A stretch of DNA of 51,389 bases from Bernardetiaceae bacterium (GTDB lineage: Bacteria > Bacteroidota > Bacteroidia > Cytophagales > Thermoflexibacteraceae), in NCBI GenBank assembly GCA_025454895.1, contig JALONO010000016.1, positions 1 to 51,389 of the forward strand. The letters are read 5' to 3'. A program made the position numbers and the translations under genes. Of the stretch, positions 1 to 51,389 are shown piece after piece; position 1 is the stretch's first letter; the number at the start of each line of letters is the position of its first letter. The notes below the pieces were generated by a model. That model ran no database searches, had not been told where the DNA came from, and was given only the letters and a program-made list of their open reading frames with translations.

Positions 1-1298
1 ACCTCTACCCGCAGGGTGGTTTGGCCCAGCACCACAATGTCGCCATGTTGCAAAAACTGTTTGTCGCTGCCCAGGGGCCGGGCGTTTACGTACACCCCGT
101 TGAGCGAGGGGTGCCAGGCCAGGTGCCCGTGCCGCTCGTAATGTTGCCCGTCGCGGATGGACCACCGTTGCAGCCCGTGTTGATGGTGCTCCAAGGTGAG
201 CGTGGCGTGCCGGGCCGAGATGTAGTTGGTATGTTGCTCGGTAATGCCCACTTCGTTGGCAAAAGGATCCTGCAAGTTGTACCAGCCCACGCGCAAGGTG
301 GGGGTGGCCAAGTGGCGGGCCAGGTTGCTGAGGTGGTAGTAGCGTTCCGGCTCGTCGCCGTCTTTGACGCGCAGCCGCCAGGCCCCGGCTTTTTGGGCAT
401 TTTCCGGAGCGGGCACGGGAGTTTGGGGTCGGTCCTCGAGCAAGGCCAGTAGGTCATCGGCCTGCTGGAAACGGTCCTTGGGCTTGGCTTGCAGGCAGCC
501 CGCGATCAATTTGAGCCATAAGTCGGGCAGTTGGCGGGTGAGCAGCGGTTCGCGGTTCCATTGGCCGGTTTCTTTACGCTTTTGGTAGGCCAGCGGGTCT
601 TTGGTAAACTGCTCCAAGCTGCCAAACGGGAACTGTCCGTGGGTGAGCATTTCGTACATGATCACCCCCAGGGCGTAAAGGTCGTTGGTGGTGTGGACGA
701 AGAACGCCGTGCGGTGGTCGGTTTGCTCGGGTGGGGCGTAGGCCACCGTGCCGAACACCTCTTTGACCAGGCCGCGCCAATTGCGGCGGGTGAGGCGGGC
801 CTTCACGTCGGCCGCAATGCCAAAATCGGCGATTTTGGCCACCCCGTTTTGGTCAAACAAGATATTTTCCGGTTTGAGGTCGCGGTGGTAGATGCCCGCC
901 GCGTGGGCGTCGCGCAGGCCGTACAGCACCTGCACTACCACTGGCCGCAGGGTGGTCGGGGTAAGCGGCTGGGCGCGGGCATGGTGGTACAAGTTGCCCC
1001 CGGCGCACAGCTCCATCACCATAAACCGCCGTTCTTCGCCAATTTGGCCGTAGTCGGTACTGCGCACAATGTAGGGCGAAGCCAGCCGCTGGGTAATTTC
1101 AAACTCCCGGCGGAATTTGACCTCCACCTGCTCGCGGTCGGCGGGCATTTGGTCGCCCAGGTCGATGAGTTTGACCGCCCATTGGCTACCCAGTGGGTCT
1201 TGGGCCTGGTACACCTTGCCAAACCCGCCCGTGCCCAGGTGTTTTAGCAGGGTGTAGCATTGCCTAGGGCTGCAAACCACGGGGAGTTGAGGGTTCAT
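1..1298 (-). CDS. Ser/Thr protein kinase with C-terminal FHA domain (partial, cut by window edge)
   Basis: The gene starts at the ATG at 1298 and runs off the left edge without a stop (about 432 codons visible). Residues about 1-270 form a eukaryotic-like (Hanks-type) kinase: the glycine loop reads GTGGFGKVY, the ATP-binding lysine lies in WAVKLI, the catalytic loop is HRDLKPEN and the metal-binding motif DFGIA, followed by an APPE motif. After a short linker comes an FHA phosphothreonine-binding domain (SARHA, then SLNGVYVN), not complete in the window. No transmembrane segment is visible before the edge, so it appears cytoplasmic. It heads a minus-strand set with a PP2C phosphatase and an FHA protease. 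Unlike the two kinases at 6.2-9.7 kb it has a standard HRD loop, so activation-loop phosphorylation may matter here. Confidence 0.92.
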   Translation of the reverse strand, partial: MNPQLPVVCSPRQCYTLLKHLGTGGFGKVYQAQDPLGSQWAVKLIDLGDQMPADREQVEVKFRREFEITQRLASPYIVRSTDYGQIGEERRFMVMELCAGGNLYHHARAQPLTPTTLRPVVVQVLYGLRDAHAAGIYHRDLKPENILFDQNGVAKIADFGIAADVKARLTRRNWRGLVKEVFGTVAYAPPEQTDHRTAFFVHTTNDLYALGVIMYEMLTHGQFPFGSLEQFTKDPLAYQKRKETGQWNREPLLTRQLPDLWLKLIAGCLQAKPKDRFQQADDLLALLEDRPQTPVPAPENAQKAGAWRLRVKDGDEPERYYHLSNLARHLATPTLRVGWYNLQDPFANEVGITEQHTNYISARHATLTLEHHQHGLQRWSIRDGQHYERHGHLAWHPSLNGVYVNARPLGSDKQFLQHGDIVVLGQTTLRVE

Positions 1299-1374
1299 GA
1301 GCGGGATGAAATCAGGACTTAGGTCAACGATTGAAAAAAGGAAATGAAGTATTTAAATGTTAAAAATCAATAAG

Positions 1375-1938
1375 TTACACTTGAAGCGAGCCTCGGAAGC
1401 CCCGCGCCGCGTAGTACGATTGCGCGCCGTTGTGGTACACAAAAACGTGGCCATAGCGGCGGTCGGCGAACAAGGCCCCGCCCCGTTGGCGGATATCGGG
1501 CGGGGTGGCGATCCAGCTCGAGGTTTTGAGATCGAACTCGCCTAGGGTTTGCAACTGGCGGTACTGGGCCTCGGTGAGTAGCTCGATGCCCAAGGCCTGG
1601 GCCAAGCCCAGGGCCGAGTTGGCTGGCGGGTTGTCTTTGCGGCCCGCGAGCGCGGCCGGGTCGAAGCAAAGGCTGCGGCGGCCCGCCGGGCTTTCGGCGG
1701 CACAGTCGAAAAAGACCAACGTGCCAGCTTGCGGGGCCAGGCCCACTACGTCCGGCTCGCCGCCGGTGGCCTCCATTTGGTGGAGCGACCAGAGCTTGGC
1801 CGGGTGGGCCAGCAACCGGGCGGCGGCCTGCTCCCACGTTAGCCCTGGGTGGCGGTGCGGGTTTTGCGCAAACCGGGCTTGCAGTACCTGGAGCAGGCCT
1901 TGTTGCTGAGCGGGCGATAACGTTTGGGCAGGGGCCAT
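1375..1938 (-). CDS. DUF4256 family protein
   Basis: A 187-residue protein that I recognise as the DUF4256 family from its N-terminus (HPGLTWEQAAARL, then LWSLHQMEATGGEPDVV) and its typical length. The C-terminus has a conserved pattern of aromatic residues with SSWIATPPDIRQRGGALFADR and ending in YYAARGFRGSL. No signal peptide or membrane segment. The family has no established function. It lies between the FHA kinase and the zinc-ribbon gene on the same strand, but an octamer array and repeat elements separate it from the latter, so co-transcription with the signalling genes is uncertain. Codon use matches its neighbours. Confidence 0.85.
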   Translation of the reverse strand: MAPAQTLSPAQQQGLLQVLQARFAQNPHRHPGLTWEQAAARLLAHPAKLWSLHQMEATGGEPDVVGLAPQAGTLVFFDCAAESPAGRRSLCFDPAALAGRKDNPPANSALGLAQALGIELLTEAQYRQLQTLGEFDLKTSSWIATPPDIRQRGGALFADRRYGHVFVYHNGAQSYYAARGFRGSLQV

Positions 1939-1956
1939 GCCTATTGAAATGATTTA

Positions 1957-2010
1957 ATGATTGCATGATTGCATGATTGCATGATTGCATGATTGCATGA
2001 TTGCATGATT
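1957..2010. repeat. Octamer tandem array, ATGATTGC x about 6.75
   Basis: Six perfect 8-bp units and a partial seventh, immediately upstream of the DUF4256 start codon. Read on the minus strand the unit is ATCATGCA and it is preceded by CTGATAATCA (around 2027-2016), the same order as in the dispersed AT-rich element elsewhere in the window. Confidence 0.95.
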
Positions 2011-2067
2011 TCTCTTTGATTATCAGTAGAGTTTTTGCATATTGGAAATCAGATAGTTGACTTAAAC

Positions 2068-2267
2068 TGGCCTCTTGTCCGCCACCTCCTACGCGCTCCA
2101 AAATTGCGTCCCCTCCCCAACGGGGAGGGCCAGGGTGGGGCCAAAAAGGGCAGGATTTAGATTTTTTTCTATAAATACATTTTTGAGTGAGCTTCATTGC
2201 AAAAACGCAGTTTAACCAGCCCGTCTTGGCCCCACCCCAACCCCTCCCCGTCGGGGAGGGGCTTCGT
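2068..2267. mobile_element. Inverted-repeat intergenic element (MITE-like, G/C-rich arms)
   Basis: Two arms of about 38 bp (about 2109-2147 and 2230-2267) are inverted copies of each other. Each arm contains its own CCCTCCCC/GGGGAGGG hairpin next to GGTGGGGCCAA. The core between them is AT-rich and without an ORF. The motif AGGGTGGGGCCAAAAA recurs at 28841 and 29288, linking it to the 178-bp element at 29192. Ends are uncertain. Confidence 0.6.
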
Positions 2268-2278
2268 CCGAATTCAGC

Positions 2279-2357
2279 TAAAATGCTCATTATCAACACA
2301 CAAAAACTCTAGTTATTTAGGTTTTAAGGAACATCTAATCTCTATTTGATTTTTGGC
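2279..2357 (-). repeat. Degenerate copy of the dispersed AT-rich element
   Basis: Read on the minus strand it starts GCCAAAAATCAAATAGAGAT, nearly identical to the element at 29121, and ends with TTGATAATGAGCATTTTAG. Its head supplies the last residues and the stop codon of the zinc-ribbon gene. Confidence 0.65.
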
Positions 2358-2977
2358 GAAAATTCGCATTCAGTCGGTTTCAAATTTAAACACTTGGTTG
2401 CCGAGCACGACTCCAACTGGGCGTGGGCGGTGGCATCCAAACTGGGGTTGTTGGGGGCCAGGTTAGCGCGGTGGAGCAGCACGCTGGGGCCGGTAAAAGC
2501 TTGCGGGCCGCTGGCCCCCACCAATCGGAAACCGGGCGGCGGGGCGGGTGGCACGACGGCTATTGGCTCGCTCGCTACGGGCGCGACGAACGATGGTTCG
2601 GGGGTAGCGACGGGTTCCGGGGCCAGGGGTTCCGGGGCGATTGGCTCGGGGGTTGGCGGAGCGGTTTCGGGCTGGGGCCTGGCCCGGGCCGGGATTTGCC
2701 AGGCATAGAACGCCCGACTGCCCGCAGCGGCCCCGCAGTTGATGCAAGGCTGGCTGGCCGACACGGGCGCGCGCAAGGGCTGGTATTGGCAAGCGGTGCA
2801 GATGTGGAACAGCGGCGGCGAACCATCGGGCGTGGGCGCGAACGGTTTGGTGGGCGGCTCCGGGGGGGTGGCGGGCACCGAAACGGGGACGGCCGGTTTT
2901 GCCAGCAAATAACCACATTTTTCGCAGTGGGTAAGTTGGGCGTTGCGGCCCAGCCAGCCGCATTGGGGGCAGCGCAT
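2342..2977 (-). CDS. Double zinc-ribbon protein with proline-rich linker and truncated FHA-like tail
   Basis: A 211-residue cytoplasmic protein. Residues 3-21 hold CPQC and CEKC pairs; a second ribbon (CTAC, CINC) lies at about 59-80. A proline/glutamate-rich linker (repeated PEP and PAP motifs) follows to about residue 150. The region from about 150 reads GFRLVG, then LLHRANLAPNNPSLDATAHA, which resembles the first half of an FHA domain (R-N-S-H pattern). The rest of the domain is absent: after about position 2400 the DNA turns AT-rich and the stop codon lies inside a dispersed repeat. It is probably a 3'-truncated gene. It sits upstream of DUF4256 and downstream of the PP2C gene on the same strand, and the fold match to FHA is by eye only. 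Confidence 0.75.
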   Translation of the reverse strand: MRCPQCGWLGRNAQLTHCEKCGYLLAKPAVPVSVPATPPEPPTKPFAPTPDGSPPLFHICTACQYQPLRAPVSASQPCINCGAAAGSRAFYAWQIPARARPQPETAPPTPEPIAPEPLAPEPVATPEPSFVAPVASEPIAVVPPAPPPGFRLVGASGPQAFTGPSVLLHRANLAPNNPSLDATAHAQLESCSATKCLNLKPTECEFSPKIK

Positions 2978-3076
2978 GTGGGTAAAAACAGATTTGAGTG
3001 GTGGACAAGCCGATTAGCCCGGTAAGGTGCTCATTTTTTGCCAAAAAAGCCACTAAGGCAAGGGCGGGCCGGGGCG

Positions 3077-3994
3077 TTAGCGGCCAAACAAGCCTTTGAA
3101 CCAGCGTTTTAGCCCTTTTGCTTCCGTTTCGGGAGTCTCGGCGGTGATCTGGCCCTCGCCGGGGTACGGGTCTGGCTCGGGGGCGGGCAGCTCCAGCACG
3201 TTGAGGACCATGACGGTGATATTGTCCAGCCCGCCCACTTCGTTGGCGGCGGTTACCAACTGGCCGGGCAGTTCGGCAAAAACGGTGGTTTCTTGCAAGA
3301 GGCGGGCAATGGTGGCGTCGCCCAGCATGGTGTTTAGCCCGTCGGAGCAGAGCAGGAGGCAGTCGTACAGTTCCAGGTCCACCCAGCGCACTTCGGGCTT
3401 GGGCGGGTAGGTGTCGTCGCCCAGGCTTTGGGTGATGAGGTTGTTTTGGGGGTGCAGCCGGGCAGCCTCGGGGGTGAGCTGGCCGCGCTCCACCATTTCC
3501 CACACCATGGAGTGGTCGCGGGTAACGAGGCGCAACTGGTCGTCGCGGAAGAGGTAGGCCCGGCTGTCGCCGCTCCAGGCGATGCAGGCCCGGCCCTGGG
3601 TGATCCAGGCTAGCACGGCGGTGGTGCCCATGCCTTTTTGGCCGGGGGTGGTGCGGGCGGTGTGGGCAATGGCCTGGTGGGCCTCGATGAGGCTGTCGAG
3701 GGTGAACTGCTCGATCTCGGTCCAGTTGTCGGTGGGGACTTCGCGGGCGGCCCGGTCGAACCGTTCCTTGATGACCGTGGTGGCGATTTGGGAGGCTACT
3801 TCGCCCGCGTTGGCCCCGCCCATGCCGTCGGCCACGAGCAGCATGAGGCCGCTAGGGCCGAGGTCCCAAGTGCCAAAGGTGCCGGTTTCCGGCCCGTCGA
3901 GGCGGGCGGTGAAGGCAAAGTTGTCTTCGTTGTGCTCGCGCACTTGGCCGGGATGGGTGTAACCGGCAAATTGGATGCGAAACTGGGCAGACAT
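3077..3994 (-). CDS. PP2C-family protein Ser/Thr phosphatase
   Basis: 305 residues, the normal size for a stand-alone bacterial PPM/PP2C phosphatase. All metal-site motifs are present in order: HNEDNF near residue 20, VADGMGG near 54, GMGTTAVLAW, WSGDSRAYL, CSDGLNTML and DNITVMVL near 257. No signal peptide or membrane segment, so it acts in the cytoplasm. It would remove phosphate from substrates of the three Ser/Thr kinases in this window, and its position between an FHA kinase and an FHA protease supports that. The C-terminal 40 residues are a proline- and glutamate-rich tail ending in a basic KGLKRWFKGLFGR segment. The start ATG at 3994 is followed at once by the conserved N-terminal strand. 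Confidence 0.95.
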   Translation of the reverse strand: MSAQFRIQFAGYTHPGQVREHNEDNFAFTARLDGPETGTFGTWDLGPSGLMLLVADGMGGANAGEVASQIATTVIKERFDRAAREVPTDNWTEIEQFTLDSLIEAHQAIAHTARTTPGQKGMGTTAVLAWITQGRACIAWSGDSRAYLFRDDQLRLVTRDHSMVWEMVERGQLTPEAARLHPQNNLITQSLGDDTYPPKPEVRWVDLELYDCLLLCSDGLNTMLGDATIARLLQETTVFAELPGQLVTAANEVGGLDNITVMVLNVLELPAPEPDPYPGEGQITAETPETEAKGLKRWFKGLFGR

Positions 3995-4346
3995 GGGTAG
4001 GGTTTGGTTTCAAAAACGCTAAAGGACGGGATTTAGTATGGCATGACGCGGGGCGGCCACAAAGGGGCTAAAACCGGGGTAAAGTTAACGGCAAGCGATG
4101 GAAATGGGCGGTTGGGGGCCTGGCTTAGGTGGCTGGAGGGCGCGACGTAAGGAGCGGTGCCGGGCGGGGGCGGCCGGCCTGGCGATAGCCGGCCCGGTGG
4201 CCCCCGCCCGGCACGGGAGCTTGGCGGACCCCGGAAGACACCGGCCCGCGCGCCCGCCCAGGTGGGCCGCCGCACTGGGGTGCCCGCGCGGGCAAGCCCC
4301 AACAAACCAATAAGTTAACGACAGAAAAAAGGCTTGGCATGGCGAT
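3995..4346. other. GC-rich spacer with a strong hairpin
   Basis: No credible gene. It contains a 15-bp perfect inverted repeat (arms 4157-4171 and 4200-4214, GTGCCGGGCGGGGGC and its complement) and a 12-bp perfect palindrome GCCCGCGCGGGC at 4281-4292. Neither is followed by a T-run on either strand, so a standard intrinsic terminator is not supported. Confidence 0.6.
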
Positions 4347-5852
4347 TTATTTTAAGGCAGAAATGGGGACGACGAAGCCGACGCTGCCCCGGCCCGACGA
4401 CACGATGCCGACGGCCTGGTACTGGCCTTGGGCGTTGGCGGCCAGCACGGGGCCGCCGGAGTTGCCGGATTCGAAGTTGCGGTCCGAAAGGGTGATGACG
4501 CCGTTGGTGAGGCCCTCGATGGCCACCCGCGACTGGCTGAGGACGGGTTTGAGCTGGTCGCCCTGGAGGTCGATGCCGTAGGAGTAGCCGAGCACCACCA
4601 CGGGGCTGCCCACGGCCAGGCGGCGGGCCAAGTCGGGGTCGGGCGGCAGGCTGGAGGCCCCCGGAAAGCGGACATAGGCCCAGTCGGAGGCATCGGGCAG
4701 GGCGATTTTGATGTTGACGGTATCGGGGCCGTCGGTGGGTACTTGGTACACTTGGTCGCCGGAGTCGTCGAGCCGCACGTCTTTGTAGGTAAAGGTGCCT
4801 TTTTTGCCCTCGGGCGAGAAGACATCGAAGGTGATGATAGGCTCGGCGCCGGATTGTTCGAGGATGTTGACGGCCTGCTCGGTTTTGCCGTTGGCCCCGG
4901 TGCTGAGGTAACGCCAGGCTTGGATGCAGTGGCGGGCGGTTACCAGGCGGCCGTCGGCCAGGAGGAAACCGGTGCCCTCCCAGTTCATGTCCACTTGCTC
5001 GAGTTCGCCGTTGGGCATGAGCAGTTGGAACCCGCTCACGCGCAGGTACATGACCTGGTTTTTGAACTGTTCGTAGGCGGCGCGGGCCACTTCGCCGTCG
5101 GCCGGGGCGGGCGGGGCCATCACCACGGGCCGGGGCAAGGGGCGGTTTTCGACCACGCGGAGGCGGCTTAGCAGCTCGCCGTTGGCCAGGGTAGTGCCCG
5201 CCAGCGAACTGGCCAGTTGGCGCGACCGCTCGCGCTCGGCCTCGAGCTGCTGGCTGATTTCGGTCAAATACCGTTGGCCCTGGGCTTTGAGCTGCTCGAT
5301 TTCGCGGGTTTGGGCCAGGGTTTGGTCAAATAGGCGGTACAGGGCAAAGCCGCCGCCGCCCACGGCCGCCACCAGCAGTACCAACAGGCTGATTACCAGG
5401 GCGCGGTAAGGCCGGACGGCCTGCTGGGCCACCAATTTAAACCGATGGGTAAAGCCCAAGGCGGCCGTGCCATTGGCCGAGATGTTGAAACGCAACTGCG
5501 GCCCGGTGGGCGAAAGCTGGATCACTTGGCCGTTTTGCAGGGGTTGCCGCCCGGTTACAGGTTGGCCGTTAACGAAGGTTTGGTTGGTGGCCGACAGGTG
5601 GAGGAGCGTAACTTGGTTGCCCTGGCGCTCGAGGGCGGCGTGGCGGCGGCTCACGGTGGTTTGGTCGTCAGCAAAGCGGACGGCGCAGGCCCGGTCGCGC
5701 CCCAGCTCAATGTAGTCGACCACAATGGTTTGCACCTGGCCCCGGGCGTGGGCCTGGCTGGTGGTCAAGTGCTCGAGCGTGTAGGCGGGCACGGCCCCCT
5801 GGCCCAGCACTTTGAGCGAGGTTTTGAGGGTGTGACCAGTGGTGGTGGGCAT
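4347..5852 (-). CDS. FHA-transmembrane-trypsin-like serine protease
   Basis: 501 residues in three parts. Residues about 45-125 form an FHA domain (ELGRDRACAV, then SRRHA, then NQTFVNG). A single membrane helix (ALVISLLVLLVAAVGGGGFA, about 150-170) is followed by a coiled coil (EIEQLKAQGQRYLTEISQQL and on). The C-terminal half is a chymotrypsin-fold serine protease: histidine in VTARHC (about 306), probable aspartate in SDWAYVRF (about 387) and serine in SGNSGGPV (about 465). By topology the FHA domain would be cytoplasmic and the protease periplasmic, so a phosphothreonine signal inside could control proteolysis outside. That link is inference. It lies upstream of the PP2C gene and divergent from two kinases. 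Confidence 0.92.
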   Translation of the reverse strand: MPTTTGHTLKTSLKVLGQGAVPAYTLEHLTTSQAHARGQVQTIVVDYIELGRDRACAVRFADDQTTVSRRHAALERQGNQVTLLHLSATNQTFVNGQPVTGRQPLQNGQVIQLSPTGPQLRFNISANGTAALGFTHRFKLVAQQAVRPYRALVISLLVLLVAAVGGGGFALYRLFDQTLAQTREIEQLKAQGQRYLTEISQQLEAERERSRQLASSLAGTTLANGELLSRLRVVENRPLPRPVVMAPPAPADGEVARAAYEQFKNQVMYLRVSGFQLLMPNGELEQVDMNWEGTGFLLADGRLVTARHCIQAWRYLSTGANGKTEQAVNILEQSGAEPIITFDVFSPEGKKGTFTYKDVRLDDSGDQVYQVPTDGPDTVNIKIALPDASDWAYVRFPGASSLPPDPDLARRLAVGSPVVVLGYSYGIDLQGDQLKPVLSQSRVAIEGLTNGVITLSDRNFESGNSGGPVLAANAQGQYQAVGIVSSGRGSVGFVVPISALK

Positions 5853-6216
5853 GGCAGATAAGCGGTGGTTTAGCGAAAAAGGCGCAAACGCCGGGTTAAA
5901 TTAGGTGGAAAAAACCATTTGATGGCCAATTACGGGGCCAGAATGATCGCCATGAACAAATTGTTTAGCTACAATGAATGATTTACTTACGTTAGGAAAA
6001 AGACCACAAAAAATAACCGGACGGTTCGTTTCGTTTTTTAAACAACAAAATTTGAACGTTTTTTGCTATAATTTTAGGGGTTGGATGAGGTAAAAATACA
6101 ATTTATCCCAACCAGCGATGGAGAAGCGGCAGAACGATCAGCAAATCTTAGTCAAAAAATAAGATAAAAACCACGAATTATTACATTAAGCCGATAGCCC
6201 GCCCGCCCGTAACCGC
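5853..6216. promoter_or_regulatory. Divergent intergenic region between protease and kinase operons
   Basis: An AT-rich 364-bp spacer that must hold promoters for both directions. A weak plus-strand candidate is TTTG near 6050 with TATAATTTTAG about 15 bp downstream, but spacing is short for the Bacteroidota consensus. No gene is visible. Confidence 0.4.
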
Positions 6217-7674
6217 ATGAGCCTTTTTGTGCCCGAACAGTGGATTGCCGACCACCGCTACCAATTGCTGGAAAGCGTGGGCCGGGGCACGTTTGGCGAG
6301 GTGTGGCAGGCCAAGTTTGCCCTCACCGACGAGGTGGTGGCCCTCAAAATTTTAGCCCCGGAAGGCGGGCTGAGCGCAACCGACCGGCAGGAGTTTAAAA
6401 ACGAGTATTTGTTGTTCAAAGACATCCGGCATTTGAACCTGCTCCGGTCAGATTTTTACGACGAATTTACCCACGAAGGCCAAATCTTCCCTTTTTTGAA
6501 GATGGCCTACTGCCAGGGCGGCAACTTGCGCCGTTGGGCCGCCCAGCAAGGTGGCCTGGGCGAGGCCGACTTGGCCCGGGTGCTGCACGACGTAGCGGCG
6601 GGCCTGGCCTTTCTGCACGATAAATGCCAATTGCTGCACAACGACATCAAGCCCGACAACATTTTGCTAGGCCCGCGCGGGGAATTTCTGCTGGCCGATT
6701 TTGGCATTAGCACCACCGTGCGCCAAACCTTGCACCGGCGCACCCACGCCCAGTTGGCCCACCCCACCCGGCGCACCGAGCGGCTGGGCGGCGAGGTGGC
6801 GGTGAGCACCAACCCCTCGCACCAAACCTGGACGGCGGCCTATGCCCCGCCCGAGCTTTTTGGGGCGGACCCGCGCCGCCGCCCGCCCTCCGATGTGTTT
6901 TCGCTGGGGGTTACGCTGTTCGAGGCCGTGGCCCAAACGCTGCCGTTCCAAGGCGCGGGCGGGGCGGCTTTGGCCCAAACGGCCCAGCCCGCCCCGTTGC
7001 TGAGCGGGATGTTTCCGGGCCGGATTAGCCCGCACTTGGCCCAGTTGGTGGCCCAGTGCCTGGCCCCAGACCCCACCGCCCGGCCCACGGCCGCGCACCT
7101 GTGCGAGCAGGCGGCCTACTACCTGGAGCACGGCCAATGGCCCGGTGCGGCAGTTAAACCCCCGGAGGCACCAGCCACCCCGGTAAAATCGCCTGCGCGG
7201 CCGGTTTTGCCCGCGTGGCGGCAACGAGCGGCGGCTTGGGCGGCCCAACTGCGCCGCTCGCGCAAGCACCAACTCATCTTGGCCGCCTTGTTGGTGCTGC
7301 CCTTGCTGGGCTGGGGCGGCTACCGGTTGGCGCACTGGGCCACCCGCCCGGCCCGGCCCCCGCTGGTGGCGAGCGACGATGCCCCGGCCACCACCGCCCC
7401 CAAAGACGAGCGGGTGCTGGCCCTGGAGCAGCAACTGAACGAACTGATCGGTAACCGGGACGCCGAGCTGCGCCGCGAGATATTGGAACAGTTTACCCCC
7501 AACGCCCGCGTGAAGGAGCGCGGCCAAAACCCGACCCCCGTGCCCGCTTTCACGTCGGCGTTGGTGTTGGCCACGCCGGGCACCCGTTTGCTCATCACCG
7601 ACTGGTACCCCAAGTCGACGGATGGCAAGCTGGTATCGATCCAAGTGCAACTACAACCAGCCGCCGATCGTTAG
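6217..7674 (+). CDS. Membrane Ser/Thr protein kinase (HND-type catalytic loop)
   Basis: 485 residues. Residues 15-310 are a Hanks-type kinase: GRGTFGEVW (23-30), lysine 44 in VALKIL, catalytic loop LLHNDIKPDN with H141-N142-D143, DFGIS, and APPELF. The usual HRD arginine is asparagine, so it is a non-RD kinase; the catalytic aspartate and the lysine are kept, so it should be active. A proline-rich linker leads to a basic stretch and one membrane helix (LILAALLVLPLLGWGGY, about 352-368). The roughly 110-residue C-terminal part is predicted outside the membrane and ends with a short domain (QFTPNARV, then LLITDWYPKSTDGKL) that resembles the end of the next kinase. It is the first plus-strand gene of the signalling region. 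Confidence 0.93.
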   Translation: MSLFVPEQWIADHRYQLLESVGRGTFGEVWQAKFALTDEVVALKILAPEGGLSATDRQEFKNEYLLFKDIRHLNLLRSDFYDEFTHEGQIFPFLKMAYCQGGNLRRWAAQQGGLGEADLARVLHDVAAGLAFLHDKCQLLHNDIKPDNILLGPRGEFLLADFGISTTVRQTLHRRTHAQLAHPTRRTERLGGEVAVSTNPSHQTWTAAYAPPELFGADPRRRPPSDVFSLGVTLFEAVAQTLPFQGAGGAALAQTAQPAPLLSGMFPGRISPHLAQLVAQCLAPDPTARPTAAHLCEQAAYYLEHGQWPGAAVKPPEAPATPVKSPARPVLPAWRQRAAAWAAQLRRSRKHQLILAALLVLPLLGWGGYRLAHWATRPARPPLVASDDAPATTAPKDERVLALEQQLNELIGNRDAELRREILEQFTPNARVKERGQNPTPVPAFTSALVLATPGTRLLITDWYPKSTDGKLVSIQVQLQPAADR

Positions 7675-7883
7675 AAATGCACGCCCCGGCTGTCATAACC
7701 GAGCGGTTTTGGCCCTTTCCCAGGGGTGAAAAGCAGGCTTTGCCGGATGCCGTTCCCCCTTTGCCCGATTTGAACGAGGCCGCCCCGATGGGAACGAGCA
7801 CGAGCCTTGCCCAACTGCACTATCTAAGTAAAAGTACACAGTTTATTGATTTACAAGGTTTAGGAAAAGTGAGAAACTACGTA

Positions 7884-7919
7884 TTTGCTGCTTCATTTCA
7901 GGATTTTGCCGTATCTTCA
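7884..7919 (+). promoter_or_regulatory. Candidate promoter of the second kinase
   Basis: TTTG at 7884 and TATCTTCA at 7912, separated by 24 bp; the -7 box matches TAnnTTTG at six of eight positions. It lies in the 289-bp gap before the kinase at 7964, and gives a leader of about 40 nt. No convincing gene occupies this gap. Confidence 0.35.
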
Positions 7920-7963
7920 AACCGGCATTGAACCAAAGCGTAACCCTTGTTTTTTAGCTACGG

Positions 7964-9655
7964 ATGAAAAAATTGTTTTACATAGGCACCATTGTGGCAG
8001 GTGGCAAGTATCGGCTGGACGAAATGCTAGGCCGGGGCGGCTTTTCCGAAGTGTGGAAAGCTACCTACATGCCCACTGGCGAAGTGTTGGCCCTCAAGTT
8101 ATTGGCCCCGGACGGCGGCATGGAAGACACTGACCGGGCGTTGTTCAAAAACGAGTACCTGCTGCTGCGCGACATGCAGCACCACCACCTGCTCAGGGCC
8201 GAGCATTACGACGAGTTCGAGTACGAAGGCGAAACCTTTACGTTTTTAAAGATGCGCTACTTTGCCCAGGGCAACCTGCGCAAGTGGATGCTCACCAACA
8301 ATTTCCACGGCCGCAACACCACCGAAGAGTTGCTGGCCCGAGTGATGAACGAGGTGTGCCAGGGCCTGGCTTATTTGCACAAAGCCGACCGCACCCACAA
8401 CGATATTAAACCGGCCAACATTTTGGTGAGCGACCAGCGCGAGTTCGTGCTGGCCGACTTTGGGATTGCTACCCAAGTGCGGGCCACGCTTACCCAACTT
8501 ACCCGGCGGCGGGCCGTGGAGCTAGCCACGGCCGAGGCGGACGGCGGTAGCCCCCGCACCAGCGGCACCTCTGGGGCCACCATCGGCTACGACCCGCCCG
8601 AGCTGTACTCATCGTTGCCGATCCGCACCCCGGCGGCCGATATTTTTGCCCTGGGCTGCACCCTGGTAGAAGTGGCCACCGGCCAACTGCCCTTTAACGG
8701 CGAGGGTGGGCGCATTTTGGCGGCCTATGACCTGCCCGCGCCCGACCTGCACGCCATGCACGCCGACCGGTTTAGCCCCCAGTTTGCCGCCTTGGTGAAA
8801 CGCTGCTTGGCCAAGCAGCCCGAAGACCGCCCCACGGCGAAAGAACTGGAACAACAAGCGGCGTTTTTCTTGCAAGAGGGCACTTGGCCCGTGGTGAAAA
8901 CCGTTACGGCCCCGCCGCCGGTAACTACCTCTACCCCGCCGCCTAAAACTAGCCCTAAGCCCAAACCTGGGGGCTCGCAGGTAACCACCAAAGTGGGCAA
9001 CGGCCAAGCCGACACCCTGGAGCTGAGCGAAAGCCCGGCCCGCTCGTTGCCCATCAATGGGCAAATGTTGGGCATCGTGGCCGCTGCTGTGGTGGTGTTT
9101 GGCCTGTTGGTGGGCGGCATCTGGTGGGGCTATACCTGGTGGCAAAGCCGCCCCGTCGAACCGGAGGAGCCGGAGGTGGAGAAAACCGATAGCCTCAAAA
9201 CCGACCAAAAAGGCCCCGACATTGTGTTAGATACCGCCAAGAAAACCCCAACGGGCACCGAAAACACCCAGCCCGTGGTGGAAAAACCGCAACCTAAGCC
9301 CGTGGAGGAAAAGCCGAAACCAGAGCCAGTGGTAGTAAAACCCCAACCCAAGCCGGAACCCGTGGTGGAAAAGCCTCAACCAAGGCCCACCCCCACCGGC
9401 CAACGCCCAGATTACATTGTGGCCTTGGAGGCTGACCTTAAAAGTTTGAAAGATGACATAAGCAAGCAAGGGGCAATTAGCAAACAATTTGCCGCCAACG
9501 CTAAAATCGTGGATACTCAAGGCAAGCAATTTGAAGACGTGGAAGACTTTTTGAGCCACGTTTCGTTTTGTTACTTCGTACAAATCGTTGATTTTGAACC
9601 CAAAACCTCCGGCGCGATCACTTATTTAAAAGTGCGAACCCAAGGCTGTAAATAA
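7964..9655 (+). CDS. Membrane Ser/Thr protein kinase (HND-type) with Pro/Lys-rich periplasmic stalk
   Basis: 563 residues. The kinase domain (about 10-305) has GRGGFSEVW, VLALKLL, THNDIKPAN (H145-N146-D147), DFGIA and DPPELY, so it shares the HND variant with the kinase just upstream. A membrane helix (MLGIVAAAVVVFGLLVGGIW, about 368-387) separates it from a stalk of repeated KPQPKP / KPKPEP motifs (about 440-480) likely to span the periplasm. The last 85 residues form a small domain (KQFAANAKIV, then VQIVDFEPKTSGAITYLKV) that resembles the C-terminus of the upstream kinase and is a candidate sensor domain. The stop lies 5 bp before the next start, so it is coupled to the exported protein at 9661. 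Confidence 0.93.
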   Translation: MKKLFYIGTIVAGGKYRLDEMLGRGGFSEVWKATYMPTGEVLALKLLAPDGGMEDTDRALFKNEYLLLRDMQHHHLLRAEHYDEFEYEGETFTFLKMRYFAQGNLRKWMLTNNFHGRNTTEELLARVMNEVCQGLAYLHKADRTHNDIKPANILVSDQREFVLADFGIATQVRATLTQLTRRRAVELATAEADGGSPRTSGTSGATIGYDPPELYSSLPIRTPAADIFALGCTLVEVATGQLPFNGEGGRILAAYDLPAPDLHAMHADRFSPQFAALVKRCLAKQPEDRPTAKELEQQAAFFLQEGTWPVVKTVTAPPPVTTSTPPPKTSPKPKPGGSQVTTKVGNGQADTLELSESPARSLPINGQMLGIVAAAVVVFGLLVGGIWWGYTWWQSRPVEPEEPEVEKTDSLKTDQKGPDIVLDTAKKTPTGTENTQPVVEKPQPKPVEEKPKPEPVVVKPQPKPEPVVEKPQPRPTPTGQRPDYIVALEADLKSLKDDISKQGAISKQFAANAKIVDTQGKQFEDVEDFLSHVSFCYFVQIVDFEPKTSGAITYLKVRTQGCK

Positions 9656-9660
9656 AATAA

Positions 9661-10254
9661 ATGAAGCGAATCATGAAACTGGGTAGGCTGGGCTTATGGT
9701 GCTGGCTAGGCTGGCTGGCCGCCCCCGCGCTGGCCCAAACCGCCGAGCCTGACGGTGCCCCGCTCGACGACCACGCGGTGGCCGCCCAGGTAACAGAAAA
9801 AATCGAGAAGTTCGGGATTTGCCTGGTCAACATCACCGATGCGACCCGGCTAAGCGAACCCGAACGCAAAAAAGAAATCCGGACCGCGCTGGACCTATTC
9901 GAGAGCGATACCGTGGCCGTACAGGTAGCCTCGGGCAAGGTGCCCCAAACCTTCACCATCAAACAGTATCTGCGCAACTTGCTCAACCTGGCCGATAAGA
10001 AGAACGTGCGCATCACCAGTTTTAAAGTAACCAAGGTGAGCAAGCTCGAGCTAGGCCCGGATGGCTCGTACTACGGCGTGGCGGAATACTTCCAGTCGTT
10101 TACCGAGAGCGCGAAGGACATCAACTTTGCCCGGCCCGTTGGGGTGCGCAAAAACATCAAAGTCAAGCTCACCCGCAAGTCGGGCGGGGGCCTCACGGCC
10201 GATTACTTCGAGATATTCTTGTCGGACATCACGCTGAAAGAAATGCCCAAGTAA
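9661..10254 (+). CDS. Exported protein of unknown function
   Basis: 197 residues with a signal peptide (LGLWCWLGWLAAPALAQ, cleavage near residue 25). The start could also be the in-frame ATG at 9673. The mature part has RKKEIRTALDLFESDTVAVQ, then FTIKQYLRNLLNLADKKNVR, then a strand-rich half ending in ADYFEIFLSDITLKEMPK. The order helix, DLF, strands resembles the C-terminal sensor-like domains of the two preceding kinases, so I suspect an NTF2-like or related fold; this is by eye. It starts 5 bp after the kinase gene and is almost certainly in the same operon, perhaps as a periplasmic partner. No assigned family. Confidence 0.8.
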   Translation: MKRIMKLGRLGLWCWLGWLAAPALAQTAEPDGAPLDDHAVAAQVTEKIEKFGICLVNITDATRLSEPERKKEIRTALDLFESDTVAVQVASGKVPQTFTIKQYLRNLLNLADKKNVRITSFKVTKVSKLELGPDGSYYGVAEYFQSFTESAKDINFARPVGVRKNIKVKLTRKSGGGLTADYFEIFLSDITLKEMPK

Positions 10255-10297
10255 CCACCGCCCATCGACGATTTTTTCACTAACTAAAACCACGTTC

Positions 10298-11122
10298 ATG
10301 CCACCCCTTCTTAAAATCACCTTACTTAGCCTGGGCCTGCTGGCGGCGGTGCCCTGGGGGCGGGCGCAAACCGCCACCGTGCCCGACTTGCAGTATTTTG
10401 CCGCCGTAAAGGGCATCACCGACTTTGCCGAGCGGTTTAACGGCCAGCGCGACTCGCTGGGCCGGGGCTCCAAGGCCGAACTGTCGCCCGTGCAGCGCAC
10501 CCGCGCGGTACTGCGCCTGTGCGACGCCGAAAAACTCCGCAACGGCCCCCCCGATTTTCGGAAAAACGCCCTCGCTTTTGCCGAGCAGTGGGGCAAGCAG
10601 CCGAAGTTGCTGGAACTGTTCCATCCGCAAAGTTTTGCCCAGGTGGCCTACCAGGCCGACTACCAAGGCCGCCCCGCCGAAGTTACCCTGGTAATGCAGA
10701 AACGCCGGGCCGCCAACGGGGCCTACCGCTGGATCATTGCCGCCGCCCAGGCCGATTTTTTGCAAATGAACGAGCGGCCGGGCCAGGTGCGCGGGTTTAT
10801 CCCCCCCAATAGCGGCGATGTGGACTTTGTGGACGTGGGCCGCTATTTACAGGGCCTGCCCCAGCCCGAGCACTTGGCCAGCGACGACTGGCAGTATGAC
10901 CCCACCAGCGCGTTTTTCTTCCTTATCCGCCAAAAAACGTTGCAGTTGAAAAGTGTGAAGTCGGTTACCTTCCACTTGGCCCAGTTTGAGGGCTGGGTGT
11001 TACTGGTCAAAGAAATTAACCGCCCGGGGCTTAACGCGGGCTACCTTATTACCGATGTAATACCGTTGGATACAGGGAGCAAATCTGCCTACTTGAAAAA
11101 CTACTTACCCGACGGCCGCTAG
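10298..11122 (+). CDS. Exported protein of unknown function
   Basis: 274 residues with a signal peptide (ITLLSLGLLAAVPWGRAQ). The mature protein has an N-terminal helical part, then LLELFHPQSFAQVAYQADYQ and a strand-rich region with VTLVMQKRRAANGAYRWIIA, then a C-terminal half with a repeated beta pattern (VTFHLAQFEGWVLLVKEINR). I do not recognise the family. It starts 43 bp after the previous exported gene and 43 bp before the next, on the same strand, consistent with one operon behind the kinases. Periplasmic or outer-membrane location is likely because there is no membrane helix in the mature part and no lipobox. Confidence 0.78.
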   Translation: MPPLLKITLLSLGLLAAVPWGRAQTATVPDLQYFAAVKGITDFAERFNGQRDSLGRGSKAELSPVQRTRAVLRLCDAEKLRNGPPDFRKNALAFAEQWGKQPKLLELFHPQSFAQVAYQADYQGRPAEVTLVMQKRRAANGAYRWIIAAAQADFLQMNERPGQVRGFIPPNSGDVDFVDVGRYLQGLPQPEHLASDDWQYDPTSAFFFLIRQKTLQLKSVKSVTFHLAQFEGWVLLVKEINRPGLNAGYLITDVIPLDTGSKSAYLKNYLPDGR

Positions 11123-11165
11123 GTACAGGCCCGTCGCCTTTTTCTTTCTTGTCAAAAAACTACAT

Positions 11166-12212
11166 ATGAAAAAATTAGGATTACTCCTTTTGCTATTATT
11201 CCCTGGCTTGGCCTGGGCCCAACCCAGCCCCGAGCTGATCGTCAACAAGGACCGCGGGGCCGAGTGGTACGCCAAGGCCCTGGAGGTGGGCGAAGATTTC
11301 GGGGCCGAACTCGGGTTTTTTATCAACCGGGATCCTAAGAAAAGCCCGGAAGCCCAAGAACGGGTGCGGGCCAAACTGATCAATTTATTTACGGGCGTGC
11401 AGTCAAAGGTGTACAAAGACTACGCCGCCAAGCCCAACCCGGCCGAGGAGGAGATTGGCCGCTACTTGGCTTATTGGAACACCCTGGCCAACAACAACCG
11501 CCAGCAGCAATTTACGGTGGATTATGTGTTTAAAAACGACCCCAACCAACCCCAGATTTATTACCGGGCCGATGGCTACTACGTGGTGCTAGTGGCCCAG
11601 CGCAATTTTAGGTGGGTAACGGGCAATGCCAGTGCCAAGCCCCCGGCGGGCATCCCCGATCAGGCTAATTTGACCTTGCACGTGCAGGTGGCGGCCGCCA
11701 ACCAGGCCCCGTTGCCCAAGCCGCTGATCAGGAACATCACCTTGTTCGACCCTAACTGGGCGGCCAACGCTTACCAGTTGGTGTCGTTGCAAGAGTTGCA
11801 GGTCGAGAACATCGAGACCATTGCCAAGGCGCGGGAGTTTTTGAAAGAATACGGCCCACTGCCCGATAAAACCCCCACGGCCCTCAACGGCTATCGGGCC
11901 ACGGCCTCGAGCCACATCGGGGCGCTGGACGAACTGATGCGCAACAACGGCAACGAGCGGGTGCAGATCCGGGCCAAGGAGCTAAAACTCCAGTTGCAGG
12001 ATATGAACGTGCGGATCGATGATGAGCTACAGGCCCAGGCGGCGGCTAACACCCAGCGGCAAAAGAAGCCCAAAGGCTGGTTTGCCCGCAACTGGTGGAT
12101 TGTGCCGGCGGCGGCGGTGCTGGTGGGCGGCGGGGTGTACCTGGCCACCCAGGCGGGCGGCGGTGGCGCGGCCAGCGACCTACCCCTGCCTTATGCTACC
12201 CCTCCCCGCTAA
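11166..12212 (+). CDS. Exported protein with C-terminal membrane anchor
   Basis: 348 residues. A signal peptide (MKKLGLLLLLLFPGLAWAQ) is followed by a soluble domain with RVRAKLINLFTGVQSKVY and a strand-rich part (QFTVDYVFKNDP, YYVVLVAQRNFRW), in the same order as in the two exported proteins upstream. Residues about 285-310 are a helical, possibly coiled-coil stretch, then a basic KKPKGW and one membrane helix (WWIVPAAAVLVGGGVYLATQ, about 310-330) and a short glycine/proline tail. The anchor would hold the domain on the periplasmic side of the inner membrane, next to the kinase sensor domains. No family recognised; the relation to its neighbours is inferred from motif order. Confidence 0.78.
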   Translation: MKKLGLLLLLLFPGLAWAQPSPELIVNKDRGAEWYAKALEVGEDFGAELGFFINRDPKKSPEAQERVRAKLINLFTGVQSKVYKDYAAKPNPAEEEIGRYLAYWNTLANNNRQQQFTVDYVFKNDPNQPQIYYRADGYYVVLVAQRNFRWVTGNASAKPPAGIPDQANLTLHVQVAAANQAPLPKPLIRNITLFDPNWAANAYQLVSLQELQVENIETIAKAREFLKEYGPLPDKTPTALNGYRATASSHIGALDELMRNNGNERVQIRAKELKLQLQDMNVRIDDELQAQAAANTQRQKKPKGWFARNWWIVPAAAVLVGGGVYLATQAGGGGAASDLPLPYATPPR

Positions 12213-12317
12213 CCACGGCGCAGCTTACCCAAATTTGGCCCGTTGGCGGCCGTTCCCTTCCCCTTTATTCATCTTTAGAAAAGGCCCCTGGCCGCTTCTT
12301 CTTTCTGTACTCAACTT

Positions 12318-14927
12318 ATGAAAGCTAAAATACTATTTTGGTTGATGTTAGTTTGGCCGTTGTGGGCCGGGGCGCAGGTGCCCACGGCCGGTTTAGTGGC
12401 CTATTATTCGTTTAGCGAAGGCAATTCGGGCTTGCCCATTAACGCTATTATCAATGCTACGCCCACCGCCGACCGTTTTGGCAACCCCAACTCGGCCTAT
12501 TCGTTCAATGGCAACAACCAGTCCATCGACATTCCCCACACGGCGGCCTTGCAATTTGGCAACACTTTTACATTGTCGGCCTGGATTTACGTGGTGGGCA
12601 CTCCCTTGGGCGATATTACTTACAGTATTTTGTCGAAAGGTGGCTCAGAGAGCGTGTTTGGTTATTATTTTGACATCAGTAGCCAGAGCCAGCTTAGGGC
12701 ATTTGTATCTAGCTCAGCTACAGTGAGTAATGCGAACACCGCCGTGTTCACCCCGCGCGACGTTTGGGTACACGTGGTGGCCACCTACCAAAACGGGAGC
12801 ACTTCTATTCTTTACGTCAACGGGGTTCAGGCGAGTAACAATCCCGCCACTACGTCGGTGGGCCTTAACACCTTGCCCCTCACCATTGGGGCCTGGCGGG
12901 GCCAATCTGGGGGGCCTTTACGTGACTTTTTCAACGGCCGCATCGACGATGTGCGACTCTACAACGTGGCCCTGACGGCCGCCCAGGTGCAGGCTTTGTA
13001 CCAGGCTGAGTCGGTACCGGCTACCCCGGCCCCCACGTTAACGGCCCTTAACCCCACGCGGGGCAATGTGGGGGCTACCGTGGAAGTAACCGGGCAAAAC
13101 CTGCTGCCATCGCCGCGCTATGGCTTTACCAACGCAGCAGGCCAGACCACCCAGGCTGGGGCCACCAATCTCACGGCTGGCGGGGCCCGCCTCACCGTGC
13201 CCAACTTGCCGCCCGGCAACTACGTAGTGCAGGCGGTGGTGAACAACCAAACTACTAACTCATTGCCCTTCCGCATTACCCAGCCCGCGCCGGAGTTTGT
13301 GGGCACGCCGATTTTTAGCCAGCCCGCCGGGGCTAGCACGGCCCGGATCACGGCCCTAGTCCGCAACGCCGCCCGGGGGGTCATCCAAATCAAAAACATC
13401 TCCTCTGAAACTAATTTCCGGGAGTTTGCCCTTACCCGGCAGGCGGGTACGGATAGCTTGGTATTTAATTCCAACGGAGCCATCATCAACGCCAACGAGC
13501 AACTGGGCCTCGAATTCAGATTCATTGCCTTCAACGCCGACGAGGTGGAGTCGCGCACGAACGTGCTCAACGTGCGGCTCATTATCAACAACACGGAAGA
13601 TGCTTGGGTGATCCCCTACACCCGGTTTGGCTCCGAGCAGTCTAATTACGAGATCATCTCGATCCCTGGGGAATTGAACAGCAAAGCGGTATCGGCAGTA
13701 TTTGCGGGCCTGGGCGCGCCCGACCTCAAAAAGTGGCGGCTTTTGCGGTTCAACCCGCCGGGCCGGGTCAACGAATACACTGACCTACGGGCCACCGACG
13801 AAATTGCCCTGGGCCAGGCGTACTGGCTCATCGTCCGGAGCCGCGACGACCTGGCCCCTGGCCCCTTCAAACCCGGGGGCGGTCTGTCGGCCAGCGTGGC
13901 CACCGACCGGCCCTTTGGCATCCAGCTCCAGCGAGGCTACAACCTCATTGGCAACCCGTATCGGTTTTCGGTGCTGTGGGAGGGCATCCAGGCGGCTAAC
14001 CGCGACGTGATCGGCCGGGAAAACCTGCTGGTGCCCGACGCGGCGGGCAACTACCAGGCCAGCGACCGGCTGCGGCCCTTCCGGGGCGGCTTTGTTTGGT
14101 CGGATGCGGGCGGGGCCTTGCGCATCCCGGTTACCGACCTGGGCCTGCCCGGCCGGTTAGAAGAAGACGGGCCTGCCTTGGCCCAAGTGCGCGAGCCCCT
14201 GGGCCGCCCCCACTGGGAGGCCCGCCTCACCCTGCGCCAGGGCAAGTTGGAAAACCAGTTGATTGGCCTGGGCATGCACCCGCGCGCCCGCGAGCTGAAA
14301 GATAGCCTGGACATGATGGCCTTGCCCCGCTTTGGCGCGTACCTGCACATGGCCGTGGAGCGGCCCGCTTATTTTTACCCCAGTTTTGGCCACGACGTGG
14401 TGCCCACGGCCGCCCAGAATATTTGGGATTTTGTGGTAGAGACTAGCCAAAACGCCAACGAACCGGCCGAACTGACCTGGGATAACCAGTACTTTGGTAC
14501 CGCCCGCCAACTGGTGCTGTTCGACCCCCAAACCCAAGCGCGGGTGAATATGGCCGTGGCCAGCCGCTACCAGTTTACGCCCGAGCCCGGCCGCCCCTAC
14601 CCGCTCAAGATTTACTACGGCGACGCCGCGTTTATCAAAGAAAACCTGATGCCCACGGCGGCGGCCCTGCTGCACGTAGGCCCCAACCCGGTGGCCGAGC
14701 GCGCCAGCTTTGCCCTGGCCCTGCCCGAAGCCGCCGAGGTAGAACTGGCCGTGTTGGATGCCCTGGGGCGGGCCATTACCCAGGCGCAGTACCAATACCC
14801 GGCGGGCTTTCACCAACTGGAGTGGGCCGCGCCTCCGGGGGCGGTGGGCCTGCGCGTGTACCGCCTGCGGGTGCGCTACCCCAGCGGCCACACCGAACAA
14901 TTTACGGGTAAATTGGTACAGCGATAG
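12318..14927 (+). CDS. LamG-domain and IPT/TIG-domain protein with T9SS C-terminal sorting domain
   Basis: 869 residues. After a signal peptide (ILFWLMLVWPLWAGAQ) comes a LamG/concanavalin-A-like domain (about 20-230): GLVAYYSFSEGN, then FTLSAWIYV, then GRIDDVRLYNVALTAAQVQA, which is the classic end of that fold. An IPT/TIG immunoglobulin-like domain follows (LTALNPTRGNVGATVEVTG, about 240-320). The middle (about 320-770) is beta-rich and unassigned. The last 85 residues match a type A T9SS sorting domain: LHVGPNPVAERASF, then VELAVLDALGRA and a final GKLVQR. It should cross the outer membrane by the type IX system and stay at the cell surface or be released; the LamG domain suggests glycan or protein binding. 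A bidirectional terminator follows 35 bp downstream. Confidence 0.92.
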   Translation: MKAKILFWLMLVWPLWAGAQVPTAGLVAYYSFSEGNSGLPINAIINATPTADRFGNPNSAYSFNGNNQSIDIPHTAALQFGNTFTLSAWIYVVGTPLGDITYSILSKGGSESVFGYYFDISSQSQLRAFVSSSATVSNANTAVFTPRDVWVHVVATYQNGSTSILYVNGVQASNNPATTSVGLNTLPLTIGAWRGQSGGPLRDFFNGRIDDVRLYNVALTAAQVQALYQAESVPATPAPTLTALNPTRGNVGATVEVTGQNLLPSPRYGFTNAAGQTTQAGATNLTAGGARLTVPNLPPGNYVVQAVVNNQTTNSLPFRITQPAPEFVGTPIFSQPAGASTARITALVRNAARGVIQIKNISSETNFREFALTRQAGTDSLVFNSNGAIINANEQLGLEFRFIAFNADEVESRTNVLNVRLIINNTEDAWVIPYTRFGSEQSNYEIISIPGELNSKAVSAVFAGLGAPDLKKWRLLRFNPPGRVNEYTDLRATDEIALGQAYWLIVRSRDDLAPGPFKPGGGLSASVATDRPFGIQLQRGYNLIGNPYRFSVLWEGIQAANRDVIGRENLLVPDAAGNYQASDRLRPFRGGFVWSDAGGALRIPVTDLGLPGRLEEDGPALAQVREPLGRPHWEARLTLRQGKLENQLIGLGMHPRARELKDSLDMMALPRFGAYLHMAVERPAYFYPSFGHDVVPTAAQNIWDFVVETSQNANEPAELTWDNQYFGTARQLVLFDPQTQARVNMAVASRYQFTPEPGRPYPLKIYYGDAAFIKENLMPTAAALLHVGPNPVAERASFALALPEAAEVELAVLDALGRAITQAQYQYPAGFHQLEWAAPPGAVGLRVYRLRVRYPSGHTEQFTGKLVQR

Positions 14928-14961
14928 GTGGGCCATGGCACGGATCGTCAAAAAAGCCAGC

Positions 14962-15006
14962 CCCGCTGCCTAGGCTGTTAGCCGCAGGCAGCGGGTGCTC
15001 TTTTTT
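14962..15006 (+). terminator. Rho-independent terminator, likely bidirectional
   Basis: Stem CCCGCTGCCT (14962-14971) pairs perfectly with AGGCAGCGGG (14986-14995), followed by TGCTC and six Ts (15001-15006). An A-run at 14950-14955 on the other side gives the minus strand its own T-run. Confidence 0.9.
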
Positions 15007-15052
15007 CGTGCTGTTAAACCGCAACAAAAAGCGAGTGCCGATTTTCCGTTCT

Positions 15053-15149
15053 CCCAAAATCAAACAAGGGTTGCGCGTTCTTTTTGTTGTAAAAAATTGA
15101 TAATCAGACATAAAAATCATTCAGTCATTTAATCATGCAATCATTCAAG
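15053..15149 (+). repeat. Dispersed AT-rich element with four degenerate octamers
   Basis: Head CCCAAAATCAAACAAGGGTT, then ATTGATAATCA, then four consecutive 8-bp units ATCATTCA, GTCATTTA, ATCATGCA, ATCATTCA. One of about ten copies in the spacers of this window. Confidence 0.8.
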
Positions 15150-15178
15150 AAATAACTAACGACTGACCAAGCTACTTT

Positions 15179-15186
15179 TACCTTCG
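15179..15186 (+). promoter_or_regulatory. Promoter -7 box abutting the start of the FHA-ABC gene
   Basis: TACCTTCG matches the Bacteroidota -7 consensus TAnnTTTG at seven of eight positions and ends 4 bp before the ATG at 15191. Transcription would start at about the start codon, so the mRNA is probably leaderless. No clear -33 TTG is seen. Confidence 0.55.
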
Positions 15187-15190
15187 CGGG

Positions 15191-18019
15191 ATGGATGTCT
15201 TTACCCTGATTCTCCAAGCCAACGGCACCGAAATAAACCGGGTAGAACTATGGCCCGGCCAGCCGGTGGAAGTGGGCCGCGGGCCTGACTGTGCCCTGCT
15301 GGCCACCGAGGACACCTACGTCTCGGCCCGGCACGCGCAGGTGGAACTGCGGGCCGATGGCCAAGTGTGGGTAACCGACCAGAGCACCAACGGTACGTTT
15401 CTGGTCGGGCAACGGCTGGTGAAAGGTCGGGCCGCGCCCTGGCGACCGGGCCAAGAACTCCGGCTGCTCAAAGAGGGCCGTTATCAATTGCAACTGGTGG
15501 TTACCTCGGTGGCCGCGCCCCCGGCCGCCCCGGAACCGCCGCCCGCGCCCCTAGGTCGCTCCCTCGCCATCATGGACCTGCCCGATGCGCCCCCGGCGGG
15601 TCAAACCCGCCTCACGGTGAACCAAGGGGCCGCCCGCGACCTCGCTTCGTTGCTCAGGGAAAAGAGCCTGCTCAAAATTGGCCGGGACCCCCAGCAGTGC
15701 GACGTGGTGCTGCACGACCTGGCCGTGTCGCGGCTGCACGCCACCATCGAGCGCCGGGCCGATGGGCAGTACCAGGTGCATGACTACTCGCTCAACGGCC
15801 TGTACATCAACGGGCAAAAGGCCCCCCAAACCGCCACGCTCGGCCCGGAGGATACGCTGGTGATCGGCTCGGCGGTGTTCAAGCTCAACGAGGCCATCCA
15901 CGACCTGCAAGACAACCGCACCACGGTGAGCATCCGCCAAGTGAGCAAGGGTTTTAACCCACTGAACCTCAATGAGTTGGTGATTGATGGGATTAACCTA
16001 GACGTGCGCCGGGGCGAGTTGTTGGCCCTCATGGGGCCGTCGGGGTGCGGCAAAACCACGCTGCTCAAAACCCTCAACGGCGAAAACCACCCGCTCAACG
16101 CCGGGCAAGTGTTGCTTTTTGGCCGCAATTTGGCCCAAGAGTTCGCGTATTTGCGCACGCGCATCGGCTATGTGCCGCAGGACGACATCGTGCATGGCGA
16201 CCTCACCGTGTACCAAGCCCTTTACTTTGCCGCCCAACTGCGCACCCCCAGCGATGTAACCGACGCGGAAATTAACCAACGGATCAGTGAAGTGCTGGCC
16301 CAGCTCAACCTGCCCGAACTGGACACGGGCCTGTTCGTCAAAGAACTGTCGGGCGGGCAGCGCAAGCGCATCTCCATCGCGGTGGAACTGCTGGGCAACC
16401 CCGGTATTCTGTTGCTGGACGAACCTACTTCGCCGCTGGACCCGCAAACCATTGGCGAGTTTTTGACCTGTTTGCGCAATTTGGCCCGCCAGGGCACCAC
16501 CATCATCATGGTTACCCACAAACCAGAAGACCTCCAGTTTGTGGACCAAGTAGCGTTTTTGAGCGTACGCGGCTATTTGGCCTACCACGGCCCCCCGTCG
16601 GAGGCCTTGTTCCAGCATTTTGGCGTGGCCCCTAGCTACGTGGCCGTGTACGCGGCCCTCAGCCAACCCGACCGGGCCGCCGAGTGGAAACAACGCTGGC
16701 AGCAGGTTTCCGGCCAGGCGAACGGGCCGGCCGTAGCCCCGGCCCGCCAAACCTTGGGCCGGGCTACCCCCCAGCGGCGTAGCCAACTTAAATGGTTGTT
16801 TTTAAGATACTTACGCATTAAATGGAACGACCAAGCCAATCTGGGCCTGCTGCTGGCCCAGCCGTATATCATTGCGGCGTTGCTGGTGTTTGTGTTCGAC
16901 CAGTTGGTCATCGGGGTGTTGTTCCTTATGGCCATTTCGGCGGTTTGGTTCGGGGTAAACAACGCCGCCAAGGAGATCGTGGGCGAAATGCCCATCTACA
17001 CCCGCGAGCGGATGTTCAACCTCAGCATTGTCAACTATTTGGCTTCCAAAGTCGGCGTGCTGGCCCTGGTTAGCTTGTTGCAGGTGCTCATTTTTATGAA
17101 CATCGTGTACGAGCGGTACGATGCCGGGCCTTACAACTGGCGGTACGCCTTGCAGCTGCTCAGCGCGTTGCCTTTGGCCTGGTTACTAGGCCGCGACTGG
17201 CTGGCCCGCTGGTTGGCCAAGCGCGGCGCGCCCACGAGTACCCGCGCGCGCCGGCGGGGCCAGGCGCGGGCCACGTCGCTCATTTTGGCGGGCATTGCGG
17301 GCTGGCAGTTGTTGCTGGCGGTCTATTACAGCGTATTCGGGTTAGGCCAGGCCCAGCAGGTTCACCTGGCCGACTACCTGGCCCTGGCCGGGCTAATGTT
17401 CGGCTTGGCGGTGAGTGCCACGCTGCTGGGCCTGCTGCTGTCGGCCTGGTTCAAAAACCCCGAGCAGGTCATGACCTTCGTGCCCATTGTGCTCATCCCC
17501 CAAATTATGCTGGCCGGGGTGGTTACCCCCATCGACTCGCGGTTGAAAGATGCCGTGAGCTACCTCACCCTGAGCCGCTGGGGCACCGAGGCCCTGGCCC
17601 GCGTGCAAGATGCCCATTTCCGCGACCCTGGGCACCTCTCGGTCCAGCAATTGATCAAGCGGCGGGTGGATACGGTGCTGGTCGACGACCCCGTGCTGGG
17701 CCTGCCCGTGCCCGAGCCGCGCGTGGTGGAGAGTACCTACCAGCGGGTAGCCCCGCTCAGCTTGTACCAGCCCGTACCCCAGGTGGACCGGAGTTTGTGG
17801 CAGGTAACCGGCAACGACACCCTGCCCAAAATCAGTCAAGAATTGGATAAAACGCACAGGGCCGGGGCGTTGCAACTTTTGGGCTTCGCCGACCCTGAAA
17901 AACCCCTGCTCCGGTGGTTCAATTCGTTTGGCCTCAACATATTGGCGTTGTTATTGCTAAATGTAGTGATGAGCGTGGCCACAGGCTTTTTGCTCAAAAG
18001 AAAAGACAAACTACACTAA
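15191..18019 (+). CDS. ABC exporter with two N-terminal FHA domains (ABCG/ABC-2 type)
   Basis: 942 residues in four parts. FHA 1 (about 10-95: VGRGPDCALL, SARHA, STNGTF); FHA 2 (about 145-235: IGRDPQQCDV, SRLHA, SLNGLYING); an ATP-binding domain with Walker A GPSGCGKTT (about 281), signature LSGGQRKR (about 386), Walker B LLLDEPTSPLDP and H-loop MVTHKPEDL; then an ABC-2 type permease with about six helices (from about 550 to the end), including a large loop before the last helix. This FHA-FHA-ABC-permease order is that of mycobacterial Rv1747, whose FHA domains bind its partner kinase; by analogy this exporter should be controlled by the kinases at 1.3, 6.2 and 8 kb. The substrate is unknown; lipid or glycolipid export is typical of the class. 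Confidence 0.95.
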   Translation: MDVFTLILQANGTEINRVELWPGQPVEVGRGPDCALLATEDTYVSARHAQVELRADGQVWVTDQSTNGTFLVGQRLVKGRAAPWRPGQELRLLKEGRYQLQLVVTSVAAPPAAPEPPPAPLGRSLAIMDLPDAPPAGQTRLTVNQGAARDLASLLREKSLLKIGRDPQQCDVVLHDLAVSRLHATIERRADGQYQVHDYSLNGLYINGQKAPQTATLGPEDTLVIGSAVFKLNEAIHDLQDNRTTVSIRQVSKGFNPLNLNELVIDGINLDVRRGELLALMGPSGCGKTTLLKTLNGENHPLNAGQVLLFGRNLAQEFAYLRTRIGYVPQDDIVHGDLTVYQALYFAAQLRTPSDVTDAEINQRISEVLAQLNLPELDTGLFVKELSGGQRKRISIAVELLGNPGILLLDEPTSPLDPQTIGEFLTCLRNLARQGTTIIMVTHKPEDLQFVDQVAFLSVRGYLAYHGPPSEALFQHFGVAPSYVAVYAALSQPDRAAEWKQRWQQVSGQANGPAVAPARQTLGRATPQRRSQLKWLFLRYLRIKWNDQANLGLLLAQPYIIAALLVFVFDQLVIGVLFLMAISAVWFGVNNAAKEIVGEMPIYTRERMFNLSIVNYLASKVGVLALVSLLQVLIFMNIVYERYDAGPYNWRYALQLLSALPLAWLLGRDWLARWLAKRGAPTSTRARRRGQARATSLILAGIAGWQLLLAVYYSVFGLGQAQQVHLADYLALAGLMFGLAVSATLLGLLLSAWFKNPEQVMTFVPIVLIPQIMLAGVVTPIDSRLKDAVSYLTLSRWGTEALARVQDAHFRDPGHLSVQQLIKRRVDTVLVDDPVLGLPVPEPRVVESTYQRVAPLSLYQPVPQVDRSLWQVTGNDTLPKISQELDKTHRAGALQLLGFADPEKPLLRWFNSFGLNILALLLLNVVMSVATGFLLKRKDKLH

Positions 18020-18051
18020 AAATTACATCGTTGAAAATCAAAAGTTTACCC

Positions 18052-18495
18052 ATGAAAACCCCCTTGCTTGTCCTAAGTTTACTACTATTGTTCGCGGTGG
18101 GCCTGGTGCCCGGCCAGGGGTTGGCCCAGCCCGCCCCGGCCACCCAAAACGCGGCGGAGAAAAATAAAATCGAGGCCGATTTATGCCGCACTTGGAAAAT
18201 TGAGCAAATGCTGATGAACGGCCAAGTGGTGTTTAAATTAGGGGCGGCCCAAAACCGGGTGGATGCCACCAAAGTGCGCCACACCTACAAGCCCGATAAC
18301 ACCTACGAAACCCTCAAGGGTGACGGCACCAAGTCGGTGGGCAAGTGGGAACTCCGGGAGGCCAACACCAAAATCACCCTCACGGTCGACGGCCAAACCA
18401 AGCAGTTCCAAGTCCAGAAAATCACGGCTACCCGCGTTGAGCTCCAGTCCATTGGCGAAAAGGCCACGGTGGTGATCCACCTGGTGCCCGCCTAA
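18052..18495 (+). CDS. Small exported lipocalin-like protein
   Basis: 147 residues from the ATG at 18052, chosen because it opens a clean signal peptide (MKTPLLVLSLLLLFAVGLVPGQGLA is split as a basic start, hydrophobic core and AQ cleavage site). The mature part begins with ADLCRTWKIEQMLMNGQ, then a beta-rich stretch (HTYKPDNTYETLKGDG, KWELREANTKITLTVDG, ATRVELQSIG), a pattern common in Bacteroidota lipocalin-like proteins of this size. No lipobox is seen. It begins 32 bp after the FHA-ABC gene and is probably co-transcribed. Function unknown; assignment to the lipocalin-like group is by the W-x-strand layout only. Confidence 0.75.
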   Translation: MKTPLLVLSLLLLFAVGLVPGQGLAQPAPATQNAAEKNKIEADLCRTWKIEQMLMNGQVVFKLGAAQNRVDATKVRHTYKPDNTYETLKGDGTKSVGKWELREANTKITLTVDGQTKQFQVQKITATRVELQSIGEKATVVIHLVPA

Positions 18496-18625
18496 GCCAC
18501 CGAGTTGCTAGTTCCCGGGTTATAAGCCGCTCCAACGGCTCGCGGAAGCTCATTTTTAGGTTGCCGTTTGGGCAGCAAGCTACTGCTTTGTACAAAAATC
18601 AGGCCCTCCAGTTTGGAATACTAAT

Positions 18626-18706
18626 CCCAAAACCAAACCGCAGTCATGTATTTCTGATTTTATAAGTGATTGATAAATAGGCAGAACAATCATTAAGTCG
18701 TTTAAA
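18626..18706 (+). repeat. Dispersed AT-rich element
   Basis: CCCAAAACCAAACCGCAGTC, then GATTGATAAATA, then octamers ATCATTAA and GTCGTTTA. It fills most of the 256-bp gap between the lipocalin-like gene and the next exported protein; nothing else is seen there. Confidence 0.7.
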
Positions 18707-18751
18707 TTAAACAAAACCTCCCCAATCCACCTTTACCCAATTTCCTTTTGT

Positions 18752-20206
18752 ATGAAAAAGACCATTATTTTCCTGCTGAGCTTCCTTTGGCTCGATTTCA
18801 CGGGCGGCCAGGCGCAGGCCCAGTCCCAAGTGGCCAGTATCCGCATCGACGATTACGTGCAGGTGGTGGATCCCGCCATCCGCGACTGGGTGGGCGTGGT
18901 GTGCCCCTGCGCGGGCAAAGGCGGCGGCTGCGACTGCCAAGATTTCGACAAGCAGACGTACCTGAACTTGAACCTCAACTTCGAGCGCCCCCGCCGCGAC
19001 TTTGACATGAGCCGCTGGCAAGGCGTTTCGTTCATCTACGTCAAAGCCGTGATCCGCTACCCCATTAACGAGAGCCAGCAACGCCGCCTGGTGCTGCCCA
19101 TTTACGTGGTGGACCTGCGCCAGGGCCAGTTCAACGTCGAGGAAATCCCCGAGGGGGCCAACATTTTGCGGCGCATCTTTTTCCGCCACGACCGGCTGGT
19201 GAACGCCTTTGCCCAGTTGGAGTTCCGCACGGTGGGCGGCGGCAACAACGTGGCCACTTTCGAGAAGGCCAAGCTCACCGCCCAAACTGCCCTGCGCCAG
19301 CTCACCCCGGCCAAAATCTTGGAGCCGACGCCCATCCCTGGCGAAAAGGAACTGGAGCCGCTGGACCAACTGTCGCAACCGCTGTTCCAGGGCAACGACG
19401 TGATCAAAATCGTGCCCGGGGCCACCGAGCGCGACAGCCTCAAAACCCGTTACAGCTACGTGTACGTGCTCAACAACCCCGATGCCAAGGTGTACGATAA
19501 CTACCAGGGCCTGACCGTAACCCGCCGTCCGGGCCAAATTTTGGCCAAAAGCGTGGAAGGCGGCGAAACCATCAACGCCCCGTTTTTTGTGTTTGATATC
19601 GACTTGAAGCAGTATTTCGACGACCCCAGCCTGCCCTCCACCCGCGTGATTGACCTCACTTGCAGCAACTTGCCCGCCCTGAGCGACCTGGCCCGCATCG
19701 ACAGCATGGTGCTGCGCAACCAAGTGCTAGGCGAGTACCAAAAAGCCCGTGAGCAAGATTTGTTCGCCATTATAAAACGGCTGGTGGAAGAACGCTCCAA
19801 AACCGAGGATGCTGAACTGCAAAACCTGCTCAACGGCGGTGGCACCAAGGAAATCTCGAAAGAAGAAAAGGACAAACTGCTGAAGCAATACGACGACTTT
19901 CTGTTCTATATCCGCAAGCTGGACGAAGAACTGAAGCACCGCGACCGGTTTTTCCGCGACAAGTACCTGAACAACATGCAAAACCTCCAGCGGTGTTTCC
20001 AAACGTACTTGCGGGCCAAGGGCATTACCACCAGCGGCGGCTACACCCCTAGCAGCGGTAGCTCAAGCAGCCCCGTAGTGGGTGGTGGCCCGGCCCCGGC
20101 CCCAGCGGATGCCCCCAAAACTGAACCGGCCCCCACCCCCGGCCAAGACGACGGCGACGACAAAAAGAAAAAGAAGAAGAAAAAACGCGGCGACGAAAAC
20201 CAGTAG
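18752..20206 (+). CDS. Large exported protein with Cys motif, helical region and polylysine tail
   Basis: 484 residues with a signal peptide ending near AQAQS. Close to the mature N-terminus is a compact cysteine motif (CPCAGKGGGCDC, about 50-61) that could bind a metal or cluster or form disulfides. The middle is mixed alpha/beta with several YPIN/VLPIYVVDLR strands. Residues about 310-430 are strongly helical and charged (YQKAREQDLFAIIKRLVEER, then EEKDKLLKQYDDFLFYIRKL), likely a coiled coil. The C-terminus is low complexity: Gly/Ser, Pro/Ala, then a run of eight lysines. I do not recognise the family. It is the last gene before an intrinsic terminator and closes the signalling region. Confidence 0.8.
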   Translation: MKKTIIFLLSFLWLDFTGGQAQAQSQVASIRIDDYVQVVDPAIRDWVGVVCPCAGKGGGCDCQDFDKQTYLNLNLNFERPRRDFDMSRWQGVSFIYVKAVIRYPINESQQRRLVLPIYVVDLRQGQFNVEEIPEGANILRRIFFRHDRLVNAFAQLEFRTVGGGNNVATFEKAKLTAQTALRQLTPAKILEPTPIPGEKELEPLDQLSQPLFQGNDVIKIVPGATERDSLKTRYSYVYVLNNPDAKVYDNYQGLTVTRRPGQILAKSVEGGETINAPFFVFDIDLKQYFDDPSLPSTRVIDLTCSNLPALSDLARIDSMVLRNQVLGEYQKAREQDLFAIIKRLVEERSKTEDAELQNLLNGGGTKEISKEEKDKLLKQYDDFLFYIRKLDEELKHRDRFFRDKYLNNMQNLQRCFQTYLRAKGITTSGGYTPSSGSSSSPVVGGGPAPAPADAPKTEPAPTPGQDDGDDKKKKKKKKRGDENQ

Positions 20207-20212
20207 CCCCCT

Positions 20213-20241
20213 GCCCGCCGGAAGCCCCGGCGGGCTTTTTT
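20213..20241 (+). terminator. Rho-independent terminator
   Basis: Perfect 9-bp stem GCCCGCCGG / CCGGCGGGC with a 5-base loop, followed by six Ts, 7 bp after the stop of the exported protein gene. Confidence 0.92.
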
Positions 20242-20320
20242 CGCCCTCTCCCCTCCCCTACTGGTGTACGCCAACTGCGCGCGAGGGTCTCAAAAGTCAA
20301 GGGAAATTGGAGAAACTAAT

Positions 20321-20388
20321 GCCCGTTGTGCGCTCTAATATTTGAAAAAATTGATGATAAAGAAAAAAATCATGCAGTCATTTAAGGA
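20321..20388 (+). repeat. Dispersed AT-rich element (short copy)
   Basis: AATTGATGATAA followed by octamers ATCATGCA and GTCATTTA; the head is poorly conserved. It lies just upstream of the pabC promoter box. Confidence 0.6.
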
Positions 20389-20421
20389 TAAGAATCTAGC
20401 CCCACTCCCGGCCTAGCCTGC

Positions 20422-20429
20422 TACCTTTG
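20422..20429 (+). promoter_or_regulatory. Promoter -7 box abutting the pabC start
   Basis: TACCTTTG is a perfect TAnnTTTG box and ends 4 bp before the GTG start codon at 20434, so the transcript should begin at or next to the start codon. Confidence 0.65.
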
Positions 20430-20433
20430 CGCT

Positions 20434-21051
20434 GTGTTTATCGAAAGCATCAAATTATTGAAGGGCCAGTTGCACAACCTGCCCTGGCACCAAGCCCGGC
20501 TCGATGCCGCCCGGAGCCAGGTGTTGGGCCTTGCCAGCCCCCTTCCCTTGGCCGAGCGGCTGGTCGTTCCGCCGGAGCTTGGCCTGGGCTTGTACAAGTG
20601 CCGGGTGGTTTACGGGGCTGATATTGAGGTGGTTGAATACCAGCCGTACGCTCCTCAGCCCGTGGAACGGTTGTGGCTGGTCCCCGCCGACGAGCTGGCC
20701 TATGCCCATAAGTTCGCTGACCGCACCGCGTTGCAGGCCCTCGTGCGCGCGCACGCCCCCGCCCCCACCCACGACGTGGTTTTTGTCCAGCACGGGCGGC
20801 TTACCGACGCCAGCTACGCCAACCTGGCCTTTTATGATGGTTGCCAGTGGCTCACCCCGGCCCCACCCTTGCTGCCCGGCACCAAACGTGCCGAACTGCT
20901 GGCCAAGGGCCTGCTCCGCGAAGCCGAGATCACCGTAAACGACCTGAGGCACTTTAAAAAAGTGGCCCTTATCAACGCCTTACGCGGGATCGATAGCCAG
21001 TCGCACCTGCCCATCGGGGCCGTGGCTTGGGCCTCCTCGGTTCGCCTGTAA
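20434..21051 (+). CDS. pabC: Aminotransferase class IV, 4-amino-4-deoxychorismate lyase-like (PabC)
   Basis: 205 residues with a GTG start; the N-terminus FIESIKLLKGQLHNLPWHQARL is typical of short Bacteroidota class IV aminotransferases (given here in two pieces, FIESIKLLKG and QLHNLPWHQARL). The PLP lysine is likely in LAYAHKFADR, and VVFVQHGRLTDASYANLAFY is the conserved cofactor-binding region. It would split 4-amino-4-deoxychorismate to p-aminobenzoate and pyruvate for folate synthesis; its partner PabB is encoded separately at 47 kb. It is not in an operon with its neighbours. The short length is normal for this subgroup. An alternative is another class IV enzyme, but the presence of pabB supports this call. 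Confidence 0.8.
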   Translation: MFIESIKLLKGQLHNLPWHQARLDAARSQVLGLASPLPLAERLVVPPELGLGLYKCRVVYGADIEVVEYQPYAPQPVERLWLVPADELAYAHKFADRTALQALVRAHAPAPTHDVVFVQHGRLTDASYANLAFYDGCQWLTPAPPLLPGTKRAELLAKGLLREAEITVNDLRHFKKVALINALRGIDSQSHLPIGAVAWASSVRL

Positions 21052-21142
21052 TACCAGAAAGAAGCAAAAATTACGGATTGCCTGGCTTGTAAATGACTGA
21101 TAATCAAACCTAAAGATCATGCAATCATTTAGTCATTTTAGG
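21051..21142 (+). repeat. Dispersed AT-rich element between convergent genes
   Basis: ATACCAGAAAGAAG head, GACTGATAATCA, then octamers ATCATGCA, ATCATTTA, GTCATTTT. It fills the whole gap between pabC and the convergent STAS-like gene. Confidence 0.75.
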
Positions 21143-21148
21143 ATCAGG

Positions 21149-21616
21149 TCAAATCAGCTCTAACCAGTCCATCGCCTCCTTTTCACTGGCGAAGTAGGCC
21201 ATTTTGTCCTGCTCCGAACCTTTTTCCACCAGCGTTTCGGCGTTTACCCGCTCTAGGGTCCACTGTTGCAGGTGCTCTGGATGCAGCAAGTAGGCCAGTT
21301 TATGGCCGTGGCCCAGTTGGCGCAACGCCTCCGGGAACCACTCGTTAATGTACCATTCTTGATCTTCGGTGGGCCAGGTCTCGGCTTGGCGGTTGTCGAT
21401 CAGCCATTTGCGCACCCCGCCTAGCTGTGCGGCGAACTCCCGCATGAGTTCCAGCGGTGGGCGGATGGCCCCCACCTCAAAGTGGCCGCTCCACTCTGAG
21501 CGCACACAGCCCAGCCGGGGCAGGTACTGCAACATCACCTGCGAGTCTTGATAAAAAGTGTAGGGCCAAGCGCATTGCCGGGCCTCGGCCACTAGGTTTT
21601 CCAGGGTTAAAAACAT
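21149..21616 (-). CDS. Small cytoplasmic protein, STAS/SpoIIAA-like
   Basis: 155 residues without signal peptide or membrane helix. The order of strands and helices (LGCVRSEWSGHFEVGAI, then VRKWLIDNRQAETW, then DQEWYINEWFPEALRQLGHG, then KMAYFASEKEAMDWLELI) resembles the STAS/SpoIIAA-like proteins common in Bacteroidota, with the typical ending 'Y-F-x-x-x-x-E-A-x-x-W-L'. Such proteins may bind lipids or act in anti-sigma switches, but no partner is present here. It ends against a dispersed repeat and is transcribed from its own promoter, not identified. The family call is by overall pattern and is tentative. Confidence 0.7.
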   Translation of the reverse strand: MFLTLENLVAEARQCAWPYTFYQDSQVMLQYLPRLGCVRSEWSGHFEVGAIRPPLELMREFAAQLGGVRKWLIDNRQAETWPTEDQEWYINEWFPEALRQLGHGHKLAYLLHPEHLQQWTLERVNAETLVEKGSEQDKMAYFASEKEAMDWLELI

Positions 21617-21670
21617 GGGAGCAGACGGAGTTATAAAAATCGTTGGACCGGCCTAACTGGGCCGGAAGGT

Positions 21671-21706
21671 AAAAAACGAAAAGGCCACACGGGTGCGTGT
21701 GAGGCC
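21671..21706 (-). terminator. Rho-independent terminator of the TrpD-like gene
   Basis: On the minus strand GGCCTCACAC pairs with GTGTGGCC across a short loop and is followed by TTTTCGTTTTTT. It lies about 100 bp after the stop of the TrpD-like gene. Confidence 0.75.
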
Positions 21707-21808
21707 GTTAGTCGTAAGTTATCCGCTGCTTTGATCGTTACCGATCGCATTGAGAACGCTAAGGTAGCCAAGATATTGCATTTTGCCAAATGCTTGATTG
21801 GCCGAGGT

Positions 21809-23194
21809 TTACAGGCCCTCGCCCGCCCAGGTTTGCTCCACCCAGCGCAGGCCCTGGCCATAAAGGGCTTGGGCAAAGGCCACCCGGTTGTCAAAGTCGG
21901 GCTGGCCGGTTTGGCCCTGGGCCGCGTACTGGGCCACCAGGGCCGCATTGGCCTCGGGGCTGGCGTTTTCCAGCACGTCGTCGGCCGGGCGGCGGTAGGC
22001 GGCAAAAGCGGCGGCCGAAGCTTCGAGGGTGGTGGTGCGCAACTGCCCGGCCGGGTCCAACGCCCCGCACAAAATGCCGCTGGCCTTGGCCGTGGAGGGG
22101 GCCAACGAGGCTTCCAGGCCCCGTTTGAGCACCATTACGCCCTTGAAACCGGCCCGGAGGGCCAAGTCCACCATTTTTTGCTGGTAGGTAATATGAAACA
22201 CCGAGCAAACCAGCAGCTTGGCCCGCGCGGGGTTCAGCACTTTCTCGATGGTGGACAAAAACGGCCGTTTGATAATGGTGCGGCGGCGTTCCACCCACTG
22301 GTCCAGGGCGGGCGAGAGCACGGCCTGGTCCATGGCCCAGCCGTAGCGGGGGCAGGGTTCGGCCAGTTGGCGGGTGTCGTACAAAAACCGTTGGCCCAGG
22401 GCCAGGGCCAGTTCGCGGGCGGTAAACAGGTATTTAGGCCCCGGGTTGCGGCCTAGGGTGGTAATGGCCGTGTAGCCCTGTTGCTGGAAAAACGCGGCCA
22501 GCAGCGGGGTAATCAAGTGCGAGTGTTCCACCCCGTCAAACGGCTCGGCCAGTTGCACCAGCCCCCGCCCGGGCGCGGGCACCGGCGGCGGCCCAAACCC
22601 CGGGGCAAACGTATCCTGCAAGGCCCACAGCAGACCCTGGTACTCGTCGTCGGTTTCGTAGCGGATGCGCAGCACGCTCATGACCATGCCCCTAAACGCT
22701 TCGTGGCCAGGTGGTTGCGAGGCGAGCGGCTGGCTAATGAACAAAAACTGGCCCATCAGGTAGGCTTCTTGGGCGGTCAGGGTTTGGCCCATTACTAGTT
22801 TGCAGGCAATGGCGTGCAAGGGGGGCGGCAGGCCGGGGCAAGTTTGGGCCACGTAGGCCTCGGCATTGTGCTGGGCGGCGGGCCCCAGGTAAGCCGCCAG
22901 GGCCGCTTTGCCGTCGGGGCTGTCCATGACGGCCACCGCGCCCCAAAACGCGCCTTTTTGCAAGGGATTGGCTTGGCCGCTTTCTAGTTCGGCCAGGGCG
23001 GCTTTCACCAACTCGGGCGGCAGGGCCTTGTTGCCGTACTTGCCAATGCCAATGTGCCGGATGCCCCCCGCCAGGGCCGAGCCAAGTTGATACAGTTCGC
23101 CGTACTCGGGTGGGTACACGCTGTTACTCACCTCGGGCCGGGCGGCCGTTTGTCCGTTATAACTGTTTGTTAGTGGCAAAGCATTTTCGGTCAA
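21809..23194 (-). CDS. TrpD-like glycosyltransferase family 3 protein (anthranilate phosphoribosyltransferase paralog)
   Basis: 461 residues. The region from about 30 reads YQLGSALAGGIRHIGIGK and ELVKAALAELESGQANPLQK, a helical N-terminal domain; the phosphoribosyltransferase part has EHSHLITPLLAAFFQQQGY, GRNPGPKYLF and VCSVFHITYQQKMVDLALRA with FKGVMVLKRGLEASLAPSTA, all as in TrpD paralogs of the glycosyltransferase-3 fold. It is longer than TrpD (about 340) and no other trp genes are near. I recall similar paralogs near nitrate genes in cyanobacteria, which fits its place divergent from the nitrate porin, but the substrate is unknown. The start is taken as TTG at 23194 because a -7 box lies 5 bp upstream and no ATG is in frame nearby. 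Confidence 0.78.
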   Translation of the reverse strand: MTENALPLTNSYNGQTAARPEVSNSVYPPEYGELYQLGSALAGGIRHIGIGKYGNKALPPELVKAALAELESGQANPLQKGAFWGAVAVMDSPDGKAALAAYLGPAAQHNAEAYVAQTCPGLPPPLHAIACKLVMGQTLTAQEAYLMGQFLFISQPLASQPPGHEAFRGMVMSVLRIRYETDDEYQGLLWALQDTFAPGFGPPPVPAPGRGLVQLAEPFDGVEHSHLITPLLAAFFQQQGYTAITTLGRNPGPKYLFTARELALALGQRFLYDTRQLAEPCPRYGWAMDQAVLSPALDQWVERRRTIIKRPFLSTIEKVLNPARAKLLVCSVFHITYQQKMVDLALRAGFKGVMVLKRGLEASLAPSTAKASGILCGALDPAGQLRTTTLEASAAAFAAYRRPADDVLENASPEANAALVAQYAAQGQTGQPDFDNRVAFAQALYGQGLRWVEQTWAGEGL

Positions 23195-23199
23195 TTCGG

Positions 23200-23207
23200 C
23201 AAAAATA
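23200..23207 (-). promoter_or_regulatory. Promoter -7 box abutting the TrpD-like gene start
   Basis: Minus-strand TATTTTTG, a perfect TAnnTTTG box, ends 5 bp before the TTG start codon at 23194. A TTG lies 15 bp upstream of the box, shorter than usual. Confidence 0.5.
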
Positions 23208-23366
23208 TTGTATTTTTCTTACCAAGCATTGCCCGTTCAAATGAATTTACCGCCCTGGCCAAATTTTGCGTTAGTTTTAAAATAAGGCTTTGTTTTTAAA
23301 AATAATCAATTTTTCATTGACGATCATTTGGTATTTTAAAATCATTGCTGTACTTTTAAATCAAAA

Positions 23367-23394
23367 TTGATCAACGACCGATTTTGGTCATCAA
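23367..23394. promoter_or_regulatory. Interrupted palindrome, possible operator
   Basis: TTGAT and ATCAA flank GACC-gatttt-GGTC in the divergent spacer between the TrpD-like gene and the nitrate porin. Its position suits a regulator of either gene; no matching regulator gene is in the window. Confidence 0.35.
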
Positions 23395-23495
23395 AAAGCA
23401 CCTCGTTTTTCGTTTCAGCCTGGCTTTTTTAAATGTGTTGCTTTTTTTGGTTACAAGCGTGAATTAAGACCCTGTTTTTTGCAAATCATGCTAAA

Positions 23496-23532
23496 TTTGA
23501 TCACTGAGGCTCATTTTCAAACCGTATATTTG
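23496..23532 (+). promoter_or_regulatory. Candidate promoter of the nitrate uptake operon
   Basis: TTTG at 23496 and a perfect -7 box TATATTTG at 23525, spaced 25 bp (slightly long). It would give a leader of about 300 nt before the porin start at 23840. Confidence 0.5.
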
Positions 23533-23839
23533 TAAAGCAGGTTTTGCTGGCCTGTCCAAGCTAGGCCAGTAAACGAAAAAAAAATTTAGGATTTTTTTAA
23601 GTTAGAATAAATTAGCTCGGCTCGTTACAGTTCCTTCGTAGCGGCCAAAACTCGCCCAATGGTGTTTGCGGCGGTCTCATTGCCCAGCCGAGTGGTGTCT
23701 CGGTGATGGCCAATCAGCATCTTTCCCTCGGCCAGGGTTCCTGGTCGGTTTTGGGTAAAAAAAATCCCCCGAAAAGTGGCAGCTTTTGACGGGGGCGGCT
23801 CTGGTCTGCATAATCAAACACTAAACCGTTCACAAACTT
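23533..23839 (+). promoter_or_regulatory. Long, hairpin-rich leader of the nitrate porin
   Basis: Four inverted repeats lie in this stretch: CTGGCCT/AGGCCAG (23547-23569), CCGAG/CTCGG near 23688-23705, CGGCCAGG/CCTGGTCG (23729-23747), and a strong stem CCCCCG-AAAAG/CTTTT-CGGGGG (23766-23795). No ORF on the plus strand is convincing. A structured leader controlling the operon is possible; no known riboswitch is recognised. Confidence 0.4.
23757..23795 (-). terminator. Terminator-like hairpin on the minus strand
   Basis: Read on the minus strand the strong stem CCCCCG...CGGGGG is followed directly by A and then eight Ts (23764-23757), the form of an intrinsic terminator, yet no minus-strand gene precedes it. 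It may stop antisense transcription out of the porin gene. Confidence 0.5.
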
Positions 23840-25417
23840 ATGTTGAGAAAACTACTTTGCCAAGGGCTAGCCGCCCTGGCCCTGACCCTGTGTGCCTCTG
23901 CGGAGGTGTTGGCCCAATTTAGCTTGCAAGGGCAAGTGCGCACCCGGTCCGAGTACCGCAACGGGCTGGGCACGCTCAGCCCCCAGGATGCCGACCCGGC
24001 GTTTTTTACCTCGCAGCGCACCCGCCTCACATTTGGCTACAAGTGGGACCGCGTGCTGTTCCAAACCGCCGTGCAAGACGTGCGGGTGTGGGGCCAGGAC
24101 GCTTCCAGCATCAGCAATGCCGACGGCAACAAGCTGATGCTCCACGAAGCCTGGGCCGACGTAACCCTGGCCAACGTGGCCGACACTACTTTTAAGTTCC
24201 GCCTTATCGATAACCTAAACCTCAAAATTGGGCGGCAAGAACTGGTGTACGACGACGTGCGCCTGCTGGGCAACCTGGACTGGCTGCAGCAGGCCCGCCG
24301 CCACGATGCCGTGGTGCTCAAGGCCCAGCACCGGGGCTGGCAAGTGGACCTGGGCGGGGCGTTCAACCAAAACACCGATGCGTTTGGTGTGGTGGGCACG
24401 GGCTACGCGCCGGGCAACACGGCCGCCTACCTCATGGGCAGCCGGGGCGGCCTGGTAGAAATCCCGGTGGGTTTTATCCCCACGGCGGGCAAAGGGGGCG
24501 CGCCCCGGCTCAGCAACGCGCCCAGCACCAACGGCCTCAACCAGCAGTACAAATCCATGCAGTTTTTGTACGTGGCCCGCAAGTTTGGCCAAACCAAGCT
24601 TTCGGCCCTGTTGTTCAAGGACGATTTTGGCAAATACGCCCTCGACTCGGTGGGCAATGCCACGGCGGGCTACGTGTACGGCCGCAACTACCGCAGCCCC
24701 GCCCGCGAAAAAGGCGTGAACAGCCGCTTCACCTATGGGCTGATGATGGTGAAAACGATGGGCAACGCCTCGGGCCTCAAAGCCGTGCTCACCCTGGCGG
24801 GCTACCTGCAAAGCGGCAAAAACCGCGATGGCCGCGACCTCAACGCCTACCACTACACGGCCGGGGTCAGCTTCCAAAAAGGCAAGTTCAGCTTTGGGCC
24901 GGGCATCGACTACCTCAGCGGCAACGAGGCCGTGGGCGGCGGCGCGGCGGCCGTGAGCACCTCCACCACCGATAACCGCTTTGACCCCCTCTACGGCACG
25001 CCGCACAAGTTTTGGGGTTTTATGGACTACTTCTACGTGGGCACCGGCTCGCCGGTGGGCGGGTTGAACAACCCCTGGTTCAAGGTCAAGTACACCGCCA
25101 AAGACCTGAGCGTGGGCCTCGACTACCACTATTTTGCCTTGGCCAGGCCCCAGAGCACCCGCGCCAACGAGGGGCCTAACCCGGGGGCGGCTCTCAATAA
25201 TTACCTGGGCAGCGAGGTGGATTTACTGGTCAATTATCAGTTGAATAAATTTACCAATTTGGAATTTGGCTACTCTTTTATGCGCGCCACCAGCAGCCTG
25301 GAATACAGCAAATTGGGCACGCTAGACAGAGCCAACCTTTCGCCCACCTGGGCCTATTTGATGATCAACATCCGCCCGGACTTTTTCTTTACCAAGCCCG
25401 TGGCTATAAAAAATTGA
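23840..25417 (+). CDS. Outer-membrane porin, alginate-export family-like
   Basis: 525 residues with a signal peptide (LAALALTLCASAEVLAQ). The mature part is a series of amphipathic strands typical of a beta-barrel: FSLQGQVRTRSEYRNG, RTRLTFGYKWDRVLFQTAVQ and NLKIGRQELVYDDVRLLGNL are hallmarks of the alginate-export-family porins, and the C-terminus (AYLMINIRPDFFF) ends in alternating aromatic residues as outer-membrane proteins do. Length is as expected. It heads a plus-strand set with the nitrate ABC importer, so it most likely passes nitrate or nitrite through the outer membrane rather than alginate. The 322-bp gap to nrtA shows no terminator. Confidence 0.88.
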   Translation: MLRKLLCQGLAALALTLCASAEVLAQFSLQGQVRTRSEYRNGLGTLSPQDADPAFFTSQRTRLTFGYKWDRVLFQTAVQDVRVWGQDASSISNADGNKLMLHEAWADVTLANVADTTFKFRLIDNLNLKIGRQELVYDDVRLLGNLDWLQQARRHDAVVLKAQHRGWQVDLGGAFNQNTDAFGVVGTGYAPGNTAAYLMGSRGGLVEIPVGFIPTAGKGGAPRLSNAPSTNGLNQQYKSMQFLYVARKFGQTKLSALLFKDDFGKYALDSVGNATAGYVYGRNYRSPAREKGVNSRFTYGLMMVKTMGNASGLKAVLTLAGYLQSGKNRDGRDLNAYHYTAGVSFQKGKFSFGPGIDYLSGNEAVGGGAAAVSTSTTDNRFDPLYGTPHKFWGFMDYFYVGTGSPVGGLNNPWFKVKYTAKDLSVGLDYHYFALARPQSTRANEGPNPGAALNNYLGSEVDLLVNYQLNKFTNLEFGYSFMRATSSLEYSKLGTLDRANLSPTWAYLMINIRPDFFFTKPVAIKN

Positions 25418-25739
25418 CCGATTGCGCTTCCTAGTTAAACAGGTTTGTAAGTTGATTTCTACTAGCTTTTTTAAAATAAATCATGGATCAATGAATGAAA
25501 ATTTTATTTTATATGACTTTTAATCAAGCATTCGTGAATTAACTTTCTTCTTGGTTGATTGACAGAAATAGAAGAGTAGTGGGCGCGGGTTTCTTGAAAA
25601 CCCACCCACATTCTTAAAACCTAGGCCACCGGGCCGTGAAAATGAAAACAGAGGTTTTACCGAGGTAGCATTGAAAACGAACCGCCTCACTACTCACCTT
25701 ATCAAACAAATTTTTCATCCCAAAAAAGGAAAAAAAGAA
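25418..25739. other. Spacer between porin and nrtA
   Basis: 322 bp, AT-rich in its first half. I see no gene, terminator or clear TAnnTTTG promoter in it. Confidence 0.5.
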
Positions 25740-26957
25740 ATGAAAAATTTTTTAACGAAAGTCGCCCAAATTGCCCTGCTGCTGTTGGCCGCGATGGTGG
25801 TGCTACCCGCCCACTCGCCCAAGCGCGCTAACAAAACCATCAAGCTGGGCTTTATTCCCCTCACCGACTGCGCGCCGCTGGTGGCCGCCAAAGAGTTGGG
25901 CCTGTTCCAAAAACATGGGGTGGACGTGCAACTGAGCAAGGAGGCCTCGTGGGCCAACATCCGCGACAAAGTGGTGAACGGCGAACTGGAGGGGGCGCAC
26001 TGCTTGTTCAGTATGCCGTTTTCGGTGTACACGGGCGTGGGCGGTAAGGCCGGCACCGAAATGAAAATCGCGATGGTGCTCAGCAACAACGGCCAAGGCA
26101 TCACCTTGTCCAAAGACTTTTGCGGCTCGGTAGGTTTTAAGGAATACAACAAAGTGGCCTCGACCGTGAAGAGCCTGCAAGCCCGCAAAGAGGTAACCTT
26201 TGCCATGACCTTCCCCGGCGGCACGCACGACATTTGGCTGCGCAACTGGCTGGCGGCCTGTGGGGTTAACCAAAAATCGGTGGGCATTATCACCATCCCG
26301 CCGCCCCAAATGGTGGCCAACATGCGCGTGGACAACATGGAAGGCTACTGCGTGGGCGAACCCTGGAATGGGGTAGCCGCTGCCCAAAACGTGGGCTTCA
26401 CGCACGTGAGCAGCCAGGATATTTGGAAACATCACCCCGAAAAAGCCCTGGTGGTGAACAAGGAGTTTGCCGCCACCAACCGCGAAGACCTGAAAAAGGT
26501 GATGCGGGCGGTGCTGGAAGCCTGCCAGTGGCTCGACAACCCCGCCAACCGGAAAAAGGCCGCCGGTTGGCTCACCAAGCCCAACTACGTGAACGCCCCC
26601 TTGGCCGTGATCGAGGCCCGGCTGCTGGGCAGCAACGACCTGGGCTGCGACCTGGGCGTGCAAAAGTACAAGGACGATGCCATGCTGTTTTACAATAACG
26701 GCCTGGTGAATGCCCCCCGCAAGGCCCACGGCATTTGGTTCATGGCCCAGTACGTGCGGTTTGGCTACCTCAAAGCCGATCCGGAGTACAAGGCCGCCGC
26801 CGATAAGTTGATCATGACCGACCTGTACAACGAAGTGGCCAAAGCGGCGGGTATTGCCGTACCCGCCGATGACATGAAGCCCTTTAAAATCACCATTGAC
26901 CCCACCCCGTTTGACCCCAACAACCCTGGCCAGTACGTGGCCGTGGCCAAAAAGTAA
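25740..26957 (+). CDS. nrtA: Nitrate ABC transporter substrate-binding protein (NrtA/CmpA family)
   Basis: 405 residues from the ATG at 25740, preferred over a TTG at 25671 because it opens directly on a signal sequence (VAQIALLLLAAMVVLPAHS). The mature part has the NrtA/CmpA hallmarks: IKLGFIPLTDCAPLVAAKEL, GLFQKHGVDV, EASWANIRDKVVNGELEGAH, TFPGGTHDIWLRNWLAACGV and YCVGEPWNG. It binds nitrate (or nitrite) in the periplasm and delivers it to NrtB. It lacks the lipobox cysteine of many cyanobacterial NrtA proteins, so it may be soluble in the periplasm. nrtB follows after 42 bp. Confidence 0.93.
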   Translation: MKNFLTKVAQIALLLLAAMVVLPAHSPKRANKTIKLGFIPLTDCAPLVAAKELGLFQKHGVDVQLSKEASWANIRDKVVNGELEGAHCLFSMPFSVYTGVGGKAGTEMKIAMVLSNNGQGITLSKDFCGSVGFKEYNKVASTVKSLQARKEVTFAMTFPGGTHDIWLRNWLAACGVNQKSVGIITIPPPQMVANMRVDNMEGYCVGEPWNGVAAAQNVGFTHVSSQDIWKHHPEKALVVNKEFAATNREDLKKVMRAVLEACQWLDNPANRKKAAGWLTKPNYVNAPLAVIEARLLGSNDLGCDLGVQKYKDDAMLFYNNGLVNAPRKAHGIWFMAQYVRFGYLKADPEYKAAADKLIMTDLYNEVAKAAGIAVPADDMKPFKITIDPTPFDPNNPGQYVAVAKK

Positions 26958-26999
26958 ATTGGACGGTCGGGAATTATCCAAGCTAACCCATTGAAAATC

Positions 27000-27836
27000 A
27001 TGCAAACAATCAAATTTATGCTCCGGGGTGTGCTCTACTTTTCGGGCGGCATGTTGCTGCTGCTGGGCGTGTGGGCGGCCATCGCCTGGCTCAACCGCAA
27101 CCCCGAGGCCACCGAACTGGCCGACAAATACCCGCTGCCCACGCCCTTGATGACCTTTGACGTACTGAAGGAAATTTTCACCCAGCCGTTCCAAGACGAT
27201 CCCGACGTGAAGGGCATCGGCGTGAAGCTGTGGGGGTCGTTGCTGCGGGTGCTGGTGGGGTTTGGGCTGGGCAGCCTGGTGGCGGTGCCGCTGGGCTTGC
27301 TGCTAGGCTCGAGCCGGGTACTCATGAACCTGGTAAACCCTGTGGTGCAAATTTTACGGCCCGTTTCCCCGCTGGCCTGGTACCCGCTGGGCCTGGCCGT
27401 TTTTTCGGCCACCAACCACGGGGGCGAAGGGCTGCTGAACCCGTCGTCCAAGGCGGCCATTTTCATGATTTTCATCTGCTCGTTGTGGCCCACGCTCATC
27501 AACACGGCGTTTGGGGTGGCCTCCATCCCGCAAGACCACAAAAACGTGGGCCGGGCTTTCGGGTTTTCGTTGTGGAAGTACTTGACCCGGATTTTATTGC
27601 CCTATTGTTTGCCCCACATCATTACGGGCCTCAAACTCAGCATTGGGGTGGCCTGGATGGTGATCGTGGCCGGCGAGATGCTGTCGGGCGGGGCGGGCCT
27701 TGGCTTTTTTGTGTGGGAGGAAGGTTTCAACGCTGGCAAGGTTACCCACATCATCGTGGCCATTTTTATCATCGGCATTGTGGGCTTTGTGCTCGACAAG
27801 ATTTTCTCCCTCTTACAAAAAGCCTTTTCTTATTAA
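27000..27836 (+). CDS. nrtB: Nitrate ABC transporter permease
   Basis: 278 residues from the ATG at 27000 (a TTG nine bases upstream is the alternative). Six membrane helices are visible, starting with LYFSGGMLLLLGVWAAIAWL and including LRVLVGFGLGSLVAVPLGLL and ILLPYCLPHIITGLKLSIGV. The coupling motif region EEGFNAGKVTHIIVAIFIIG and the loop VQILRPVSPLAWYPLGLAVF match NrtB. It forms the inner-membrane channel for nitrate with NrtA and the ATPase NrtD. It lies 42 bp after nrtA and 78 bp before nrtD. Confidence 0.93.
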   Translation: MQTIKFMLRGVLYFSGGMLLLLGVWAAIAWLNRNPEATELADKYPLPTPLMTFDVLKEIFTQPFQDDPDVKGIGVKLWGSLLRVLVGFGLGSLVAVPLGLLLGSSRVLMNLVNPVVQILRPVSPLAWYPLGLAVFSATNHGGEGLLNPSSKAAIFMIFICSLWPTLINTAFGVASIPQDHKNVGRAFGFSLWKYLTRILLPYCLPHIITGLKLSIGVAWMVIVAGEMLSGGAGLGFFVWEEGFNAGKVTHIIVAIFIIGIVGFVLDKIFSLLQKAFSY

Positions 27837-27914
27837 AACCAGCGGGGGCCGGGGCGGCCAATGGGCAGCCCTGGTCTCCGCTTGGCCCTTGACCCTGGTA
27901 ATAAAAATCATCCC

Positions 27915-28778
27915 ATGAAAAACCAAGAAAGCGTATTGATCGACTCGGCCAGCGACTTCCATAAAGTAACGGCCCAACCCAGAACTAGTATTGAGGTGCA
28001 AAACGTTACGGTGTCGTTCCCCACGCCCAAGGGCACGTTTACGGCCGTCAAAGACATTAACCTCACCATCCGGAAAGGTGAAATCGTGTCCCTCATCGGC
28101 CACTCGGGCTGCGGTAAATCGACCTTGATGGGCACTATTAGCGGCATGGCCCAGCCCACGGGCGGCCAAGTGGTGGCCAACGGCAAAAAAGTAACCGGCC
28201 CCGGCCCCGACCGGGGGATCGTGTTCCAAAACTATTCGCTGCTGCCCTGGCTGTCAGTGTACCGCAACATTTACGAGGCCGTCGACTCGGTGATGAAAGA
28301 CAAGACCCGGGCCGAGAAGCGCGAGCACGTGGAGCAGAACCTGAAAATGGTGAACCTGTACGCCCACAAAGACAAACTGCCCGGCCAGCTTTCGGGCGGG
28401 ATGAAACAGCGCGTGGCCATTGCCCGGGCGTTTGCCATCAACCCCAGCATTTTGCTGCTCGACGAGCCGTTTGGGGCCTTGGATGCCCTCACCAAAAGCG
28501 CCATGCACGTGGAGTTGCTGAAACTCTGGAACCTGGACCACCGCGAAAAAACCATCGTGATGGTTACCCACGACATCGAGGAGGCCATTTTCCTCTCCGA
28601 CCGGGTGGTGGTGATGAGCGACGGCCCGGCGGCCACTATCCGCGAAATCGTGGACGTGCCCCTGGAGCGGCCCCGGAACAAAAAAGAGATCGTTCACCAC
28701 CCGGCCTACATGGAAATCCACGACCGGTTGCTGAGCCTGCTCATCGACAAATACTCGATTGAGGATTACAAAGATTAA
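27915..28778 (+). CDS. nrtD: Nitrate ABC transporter ATP-binding protein
   Basis: 287 residues from the ATG at 27915. Walker A GHSGCGKST, Q-loop FQNYSLLPWLSVYRN, signature LSGGMKQRVAIARAF, Walker B LLLDEPFGALD and H-loop MVTHDIEEAI are all intact. The protein is of the NrtD size; the larger NrtC (ATPase fused to a binding domain) is missing from the locus, so the ATPase presumably works as a homodimer. The N-terminal 30 residues before the first strand (SIEVQNVTVSF) are an extra extension. An octamer array begins 7 bp after the stop. Confidence 0.93.
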   Translation: MKNQESVLIDSASDFHKVTAQPRTSIEVQNVTVSFPTPKGTFTAVKDINLTIRKGEIVSLIGHSGCGKSTLMGTISGMAQPTGGQVVANGKKVTGPGPDRGIVFQNYSLLPWLSVYRNIYEAVDSVMKDKTRAEKREHVEQNLKMVNLYAHKDKLPGQLSGGMKQRVAIARAFAINPSILLLDEPFGALDALTKSAMHVELLKLWNLDHREKTIVMVTHDIEEAIFLSDRVVVMSDGPAATIREIVDVPLERPRNKKEIVHHPAYMEIHDRLLSLLIDKYSIEDYKD

Positions 28779-28785
28779 TCTTTAC

Positions 28786-28832
28786 ATGATTGCATGATTG
28801 CATGATTGCATGATTGCATGATTGCATGATTG
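28786..28832. repeat. Octamer tandem array, ATGATTGC x about 5.9
   Basis: Five perfect units and seven bases of a sixth, directly after nrtD. The unit is the same as in the array at 1957-2010. It abuts the truncated MITE-like copy that follows. Confidence 0.95.
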
Positions 28833-28920
28833 GAGGGATAGGGTGGGGCCAAAAAAAGCGGATTAAGAATGAAAATTCCGGGCTTTCACCCAGTCTAAAA
28901 TCTGATCTGCAAGAGGTTTA
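28833..28920. mobile_element. Truncated copy of the MITE-like element
   Basis: Shares GGATAGGGTGGGGCCAAAAA and the right end (GCAAGAGGTTTA) with the complete element at 29192-29369. The left part is missing; the octamer array takes its place. Confidence 0.65.
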
Positions 28921-29120
28921 TTACTAACACGGCTTTATAGGTTGATAATGAACAACTTGATCAAATTGTGTGATCCTCCACTGGACGACAAAAGTGCCTC
29001 GACTTTTGGGAGAGGTTGTGGGTTGAAACGCAACTTCGCAACGAGTAAAAGGTTGTGAGAAAGAGCGTGTTTTAAGCTAACTATCTGATAATTAGCATGT
29101 AGTATCTCTAACTAATCAAT

Positions 29121-29191
29121 GCCAAAATCAAATAGAGATTGCGCATTGCCAGGATTATAAATGATGATTGTTAATCGAGCGAAACAATCAC
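29121..29191 (+). repeat. Dispersed AT-rich element, interrupted by the MITE-like element
   Basis: Head GCCAAAATCAAATAGAGATT, then ATTGTTAATC and AACAATCAC. Its octamer end seems to continue after the insertion at 29370-29402 (TTTAGTCA, then ATCATTAA, GTCATTCA). Confidence 0.7.
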
Positions 29192-29369
29192 TAGACCTCT
29201 TGCATATTAGCCGTAGTCAGGTTGAAGTTGCGTTCCCTCCCGACGGACGGCAAAAACGGGAGTTTTTGAGCGAGTAAGTGCGGCTGGATAGGGTGGGGCC
29301 AAAAAGGGTGGATTTTGAACGAAAATCGGGGATTAAGCCTAGTCAAAAATCTAATGTGCAAGAGGTCTA
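29192..29369. mobile_element. MITE-like element, 178 bp, with 18-bp terminal inverted repeats
   Basis: The ends TAGACCTCTTGCATATTA (29192-29209) and its inverted partner at 29352-29369 differ at one of 18 positions. The inside holds the GGATAGGGTGGGGCCAAAAA motif and no ORF. TA at both ends may be the target duplication. It splits a dispersed AT-rich element. Confidence 0.75.
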
Positions 29370-29418
29370 TTTAGTCAGGTAATCATTAAGTCATTCAAAT
29401 TAACAAACCTTCACCCGC

Positions 29419-32400
29419 ATGAGTGCCACTGCGCCCGCCACCACCGTAAAGTCCACCTGCTGTTATTGCGGCGTGGGCTGTGGCATTTTGATCCACCGTA
29501 GCCCCCAGGGCCAGGTGCGCGTGGAAGGCGACCCCGACCACCCCGTGAACCGGGGCCTGCTTTGTTCCAAGGGCATGAACCTGCACCACACCGTGATGGA
29601 CCAGTCGGACCGGCTCACCGTGCCCCAAATGCGCTTCCACCGGGCCGGGCCGTTGCAGCCCGTGAGCTGGGACACCGCCCTGGAGCGGGCCGCCGCCGTC
29701 TTCCGCACCTTCATTGCCCAGCACGGGCCAGACTCGGTGGGCTTTTACGTATCCGGCCAGTGCCTCACCGAAGAATATTACCTGGCCAACAAGCTGGTGA
29801 AGGGCTTTTTGGGCACGAACAATATCGACACCAACTCGCGCCTGTGCATGAGCAGCGCGGTGGTGGGTTACAAAATGGCCCTCGGCGAAGACAGCGTGCC
29901 GTGCAGTTACGAAGACCTCGAGCTTACCGACTGCTACTTTGTGGCCGGGGCCAACCCGGCCTGGTGCCACCCCATCTTGTTCCGCCGGATGGAGGCTTAC
30001 CGGCAGCGGCGGCCAGAGGTAAAACTGATCGTGGTGGACCCCCGGCGCACCCAAACCGCCGAAATGGCCGACCTGCACCTGCAAATCAACCCCGGCACCG
30101 ACGTGGTGCTGTACCATGCCATTGGCCGGGCCTTGATCGAGCGCGGCGACATCGACCTGCCCTTCATCCAACAACATACCGAAGGGTTCGAGGAATACAA
30201 GGAAAAGGTATTTGCCCGTACCGTGAAACAAGCCGCTAAAATTTGCGGTATCACCACTGAGGATTTGTATTGGGCCGTGGAATACCTGGCCCGCAGCCGC
30301 AGTTTCCTCACCATGTGGGCCATGGGCCTCAACCAGAGTGCCATTGGGGTCAATAAAAACCTGGCCCTCATCAACCTCAACCTCATTACGGGCCAGATTG
30401 GCAAGCCGGGGGCGGGGCCGTTTTCGCTCACGGGCCAGCCTAACGCCATGGGCGGGCGCGAAGTGGGCGGCCTGGCCACCATGCTGGCCGCCCACCGCGA
30501 ACTGGGCAACCCGGAACATCGCCGCCAAGTGGCCGAGTTCTGGGGCGTGCCCAGCGTGCCCGAAAAACCCGGCCTCACCGCTACCGAAATGTTTGCCGCC
30601 CTGCGCGAAGGGCGCATGAAAGCCATTTGGATTATCTGCACTAACCCATTAGTAAGCCTGCCCGACTTGCAACTGGCCGAGGAAGCCCTGCGCCAGGCCA
30701 AGTTTGTGGTGGTGCAAGACGTGTCGAACCGGGCCGACACGCTGGCCTTTGCCGACCTGGTGCTGCCCGCCGCCACCTGGGCCGAGAAAACCGGCACCAT
30801 GACCAACTCCGAGCGCCGGGTGAGCTACCTGCACCAAGCCGTGCCGCCCCCCGGCCAGGCCCTGCCCGATGCTCAAATTCTGTGGCGATTTGCCCAAAAA
30901 ATGGGCTTCGGGGCCGCCTTCAACTACCAAAACGAGAGCCAGGTGTACGACGAATGGGTGCGGATGACCCTCGGCACCCGGCTCGACATGACCGGGCTGA
31001 GCCACGCCCGCCTGCAAGCCCAGGGTACGCTGCAGTGGCCCGTGCCCTCGGCCCAGTCGCCGGGCACGCCCCGCCTGTTTACTGACGGGCAGTTTTACCG
31101 CCCCAACGGCCGGGCCAAAATCCACGCCGTGGCCGATGAGAACACCTCGGTGCCCACCTCCCCGGAGTTCCCGCTCGTGCTCACCACGGGCCGCCTGCGC
31201 GACCAGTGGCACACCATGACCAAAACCGGCAAGGTAGAGCGGCTGAAGCAGCACGTGGGCCAGCCTTTTGTGGAAATGCACCCGCGCGACGCCGCCGAGC
31301 GCGGCCTGGCCGAGGGCCAACCGGTGCGGGTGAGCAGCCCCCAGGGCGAGGCCCTCGTGGGCGTGCGCCTGAGCCGCAACCTAAAACGCGGGGTGGTGTT
31401 TATGCCCATGCACTGGGGCAAAATTGTGGGCCAGCCGTTTGGCCGGGCTAATAACCTCACCGCCAATGTGATAGACCCAATTTCCAAAGAACCGGATTTT
31501 AAGTTTACGGCCGTGCAAGTGGCCGCTTACGTAAAACCTCCCGAGCGCATTGTGGTAGTGGGGGCCGGGGCGGCCGCTTGCCGGGTGGTGAGTGCCCACC
31601 GCCAGTGGCCCAACCAAGACCAACTGACCGTACTGGGCCGCGAGCAGGCCGGGTTTTACAACCGGGTGCTGCTGCCCGATTACGTAAGCGGCACCAGCCC
31701 GTGGGAGGGTTTGCTCAAGATGTCGGACGCGGAGGCCGCTTCCTTTAATTTTAAGTTTGAACAAGGGGTAGAAGTAACCCAGATTGACCGGGCCAGCAAG
31801 CAGGTTACCGACCAACAAGGCCGGGTTTACCCTTACGACAAGCTGGTGCTTTGCACGGGCAGCCGCGCCGCCGTGCCGCGCAACCTGGCCGGTTACATGA
31901 ACCTGCCGGGCATGTTCACCATGCGGGCCAGGCCCGATGCCGACCGGCTCAAAGCCTATCTGCGCCCCGGCGACCACGTGGTGGTGGCGGGCGGGGGCCT
32001 CCTGGGCCTGGAAATGGCCGCCTCCCTGGCCGAAATGGGGATGCGCGTTACCATTATCCAACGCACTAACCGCCTTATGGAAAGGCAGTTAGACGAAATT
32101 GCCAGCGAATTGCTGCATACCGAACTCACTGAGCGCGGCCTGGAGATTTTTTACGATAACGAAGTGAGCTACCCCTTGGGCCAAACCGAGGTGGAAGGCG
32201 TGAAACTGGGCAGCGGGCACGCGCTGGCCTGCCGGGCGGTGCTGGTGGCCATCGGTACCACGCCCAATGTGGAACTGGCCCGGGCCGCTGGCCTCACCGT
32301 AAACCGGGGCGTGGTGGTGGACGAGTACCTGCGCACCTCCGACCCCGACATTTTCGCCCTGGGCGAAGTGGCCGAGTTCAAAGGGATGCTGTTTGGCATT

Positions 32401-32943
32401 ACCGCCGCCGCCGAGCAGCAGGCCGAGGTAGTGTGCCGCTACCTCAACGGCGACCTGGCCCGCCCTTACGAAGGCACTTTGTTTATGAACATCTTGAAAA
32501 TGAAAGACTTGCAACTCTGTTCGCTGGGTACGGTGATGGTGCCGCCCGGGGCCACGGGTTACGAGGAAATCGTGTTCATCGACAAAGCGGCCCGCTATTA
32601 CAAGAAATGTTTGGTGCAAAACGACCGCCTGGTGGGGGCCGTCCTCATGGGCGACAAGAGCGAGTTTGCCACCTTCCGCGACTTGATCGCCCAGCGGATC
32701 GAGCTGTCGGACCAGCGGTTGAAGCTGCTGCGCTCCGGCCAGGCCGCCGCCCCGGTGCTGGGCAAGCTGGTGTGCAGTTGTCAAAACGTGGGCGAGGGCA
32801 ACCTGGCCCAGGCCGTGGCCCAAGGCTGCGACACCGTGGAAAAGCTGGGCCAAGTAACCGGCGCGGGCACTGGTTGCGGCTCGTGCCGCCCCGAACTGAA
32901 ACGCCTGCTGGCCCAGCGCGAAAACGCCTCGGCGCTGCCATGA
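29419..32943 (+). CDS. nasA: Assimilatory nitrate reductase fused to FAD oxidoreductase and BFD-type [2Fe-2S] domain
   Basis: 1174 residues. Residues 1-690 are a molybdopterin nitrate reductase (NasA/NarB type): the N-terminal [4Fe-4S] site is CYCGVGC plus LLCSKG, followed by GFYVSGQCLTEEYYLANKLV, NTNSRLCMSS-like DTNSRLCMSSAVVGYK, and a C-terminal molybdopterin-binding domain with TTGRLRDQWHTMTKTGKV. From about 705 a pyridine-nucleotide-disulfide oxidoreductase module follows (RIVVVGAGAAACR for FAD, VVVAGGGLLGLEMAASLAE for NAD(P)H), and the last 60 residues carry a BFD-like cluster (VCSCQNVGEG, GCGSC). This joins the catalytic and electron-transfer subunits, so NAD(P)H can feed nitrate reduction within one chain. 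Cytoplasmic; no Tat signal. It is followed by nirD and nirB. Confidence 0.95.
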   Translation: MSATAPATTVKSTCCYCGVGCGILIHRSPQGQVRVEGDPDHPVNRGLLCSKGMNLHHTVMDQSDRLTVPQMRFHRAGPLQPVSWDTALERAAAVFRTFIAQHGPDSVGFYVSGQCLTEEYYLANKLVKGFLGTNNIDTNSRLCMSSAVVGYKMALGEDSVPCSYEDLELTDCYFVAGANPAWCHPILFRRMEAYRQRRPEVKLIVVDPRRTQTAEMADLHLQINPGTDVVLYHAIGRALIERGDIDLPFIQQHTEGFEEYKEKVFARTVKQAAKICGITTEDLYWAVEYLARSRSFLTMWAMGLNQSAIGVNKNLALINLNLITGQIGKPGAGPFSLTGQPNAMGGREVGGLATMLAAHRELGNPEHRRQVAEFWGVPSVPEKPGLTATEMFAALREGRMKAIWIICTNPLVSLPDLQLAEEALRQAKFVVVQDVSNRADTLAFADLVLPAATWAEKTGTMTNSERRVSYLHQAVPPPGQALPDAQILWRFAQKMGFGAAFNYQNESQVYDEWVRMTLGTRLDMTGLSHARLQAQGTLQWPVPSAQSPGTPRLFTDGQFYRPNGRAKIHAVADENTSVPTSPEFPLVLTTGRLRDQWHTMTKTGKVERLKQHVGQPFVEMHPRDAAERGLAEGQPVRVSSPQGEALVGVRLSRNLKRGVVFMPMHWGKIVGQPFGRANNLTANVIDPISKEPDFKFTAVQVAAYVKPPERIVVVGAGAAACRVVSAHRQWPNQDQLTVLGREQAGFYNRVLLPDYVSGTSPWEGLLKMSDAEAASFNFKFEQGVEVTQIDRASKQVTDQQGRVYPYDKLVLCTGSRAAVPRNLAGYMNLPGMFTMRARPDADRLKAYLRPGDHVVVAGGGLLGLEMAASLAEMGMRVTIIQRTNRLMERQLDEIASELLHTELTERGLEIFYDNEVSYPLGQTEVEGVKLGSGHALACRAVLVAIGTTPNVELARAAGLTVNRGVVVDEYLRTSDPDIFALGEVAEFKGMLFGITAAAEQQAEVVCRYLNGDLARPYEGTLFMNILKMKDLQLCSLGTVMVPPGATGYEEIVFIDKAARYYKKCLVQNDRLVGAVLMGDKSEFATFRDLIAQRIELSDQRLKLLRSGQAAAPVLGKLVCSCQNVGEGNLAQAVAQGCDTVEKLGQVTGAGTGCGSCRPELKRLLAQRENASALP

Positions 32944-32959
32944 TTTCAAGCCTAAATAA

Positions 32960-33059
32960 TACCAAAATCCAGTAGAAATGGCGTATTCCACGCACTTTAA
33001 ATATTTGATAATCAAGTATAAAAGTCATTTTACCAGCTATTCATTAAGTTGTTTTAGGA
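32960..33059 (+). repeat. Dispersed AT-rich element upstream of nirD
   Basis: Head ACCAAAATCCAGTAGAAATG, TTTGATAATCA, then GTCATTTT and TTCATTAAGTTGTTTT. A second AATAATCAGAAAAATCAT follows at 33065-33082. Confidence 0.75.
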
Positions 33060-33115
33060 TAATCAATAATCAGAAAAATCATCCCTATTCAAGTTTTAGC
33101 AAACGAGCCTTTCTC

Positions 33116-33511
33116 ATGGCAATGAACGAAAAATCGACGTTTGACGGGTTAAAAGCCCCCCAGGCCCAGCTCACCTGGGTAAAAGCCGCCCCGGTGTCGG
33201 CCTTTGCCGAAAACGGCAGCGGGTGCGTGCTGCACGAGGGCGAGCAAATCGCGGTGTTCAATTTTACCGACACGGGCCGCTGGTTTGCCTGCCAAAACCT
33301 GTGCCCCCACAAGCAGCAAATGGGCCTGTGGCGCGGCCTGCTCGGCGACCAGGGCGGCGAGCCTAAAGTGGCCTGCCCGTTCCACAAGCGCACGTTCTCG
33401 CTCGAGACGGGCCGTAACCTGCAAGGCGAGGACTTGTGTGTAAAAACCTACCCCGTCAAAGTTGAAAACGGGATGGTGTACGTGGGCATTGAAACCTCCG
33501 AAGGGCAATGA
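33116..33511 (+). CDS. nirD: Nitrite reductase small subunit (Rieske [2Fe-2S])
   Basis: 131 residues from the ATG at 33116 (129 from the ATG at 33122). The Rieske ligands are complete: C-P-H in LCPHK and C-P-F-H in ACPFHK, spaced by a loop containing WRGLLGDQGGEPKV. The pattern GWFACQNLCPH with ETGRNLQGEDLCVKTYPVKV matches NirD, which pairs with NirB. Unlike the NirD of some enterobacteria it keeps all four cluster ligands. Its stop is 20 bp from that of the convergent siroheme methyltransferase gene, with a 6-bp hairpin (AACCGC/GCGGTT) between them. nirB lies just beyond that gene. Confidence 0.9.
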   Translation: MAMNEKSTFDGLKAPQAQLTWVKAAPVSAFAENGSGCVLHEGEQIAVFNFTDTGRWFACQNLCPHKQQMGLWRGLLGDQGGEPKVACPFHKRTFSLETGRNLQGEDLCVKTYPVKVENGMVYVGIETSEGQ

Positions 33512-33531
33512 AACCGCTGACGAAGAGGCGG

Positions 33532-34305
33532 TTAGCTCAGCGGCCGGATTTGCGCGAGCCGTTCTTCCACCTCGGCAAACTCGGGGTGCAGGCGCACTAC
33601 TTCGCCCACCACAATCACGGCCGGGTTGGCCAGCCCCTGGCGCGCCACCTCGGCGGCAATGTTATGCACGTAGCCCAGGGCCACTTTTTCGTCGGGCCAG
33701 CCGCCGCTTTGCACCACGGCCACGGGCACGTGCGCGCGGCCAGCGGCGGCCAGTTGGTCCATAATCTGGGCCAGGTGTTTCATGCCCATCAAAATCACCA
33801 AGGTGGCCGAGCTTTGGGCGGCAATGGCAATATCGTGCGAGAGGTCGTGGTGGCGGGTGGTGCCGGTGAGCACCCAAAAGCCCTCGCTCAGCCCCCGGCT
33901 GGTGAGCGGGATGCCCTGCAAAGCGGGCACGGCCAGCGCACTGGACACACCGGGCACCACCCGCACCGGAATCCCGAACGCGGCGGCGTGCTCCACTTCT
34001 TCGTAGCCCCGGCCAAACACGAACGGGTCGCCGCCCTTGAGCCGCACCACGTGCCCGTGGCTAAAAGCGTACTCCACCATCAGCTTTTGGATATCGGCCT
34101 GGGCAAACTCGCAACGCCCCATTTGCTTGCCCACGAACACCCGCAAGGCCCCCGGCTTGGTGAAGGCCAGCAGTTCGGGGTTCACCAAGGCATCGTACAT
34201 CACCACGTCCGCACTTTGCAGGGCCTTCAACCCCTTCAAAGTGATCAACTCGGGGTCGCCGGGGCCAGCCCCGATCAGCGTGAGCAAAGGCGCGTTCTTT
34301 GTCAT
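33532..34305 (-). CDS. cobA: Uroporphyrinogen-III C-methyltransferase (SUMT)
   Basis: 257 residues from the ATG at 34305, chosen because MTKNAPLLTLIGAGPGDPEL is the normal SUMT N-terminus. The family motifs GAGPGDPELITLKG, VRLKGGDPFVFGRG, VVPGVSSALAVPA and GIPLTSRG are intact. It methylates uroporphyrinogen III twice to give precorrin-2, the precursor of the siroheme that NirB needs. It is stand-alone, without the CysG ferrochelatase/dehydrogenase part. It sits on the minus strand between nirD and nirB and has its own promoter at 34342-34374. Confidence 0.95.
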   Translation of the reverse strand: MTKNAPLLTLIGAGPGDPELITLKGLKALQSADVVMYDALVNPELLAFTKPGALRVFVGKQMGRCEFAQADIQKLMVEYAFSHGHVVRLKGGDPFVFGRGYEEVEHAAAFGIPVRVVPGVSSALAVPALQGIPLTSRGLSEGFWVLTGTTRHHDLSHDIAIAAQSSATLVILMGMKHLAQIMDQLAAAGRAHVPVAVVQSGGWPDEKVALGYVHNIAAEVARQGLANPAVIVVGEVVRLHPEFAEVEERLAQIRPLS

Positions 34306-34341
34306 AAAAAATCGGCTTGTTTTTTCTGAAAAAATGACCAA

Positions 34342-34374
34342 CAAATGTATTGATTTAATTCTGAAAAAACCAAA
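34342..34374 (-). promoter_or_regulatory. Promoter of the siroheme methyltransferase gene
   Basis: Minus-strand TTTG (34374-34371), 21 bp, then TACATTTG (34349-34342), a full match to the Bacteroidota promoter; the leader would be about 30 nt. Confidence 0.75.
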
Positions 34375-34578
34375 TATTTAATTTTTTGGGATGAGGAAAA
34401 TAGAGAAGAAAAAAACCTTCGGTTTTAATTGGATAAATAGACGGGATGATATCGCGTAGTCAGGATAAATCGTATAAATTTATTTTTTAAAATATTGATA
34501 ATCAGAAATTTAATTTTTTATTTCTCTGAACAATACTAACCATCACTTTCGCTTTTTAAGGTTTTAAACCCTTCTTAT

Positions 34579-37104
34579 ATGAAAAACATTGTGGTAGTGG
34601 GTAACGGTATGGTTGGCCACAAATTCAATGAAAAACTATTAGCCAAATTACCTGATGGTTTGGCCAACTTGGGCGTTTGCCTCACCGTTATTGGCGAGGA
34701 GCCCCGGCCCGCCTACGACCGGGTCCATCTCAGCGATTTTTTCAACGGGGCCACCGCCCAAGACCTGGAACTGGCCCCGCCCGGTTGGCACGCCCAGCAG
34801 GGCATCCGCCTGCTCACGGGCGAGTGCGTAACCGAAATTGACCGGGCGGCCCGCACCGTGCGCACCCACACGGGCCGCGCCTTGCCCTACGATTTTTTGA
34901 TCTTGGCCACTGGCTCGGCGGCGTTTATCCCCCCGGTGCCGGGCATGGAACACCCCGGCGTGTTCGCCTACCGCACCATCGAGGACCTGGAGGCCATGAC
35001 CGCGCACGCCAAACCGGGCCAACGGGCAGCCGTGATCGGCGGCGGGCTGCTGGGGCTCGAGGCCGCCAAGGCCGTGCTGGACTTGGGCTTGCAGGCTTCG
35101 GTAGTGGAGTTTGCCCCCCGCCTCATGCCCCGCCAATTGGATCAGGCCGGGGCTAACCTGCTCAAAGCCAAGCTAGAAAGTCTGGGCATTCAAATCTTAC
35201 TGGGCAAAAACACCCGCTGCGTGGAAGCCGGACCGGGCGGCCTCACCCTCCAGTTTACTGACGAGCAGGCCCTCGAGGTGGACATGGTGGTGGTGTCGGC
35301 GGGTATCCGCCCCCGCGACGAACTGGCCCGCCAGGCCGGGTTGGCCACCGGCGGCCGGGGCGGCATCGTGGTCAATGACCACTTGCAAACCTCCGACCCC
35401 CAGGTTTGGGCCATTGGCGAGTGCGCCCTGCACCAGCAAATGATCTACGGCCTGGTGGCCCCCGGTTACGACATGGCCGATGCCGTGGCCGCTCAGGTGG
35501 CCGCCGCCCTGCTGGGCCAACCGCCCAGCGACCGGGTGTTTACCGGCTTCGATATGTCCACCAAGCTCAAGCTGGTGGGCGTGGACGTGGCCAGCTTCGG
35601 CGACCCCTTCTGCGAGCAAACCCCGCACGATGTGCTGTTGTGGGAAGACCGCCGCCGGGGCGTTTACAAGCGGCTCAACCTCACCCCGGACGGCAAGTAT
35701 CTGCTGGGCGGCATTTTGGTGGGCGAGGCCGAAAGCTACAACCTGCTGCTGCAAATGGTGAAAAACCGGATGGCCCTGCCCCCCCACCCCGAAGACCTGG
35801 TGGTGCCCCCGCGTGCGGGGGCTGGCCCCGAGGCGGGCGCGGGCGTAGCGGGCCTGCCCGACGGCGCGCTGGTGTGCTCGTGCGAGGGCGTGAGTAAGGG
35901 CGATATTTGCCAAGCCATTGATAAAGAGAGCCTTACTGATATTCCGGGCATTAAAAAATGCACCAAGGCGGGCACTGGCTGCGGCGGCTGCGTGCCCATG
36001 CTCAACGACCTGCTCACCCTTTCGCTTAAAAAACAGGGCAAGGCCGTGAAGCGGGTGCTTTGCGAACATTTTAACTACACCCGCCAGGAACTGTACGACC
36101 TGGTGCGTATCAACGGCGAAAGCACCTTTCGCCAGGTGATCAACCGCTACGGCACGGGCTGCGGTTGCGAGGTGTGCAAACCCGCCGTGGCCTCCATTCT
36201 GGCCAGTGTGCACAACGAACTGGTGGCCAAGCAGTCGGTGATCCAAGACACCAACGACCGCTTTCTGGCCAACATCCAAAAGGGCGGCACCTACTCGGTG
36301 GTGCCCCGGGTGCCCGGCGGCGAAATCACCGCCCAGCAGCTCATCGTGATTGGCCAGGTGGCCCAGCAGTTCGATTTGTACTGCAAAATCACGGGCGGGC
36401 AGCGCATCGACCTGTTTGGGGCCAGGGTGGAGCAGTTGCCCCTCATTTGGGAGCAGCTCATCGCGGCCGGGTTCGAGAGCGGGCACGCCTACGGCAAGGC
36501 CCTGCGCACCGTGAAGAGCTGCGTAGGCTCCACCTGGTGCCGCTACGGCGTGCAAGATTCGGTCGGTTTTGCCATCGAGGTCGAGAACCGCTACAAGGGT
36601 CTGCGCGCGCCCCACAAGCTCAAATCGGCCGTGTCGGGCTGCGTGCGCGAGTGCGCCGAGGCCCAGAGCAAGGACTTCGGCATCATCGCCACCGACAAGG
36701 GCTGGAACCTGTACGTAGGCGGCAATGGCGGGGCCAAACCCCAGCACGCCCACCTGCTGGCCGCCGACCTGGACAAAGCCACTTGCCTGCGCTACATCGA
36801 CCGCTTTTTGATGTACTACATCAAAACCGCCGGGCCGCTGGTGCGCACCGCCACTTGGCTCAACAACCTGGAGGGCGGCATGGACCACCTGCGCGAGGTG
36901 GTGGTGAATGACAGCCTGGGCCTGGCCGCCCAGTTCGAGCAAGAAATGCAGCAAATCGTGGACACCTACCACTGCGAGTGGCGCGAGGTGGTGGAAGCCC
37001 CCCACCTCCGGGCCGAGTTCCGCAGTTTCATCAACACCCCCGAAACCGACCCTACCGTGGCCTTTGTGCCCGAGCGGGGCCAGAAACGGCCCCAGGCGTG
37101 GTAG
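34579..37104 (+). CDS. nirB: NADH-dependent nitrite reductase large subunit
   Basis: 841 residues, the standard NirB length. FAD domain NIVVVGNGMVGHKF, NADH domain IGGGLLGLEAAKAVLDLGLQ (about 155), BFD-type [2Fe-2S] domain (VCSCEGVSKG, TGCGGC, about 430-475), a second cysteine set TGCGCEVC (about 525), the nitrite/sulfite-reductase ferredoxin-like half-domain, and the siroheme/[4Fe-4S] ligands in CVGSTWCRYG (about 648) and SGCVRECAEA (about 688). It reduces nitrite to ammonium with six electrons from NADH, in the cytoplasm, with NirD. The preceding 270-bp spacer is AT-rich and shared with the divergent methyltransferase promoter; no clear nirB promoter box was found there. Confidence 0.96.
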   Translation: MKNIVVVGNGMVGHKFNEKLLAKLPDGLANLGVCLTVIGEEPRPAYDRVHLSDFFNGATAQDLELAPPGWHAQQGIRLLTGECVTEIDRAARTVRTHTGRALPYDFLILATGSAAFIPPVPGMEHPGVFAYRTIEDLEAMTAHAKPGQRAAVIGGGLLGLEAAKAVLDLGLQASVVEFAPRLMPRQLDQAGANLLKAKLESLGIQILLGKNTRCVEAGPGGLTLQFTDEQALEVDMVVVSAGIRPRDELARQAGLATGGRGGIVVNDHLQTSDPQVWAIGECALHQQMIYGLVAPGYDMADAVAAQVAAALLGQPPSDRVFTGFDMSTKLKLVGVDVASFGDPFCEQTPHDVLLWEDRRRGVYKRLNLTPDGKYLLGGILVGEAESYNLLLQMVKNRMALPPHPEDLVVPPRAGAGPEAGAGVAGLPDGALVCSCEGVSKGDICQAIDKESLTDIPGIKKCTKAGTGCGGCVPMLNDLLTLSLKKQGKAVKRVLCEHFNYTRQELYDLVRINGESTFRQVINRYGTGCGCEVCKPAVASILASVHNELVAKQSVIQDTNDRFLANIQKGGTYSVVPRVPGGEITAQQLIVIGQVAQQFDLYCKITGGQRIDLFGARVEQLPLIWEQLIAAGFESGHAYGKALRTVKSCVGSTWCRYGVQDSVGFAIEVENRYKGLRAPHKLKSAVSGCVRECAEAQSKDFGIIATDKGWNLYVGGNGGAKPQHAHLLAADLDKATCLRYIDRFLMYYIKTAGPLVRTATWLNNLEGGMDHLREVVVNDSLGLAAQFEQEMQQIVDTYHCEWREVVEAPHLRAEFRSFINTPETDPTVAFVPERGQKRPQAW

Positions 37105-37109
37105 CTAAT

Positions 37110-37212
37110 ACTAAAATGACTTAATGATTGCATGTGATTAAATGATTGTTCTATTTGGTTGTCAATTATTTACAGCACGTGGAATGCGCAGTCGCTAATT
37201 GATTTTGGTATA
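37110..37212 (-). repeat. Dispersed AT-rich element (inverted orientation)
   Basis: On the minus strand: head ATACCAAAATCAATTAGCGA, then CTGCGCATTCCACG, AATTGACAACCA, and octamers ATCATTTA, ATCATTAA, GTCATTTT. It follows the nirB stop directly. Confidence 0.8.
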
Positions 37213-37315
37213 ACTCGTTAAAAATCAAACTATTAAAATTGATTTGTCGCTATTTAATGGGTTTTTGGATCTGGACGAGTCGCGTTTGGGCAAGCCCGAA
37301 AAGGCCCCAACGTAG

Positions 37316-37378
37316 GGGCGGGCCTTGTGCCCGCCCTGGTGGCCAATGAACGCCCCTCCTCCACCCCTCCCAGGGGCG
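37316..37378. repeat. Two short palindromes between nirB and the rubredoxin gene
   Basis: GGGCGGGC-cttgt-GCCCGCCC at 37316-37336 and CGCCCCT/AGGGGCG at 37351-37378. They resemble REP-type palindromes; the rest of this 500-bp spacer holds repeats only. Confidence 0.55.
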
Positions 37379-37518
37379 GTTGCCCACAGGTAGGGTTTCA
37401 GGGCCTAGCGCGGAGCTGTTTGCGAGTGGATGGCTGGGTTAACCGCTACTGGCGGCCAAACAACGCCATCAAAATTTAGACAGAAATATTTTTTAAATCG
37501 CTGATAATCAACGAAAAC

Positions 37519-37617
37519 CATTTAGTCATTTAGTCATTTAGTCATTTAGTCATTTAGTCATTTAGTCATTTAGTCATTTAGTCATTTAGTCATTTAGTCA
37601 TTTAGTCATTTAGTCAT
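37519..37617 (+). repeat. Octamer tandem array, CATTTAGT x 12.4
   Basis: Twelve perfect 8-bp units. The upstream sequence CGCTGATAATCA (37498-37509) is the tail of a dispersed AT-rich element, so this is an expanded octamer end. The array stops one base before the TTG start of the next gene. Confidence 0.97.
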
Positions 37618-37618
37618 C

Positions 37619-38959
37619 TTGGCCCTGGCCCACCAGGCCCCTTACCTGAGCCTGAGTGCCCGGCAAGAAATTTTGCTGCCGCTGGCCGCCACCGCCCAGG
37701 CTGCCCTGGCCGCCGAGGGCTTTAAAGTGGCCCCGTTCCCGGCCGAAACGGGGCCGTACAACCTGGTTACCTCGCAAGTGGCGGCGGGGCTGTACCCGGC
37801 CGTGCCTTGGCTGGCCGCCGATACTTACGCCGAAGTGCTGGAAACCTTGCCCGCGGCCTTGGGGCTGCCCGTTAACCTCACCGATGCCCAGCAGCCCCTG
37901 GTGCCCCGGTTCGGGGGCGAGCTGAACCTGCTGGCCAGCCTCCGGCCCGACTACTGGCACGTGTTTGGCCAGCGGCCCGATGGTTCCGGGCGGCAGGCGG
38001 TGCCCGGCCTGGTAGAAACCCGGGGGCTGGCCCCCCTACTCCACTGGGCCGAGGCGCACCGGGCTAATTTACCAGCGGCGTTGCGGGCCTGGCCCGCGCA
38101 GGTGCCGGCCCCGGTGCTGGCCCACTGGTTGCCCCAAGCCGAGGCGGCGGCGGTAACCCCCCTCCCCTTCCCGGCCTTGGAGGGCTTTTCTACCCCGGCC
38201 GGCCCGGCCTGGCTGGGCCTCTTCCGGCGCGACTACCGGTTTTCGCTGCCGTTTTTGGCCGCCTTGGCCCAACTGGCCGCCGGCCAAAAAATCGGCCGCC
38301 TTTACCTTACCCCCTGGCGCACTTGGGTGGTCAAAGACCTCCGGGCCGAGCACCGCCCCGCCTGGGAACTGCTGCTGGGCCGCCACCAGTTTAGCACCCA
38401 GCACTCCCCCACCGAGCTGCGCTGGCAACTGCCCGACGGCGACGAGGTCGCTCACGCGCAGGCGCGGGCCTGGGCCTCCGAGCTGCACGGGCGCGAAGCC
38501 CAACTCGGCCCGCTCAGTTTTGCCCTGGCCAGCCAGCCGTTCCCGGTGGCCACCAGCGTGCTCATCAAACCCGAGAACGGCGGCTACGCCCTGGCCCACA
38601 CGCCCCGGTTTGAGCGGAGCGGCGGGCCGTGGGTGTGGGCCGCCCACTCGCTGGCCCCGGCCCAAGTGCCCGAGGCCCTGATCCACCTGGCCCAAACTTT
38701 TTTTGAACAGAACCAGGCCAGCCAGCCCAGCCCTGCCCCGGCCGAACTGCCCGAGGCCGCTACCAGCCCTGGCTACCCGGTGCTGCAATGCTCCCACTGT
38801 CTCAGCGTGTACGACCCCCAGGTGGGCGACCCGGCCGCCCAGGTGCCGCCCCAAACCCCCCCGGAGGCCCTGCCCGATTCGTACTGTTGCCACCTCTGCG
38901 CCGCGCCCCGGTCGCAAATGCAGCTCAAGCTCAGTTCGGTGGCGTATGGCTGGGGGTAG
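37619..38959 (+). CDS. Rubredoxin-domain protein with nitrite/sulfite-reductase-like N-terminus
   Basis: 446 residues from a TTG; an in-frame stop at 37595 inside the octamer array limits any longer start, and no ATG opens the frame. The C-terminus is a rubredoxin: CSHCLSVYDPQVGDPAAQVP with PDSYCCHLCAAPRSQ gives both C-x2-C pairs. Residues about 100-330 contain GRLYLTPWRTWVVKDL, like the 'L-R-L-T-P-W' strand of siroheme nitrite/sulfite reductases and CobG, but no [4Fe-4S]/siroheme cysteines are seen. Its place after nirB suggests an electron carrier or helper for nitrite reduction. The N-terminus may be incomplete because the array has run into it. Confidence 0.8.
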   Translation: MALAHQAPYLSLSARQEILLPLAATAQAALAAEGFKVAPFPAETGPYNLVTSQVAAGLYPAVPWLAADTYAEVLETLPAALGLPVNLTDAQQPLVPRFGGELNLLASLRPDYWHVFGQRPDGSGRQAVPGLVETRGLAPLLHWAEAHRANLPAALRAWPAQVPAPVLAHWLPQAEAAAVTPLPFPALEGFSTPAGPAWLGLFRRDYRFSLPFLAALAQLAAGQKIGRLYLTPWRTWVVKDLRAEHRPAWELLLGRHQFSTQHSPTELRWQLPDGDEVAHAQARAWASELHGREAQLGPLSFALASQPFPVATSVLIKPENGGYALAHTPRFERSGGPWVWAAHSLAPAQVPEALIHLAQTFFEQNQASQPSPAPAELPEAATSPGYPVLQCSHCLSVYDPQVGDPAAQVPPQTPPEALPDSYCCHLCAAPRSQMQLKLSSVAYGWG

Positions 38960-39228
38960 GTGGATGTTGGGTGAAAGGAACTTGGTGCCTTTTTCTTTGT
39001 TGCTGGGTGTGGGCGGGCGGGTATCGTCGCCGCGCAGTCCGGGTTTTGAACGGCAGTTTACAAACCGACCGCCACAAGCTAACTTTAGTCAACCGAGCGC
39101 GGGAGCGCGAAGGTTGCCCCCGCAGGGCCGCGAGAATTAACTAAGCCGACTGCCTAGCCAGGAAAACAGTTCCTAAAAAACTGATAAACAGGGCAAAAGA
39201 CTTTCTTAATCCTACAAACAAGCAGCCG

Positions 39229-40158
39229 CTACAACCGCAAGCTAAGCAACCCCACCCCCAACTCTTGGGCCAGGGCGGCCCGGTCGGCGGGGGCCTCGGC
39301 GGTGGCGGCGAGGCGGCTGGGCCAGGCGGCGGGCAGCGGCCCTGGGGCCAGGTAGCACAGCACCTCGCTGGCGGCCCGCAGGCTGAGGCCCTGCACCCGG
39401 TACTGCCCCTTGGTGGGCTGGGGCGGCTCGGCTAGCCCGCCGGGATGGGTGGTCCATTGCCCCACCGAAACCACGCCCAAGGGGCTGCCCGTACTGGAAA
39501 ACTCCACTTCGCGGTTGGCCGCGTCCACAATGAGCACGGCCACTTGGGGCAGGGGCGGGCCGGCCACCGCCTGCCCAAAAGCCAAATACTCCTCGATCAA
39601 ATGGGAAGAATTGACGTACCGGCGCGTGGCCATTATGTGCTGTAAGGCAAACCCCGACACGGTAGCCCACCATTGGCCAGCCTCCCCAGGCAACGGGCTG
39701 GTGAGCAGCACCAAGTGCGGGATCCCAAACTTCTCGAACAGATAGAACCAGACCCCCGGGGCCGGGTGGTAGTGCGCGCCCGGCAGCAGTTTGGCCAGCT
39801 TGGTTTCGGTGGCAAAATAACGGGATTGCAATTGCTGGGTCAATTGGGCCACTAGGCGCAGTTCTTCCGTTTGACCAGGGGAGGTTTCGGGCCAGGCTGG
39901 GAGTTGGGCCAGCCCGGTTTGCAACTGGGCGGCCAACTGCTCTACCCGCCCGGTTTGCTGGGCCAGGGCCTCGTACTGTTGCCGCCACTGCTCGGCCTCG
40001 GCTTGCAGTTGGGTTACTTGCTGGCGGAGCGGGGCCAGTGGGTCGGGGTTAGCCGCCAACTGCGCGGCCAACGGGGCCACAAAATGGCTGCTCGCTCCGG
40101 GATTGGCCGCCAAAAACTTCACAATGCTGGTAATGAGTTGGATGTCGTGGTCGGTCAT
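39229..40158 (-). CDS. Coiled-coil protein with degenerate SpoIIE-like domain
   Basis: 309 residues from the ATG at 40158 (a TTG at 40179 would add seven). Residues about 35-100 are a Gln/Ala-rich coiled coil (LRQQVTQLQAEAEQWRQQYE). The C-terminal 190 residues follow the order of a SpoIIE/PPM phosphatase: PAPGVWFYLFEKFG where an active enzyme has KDIVSGDFYW, LLTSPLPGEAGQWWATVSGF in place of ADCTGHGVPGAFMTLLG, VAVLIVDAANREVEFSSTGS, and LCYLAPG where YLSSDG is expected. All metal-binding aspartates are missing, so it should be inactive. It lies 48 bp after its paralog at 40207 and shares its promoter. No signal peptide. Confidence 0.72.
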   Translation of the reverse strand: MTDHDIQLITSIVKFLAANPGASSHFVAPLAAQLAANPDPLAPLRQQVTQLQAEAEQWRQQYEALAQQTGRVEQLAAQLQTGLAQLPAWPETSPGQTEELRLVAQLTQQLQSRYFATETKLAKLLPGAHYHPAPGVWFYLFEKFGIPHLVLLTSPLPGEAGQWWATVSGFALQHIMATRRYVNSSHLIEEYLAFGQAVAGPPLPQVAVLIVDAANREVEFSSTGSPLGVVSVGQWTTHPGGLAEPPQPTKGQYRVQGLSLRAASEVLCYLAPGPLPAAWPSRLAATAEAPADRAALAQELGVGLLSLRL

Positions 40159-40206
40159 CGGGCAAAACGGCGAAAACAAAAATAGCCTGGGCGGTCAGTT
40201 TTTGGG

Positions 40207-41097
40207 TTAAAAAGGCACCACGGCCAGTAAAAAGTCGGGGGCGAGGCCCGGCCCGGCTGCGGGCTGCGGCCAAACGGGGGCCGGTTGGGTGGCCGATGAC
40301 CAGGCAGGCCACAGTGGGTGGTCGGTGGCCAGGGGTTGGGTGCAAAGCAGCAGCCGTTGGCCGGGCGACAGGTGCAACTTCCGCTCGGCCGGGCCGGGGC
40401 TGGCCGGGTAGGTTTGCCAGCCCAGTTCGGTTTGGGCGTAGACGGGCAGCCCCTGCTGGGCCAGTTCCACCTCGCCGTTAGGCTGGTCCACCAGGCAGGC
40501 GGTGGCCTGCAAGCCGGGGGCGGCCATTGGCCCCAGTTGGCTGGCCCACTGCCCCAAATGGGCCAATAGCCCGCCAGGGGCGATGTATTTATGGCTGGTT
40601 ACCACGTTTTGCAGAAACTGAGCGGCAAAATGGGCAAAGGCTTCGCCCAAGTGGCCCCGAAAAGGGCTTTTAATGAGCAGCAAGTAATGGATGCCCAGGT
40701 TTTCTAGCCCCACCAAACAGCTACCGTGATTGAACTGCCGATGGACGAGCCCCGTCGCTCCGGGGAACCAGGTTTGGATTTGGGCCAGGCCCGGCACTTC
40801 GGGGGCCACTACCGATCTCGCGGCTGCCCCTTCGTGCCGCTGGCGTAGGCGCAGGTTGGCTTGCCGCAGGGCTTGGTTTTCGGCCAGCAGGCGTTCGGCT
40901 TCGGTTTGGGCCGCCGCCAGCGACTGCTCCAGGTGGGCCACCGAAGCCCGGAGCGGAGCCGTGGGGTCTTCGACCGGGGCCACCACTGGTTCGGTAACTT
41001 GCCACGGCGTGGCCAGCCGTTGCCAAACCAAGGCCAAAGGATTGTTGGGCGCGGATAACCCTAGGTTCAAAGCAAGTGGCTGGTCGGTTTGGGCCAT
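40207..41097 (-). CDS. Coiled-coil protein with degenerate SpoIIE-like domain (paralog)
   Basis: 296 residues. A helical, charged segment (LEQSLAAAQTEAERLLAENQ, about 50-80) is followed by a domain with the same order as its downstream neighbour: FNHGSCLVGLENLGIHYLLL, IKSPFRGHLGEAFAHFAAQF (compare ADCTGHGVPGAFMTLLG), ACLVDQPNGEVELAQQGLPV and LSPGQRLLLCTQPLA. A glycine-histidine pair (RGHLG) is kept but the catalytic aspartates are not. The two proteins are clearly paralogs of each other. It is the first gene of the pair and has a good promoter. Cytoplasmic. Assignment to SpoIIE is by eye, against the intact SpoIIE domain at 44.4 kb. Confidence 0.72.
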   Translation of the reverse strand: MAQTDQPLALNLGLSAPNNPLALVWQRLATPWQVTEPVVAPVEDPTAPLRASVAHLEQSLAAAQTEAERLLAENQALRQANLRLRQRHEGAAARSVVAPEVPGLAQIQTWFPGATGLVHRQFNHGSCLVGLENLGIHYLLLIKSPFRGHLGEAFAHFAAQFLQNVVTSHKYIAPGGLLAHLGQWASQLGPMAAPGLQATACLVDQPNGEVELAQQGLPVYAQTELGWQTYPASPGPAERKLHLSPGQRLLLCTQPLATDHPLWPAWSSATQPAPVWPQPAAGPGLAPDFLLAVVPF

Positions 41098-41121
41098 GTC
41101 CGTTTCCTATTTACAGTTCCA

Positions 41122-41152
41122 CAAAACTATTTCCAACCAACGGCCCGGCCAA
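41122..41152 (-). promoter_or_regulatory. Promoter of the SpoIIE-like pair
   Basis: Minus-strand TTG (41152-41150), 20 bp, then TAGTTTTG (41129-41122), which fits TAnnTTTG; the leader to the ATG at 41097 is about 20 nt. Confidence 0.7.
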
Positions 41153-41342
41153 TGCCCCAACACACTCAAAACCCGTGGGTGAAAATGCCGAGGACAATCT
41201 GCGTAGATTTACTCATTTGGCTTATAAGATATTCATAATAAGTATTTTAACTTAGGGAAAAACCAATTGCGCCACTTCCAAACGGCCACCTAAACCGGCG
41301 GACGGATGAGCAAACGGCCCGGCTCCCAACCCAAATCAAGAC

Positions 41343-41372
41343 AAAAAAGCCGCCCAGGGCAAACCGGGCGGC
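41343..41372 (-). terminator. Rho-independent terminator
   Basis: Minus-strand GCCGCCC / GGGCGGC stem followed by six Ts, 57 bp after the stop of the exported protein gene at 41429. Confidence 0.9.
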
Positions 41373-41428
41373 AGGAGTATGTTAAGGCGCGGCCCAAAAT
41401 CGGGCTAAGCGATGAATTTCCTGAAAGG

Positions 41429-41986
41429 TTAGGGTTGGAAAACGTGGCGTTTCACTTGCCAGGTTTTGCCTTTTACTACGGCCCACATCAGCCCTTGCTC
41501 CGAGAGCACAGGGGCCCGGTCGTCAGTTTGATTGTCGGTAAGTTGATGGGTCTTTTTGCCGTCAAAGTAGAAAATCTCCCAGTCGTGGCCGTCAAAATCT
41601 TCCCACACCAGCAAGCGGCCGGCATCTTGGGGCAGTTGGTCAATGGCCACCACTTTGGCGGTCATTTCGGAAACCATCCGGTCGAAGAAAAGCTCATCGG
41701 CCAAAATTTGCTCGCTGGTCTCGAGGTTTTCCATCACCAGTTGGGCGTATTCCCAGTCGTTTTGTTGCTCAATATTTGCGTCGACCCAAGGTAGAAACTC
41801 CGGGGCGGCCACCGGGGCGGCGGCTTTGGCCGAGGCTTTGCCCCGACGTTTGGTAGGCTGGTCTTTTTTGGCCAATAAAACCGGCTCGGAAGTGCCCGGC
41901 AGCAAGCTACTGGCGGTTTGGGCCTGGGCCGTAAAAGTGAAGGAAAGGAGGATAAGGGATAAAACAGTTACTACGTTTGATTTCAT
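41429..41986 (-). CDS. Exported protein with TolB/PD40-like C-terminus
   Basis: 185 residues with a signal peptide (VVTVLSLILLSFTFTAQAQ). A basic/alanine-rich stretch (KKDQPTKRRGKASAKAAAP) is followed by an acidic helical part and a strand-rich end: AGRLLVWEDFDGHDWEIFYF, THQLTDNQTDDRAPVLSEQG and WAVVKGKTWQVKRHVF. The DNQTDDRAPVLSEQGLMWA part resembles a single WD40-like (PD40/TolB) blade. One blade alone cannot form a propeller, so it may pack against a partner. It is monocistronic, with its own terminator. Function unknown. Confidence 0.75.
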   Translation of the reverse strand: MKSNVVTVLSLILLSFTFTAQAQTASSLLPGTSEPVLLAKKDQPTKRRGKASAKAAAPVAAPEFLPWVDANIEQQNDWEYAQLVMENLETSEQILADELFFDRMVSEMTAKVVAIDQLPQDAGRLLVWEDFDGHDWEIFYFDGKKTHQLTDNQTDDRAPVLSEQGLMWAVVKGKTWQVKRHVFQP

Positions 41987-42196
41987 GGGGGAAGATTTAA
42001 TTAGTTGGGTAAATCAAATGCACATAGGCCGTAGTGTTAAGTTTATGGTTCGTGTATTCCTAACGCAATAAACGTGCATTTCTGTCAAATTAGCCGAAAA
42101 AAAAGGGGTATTCGCCGAAAAAAGTCGGTTTATAGCCAAAAAAAGGGGGTAAAAGGCCCAAAATGACCGGATGAGCCGGAAAGTTAAGCGGGTTGG
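41987..42196. other. Spacer with three A-run/G-run motifs
   Basis: At 42093-42150 three copies of CC(g)AAAAAA followed by a G-run or GTCGG occur in about 58 bp. They may include a weak terminator of the lipoprotein genes on the minus strand; nothing else is visible. Confidence 0.4.
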
Positions 42197-42589
42197 TTAG
42201 TTGGCGGGGGCAAGGCAAAGGATCCGTACCGCCCGCCCGATGCGCTCGGTGTAAGGCCCCAAGGCCCGGCAGGTGGGCACTCCTTCGTAGCGGTTGTCGC
42301 GCTCGGTGGTGGCTATTTGCACCCACACGGTTTGGTCGGGGCCGGGCGTAAAATTGGTCAAATGGGCATCAGCGGCCCAAGGCTGCACCACTTCGCCGTT
42401 TTCCAACTCGAGCACAAAGGCCCCCCAAACGCCCATTCCGCACAGGTTGTGGCGGAAGGTGGCCTTGAGGTTGCAGTCCGGTTGGGGGTCATCCTCGGCC
42501 CCGACTTGGCAGTCGAAGCAAGCGGTTAAGCCTAAGCTGCTCATCAACAATAAGCTGACCGCAAAAAAATGGACGTTCAAAAATTTCAT
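42197..42589 (-). CDS. Small four-cysteine lipoprotein (copy 3, most diverged)
   Basis: 130 residues from the ATG at 42589. The signal ends in a lipobox (LGLTAC), so the protein should be lipid-anchored. The mature part has FRHNLCGMGVWGAFVLELEN and VVQPWAADAHLTNFTPGPDQ, then four cysteines in conserved places (C in DCNLKATF, NLC, TCRALG, ILCLAP), likely forming two disulfides. It is a paralog of the next two genes but the most diverged. Family unknown. All three are on the minus strand in tandem. Confidence 0.8.
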   Translation of the reverse strand: MKFLNVHFFAVSLLLMSSLGLTACFDCQVGAEDDPQPDCNLKATFRHNLCGMGVWGAFVLELENGEVVQPWAADAHLTNFTPGPDQTVWVQIATTERDNRYEGVPTCRALGPYTERIGRAVRILCLAPAN

Positions 42590-42638
42590 AACCACTAAAA
42601 TTGAAAAGTGAGGCCGGGCAAAGGTGCCGTCGGCGGTG

Positions 42639-42670
42639 AAAAAAAGCCCCCACCACCCGGGCAGGGGCTT
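42639..42670 (-). terminator. Terminator between lipoprotein copies 2 and 3
   Basis: Minus-strand AAGCCCC / GGGGCTT stem followed by a T-run; nearly the same sequence as the terminator at 43123. Confidence 0.8.
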
Positions 42671-42678
42671 GGCAAAAG

Positions 42679-43071
42679 TTACTTGTTCGGTTCGTCCACC
42701 GGGCTGAGGCAGGTAATTTGCCCGGCCCGGCCCATGCGCCCGGAGTAAGGGCCCAGGGCCTGGCAAATGGCCACGTTGTTATAGCGGTCGTCGCGTTCAA
42801 CGGTGCTCACCGTAAGGCGCACTTTTTGGTTGGGCGAAGGTTTGAAGTTGGCCAGGTCGCCGGTGGCCACCCAGGGCTGCACGATCTCGCCGTTCTCCAT
42901 TTCCAGCACATAAGCTCCCCAAGCCCCATAGCCGCATAAATTGTTGCGGAAGGTAGCCGTTTGGGCACATTGTGGCTCGGGGGCCGCATCGTTCCGCTCA
43001 AAGCAGGCGGTTAAGCCTAGGCTGCTCACCAACAAGCTGACCGCAAAAAAGTGGACATTTACGAATTTCAT
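42679..43071 (-). CDS. Small four-cysteine lipoprotein (copy 2)
   Basis: 130 residues from the ATG at 43071; its N-terminus (MKFVNVHFFAVSLL) is like that of copy 3, while its mature part is close to copy 1, so it looks like a step between them. Lipobox LGLTAC. Mature part: CAQTATFRNNLCGYGAWGAY, VLEMENGEIVQPWVATGDLA, then AICQALGPYSGRMGRAGQIT and CLSPVDEPNK. The four cysteines are kept. Function unknown. It has its own downstream terminator. Confidence 0.82.
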   Translation of the reverse strand: MKFVNVHFFAVSLLVSSLGLTACFERNDAAPEPQCAQTATFRNNLCGYGAWGAYVLEMENGEIVQPWVATGDLANFKPSPNQKVRLTVSTVERDDRYNNVAICQALGPYSGRMGRAGQITCLSPVDEPNK

Positions 43072-43122
43072 AACCAGTAAAATTAAACAGTGAGGCCGGG
43101 CGGTGGTGCCGGCGGAGATGAA

Positions 43123-43152
43123 GAAAAGCCCCTGCCACCCGGGCAGGGGCTT
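43123..43152 (-). terminator. Terminator between lipoprotein copies 1 and 2
   Basis: An 11-bp perfect stem (AAGCCCCTGCC / GGCAGGGGCTT) with a short loop and a T/C-run on the minus strand, 9 bp after the copy 1 stop. Confidence 0.85.
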
Positions 43153-43160
43153 GGTAAAAA

Positions 43161-43547
43161 TTACTTGTTCGGTTCGTCCACCGGGCTGAGGCAGGTAATT
43201 TGTACGGCCCGGCCGATGCGCTCGGTATAGGGGCCCATAGCCATGCAAATGGCCACGTTGTTATAGCGGTCGTCGCGTTCAACGGTGCTCACCGTGAGGC
43301 GCACTTTTTGGTTGGGCGTAGGTCTAAAGTTGGCCAGGTCGCCGGTGGCCACCCAGGGTTGCACGATCTCGCCGTTCTCCATTTCCAGCACGTAGGCGCC
43401 CCAGGCCCCATAGCCGCACAAATTGTTGCGGAAAGTGGCCGTTTGGGCGCATTGCGGCTCGGCGGCCACTTCGTCCTGCTCAAAGCAGGCGGTTAAGCCC
43501 AGGCCAAGCACCAACATTCCGATAATGGACATCACTTGCTTCTTCAT
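43161..43547 (-). CDS. Small four-cysteine lipoprotein (copy 1)
   Basis: 128 residues. Signal MKKQVMSIIGMLVLGLGLTA then the lipobox cysteine. The mature part matches copy 2 almost residue for residue from CAQTATFRNNLCGYGAWGAY to the end CLSPVDEPNK, with few changes, but the signal peptide is unrelated. That suggests the mature region spread by duplication or conversion. It is the first of the three in transcription order. Function unknown; four conserved cysteines and a surface or periplasmic lipid anchor are what can be said. Confidence 0.82.
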   Translation of the reverse strand: MKKQVMSIIGMLVLGLGLTACFEQDEVAAEPQCAQTATFRNNLCGYGAWGAYVLEMENGEIVQPWVATGDLANFRPTPNQKVRLTVSTVERDDRYNNVAICMAMGPYTERIGRAVQITCLSPVDEPNK

Positions 43548-43676
43548 AATTAATTTGAATAGATGGTTACTTTACCCAACGGGCCACCCCCGCCCAATGG
43601 TTGCACCCACGCGACCATTTTTGGTTAGAAAAAGAAACAAAACCCTGATTTTCAGCGATTTAAAAAAGTGTTAAAA

Positions 43677-44312
43677 TTACGCAGAAACCAAGTGAGGGGC
43701 CATAATAGCTTCTAACAAGGCAAAAGTGGCTTGGGCTTTTTCCACCACGGCATCGTGCTGGGCGGGGTGGGCCTGGCTCCAGTTTTCCAATTCGGTTTGA
43801 AACTGCTTCCACCGCTCGCCGGTGAGCGGGCCGTAGCCACCGTAAAAGTGGAACTCGGTTACCTGCCCGGCCAATTGCGGATTTTGGGCCAGGTGCCGCC
43901 GGATAACGGCCCCGCCCAGGGTAGAGCCTTCCAGCACGTACAGCGCGCCCCAGGCTTGGGCCACGTTGGCGAGTTGAAAAGTTTGGGCTACTTGGGGCAC
44001 GGGCGCGGTCAGCACGCCGGGGGCGCAGGCGGCCAGGTCGGCGCGGAGCCAGCCCAGCTTTTGCCGCTGGGGCCAGGCCAGGGCCGTGGCCAGCTCAGGG
44101 CCGAGGGCGGCCTCCATTTGCGGCTCGATGGCCAGGTGGAGCCAGTACTGGGCGGCCAGGAGTTCGCGGTACTCGGCCAAGCTGAGGCTGCCCGCCATGA
44201 TTTTGGCGGAATGGGCAATTTTTTCTACCTGGTCGTGCTGCGGCCGGGTTTCGGTTTTAAGGCGTTGGGCTAACATGGCACAATGGGTTGGTTCCACGGC
44301 AAATCTATTCAT
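43677..44312 (-). CDS. Heme oxygenase (biliverdin-producing)
   Basis: 211 residues. The proximal histidine region is LKTETRPQHDQVEKIAHSAK, and the distal helix with its glycines is ALYVLEGSTLGGAVIRRHLA; FHFYGGYGPLTGERWKQF closes the fold. These fit the HemO/BphO branch of bacterial heme oxygenases. It opens heme to biliverdin, iron and CO, either for iron supply or as a bilin chromophore for a bacteriophytochrome; no phytochrome is in the window. The start may instead be the ATG at 44276 (MLAQRLKTET), which fits family length better. It is cytoplasmic and appears monocistronic. Confidence 0.85.
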   Translation of the reverse strand: MNRFAVEPTHCAMLAQRLKTETRPQHDQVEKIAHSAKIMAGSLSLAEYRELLAAQYWLHLAIEPQMEAALGPELATALAWPQRQKLGWLRADLAACAPGVLTAPVPQVAQTFQLANVAQAWGALYVLEGSTLGGAVIRRHLAQNPQLAGQVTEFHFYGGYGPLTGERWKQFQTELENWSQAHPAQHDAVVEKAQATFALLEAIMAPHLVSA

Positions 44313-44448
44313 TTAGATTTAGTCTAAATAAAAAACCAAAAAGATGGTTAAAAAAGCCGCCGGGTTTTGGGGGAGAGCGGCCAGGCCCGCCGTAACGACC
44401 GATCGCCAAAAAAGGAAGCGACCTAGCGGCTAACCCGGTTTCAAAAGG

Positions 44449-46761
44449 CTACAATCGGACACCTACCACCAAAATATCGTCGCGTTGTTCGGCATCGCGC
44501 ATAAAAAGGTCTAGCTTACCCTCCAAAAAAGCTTGCTGTTCGGTGGCTGACCAGCCCGCGCACTGGGGCAACAATTTTACAAAAGCATCTACCCCAAATT
44601 TACGCCGGTTAGGGTCGTTCTGGTCGGTGTAGCCGTCGCTGCTAAGGTAAAGCATGGTACCGGCGGGCAGCCGCAGCTCTTGGGTGGTAAACTCGGGCGT
44701 TTCGTCATCGTAAGTAAACCCTATGGAATAGCGGTCGCCGCCCACCCGCACGGCTTCGGGGCCGCCGGGCAGCACATAGTACAACGGCCGCTTGGCGGCG
44801 GCAAATTGCACCAAAATTTGGCCGTTAAGCTCGGGGGTGAGGGCCACCACGGCTAGGTCCATGCCGCTGGCGGTGTTTTTTTGGCCGCGCAACAGCCGCA
44901 GCACTTTGGTGTGCAGGCGGCAGAGCACCTGGCCCGGATCAGTGATGCCGCGCACGTTCACGATGCGGTCTAACAGTTGTTGGCCCAGCAGGGTCATAAA
45001 AGCGCCCGGCACGCCGTGGCCGGTGCAGTCGGCCACGGCCAAAAATACCGTCTGGCCACGGGAAACCGACGGAGAAAAGTCGGCCTCCTCGGCCGCAGGT
45101 GGCTGCGAAACTTCTGGGGCATTGGTGGCCAGGGCCGTGGCCCAGTAAAAGTCGCCGCTCACGATGTCCTTGGGGCGGAAAAGCGTGAACTGCTCGCGGA
45201 AAAGGACATCCATTTCCCCGATTTCGGGCAAAATGGCTTGCTGGATGTTGAGGGCCGCCCGGATGCTCTGTTGCACCATTTGGTTTTGGCGGCTCAGTTG
45301 TTCGTGCTGGGTTTGAATGGTTTGGCTCTGCGACTCGATGTGGCTTTTTTGGGCTTGCAGTTCTTCTTTTTGTTCGGTTAGCTCAAAAGTGAGCTTCACC
45401 AGGGAGTTGTTGATGCGGCGGCGTTGTTGGCTGCTGCGGTAATAAAACAAGGCCATAAAAGCTGCCAGCAAAAACCCTACTCCGCTTAAAATACCCAAAA
45501 TGGTGAGCCAGCGGCTTTGTTGGCGCAGCCGCAGGTTGTCTTGGCGGCGGTTGGCGGCTTCTTGGCGTTGTAGCTCTAGCTCGGTGTTGAGGCTGAGGGC
45601 GGCAAACACCCGCGAGCGCTGGTCGGTGTAAAGCGAGTCCTGATAGGCCGAGAACTTGGCTTGGTAAAAAAACGCCTGTTCAAAATCGCCTTTGGCTTGG
45701 TAGCTCTGCCCCAGTAGGGCGCAGGCTTGGGCGGCCAGTTCGCGGGCCTTGAGGTTCTGGGCGGCCTGCAAAGCGGCCAGGGCATAGTCGATACCCGAAT
45801 CGGTTTTGGTACGGCCCATCAGCAAGTACAATCTGGCCTGGGCCAGTCGGGCTTGGCTGTACAGTAGCCGCAGTTGTAACCGTTCGGTAATGTCAAGGGC
45901 CTGTTGGCAATGCTGCTCGGCTTGGGCAAATTGCCCTTGGCTGCCCTGCACTTTGGCCAAGCCCAAAGTGGCCCGCACCAGCCCCAGTTGGTCGTCTTGC
46001 CGGGTGGCCAACTGGTGGGCCTGGCGCATAAACTGGAGGGCAGAGTCGGGGCGTTGGTTCTCAAAATAAAAATCGCCTAAACTGGTGAGGATAAAGACAT
46101 GCTCCCGCGCATTGTTCGATCGGTTGGCGTAAAACAACGCCCGGTTAAAGTAGTCGCGGCTTTGGCCCAGCTTGAGCACCCGTTCGTTGCCCTTGAGGTG
46201 GACGGCCTCTTGGCGGGCAAAATCGCCCAGGTTGGCCAACGTACTGGCCATGCCGCGCCAGTCTTTGGCCAGGTCGCGGTAAGTAAGCGAGCGGTTGTAA
46301 TAATCGATGGCCTTTTTGGCATCGCCGAGGGTTTTGTACACTTGGGCCAGGTTGTCGTAAGCCCAGCCGAGGCCGTTTTTGTTGTTCACCGACTGGTGGA
46401 TGCGCAACGCCCAGTCATGGTACACCAGGGCACTGTCATATTGCCCGCGCTGGAAAAACGCCACCCCGATCAAGTCCTTGGCGTTGCCCAAGCCGGGGCG
46501 GAAGTTGATCCGGGTGGCCAGGGTATCGGCCTGGCGGGCAAACCGCTCGGTGAGGGCGGGGTCCACGTTTACGTAGCGGATCGCCGCAATGTTGAGCCAT
46601 TTTATCCGGGCCGTGTCGGTGGGCGAATTGGCCAATTGCTGGGCCAGGCTATCGAGGTTGGGGGCCTGGGCCGCCGCACCCAGCCCGCTGATTAATCCGA
46701 GCCAAACCCAAACCAACCACCTGGCGGTAAAAAATGAGGGTAGGCGAAGCCAATTTGCCAT
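44449..46761 (-). CDS. TPR-repeat membrane SpoIIE-type phosphatase
   Basis: 770 residues from the ATG at 46761, which opens on a signal sequence (FTARWLVWVWLGLISGLGAA). Residues about 40-390 are TPR repeats in the periplasm (NGLGWAYDNLAQVYKTLGDA and others). A membrane helix (WLTILGILSGVGFLLAAFMA, about 418-437) leads to a long coiled coil and a cytoplasmic SpoIIE/PPM phosphatase (about 525-770) with intact metal sites: KDIVSGDFYW, FLAVADCTGHGVPGAFMTLL, and YLSSDGYTDQND. This is a standard Bacteroidota sensor-phosphatase layout, probably acting on an anti-sigma-antagonist protein. It is the active relative of the two degenerate SpoIIE-like proteins 3-7 kb away. Confidence 0.93.
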   Translation of the reverse strand: MANWLRLPSFFTARWLVWVWLGLISGLGAAAQAPNLDSLAQQLANSPTDTARIKWLNIAAIRYVNVDPALTERFARQADTLATRINFRPGLGNAKDLIGVAFFQRGQYDSALVYHDWALRIHQSVNNKNGLGWAYDNLAQVYKTLGDAKKAIDYYNRSLTYRDLAKDWRGMASTLANLGDFARQEAVHLKGNERVLKLGQSRDYFNRALFYANRSNNAREHVFILTSLGDFYFENQRPDSALQFMRQAHQLATRQDDQLGLVRATLGLAKVQGSQGQFAQAEQHCQQALDITERLQLRLLYSQARLAQARLYLLMGRTKTDSGIDYALAALQAAQNLKARELAAQACALLGQSYQAKGDFEQAFFYQAKFSAYQDSLYTDQRSRVFAALSLNTELELQRQEAANRRQDNLRLRQQSRWLTILGILSGVGFLLAAFMALFYYRSSQQRRRINNSLVKLTFELTEQKEELQAQKSHIESQSQTIQTQHEQLSRQNQMVQQSIRAALNIQQAILPEIGEMDVLFREQFTLFRPKDIVSGDFYWATALATNAPEVSQPPAAEEADFSPSVSRGQTVFLAVADCTGHGVPGAFMTLLGQQLLDRIVNVRGITDPGQVLCRLHTKVLRLLRGQKNTASGMDLAVVALTPELNGQILVQFAAAKRPLYYVLPGGPEAVRVGGDRYSIGFTYDDETPEFTTQELRLPAGTMLYLSSDGYTDQNDPNRRKFGVDAFVKLLPQCAGWSATEQQAFLEGKLDLFMRDAEQRDDILVVGVRL

Positions 46762-46785
46762 GCAAGATGTCGGAGTACAATAACA

Positions 46786-46817
46786 CAAATATAACCTACG
46801 GGTACAGATTGTTCCAA
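46786..46817 (-). promoter_or_regulatory. Promoter of the TPR/SpoIIE gene
   Basis: Minus-strand TTG (46817-46815), 21 bp, then TATATTTG (46793-46786), a full TAnnTTTG match; leader of about 20 nt to the ATG at 46761, which supports that start. Confidence 0.75.
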
Positions 46818-47013
46818 TAAGTTCCGGGAAGCGGCCAATGGATGCGGTTTTGATGCCTGGACGGCGCGGTCAAACCAAGTCGGGCCACAATTGGTTTGCC
46901 GTCGGGAGCGTTTGACCAAACTAGCGAGCGGGCGGCAGCTTTGTCAAACGAGTTGACCGGCCAAACCATCCCCCCGGCTCGGCCGATTGTTCCTAATCAT
47001 GGATGCTGCCGCC

Positions 47014-47021
47014 TATTTTTG
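47014..47021 (+). promoter_or_regulatory. Promoter -7 box abutting the pabB start
   Basis: TATTTTTG, a full TAnnTTTG match, ends 3 bp before the ATG at 47025. A TTG 24 bp upstream could be the -33 element. It implies a leaderless mRNA and supports this start over longer ones. Confidence 0.6.
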
Positions 47022-47024
47022 CCC

Positions 47025-48134
47025 ATGTTTTCATCCGGTGCTTTGCTCTCCCCCTCGATCCAAGCCGCCCAGCAGCAGCTTAACCATTGGGGGGCCAGGG
47101 GCGAACCTGGGTTTTTCTTGATCGATTTTGCCTTGGGCCAAGCCCTGGTGTGGCCCTTGGCCCAAGCCGCCCCGGCCCAGGTGCTGTACCAGGTCAACGG
47201 GCGGCACAACCTAGGCCCGGCCCAGCAAGCCGAAGCCGCCCAACTGACGACCCGCTACGCCCGCGAGGGGCTGCGCTTTACGGCCCAGCCACCCGATTTT
47301 GCCGAATATGAGAAGTCGTTTGCCTTGGTAATGAGCCATTTGCGGGCGGGCAATACGTACTTATGCAACCTTACCTGGCCCACGCCCATTCACTGCAATT
47401 GGGGCCTGCGCGAGTTGTTTTTTCTCACCCAGGCCAAGTACAAATGCTGGCTCCCGGGGCAATTTGTGTGTTTTTCGCCCGAAACTTTTGTGCAAATGGG
47501 GCCGCTGGACCCGGCGCGGCCCGCCGGGCCAGGCTGGATGCGCACCCACCCCATGAAGGGCACCATTAGCGAGCAAGTGCCGCAGGCCCGGCAGGTTATT
47601 TTAGCCGATGCCAAGGAGCACGCCGAGCACACCACCATCGTGGACCTGCTCCGCAACGACCTGAGCCAGGTGGCGGAGCGGGTAACCGTGGGGCGGTTCC
47701 GTTACGTGGAGCGGGTGCGCACCCACACGGGCGCGCATTTACTGCAAGTGAGTTCGGAGATTGAAGGCCAGTTGGCCCCCGGCTGGCCCGCCCGTTTGGG
47801 CGACTTGCTGTTCAGCCTATTGCCCGCCGGGAGCATTTGCGGGGCACCCAAGCCCAAAACCCTGGACATCATTGCCGAGGCTGAGCCGGGGCCAAGGGGC
47901 TGGTACACGGGCATTTGTGGCCTGTTTGATGGCCAGCGGCTCGACACTGGGGTAATGATCCGCTTTATTGAACAAGGGCCGGAGCAACTGGTGTTCCGCA
48001 GCGGGGGCGGCATTACCCACCGCAGCCAAGTGGCCAGCGAGTACCACGAGTTGCTGGACAAAGTGTACCTACCGATCGGGCCTTTTGCAGGCGCATCCGA
48101 TTGCGCCAATGAAGATCAATCCACTAGAATATAA
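47025..48134 (+). CDS. pabB: Aminodeoxychorismate synthase component I
   Basis: 369 residues from the ATG at 47025, short because it lacks the long N-terminal part of TrpE, as is usual for Bacteroidota PabB. Chorismate-binding motifs are present: SHLRAGNTYLCNLTWPTPI, FSPETFV, HPMKGTIS, DLLRNDLSQVA, GSICGAPKPKTLDIIAEAE and SGGGITHRSQVASEYHELLDK. It aminates chorismate to 4-amino-4-deoxychorismate, the substrate of PabC at 20.4 kb; the two genes are 26 kb apart here. The glutaminase subunit is not in the window. The last 18 residues after KVYLPI are an extra tail that runs toward the octamer array. Confidence 0.92.
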   Translation: MFSSGALLSPSIQAAQQQLNHWGARGEPGFFLIDFALGQALVWPLAQAAPAQVLYQVNGRHNLGPAQQAEAAQLTTRYAREGLRFTAQPPDFAEYEKSFALVMSHLRAGNTYLCNLTWPTPIHCNWGLRELFFLTQAKYKCWLPGQFVCFSPETFVQMGPLDPARPAGPGWMRTHPMKGTISEQVPQARQVILADAKEHAEHTTIVDLLRNDLSQVAERVTVGRFRYVERVRTHTGAHLLQVSSEIEGQLAPGWPARLGDLLFSLLPAGSICGAPKPKTLDIIAEAEPGPRGWYTGICGLFDGQRLDTGVMIRFIEQGPEQLVFRSGGGITHRSQVASEYHELLDKVYLPIGPFAGASDCANEDQSTRI

Positions 48135-48184
48135 ATTAAAAACAAATTTTTGATTAGGTGCGCTTTTGGTGTTTTTATATTAAA

Positions 48185-48298
48185 ATCATTTAATCATTTA
48201 ATCATTTAATCATTTAATCATTTAATCATTTAATCATTTAATCATTTAATCATTTAATCATTTAATCATTTAATCATTTATTAATCATTTAATCATTT
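48185..48298 (+). repeat. Octamer tandem array, ATCATTTA x about 14
   Basis: Twelve perfect units (48185-48280), a 3-bp TTA insertion, then almost two more. It lies 50 bp after pabB and is the longest array in the window. Confidence 0.97.
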
Positions 48299-48312
48299 CC
48301 AGCGTACCCAAT

Positions 48313-48345
48313 AAAAAAACCGCTGCGCCTGGCTCAGGGCAGCGG
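48313..48345 (-). terminator. Rho-independent terminator of the small ORF
   Basis: Minus-strand CCGCTGC / GCAGCGG stem with an inner CCT/AGG pairing, followed by seven Ts. It ends transcription coming from the 28-residue ORF at 48402-48488. Confidence 0.88.
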
Positions 48346-48401
48346 TCTCAACCGACTTGCGTTTTGTTCATGGATTTTTTTGTTTGGTCAACTGATCGTT
48401 T

Positions 48402-48488
48402 TTATACTTCGTAGAACCAGGCCCAGTCCAGGTCGGACGAGTCGATCAGCCACTCTAAGGCGTTGATCGGGAAGATGCTCTCCATCAT
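48402..48488 (-). CDS. 28-residue aromatic, acidic small protein (new candidate)
   Basis: ORF of 28 codons plus stop. The peptide begins MMESIFPINALEWLIDSSDL and ends DWAWFYEV, with three tryptophans and a strongly acidic, aromatic C-terminus and no basic residue. A good promoter (48530-48563) and an intrinsic terminator (48313-48345) frame it, which supports a real transcript, either of this peptide or of a small RNA. A direct repeat AAACGTC-AAACGTC precedes the start. No signal peptide; function unknown. It is not next to any trp gene in its own direction, so a Trp leader peptide is unlikely. Confidence 0.6.
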   Translation of the reverse strand: MMESIFPINALEWLIDSSDLDWAWFYEV

Positions 48489-48529
48489 GACGTTTGACGT
48501 TTAAAAAGTGAAACCATTGATTACGGCAA

Positions 48530-48563
48530 CAAAGGTAATAGGCTGAAAATGATAAATTTACAA
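48530..48563 (-). promoter_or_regulatory. Promoter of the small ORF
   Basis: Minus-strand TTG (48563-48561), 23 bp, then TACCTTTG (48537-48530), a full TAnnTTTG match. Leader about 35 nt. The rest of 48489-48771 holds nothing recognisable. Confidence 0.7.
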
Positions 48564-48771
48564 GCCCGGTTTGCCTGCCATTGTCGCCAGTGTACGAAAT
48601 GGTATTCTAACCAGCTCTGGCTGTATTTTGTTTAACCCGATTAATCATTTTGTTACGTTAGCGGCTCCTAGGTTAATAAGCGATTTAAGGCGTAAACCGC
48701 GGTTTAAAAGGCAGAAAACCAGCAAACTAACCGTTTGGGGCTGGTGGGGGCTTTAATTTATGGTTAATTTC

Positions 48772-49740
48772 TTACGCGAGGTCGGAAAACGCGCCGAAAA
48801 CCACCTTAGCCCAGTGCGCAGGGTCAAAATGGGGCAGCAAATCGACGACGGTGGCCACCTCCTGGGGCTGCGGCACTTGCAAGGTCTGGGCCAGCCGCTG
48901 GTACAGCCAAGCCGAACCGGACCGGGCCAGGCGCAACTGGCGCAACGAGTTAGCCCCCGCCGACTTGGAGAGTTTTAGCCCTTGGTGGTTTTGCACCAGG
49001 GGGTGGTGGTAAAACCGCACCCCGGCCAAGGGCGAGCTAGGCAACCACCCAGCCAGGTACCCCTGCGCGGCGGTGGAAGGCAGCAGGTCTTGGCCGCGCA
49101 CCACGTAATTGACCCCAAAGTGGGCATCGTCCACCACGGTGCTCAGTTGGTAAGCGGGCAGGCCATCGCGGCGGCGCACCACAAAATCGGGAAGGGCGGT
49201 GGCCAGGTCCACCGCGAGGGGTGGCCCCGGGGCGGCCGGGCTTAGCCAGTAAGGCTGCAAGGCCACTTGGGTGCCCGGCGGCGTGTGGATGCGCCAAGCC
49301 CCATCGGCCACGGCAGCGAGGCGGGCCGCCACTTGCCGCTGGGCCAGCGGGGCCGGGCCGGGGGTTGCTTGTAGCTGGGCCCGCGAGCGCGCGCAGGCGT
49401 ACATGAGCGGGGCACCGTCAGGCAAGGTAAACTCCGCAAGTTGGCCTAGGGCCTGGTGGTACAGGTCCAGCCGGTGGGTTTGGCTCCACCGGGCAAAAAA
49501 ATCGTCGGGGCCGGTGGGGCCAAGGTCGTAGTCAAGGCCCAGCCAGGCCAAGTCCTCAAAAATGGCGGCCACGTACTCGGGCCTGGCCCGGGCCGCGTCC
49601 AGGTCGTCGATGCGGAGCAGTAACCGCCCGCCCGCCCGGCGCACCAGCAGCCAGGTGAAAATGAACGCTAGCCCGTTGCCCAGGTGCAGATAGCCACTTG
49701 GCGTGGGGGCGAGCCGCCCGCAAAGCAGGATCGGTTTCAA
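48772..49740 (-). CDS. gluQ: Glutamyl-Q tRNA(Asp) synthetase-like protein
   Basis: 322 residues with a TTG start; the frame has no ATG before the conserved GRLAPTPSGYLHLGNGLAFI. The class I synthetase motifs HLGN (HIGH) and LKLSKSAGANSL (KMSKS) and LRIDDLDAARAR are intact, and YQLSTVVDDAHFGVNYVVRG is the usual active-site stretch. The protein lacks the anticodon-binding domain of GltX, which fits GluQ: it attaches glutamate to queuosine in tRNA-Asp. One of the zinc cysteines (YACARSRAQLQ) is seen, not a full set. It is monocistronic and divergent from the PAS sensor gene. Confidence 0.88.
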   Translation of the reverse strand: MKPILLCGRLAPTPSGYLHLGNGLAFIFTWLLVRRAGGRLLLRIDDLDAARARPEYVAAIFEDLAWLGLDYDLGPTGPDDFFARWSQTHRLDLYHQALGQLAEFTLPDGAPLMYACARSRAQLQATPGPAPLAQRQVAARLAAVADGAWRIHTPPGTQVALQPYWLSPAAPGPPLAVDLATALPDFVVRRRDGLPAYQLSTVVDDAHFGVNYVVRGQDLLPSTAAQGYLAGWLPSSPLAGVRFYHHPLVQNHQGLKLSKSAGANSLRQLRLARSGSAWLYQRLAQTLQVPQPQEVATVVDLLPHFDPAHWAKVVFGAFSDLA

Positions 49741-49854
49741 ACTAAATTCCTGACTATGATTAATTTAAATTCAACAAAGCACATCCGTACTCGGTCTTTT
49801 TTGACAAGAAAAAACGAACTTTGCGGCGCAAAATTAAAAAAGGGCTATCTGCAC

Positions 49855-51389
49855 GTGTTAGGTTTAACAAAATTATGGCGATGGATCGCGGGCATTGGTC
49901 TTGAGCCGGGCACGGCCCCGCAAGTGGCGAGTAAAATTTCCTTGGTCAACAAATTGGGGGTTTTGGCGGCGTGCACCAATTTGATCTTCATGACCTACTA
50001 CTCCGTTCTGGGTCAATTTATTTACAGTGCTTTTCTGGCCGGTTCACTTACATTAGGGTTAACGATCATTTACCTCAATCATCGGCAACGTTATTTAGCG
50101 GCCCGGCTGCTGCTGTTTACCATAGGCTGGGGCAATGTGATGCTCGGGTTTTTCATGCTGGGTCACGGGGCGGGCATTCACTTATACCTTTTATCGGTCA
50201 TTTCGTTGGTGGCGGCCCTGTTTGAGCGGCGCGAGCTGCTTTTTATTTATTTGGTCGTGGGGCTTTCGGTATTGTTGGTGGTTTACTTAGAATTTAGTGG
50301 CGTTACCATTGCCCCGGTAGTACAACTGCCCGCCGAAGCTTTGCGCCGGATTTACGCCAGTTCGTTCATCGGCACCATTGCCGTGTCGCTGATCTTGCTC
50401 TACATCCTGCAAACCAACGCGCGGGCTTACGAGGCCCAAATTAGCCGTCAGCAGGAATTTTACCAGTCGGTGCTGGACAACCTGCCCATCGACCTGGCTG
50501 TTTACGACGCCCAAAGGCGGTTTATGCTCGTGAACCAACAAGGGCTGCCCCATGCCAAGGCCAGGCAACTGGCCCTGGGCAAAACCGAGACGGAGTTTCG
50601 GCAACGGATCAACCGTAACTTGCCACGGGGCGAGTCTCGGTTGGCCAAGCTGGAAGAGGTTTTTAGCCGAAAAACCGCCGTGGCTTTCGACGAGCAAGAT
50701 GGCGGCCCGGCCGGCCAGCGGCACTTTTTGAGCCAACTGGCCCCCATTTTTGGCCCCGATGGCAACGTGCAGTTTGTGGTGGGCGTGCGCACCGAAATCA
50801 CCGAGGTCAAGTTGAAAGATGAGCAAATTAGGCGTAGTGAGGCCATGCTCAACACCATGTTTGAGGCCACGGCCGATGCGATGGTGCTACTAGACGTCGT
50901 CTCGGGCCAAATCATTAATTGCAACTCGGCCGCGGTGCGCTTGTTTGCTTACCAAAACAAGCAAGAACTGCTGGGGCGCGATGCCCAGGAGTTGCAGACC
51001 AGCCGATTTGGCCCTGAGCAGGTGCGCGAGGTGGTGCGCACGGTCAAAGAAAACGGGTTTTGGGAAAGCGATGTAGAATACTTCAAAGCCGACGGTACCA
51101 CTTTTTGGGGCCATGTGGTGCTTAGCGTGGGGCAAATGAACGGGCAGTGGGTAAACGTGGCCCGGGTAACCGACATTACCCTGGCCCGCCAACAGGCCGA
51201 GACCGTGCGCCGCAGCGAGGCCATGCTCAAGGCCGTATTTGAAATCAGTAACGATGCCCTTTGCGTGGTGAACCCAGTAACCAACGTAATTATTGATTGC
51301 AACCCGGCCACCTTGCGCGCCCTTGGATACGATAACAAGCGGGATTTGGTTGGGCGCAAGGGCATCGATTTTCAAAAAACCGCCTTTAC
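49855..51389 (+). CDS. Membrane PAS-domain sensor protein, likely histidine kinase (partial, cut by window edge)
   Basis: At least 511 codons with no stop before the right edge. The start is taken as GTG at 49855; an in-frame ATG at 49756 is possible but would start 15 bp from the divergent gluQ and read through AT-rich, non-coding-like DNA. Five or six membrane helices occupy about residues 25-180 (SAFLAGSLTLGLTIIYLNHR, LLLFTIGWGNVMLGFFMLGH, IYASSFIGTIAVSLILLYIL). Three PAS domains follow: FYQSVLDNLPIDLAVYDAQ, MLNTMFEATADAMVLLDVVS and MLKAVFEISNDALCVVNPVT, the last cut off. Repeated RRSEAML joints connect them. A histidine kinase or other output domain is expected beyond the edge but is not seen. 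Confidence 0.88.
   Translation, partial: MLGLTKLWRWIAGIGLEPGTAPQVASKISLVNKLGVLAACTNLIFMTYYSVLGQFIYSAFLAGSLTLGLTIIYLNHRQRYLAARLLLFTIGWGNVMLGFFMLGHGAGIHLYLLSVISLVAALFERRELLFIYLVVGLSVLLVVYLEFSGVTIAPVVQLPAEALRRIYASSFIGTIAVSLILLYILQTNARAYEAQISRQQEFYQSVLDNLPIDLAVYDAQRRFMLVNQQGLPHAKARQLALGKTETEFRQRINRNLPRGESRLAKLEEVFSRKTAVAFDEQDGGPAGQRHFLSQLAPIFGPDGNVQFVVGVRTEITEVKLKDEQIRRSEAMLNTMFEATADAMVLLDVVSGQIINCNSAAVRLFAYQNKQELLGRDAQELQTSRFGPEQVREVVRTVKENGFWESDVEYFKADGTTFWGHVVLSVGQMNGQWVNVARVTDITLARQQAETVRRSEAMLKAVFEISNDALCVVNPVTNVIIDCNPATLRALGYDNKRDLVGRKGIDFQKTAF

Follow-up and report, generated by a model that had tools for sequence, protein, structure and literature searches.

Our analysis revealed a tandem pair of genes in a Bernardetiaceae bacterium whose products have the hallmarks of SpoIIE-type phosphatases stripped of their catalytic aspartates, and which are probably bicistronic pseudophosphatases acting as non-catalytic adaptors or scaffolds, comparable to RssB and plausibly paired with each other. 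The pair lies on the minus strand of the window, that is, the whole stretch of 51,389 nucleotides that was analyzed (contig JALONO010000016.1 of assembly GCA_025454895.1), and its two reading frames sit exactly where the original prediction had placed them. Specifically, P0002, the first gene (40207..41097, 296 aa), combines a coiled-coil linker with a SpoIIE/PPM-fold domain without catalytic aspartates, and its paralogue P0001, the second gene (39229..40158), encodes 309 aa from the ATG at 40158, or 316 aa from an alternative TTG start at 40179. The two are separated by 48 bases, and their paralogy is evident at the protein level (BLASTP 3e-11, 28% identity over 220 columns). Both frames look real and maintained, because they are uninterrupted, their GC3 (0.80 and 0.74) resembles that of neighboring genes, and, among aligned codons, pN is well below random pairing (0.483 vs 0.721) while silent differences are near saturation (pS 0.605 vs 0.679).

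In its layout, the pair is operon-like. A match to TTG-N20-TANNTTTG, which we take to be the promoter form of Bacteroidota, occurs on the minus strand at 41122..41152 (TTG-N20-TAGTTTTG) and ends 24 bases 5' of the P0002 ATG; the pattern has two matches in the window, against 0.69 expected, and is absent from the 48-base gap between the genes. Further, a terminator-like hairpin on the minus strand (GCCGCCCGG..CTGGGCGGC with the T6 run TTTTTT, 41349..41372) stands between P0002 and the next gene upstream. A scan for sigma-70 promoters gave nothing useful, and the terminator scan of the window showed no excess over shuffles overall, individual sites resting on their long stems and T-runs. Promoter match, upstream hairpin, and short gap together fit a single two-gene transcript, in line with the proposal that one promoter serves both genes. 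Also on the minus strand, at 42197-43547, the window encodes three closely similar small proteins in tandem, each with a lipoprotein-like LTACF segment, and near-identical terminator-like hairpins (43152-43126 and 42670-42644) follow two of the three.

Standard family models do not recognize either protein. Pfam and NCBIfam scans placed no family above cut-off for P0001 or P0002 and gave weak coiled-coil matches only, PF07228 (SpoIIE) had no match to either at E 10 and its gathering cut-off was not reached, and a sequence search of solved structures with the pair returned no relevant match. The same PF07228 model finds 26 stretches above cut-off in the 4.58-Mb host genome, equivalent to about 25 SpoIIE domains, and 20 SpoIIE domains from this genome were aligned with the pair. 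When the profile of the pair was compared with the SpoIIE profile from its own genome, hhalign returned a score of 46.4 (probability 89, E 2e-6 for a single comparison), against a maximum of 21.0 among 200 column shuffles and 11.4 for the reversed alignment. P0002 alone scored 32.5 (shuffle maximum 24.8), and P0001 alone was borderline at 26.5 (shuffle maximum 27.5), so its assignment leans in part on P0002, its paralogue. Among the 20 SpoIIE domains, an HMM built from the two proteins matched two in particular (L032 at 5.7e-7 and L024 at 4.1e-5), and when 390 genomes from the order were searched with the two-row profile, SpoIIE proteins came up, with DCTGHG motifs in 24 of the 26 loci inspected. 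By profile homology, the pair belongs to the SpoIIE/PPM (PP2C) superfamily.

All four metal-binding aspartates (GD, DxxGxG, DG, and DD) are nevertheless replaced in both proteins, and are kept in 20 of the 20 other aligned domains. At the first site, SGDFYW aligns with GVW-FYL in P0001 (GD to VW), and P0002 has no Asp in the GD segment, where the alignment is uncertain. At the second, DCTGHG gives way to TSPLPG in P0001 and KSPFRG in P0002; at the third, SDGYTD gives way to APGPL and TQPLA, respectively (SDG to APG and TQP). These three losses, with their replacements, are as the original prediction gave them, and our alignment adds a fourth that it had missed, the C-terminal DD (RDDILVVG), which corresponds to LGVGLL in P0001 (LG) and PDFLLAV in P0002 (PD). 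Judging from these replacements, both proteins would lack enzyme activity. The two have in common the replacing “SP” and the kept glycines of the DCTGHG loop, and the C-terminal helical segment of the domain is shortened in both, which argues for a common ancestor that was already dead at duplication; catalysis was thus probably lost first, as far as two sequences can tell.

The predicted structure points the same way. P0002 was modeled with AlphaFold2 from a two-row alignment; mean pLDDT is 60, and most of the linker and core reach 62-87. In the model, a long helix at residues 47-93 precedes a strand-strand-strand-helix-helix-strand-strand core. In a Foldseek search of the PDB, the model's best match is the PP2C domain of SiaA (8.9e-6), with further matches to Pseudomonas aeruginosa RssB, SpoIIE, a stressosome phosphatase (3zt9), and RsbX, and VIA-align gives Z scores of 13.4 for SiaA (182 residues, rmsd 3.9), 13.2 for RssB, 13.1 for Rv1364c, and 12.9 for RsbX. 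In this comparison with SpoIIE/RsbU-type proteins the P0002 model is PPM-like, and an unrelated fold was not seen. The P0001 model is of low confidence (pLDDT 42), with SpoIIE as its top match (Z 7.6), and was given no independent weight; its matches to proteasome subunits (Z 5-6) were rejected as carrying no homology signal, given the poor model and the common architecture of PPM phosphatases and proteasomal proteases (PMC5468089). Sequence profile, predicted fold, and the loss of four metal-binding aspartates together back the reading of the pair as dead SpoIIE phosphatases.

The degenerate domain occupies residues 103-296 of P0002 (40210..40791, minus strand), with the core strands and helices 148-168 and 174-187, the putative switch helices, retained, and residues 117-309 of P0001 (39232..39810, minus strand). 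Between the two proteins, conservation is lowest in the putative switch helices (20% identity), which fits different partners rather than one common interface. Ahead of the domain, the helix at residues 47-93 of P0002 (40819..40959, minus strand), read as a coiled-coil linker, aligns with a long AlphaFold2 helix at residues 42-84 of P0001 (39907..40035, minus strand) across a 7-residue gap, equal to one heptad. As for the coiled coils that the original prediction described, both models have the long helices, but the hydrophobic 3.5-residue repeat is significant in P0001 (p 0.0075) and not in P0002 (p 0.20).

By analogy, we infer an adaptor role for the pair, in which a partner protein would be bound through the linker and the switch-helix face of the PPM domain, without catalysis, as in Escherichia coli RssB; P0001 and P0002 would plausibly heterodimerize through their own coiled coils. 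This binding role is suggested by the retention of the linker helix and of helices at the switch positions, by the absence of the catalytic residues, and by the precedent of RssB. The E. coli protein is the main bacterial example of a PPM pseudoenzyme. Its linker and switch helices govern adaptor function, and phosphatase activity is not needed (PMC5468089, PMC12143880). PPM pseudoenzymes in general have been proposed to represent stages at which catalysis is lost but the regulatory switch persists (PMC5468089).

The resemblance to E. coli RssB covers a PPM/SpoIIE fold without phosphatase function, a helical linker before the domain, and a shortened C-terminal part, and RssB is one of the best structural matches to the P0002 model (Z 11.6-12.4); the RssB-type arrangement of a pseudo-PPM domain behind a helical linker is present in the alignment and in the predicted model. 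RssB, however, is a single gene with an N-terminal receiver domain, whereas the pair consists of two adjacent paralogues with no receiver or sensor domain: the Pfam and NCBIfam scans found no receiver domain, and only about 40 residues precede the linker helix. RsbU, SpoIIE, and SiaA likewise have a helical linker and then the same fold, with clear profile homology to the pair, but they are active enzymes, with the metal-binding aspartates in place. Among eukaryotes, TAB1 and PHLPP2 are known PPM pseudophosphatases (PMC12002173) that have lost catalysis and for which a role in binding or scaffolding is retained or has been proposed; unlike the pair, they keep the metal site in part (one metal in M2), and they have other partners.

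More tentatively, the pair might form an obligate heterodimer, arisen from a duplicated dead copy, that serves as a regulatory scaffold among the approximately 25 active SpoIIE domains of the genome. Somewhat less likely again, the two proteins could be decoys or dominant negatives that heterodimerize with an active SpoIIE phosphatase or hold its substrate. The obvious candidate is the TPR/SpoIIE protein encoded 3.35 kb upstream on the same strand (44449..46788, minus strand), which has intact catalytic motifs. PPM phosphatases of the SpoIIE type do dimerize via coiled-coil linkers and switch helices (PMC12143880), and in another genome a degenerate SpoIIE protein (P0004, at 9702-10979 of locus L072) is encoded ~270 bases ahead of the gene for an active TPR/SpoIIE protein. 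However, terminator-like sites at 43152, 42670, and 41372 intervene between the TPR/SpoIIE gene and the pair, whose C-terminal domain segment is shortened; a SpoIIE domain would lie so near by chance with a probability of 4-7% (25 domains in 4.58 Mb), and by similarity to the pair the neighbor's domain comes only 18th of 20. Rank and proximity make this neighbor an unlikely source and not specifically a partner, and on its rank we rejected a derivation of the pair from it. The original prediction had proposed the pair as possible decoys or scaffolds for the substrate of such a phosphatase; its general binding role survives in our preferred explanation, but the link to the TPR/SpoIIE protein in particular is weak. 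Elsewhere in the window (3077-18019), ORF translations indicate a dense group of phosphosignaling genes, including a PP2C phosphatase, two Ser/Thr kinases, and FHA-domain proteins.

It is improbable, though conceivable, that the pair regulates an anti-sigma factor by binding, in its phosphorylated form, the STAS (RsbV-like) substrate of a partner-switch module. The host genome has three STAS genes and, on contig C112, an apparent RsbU-RsbV-RsbW run (SpoIIE at 13416, STAS at 14349, HATPase at 14695), so possible partners may be encoded elsewhere; yet the STAS genes sit on other contigs, and no gene for a STAS or anti-sigma protein was seen near the pair. The run itself (C112:13416-15066), with consecutive genes for a SpoIIE phosphatase, a STAS protein, and an RsbW-like ATPase, is an apparent partner-switch operon of the same genome. 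We give very little credence to the idea that the pair represents functionless, decaying duplicates of a phosphatase gene: every catalytic site is lost and orthologues were not found, but the two ORFs remain uninterrupted at 28-33% identity with normal codon-position GC, amino-acid similarity is kept at near-saturated silent sites, and promoter-like and terminator-like sites are present. That the two proteins are active phosphatases built around an unusual metal site, an idea for which the predicted PPM fold of P0002 and the one C-terminal Asp that it keeps beside the lost ligand might speak, can practically be dismissed, as four aspartate ligands are gone in both proteins and even partial ligand loss accompanies inactivity in PHLPP2 and TAB1 (PMC12002173).

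The profile searches covered 390 genomes of the order, 395 of the class, and 395 of the phylum, in overlapping samples that contained no second genome of the host genus, and they returned ordinary SpoIIE proteins and a few other degenerate ones but no counterpart of the pair. Orthologues were likewise found neither in genome contigs, by a pattern-based search that may miss distant relatives, nor in viral contigs or plasmids, and the literature searched, with most subscription papers outside its scope, described no degenerate SpoIIE pair. The claim that no such pair had been described therefore holds for these genomes and papers, but pseudo-PPM proteins as such (RssB, TAB1, PHLPP2) are already known.

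Among the other degenerate proteins, P0004 is a 425-aa coiled-coil/SpoIIE protein that adjoins two Ras-like GTPase genes and has lost three of four aspartates, which its homologues in seven genomes keep; this is a second loss, independent of that in the pair. Its GTPase-linked family, from the same order, resembles the pair in joining a coiled coil to a SpoIIE domain, but differs in its length of about 425 aa, an extra N-terminal domain, a Ras-like GTPase gene adjacent in most loci, and catalytic motifs that are kept except in P0004. The P0004 locus (L072:7729-13683) encodes, in a row, a coiled-coil protein, two Ras-like GTPases, the degenerate SpoIIE protein, and the active TPR/SpoIIE protein, and seven related clusters (within L074-L082) each combine an intact SpoIIE protein with a single Ras-like GTPase. 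A relation of the pair to this cluster is not supported, as the GTPase P0006 had no match in the host genome in a search run without a positive control. In a further genome, a 601-aa SpoIIE protein (L107, from 1501) with EVTNPG for DCTGHG and TDS for SDG is possibly another pseudophosphatase.

Together, the tandem pair and the separate GTPase-linked loss suggest that catalysis has been lost repeatedly in SpoIIE-rich genomes, with the most diverged dead PPM cases escaping the Pfam SpoIIE model. As probable RssB-like adaptors, P0001 and P0002 offer a small, tractable system for the role of a dead PPM fold.
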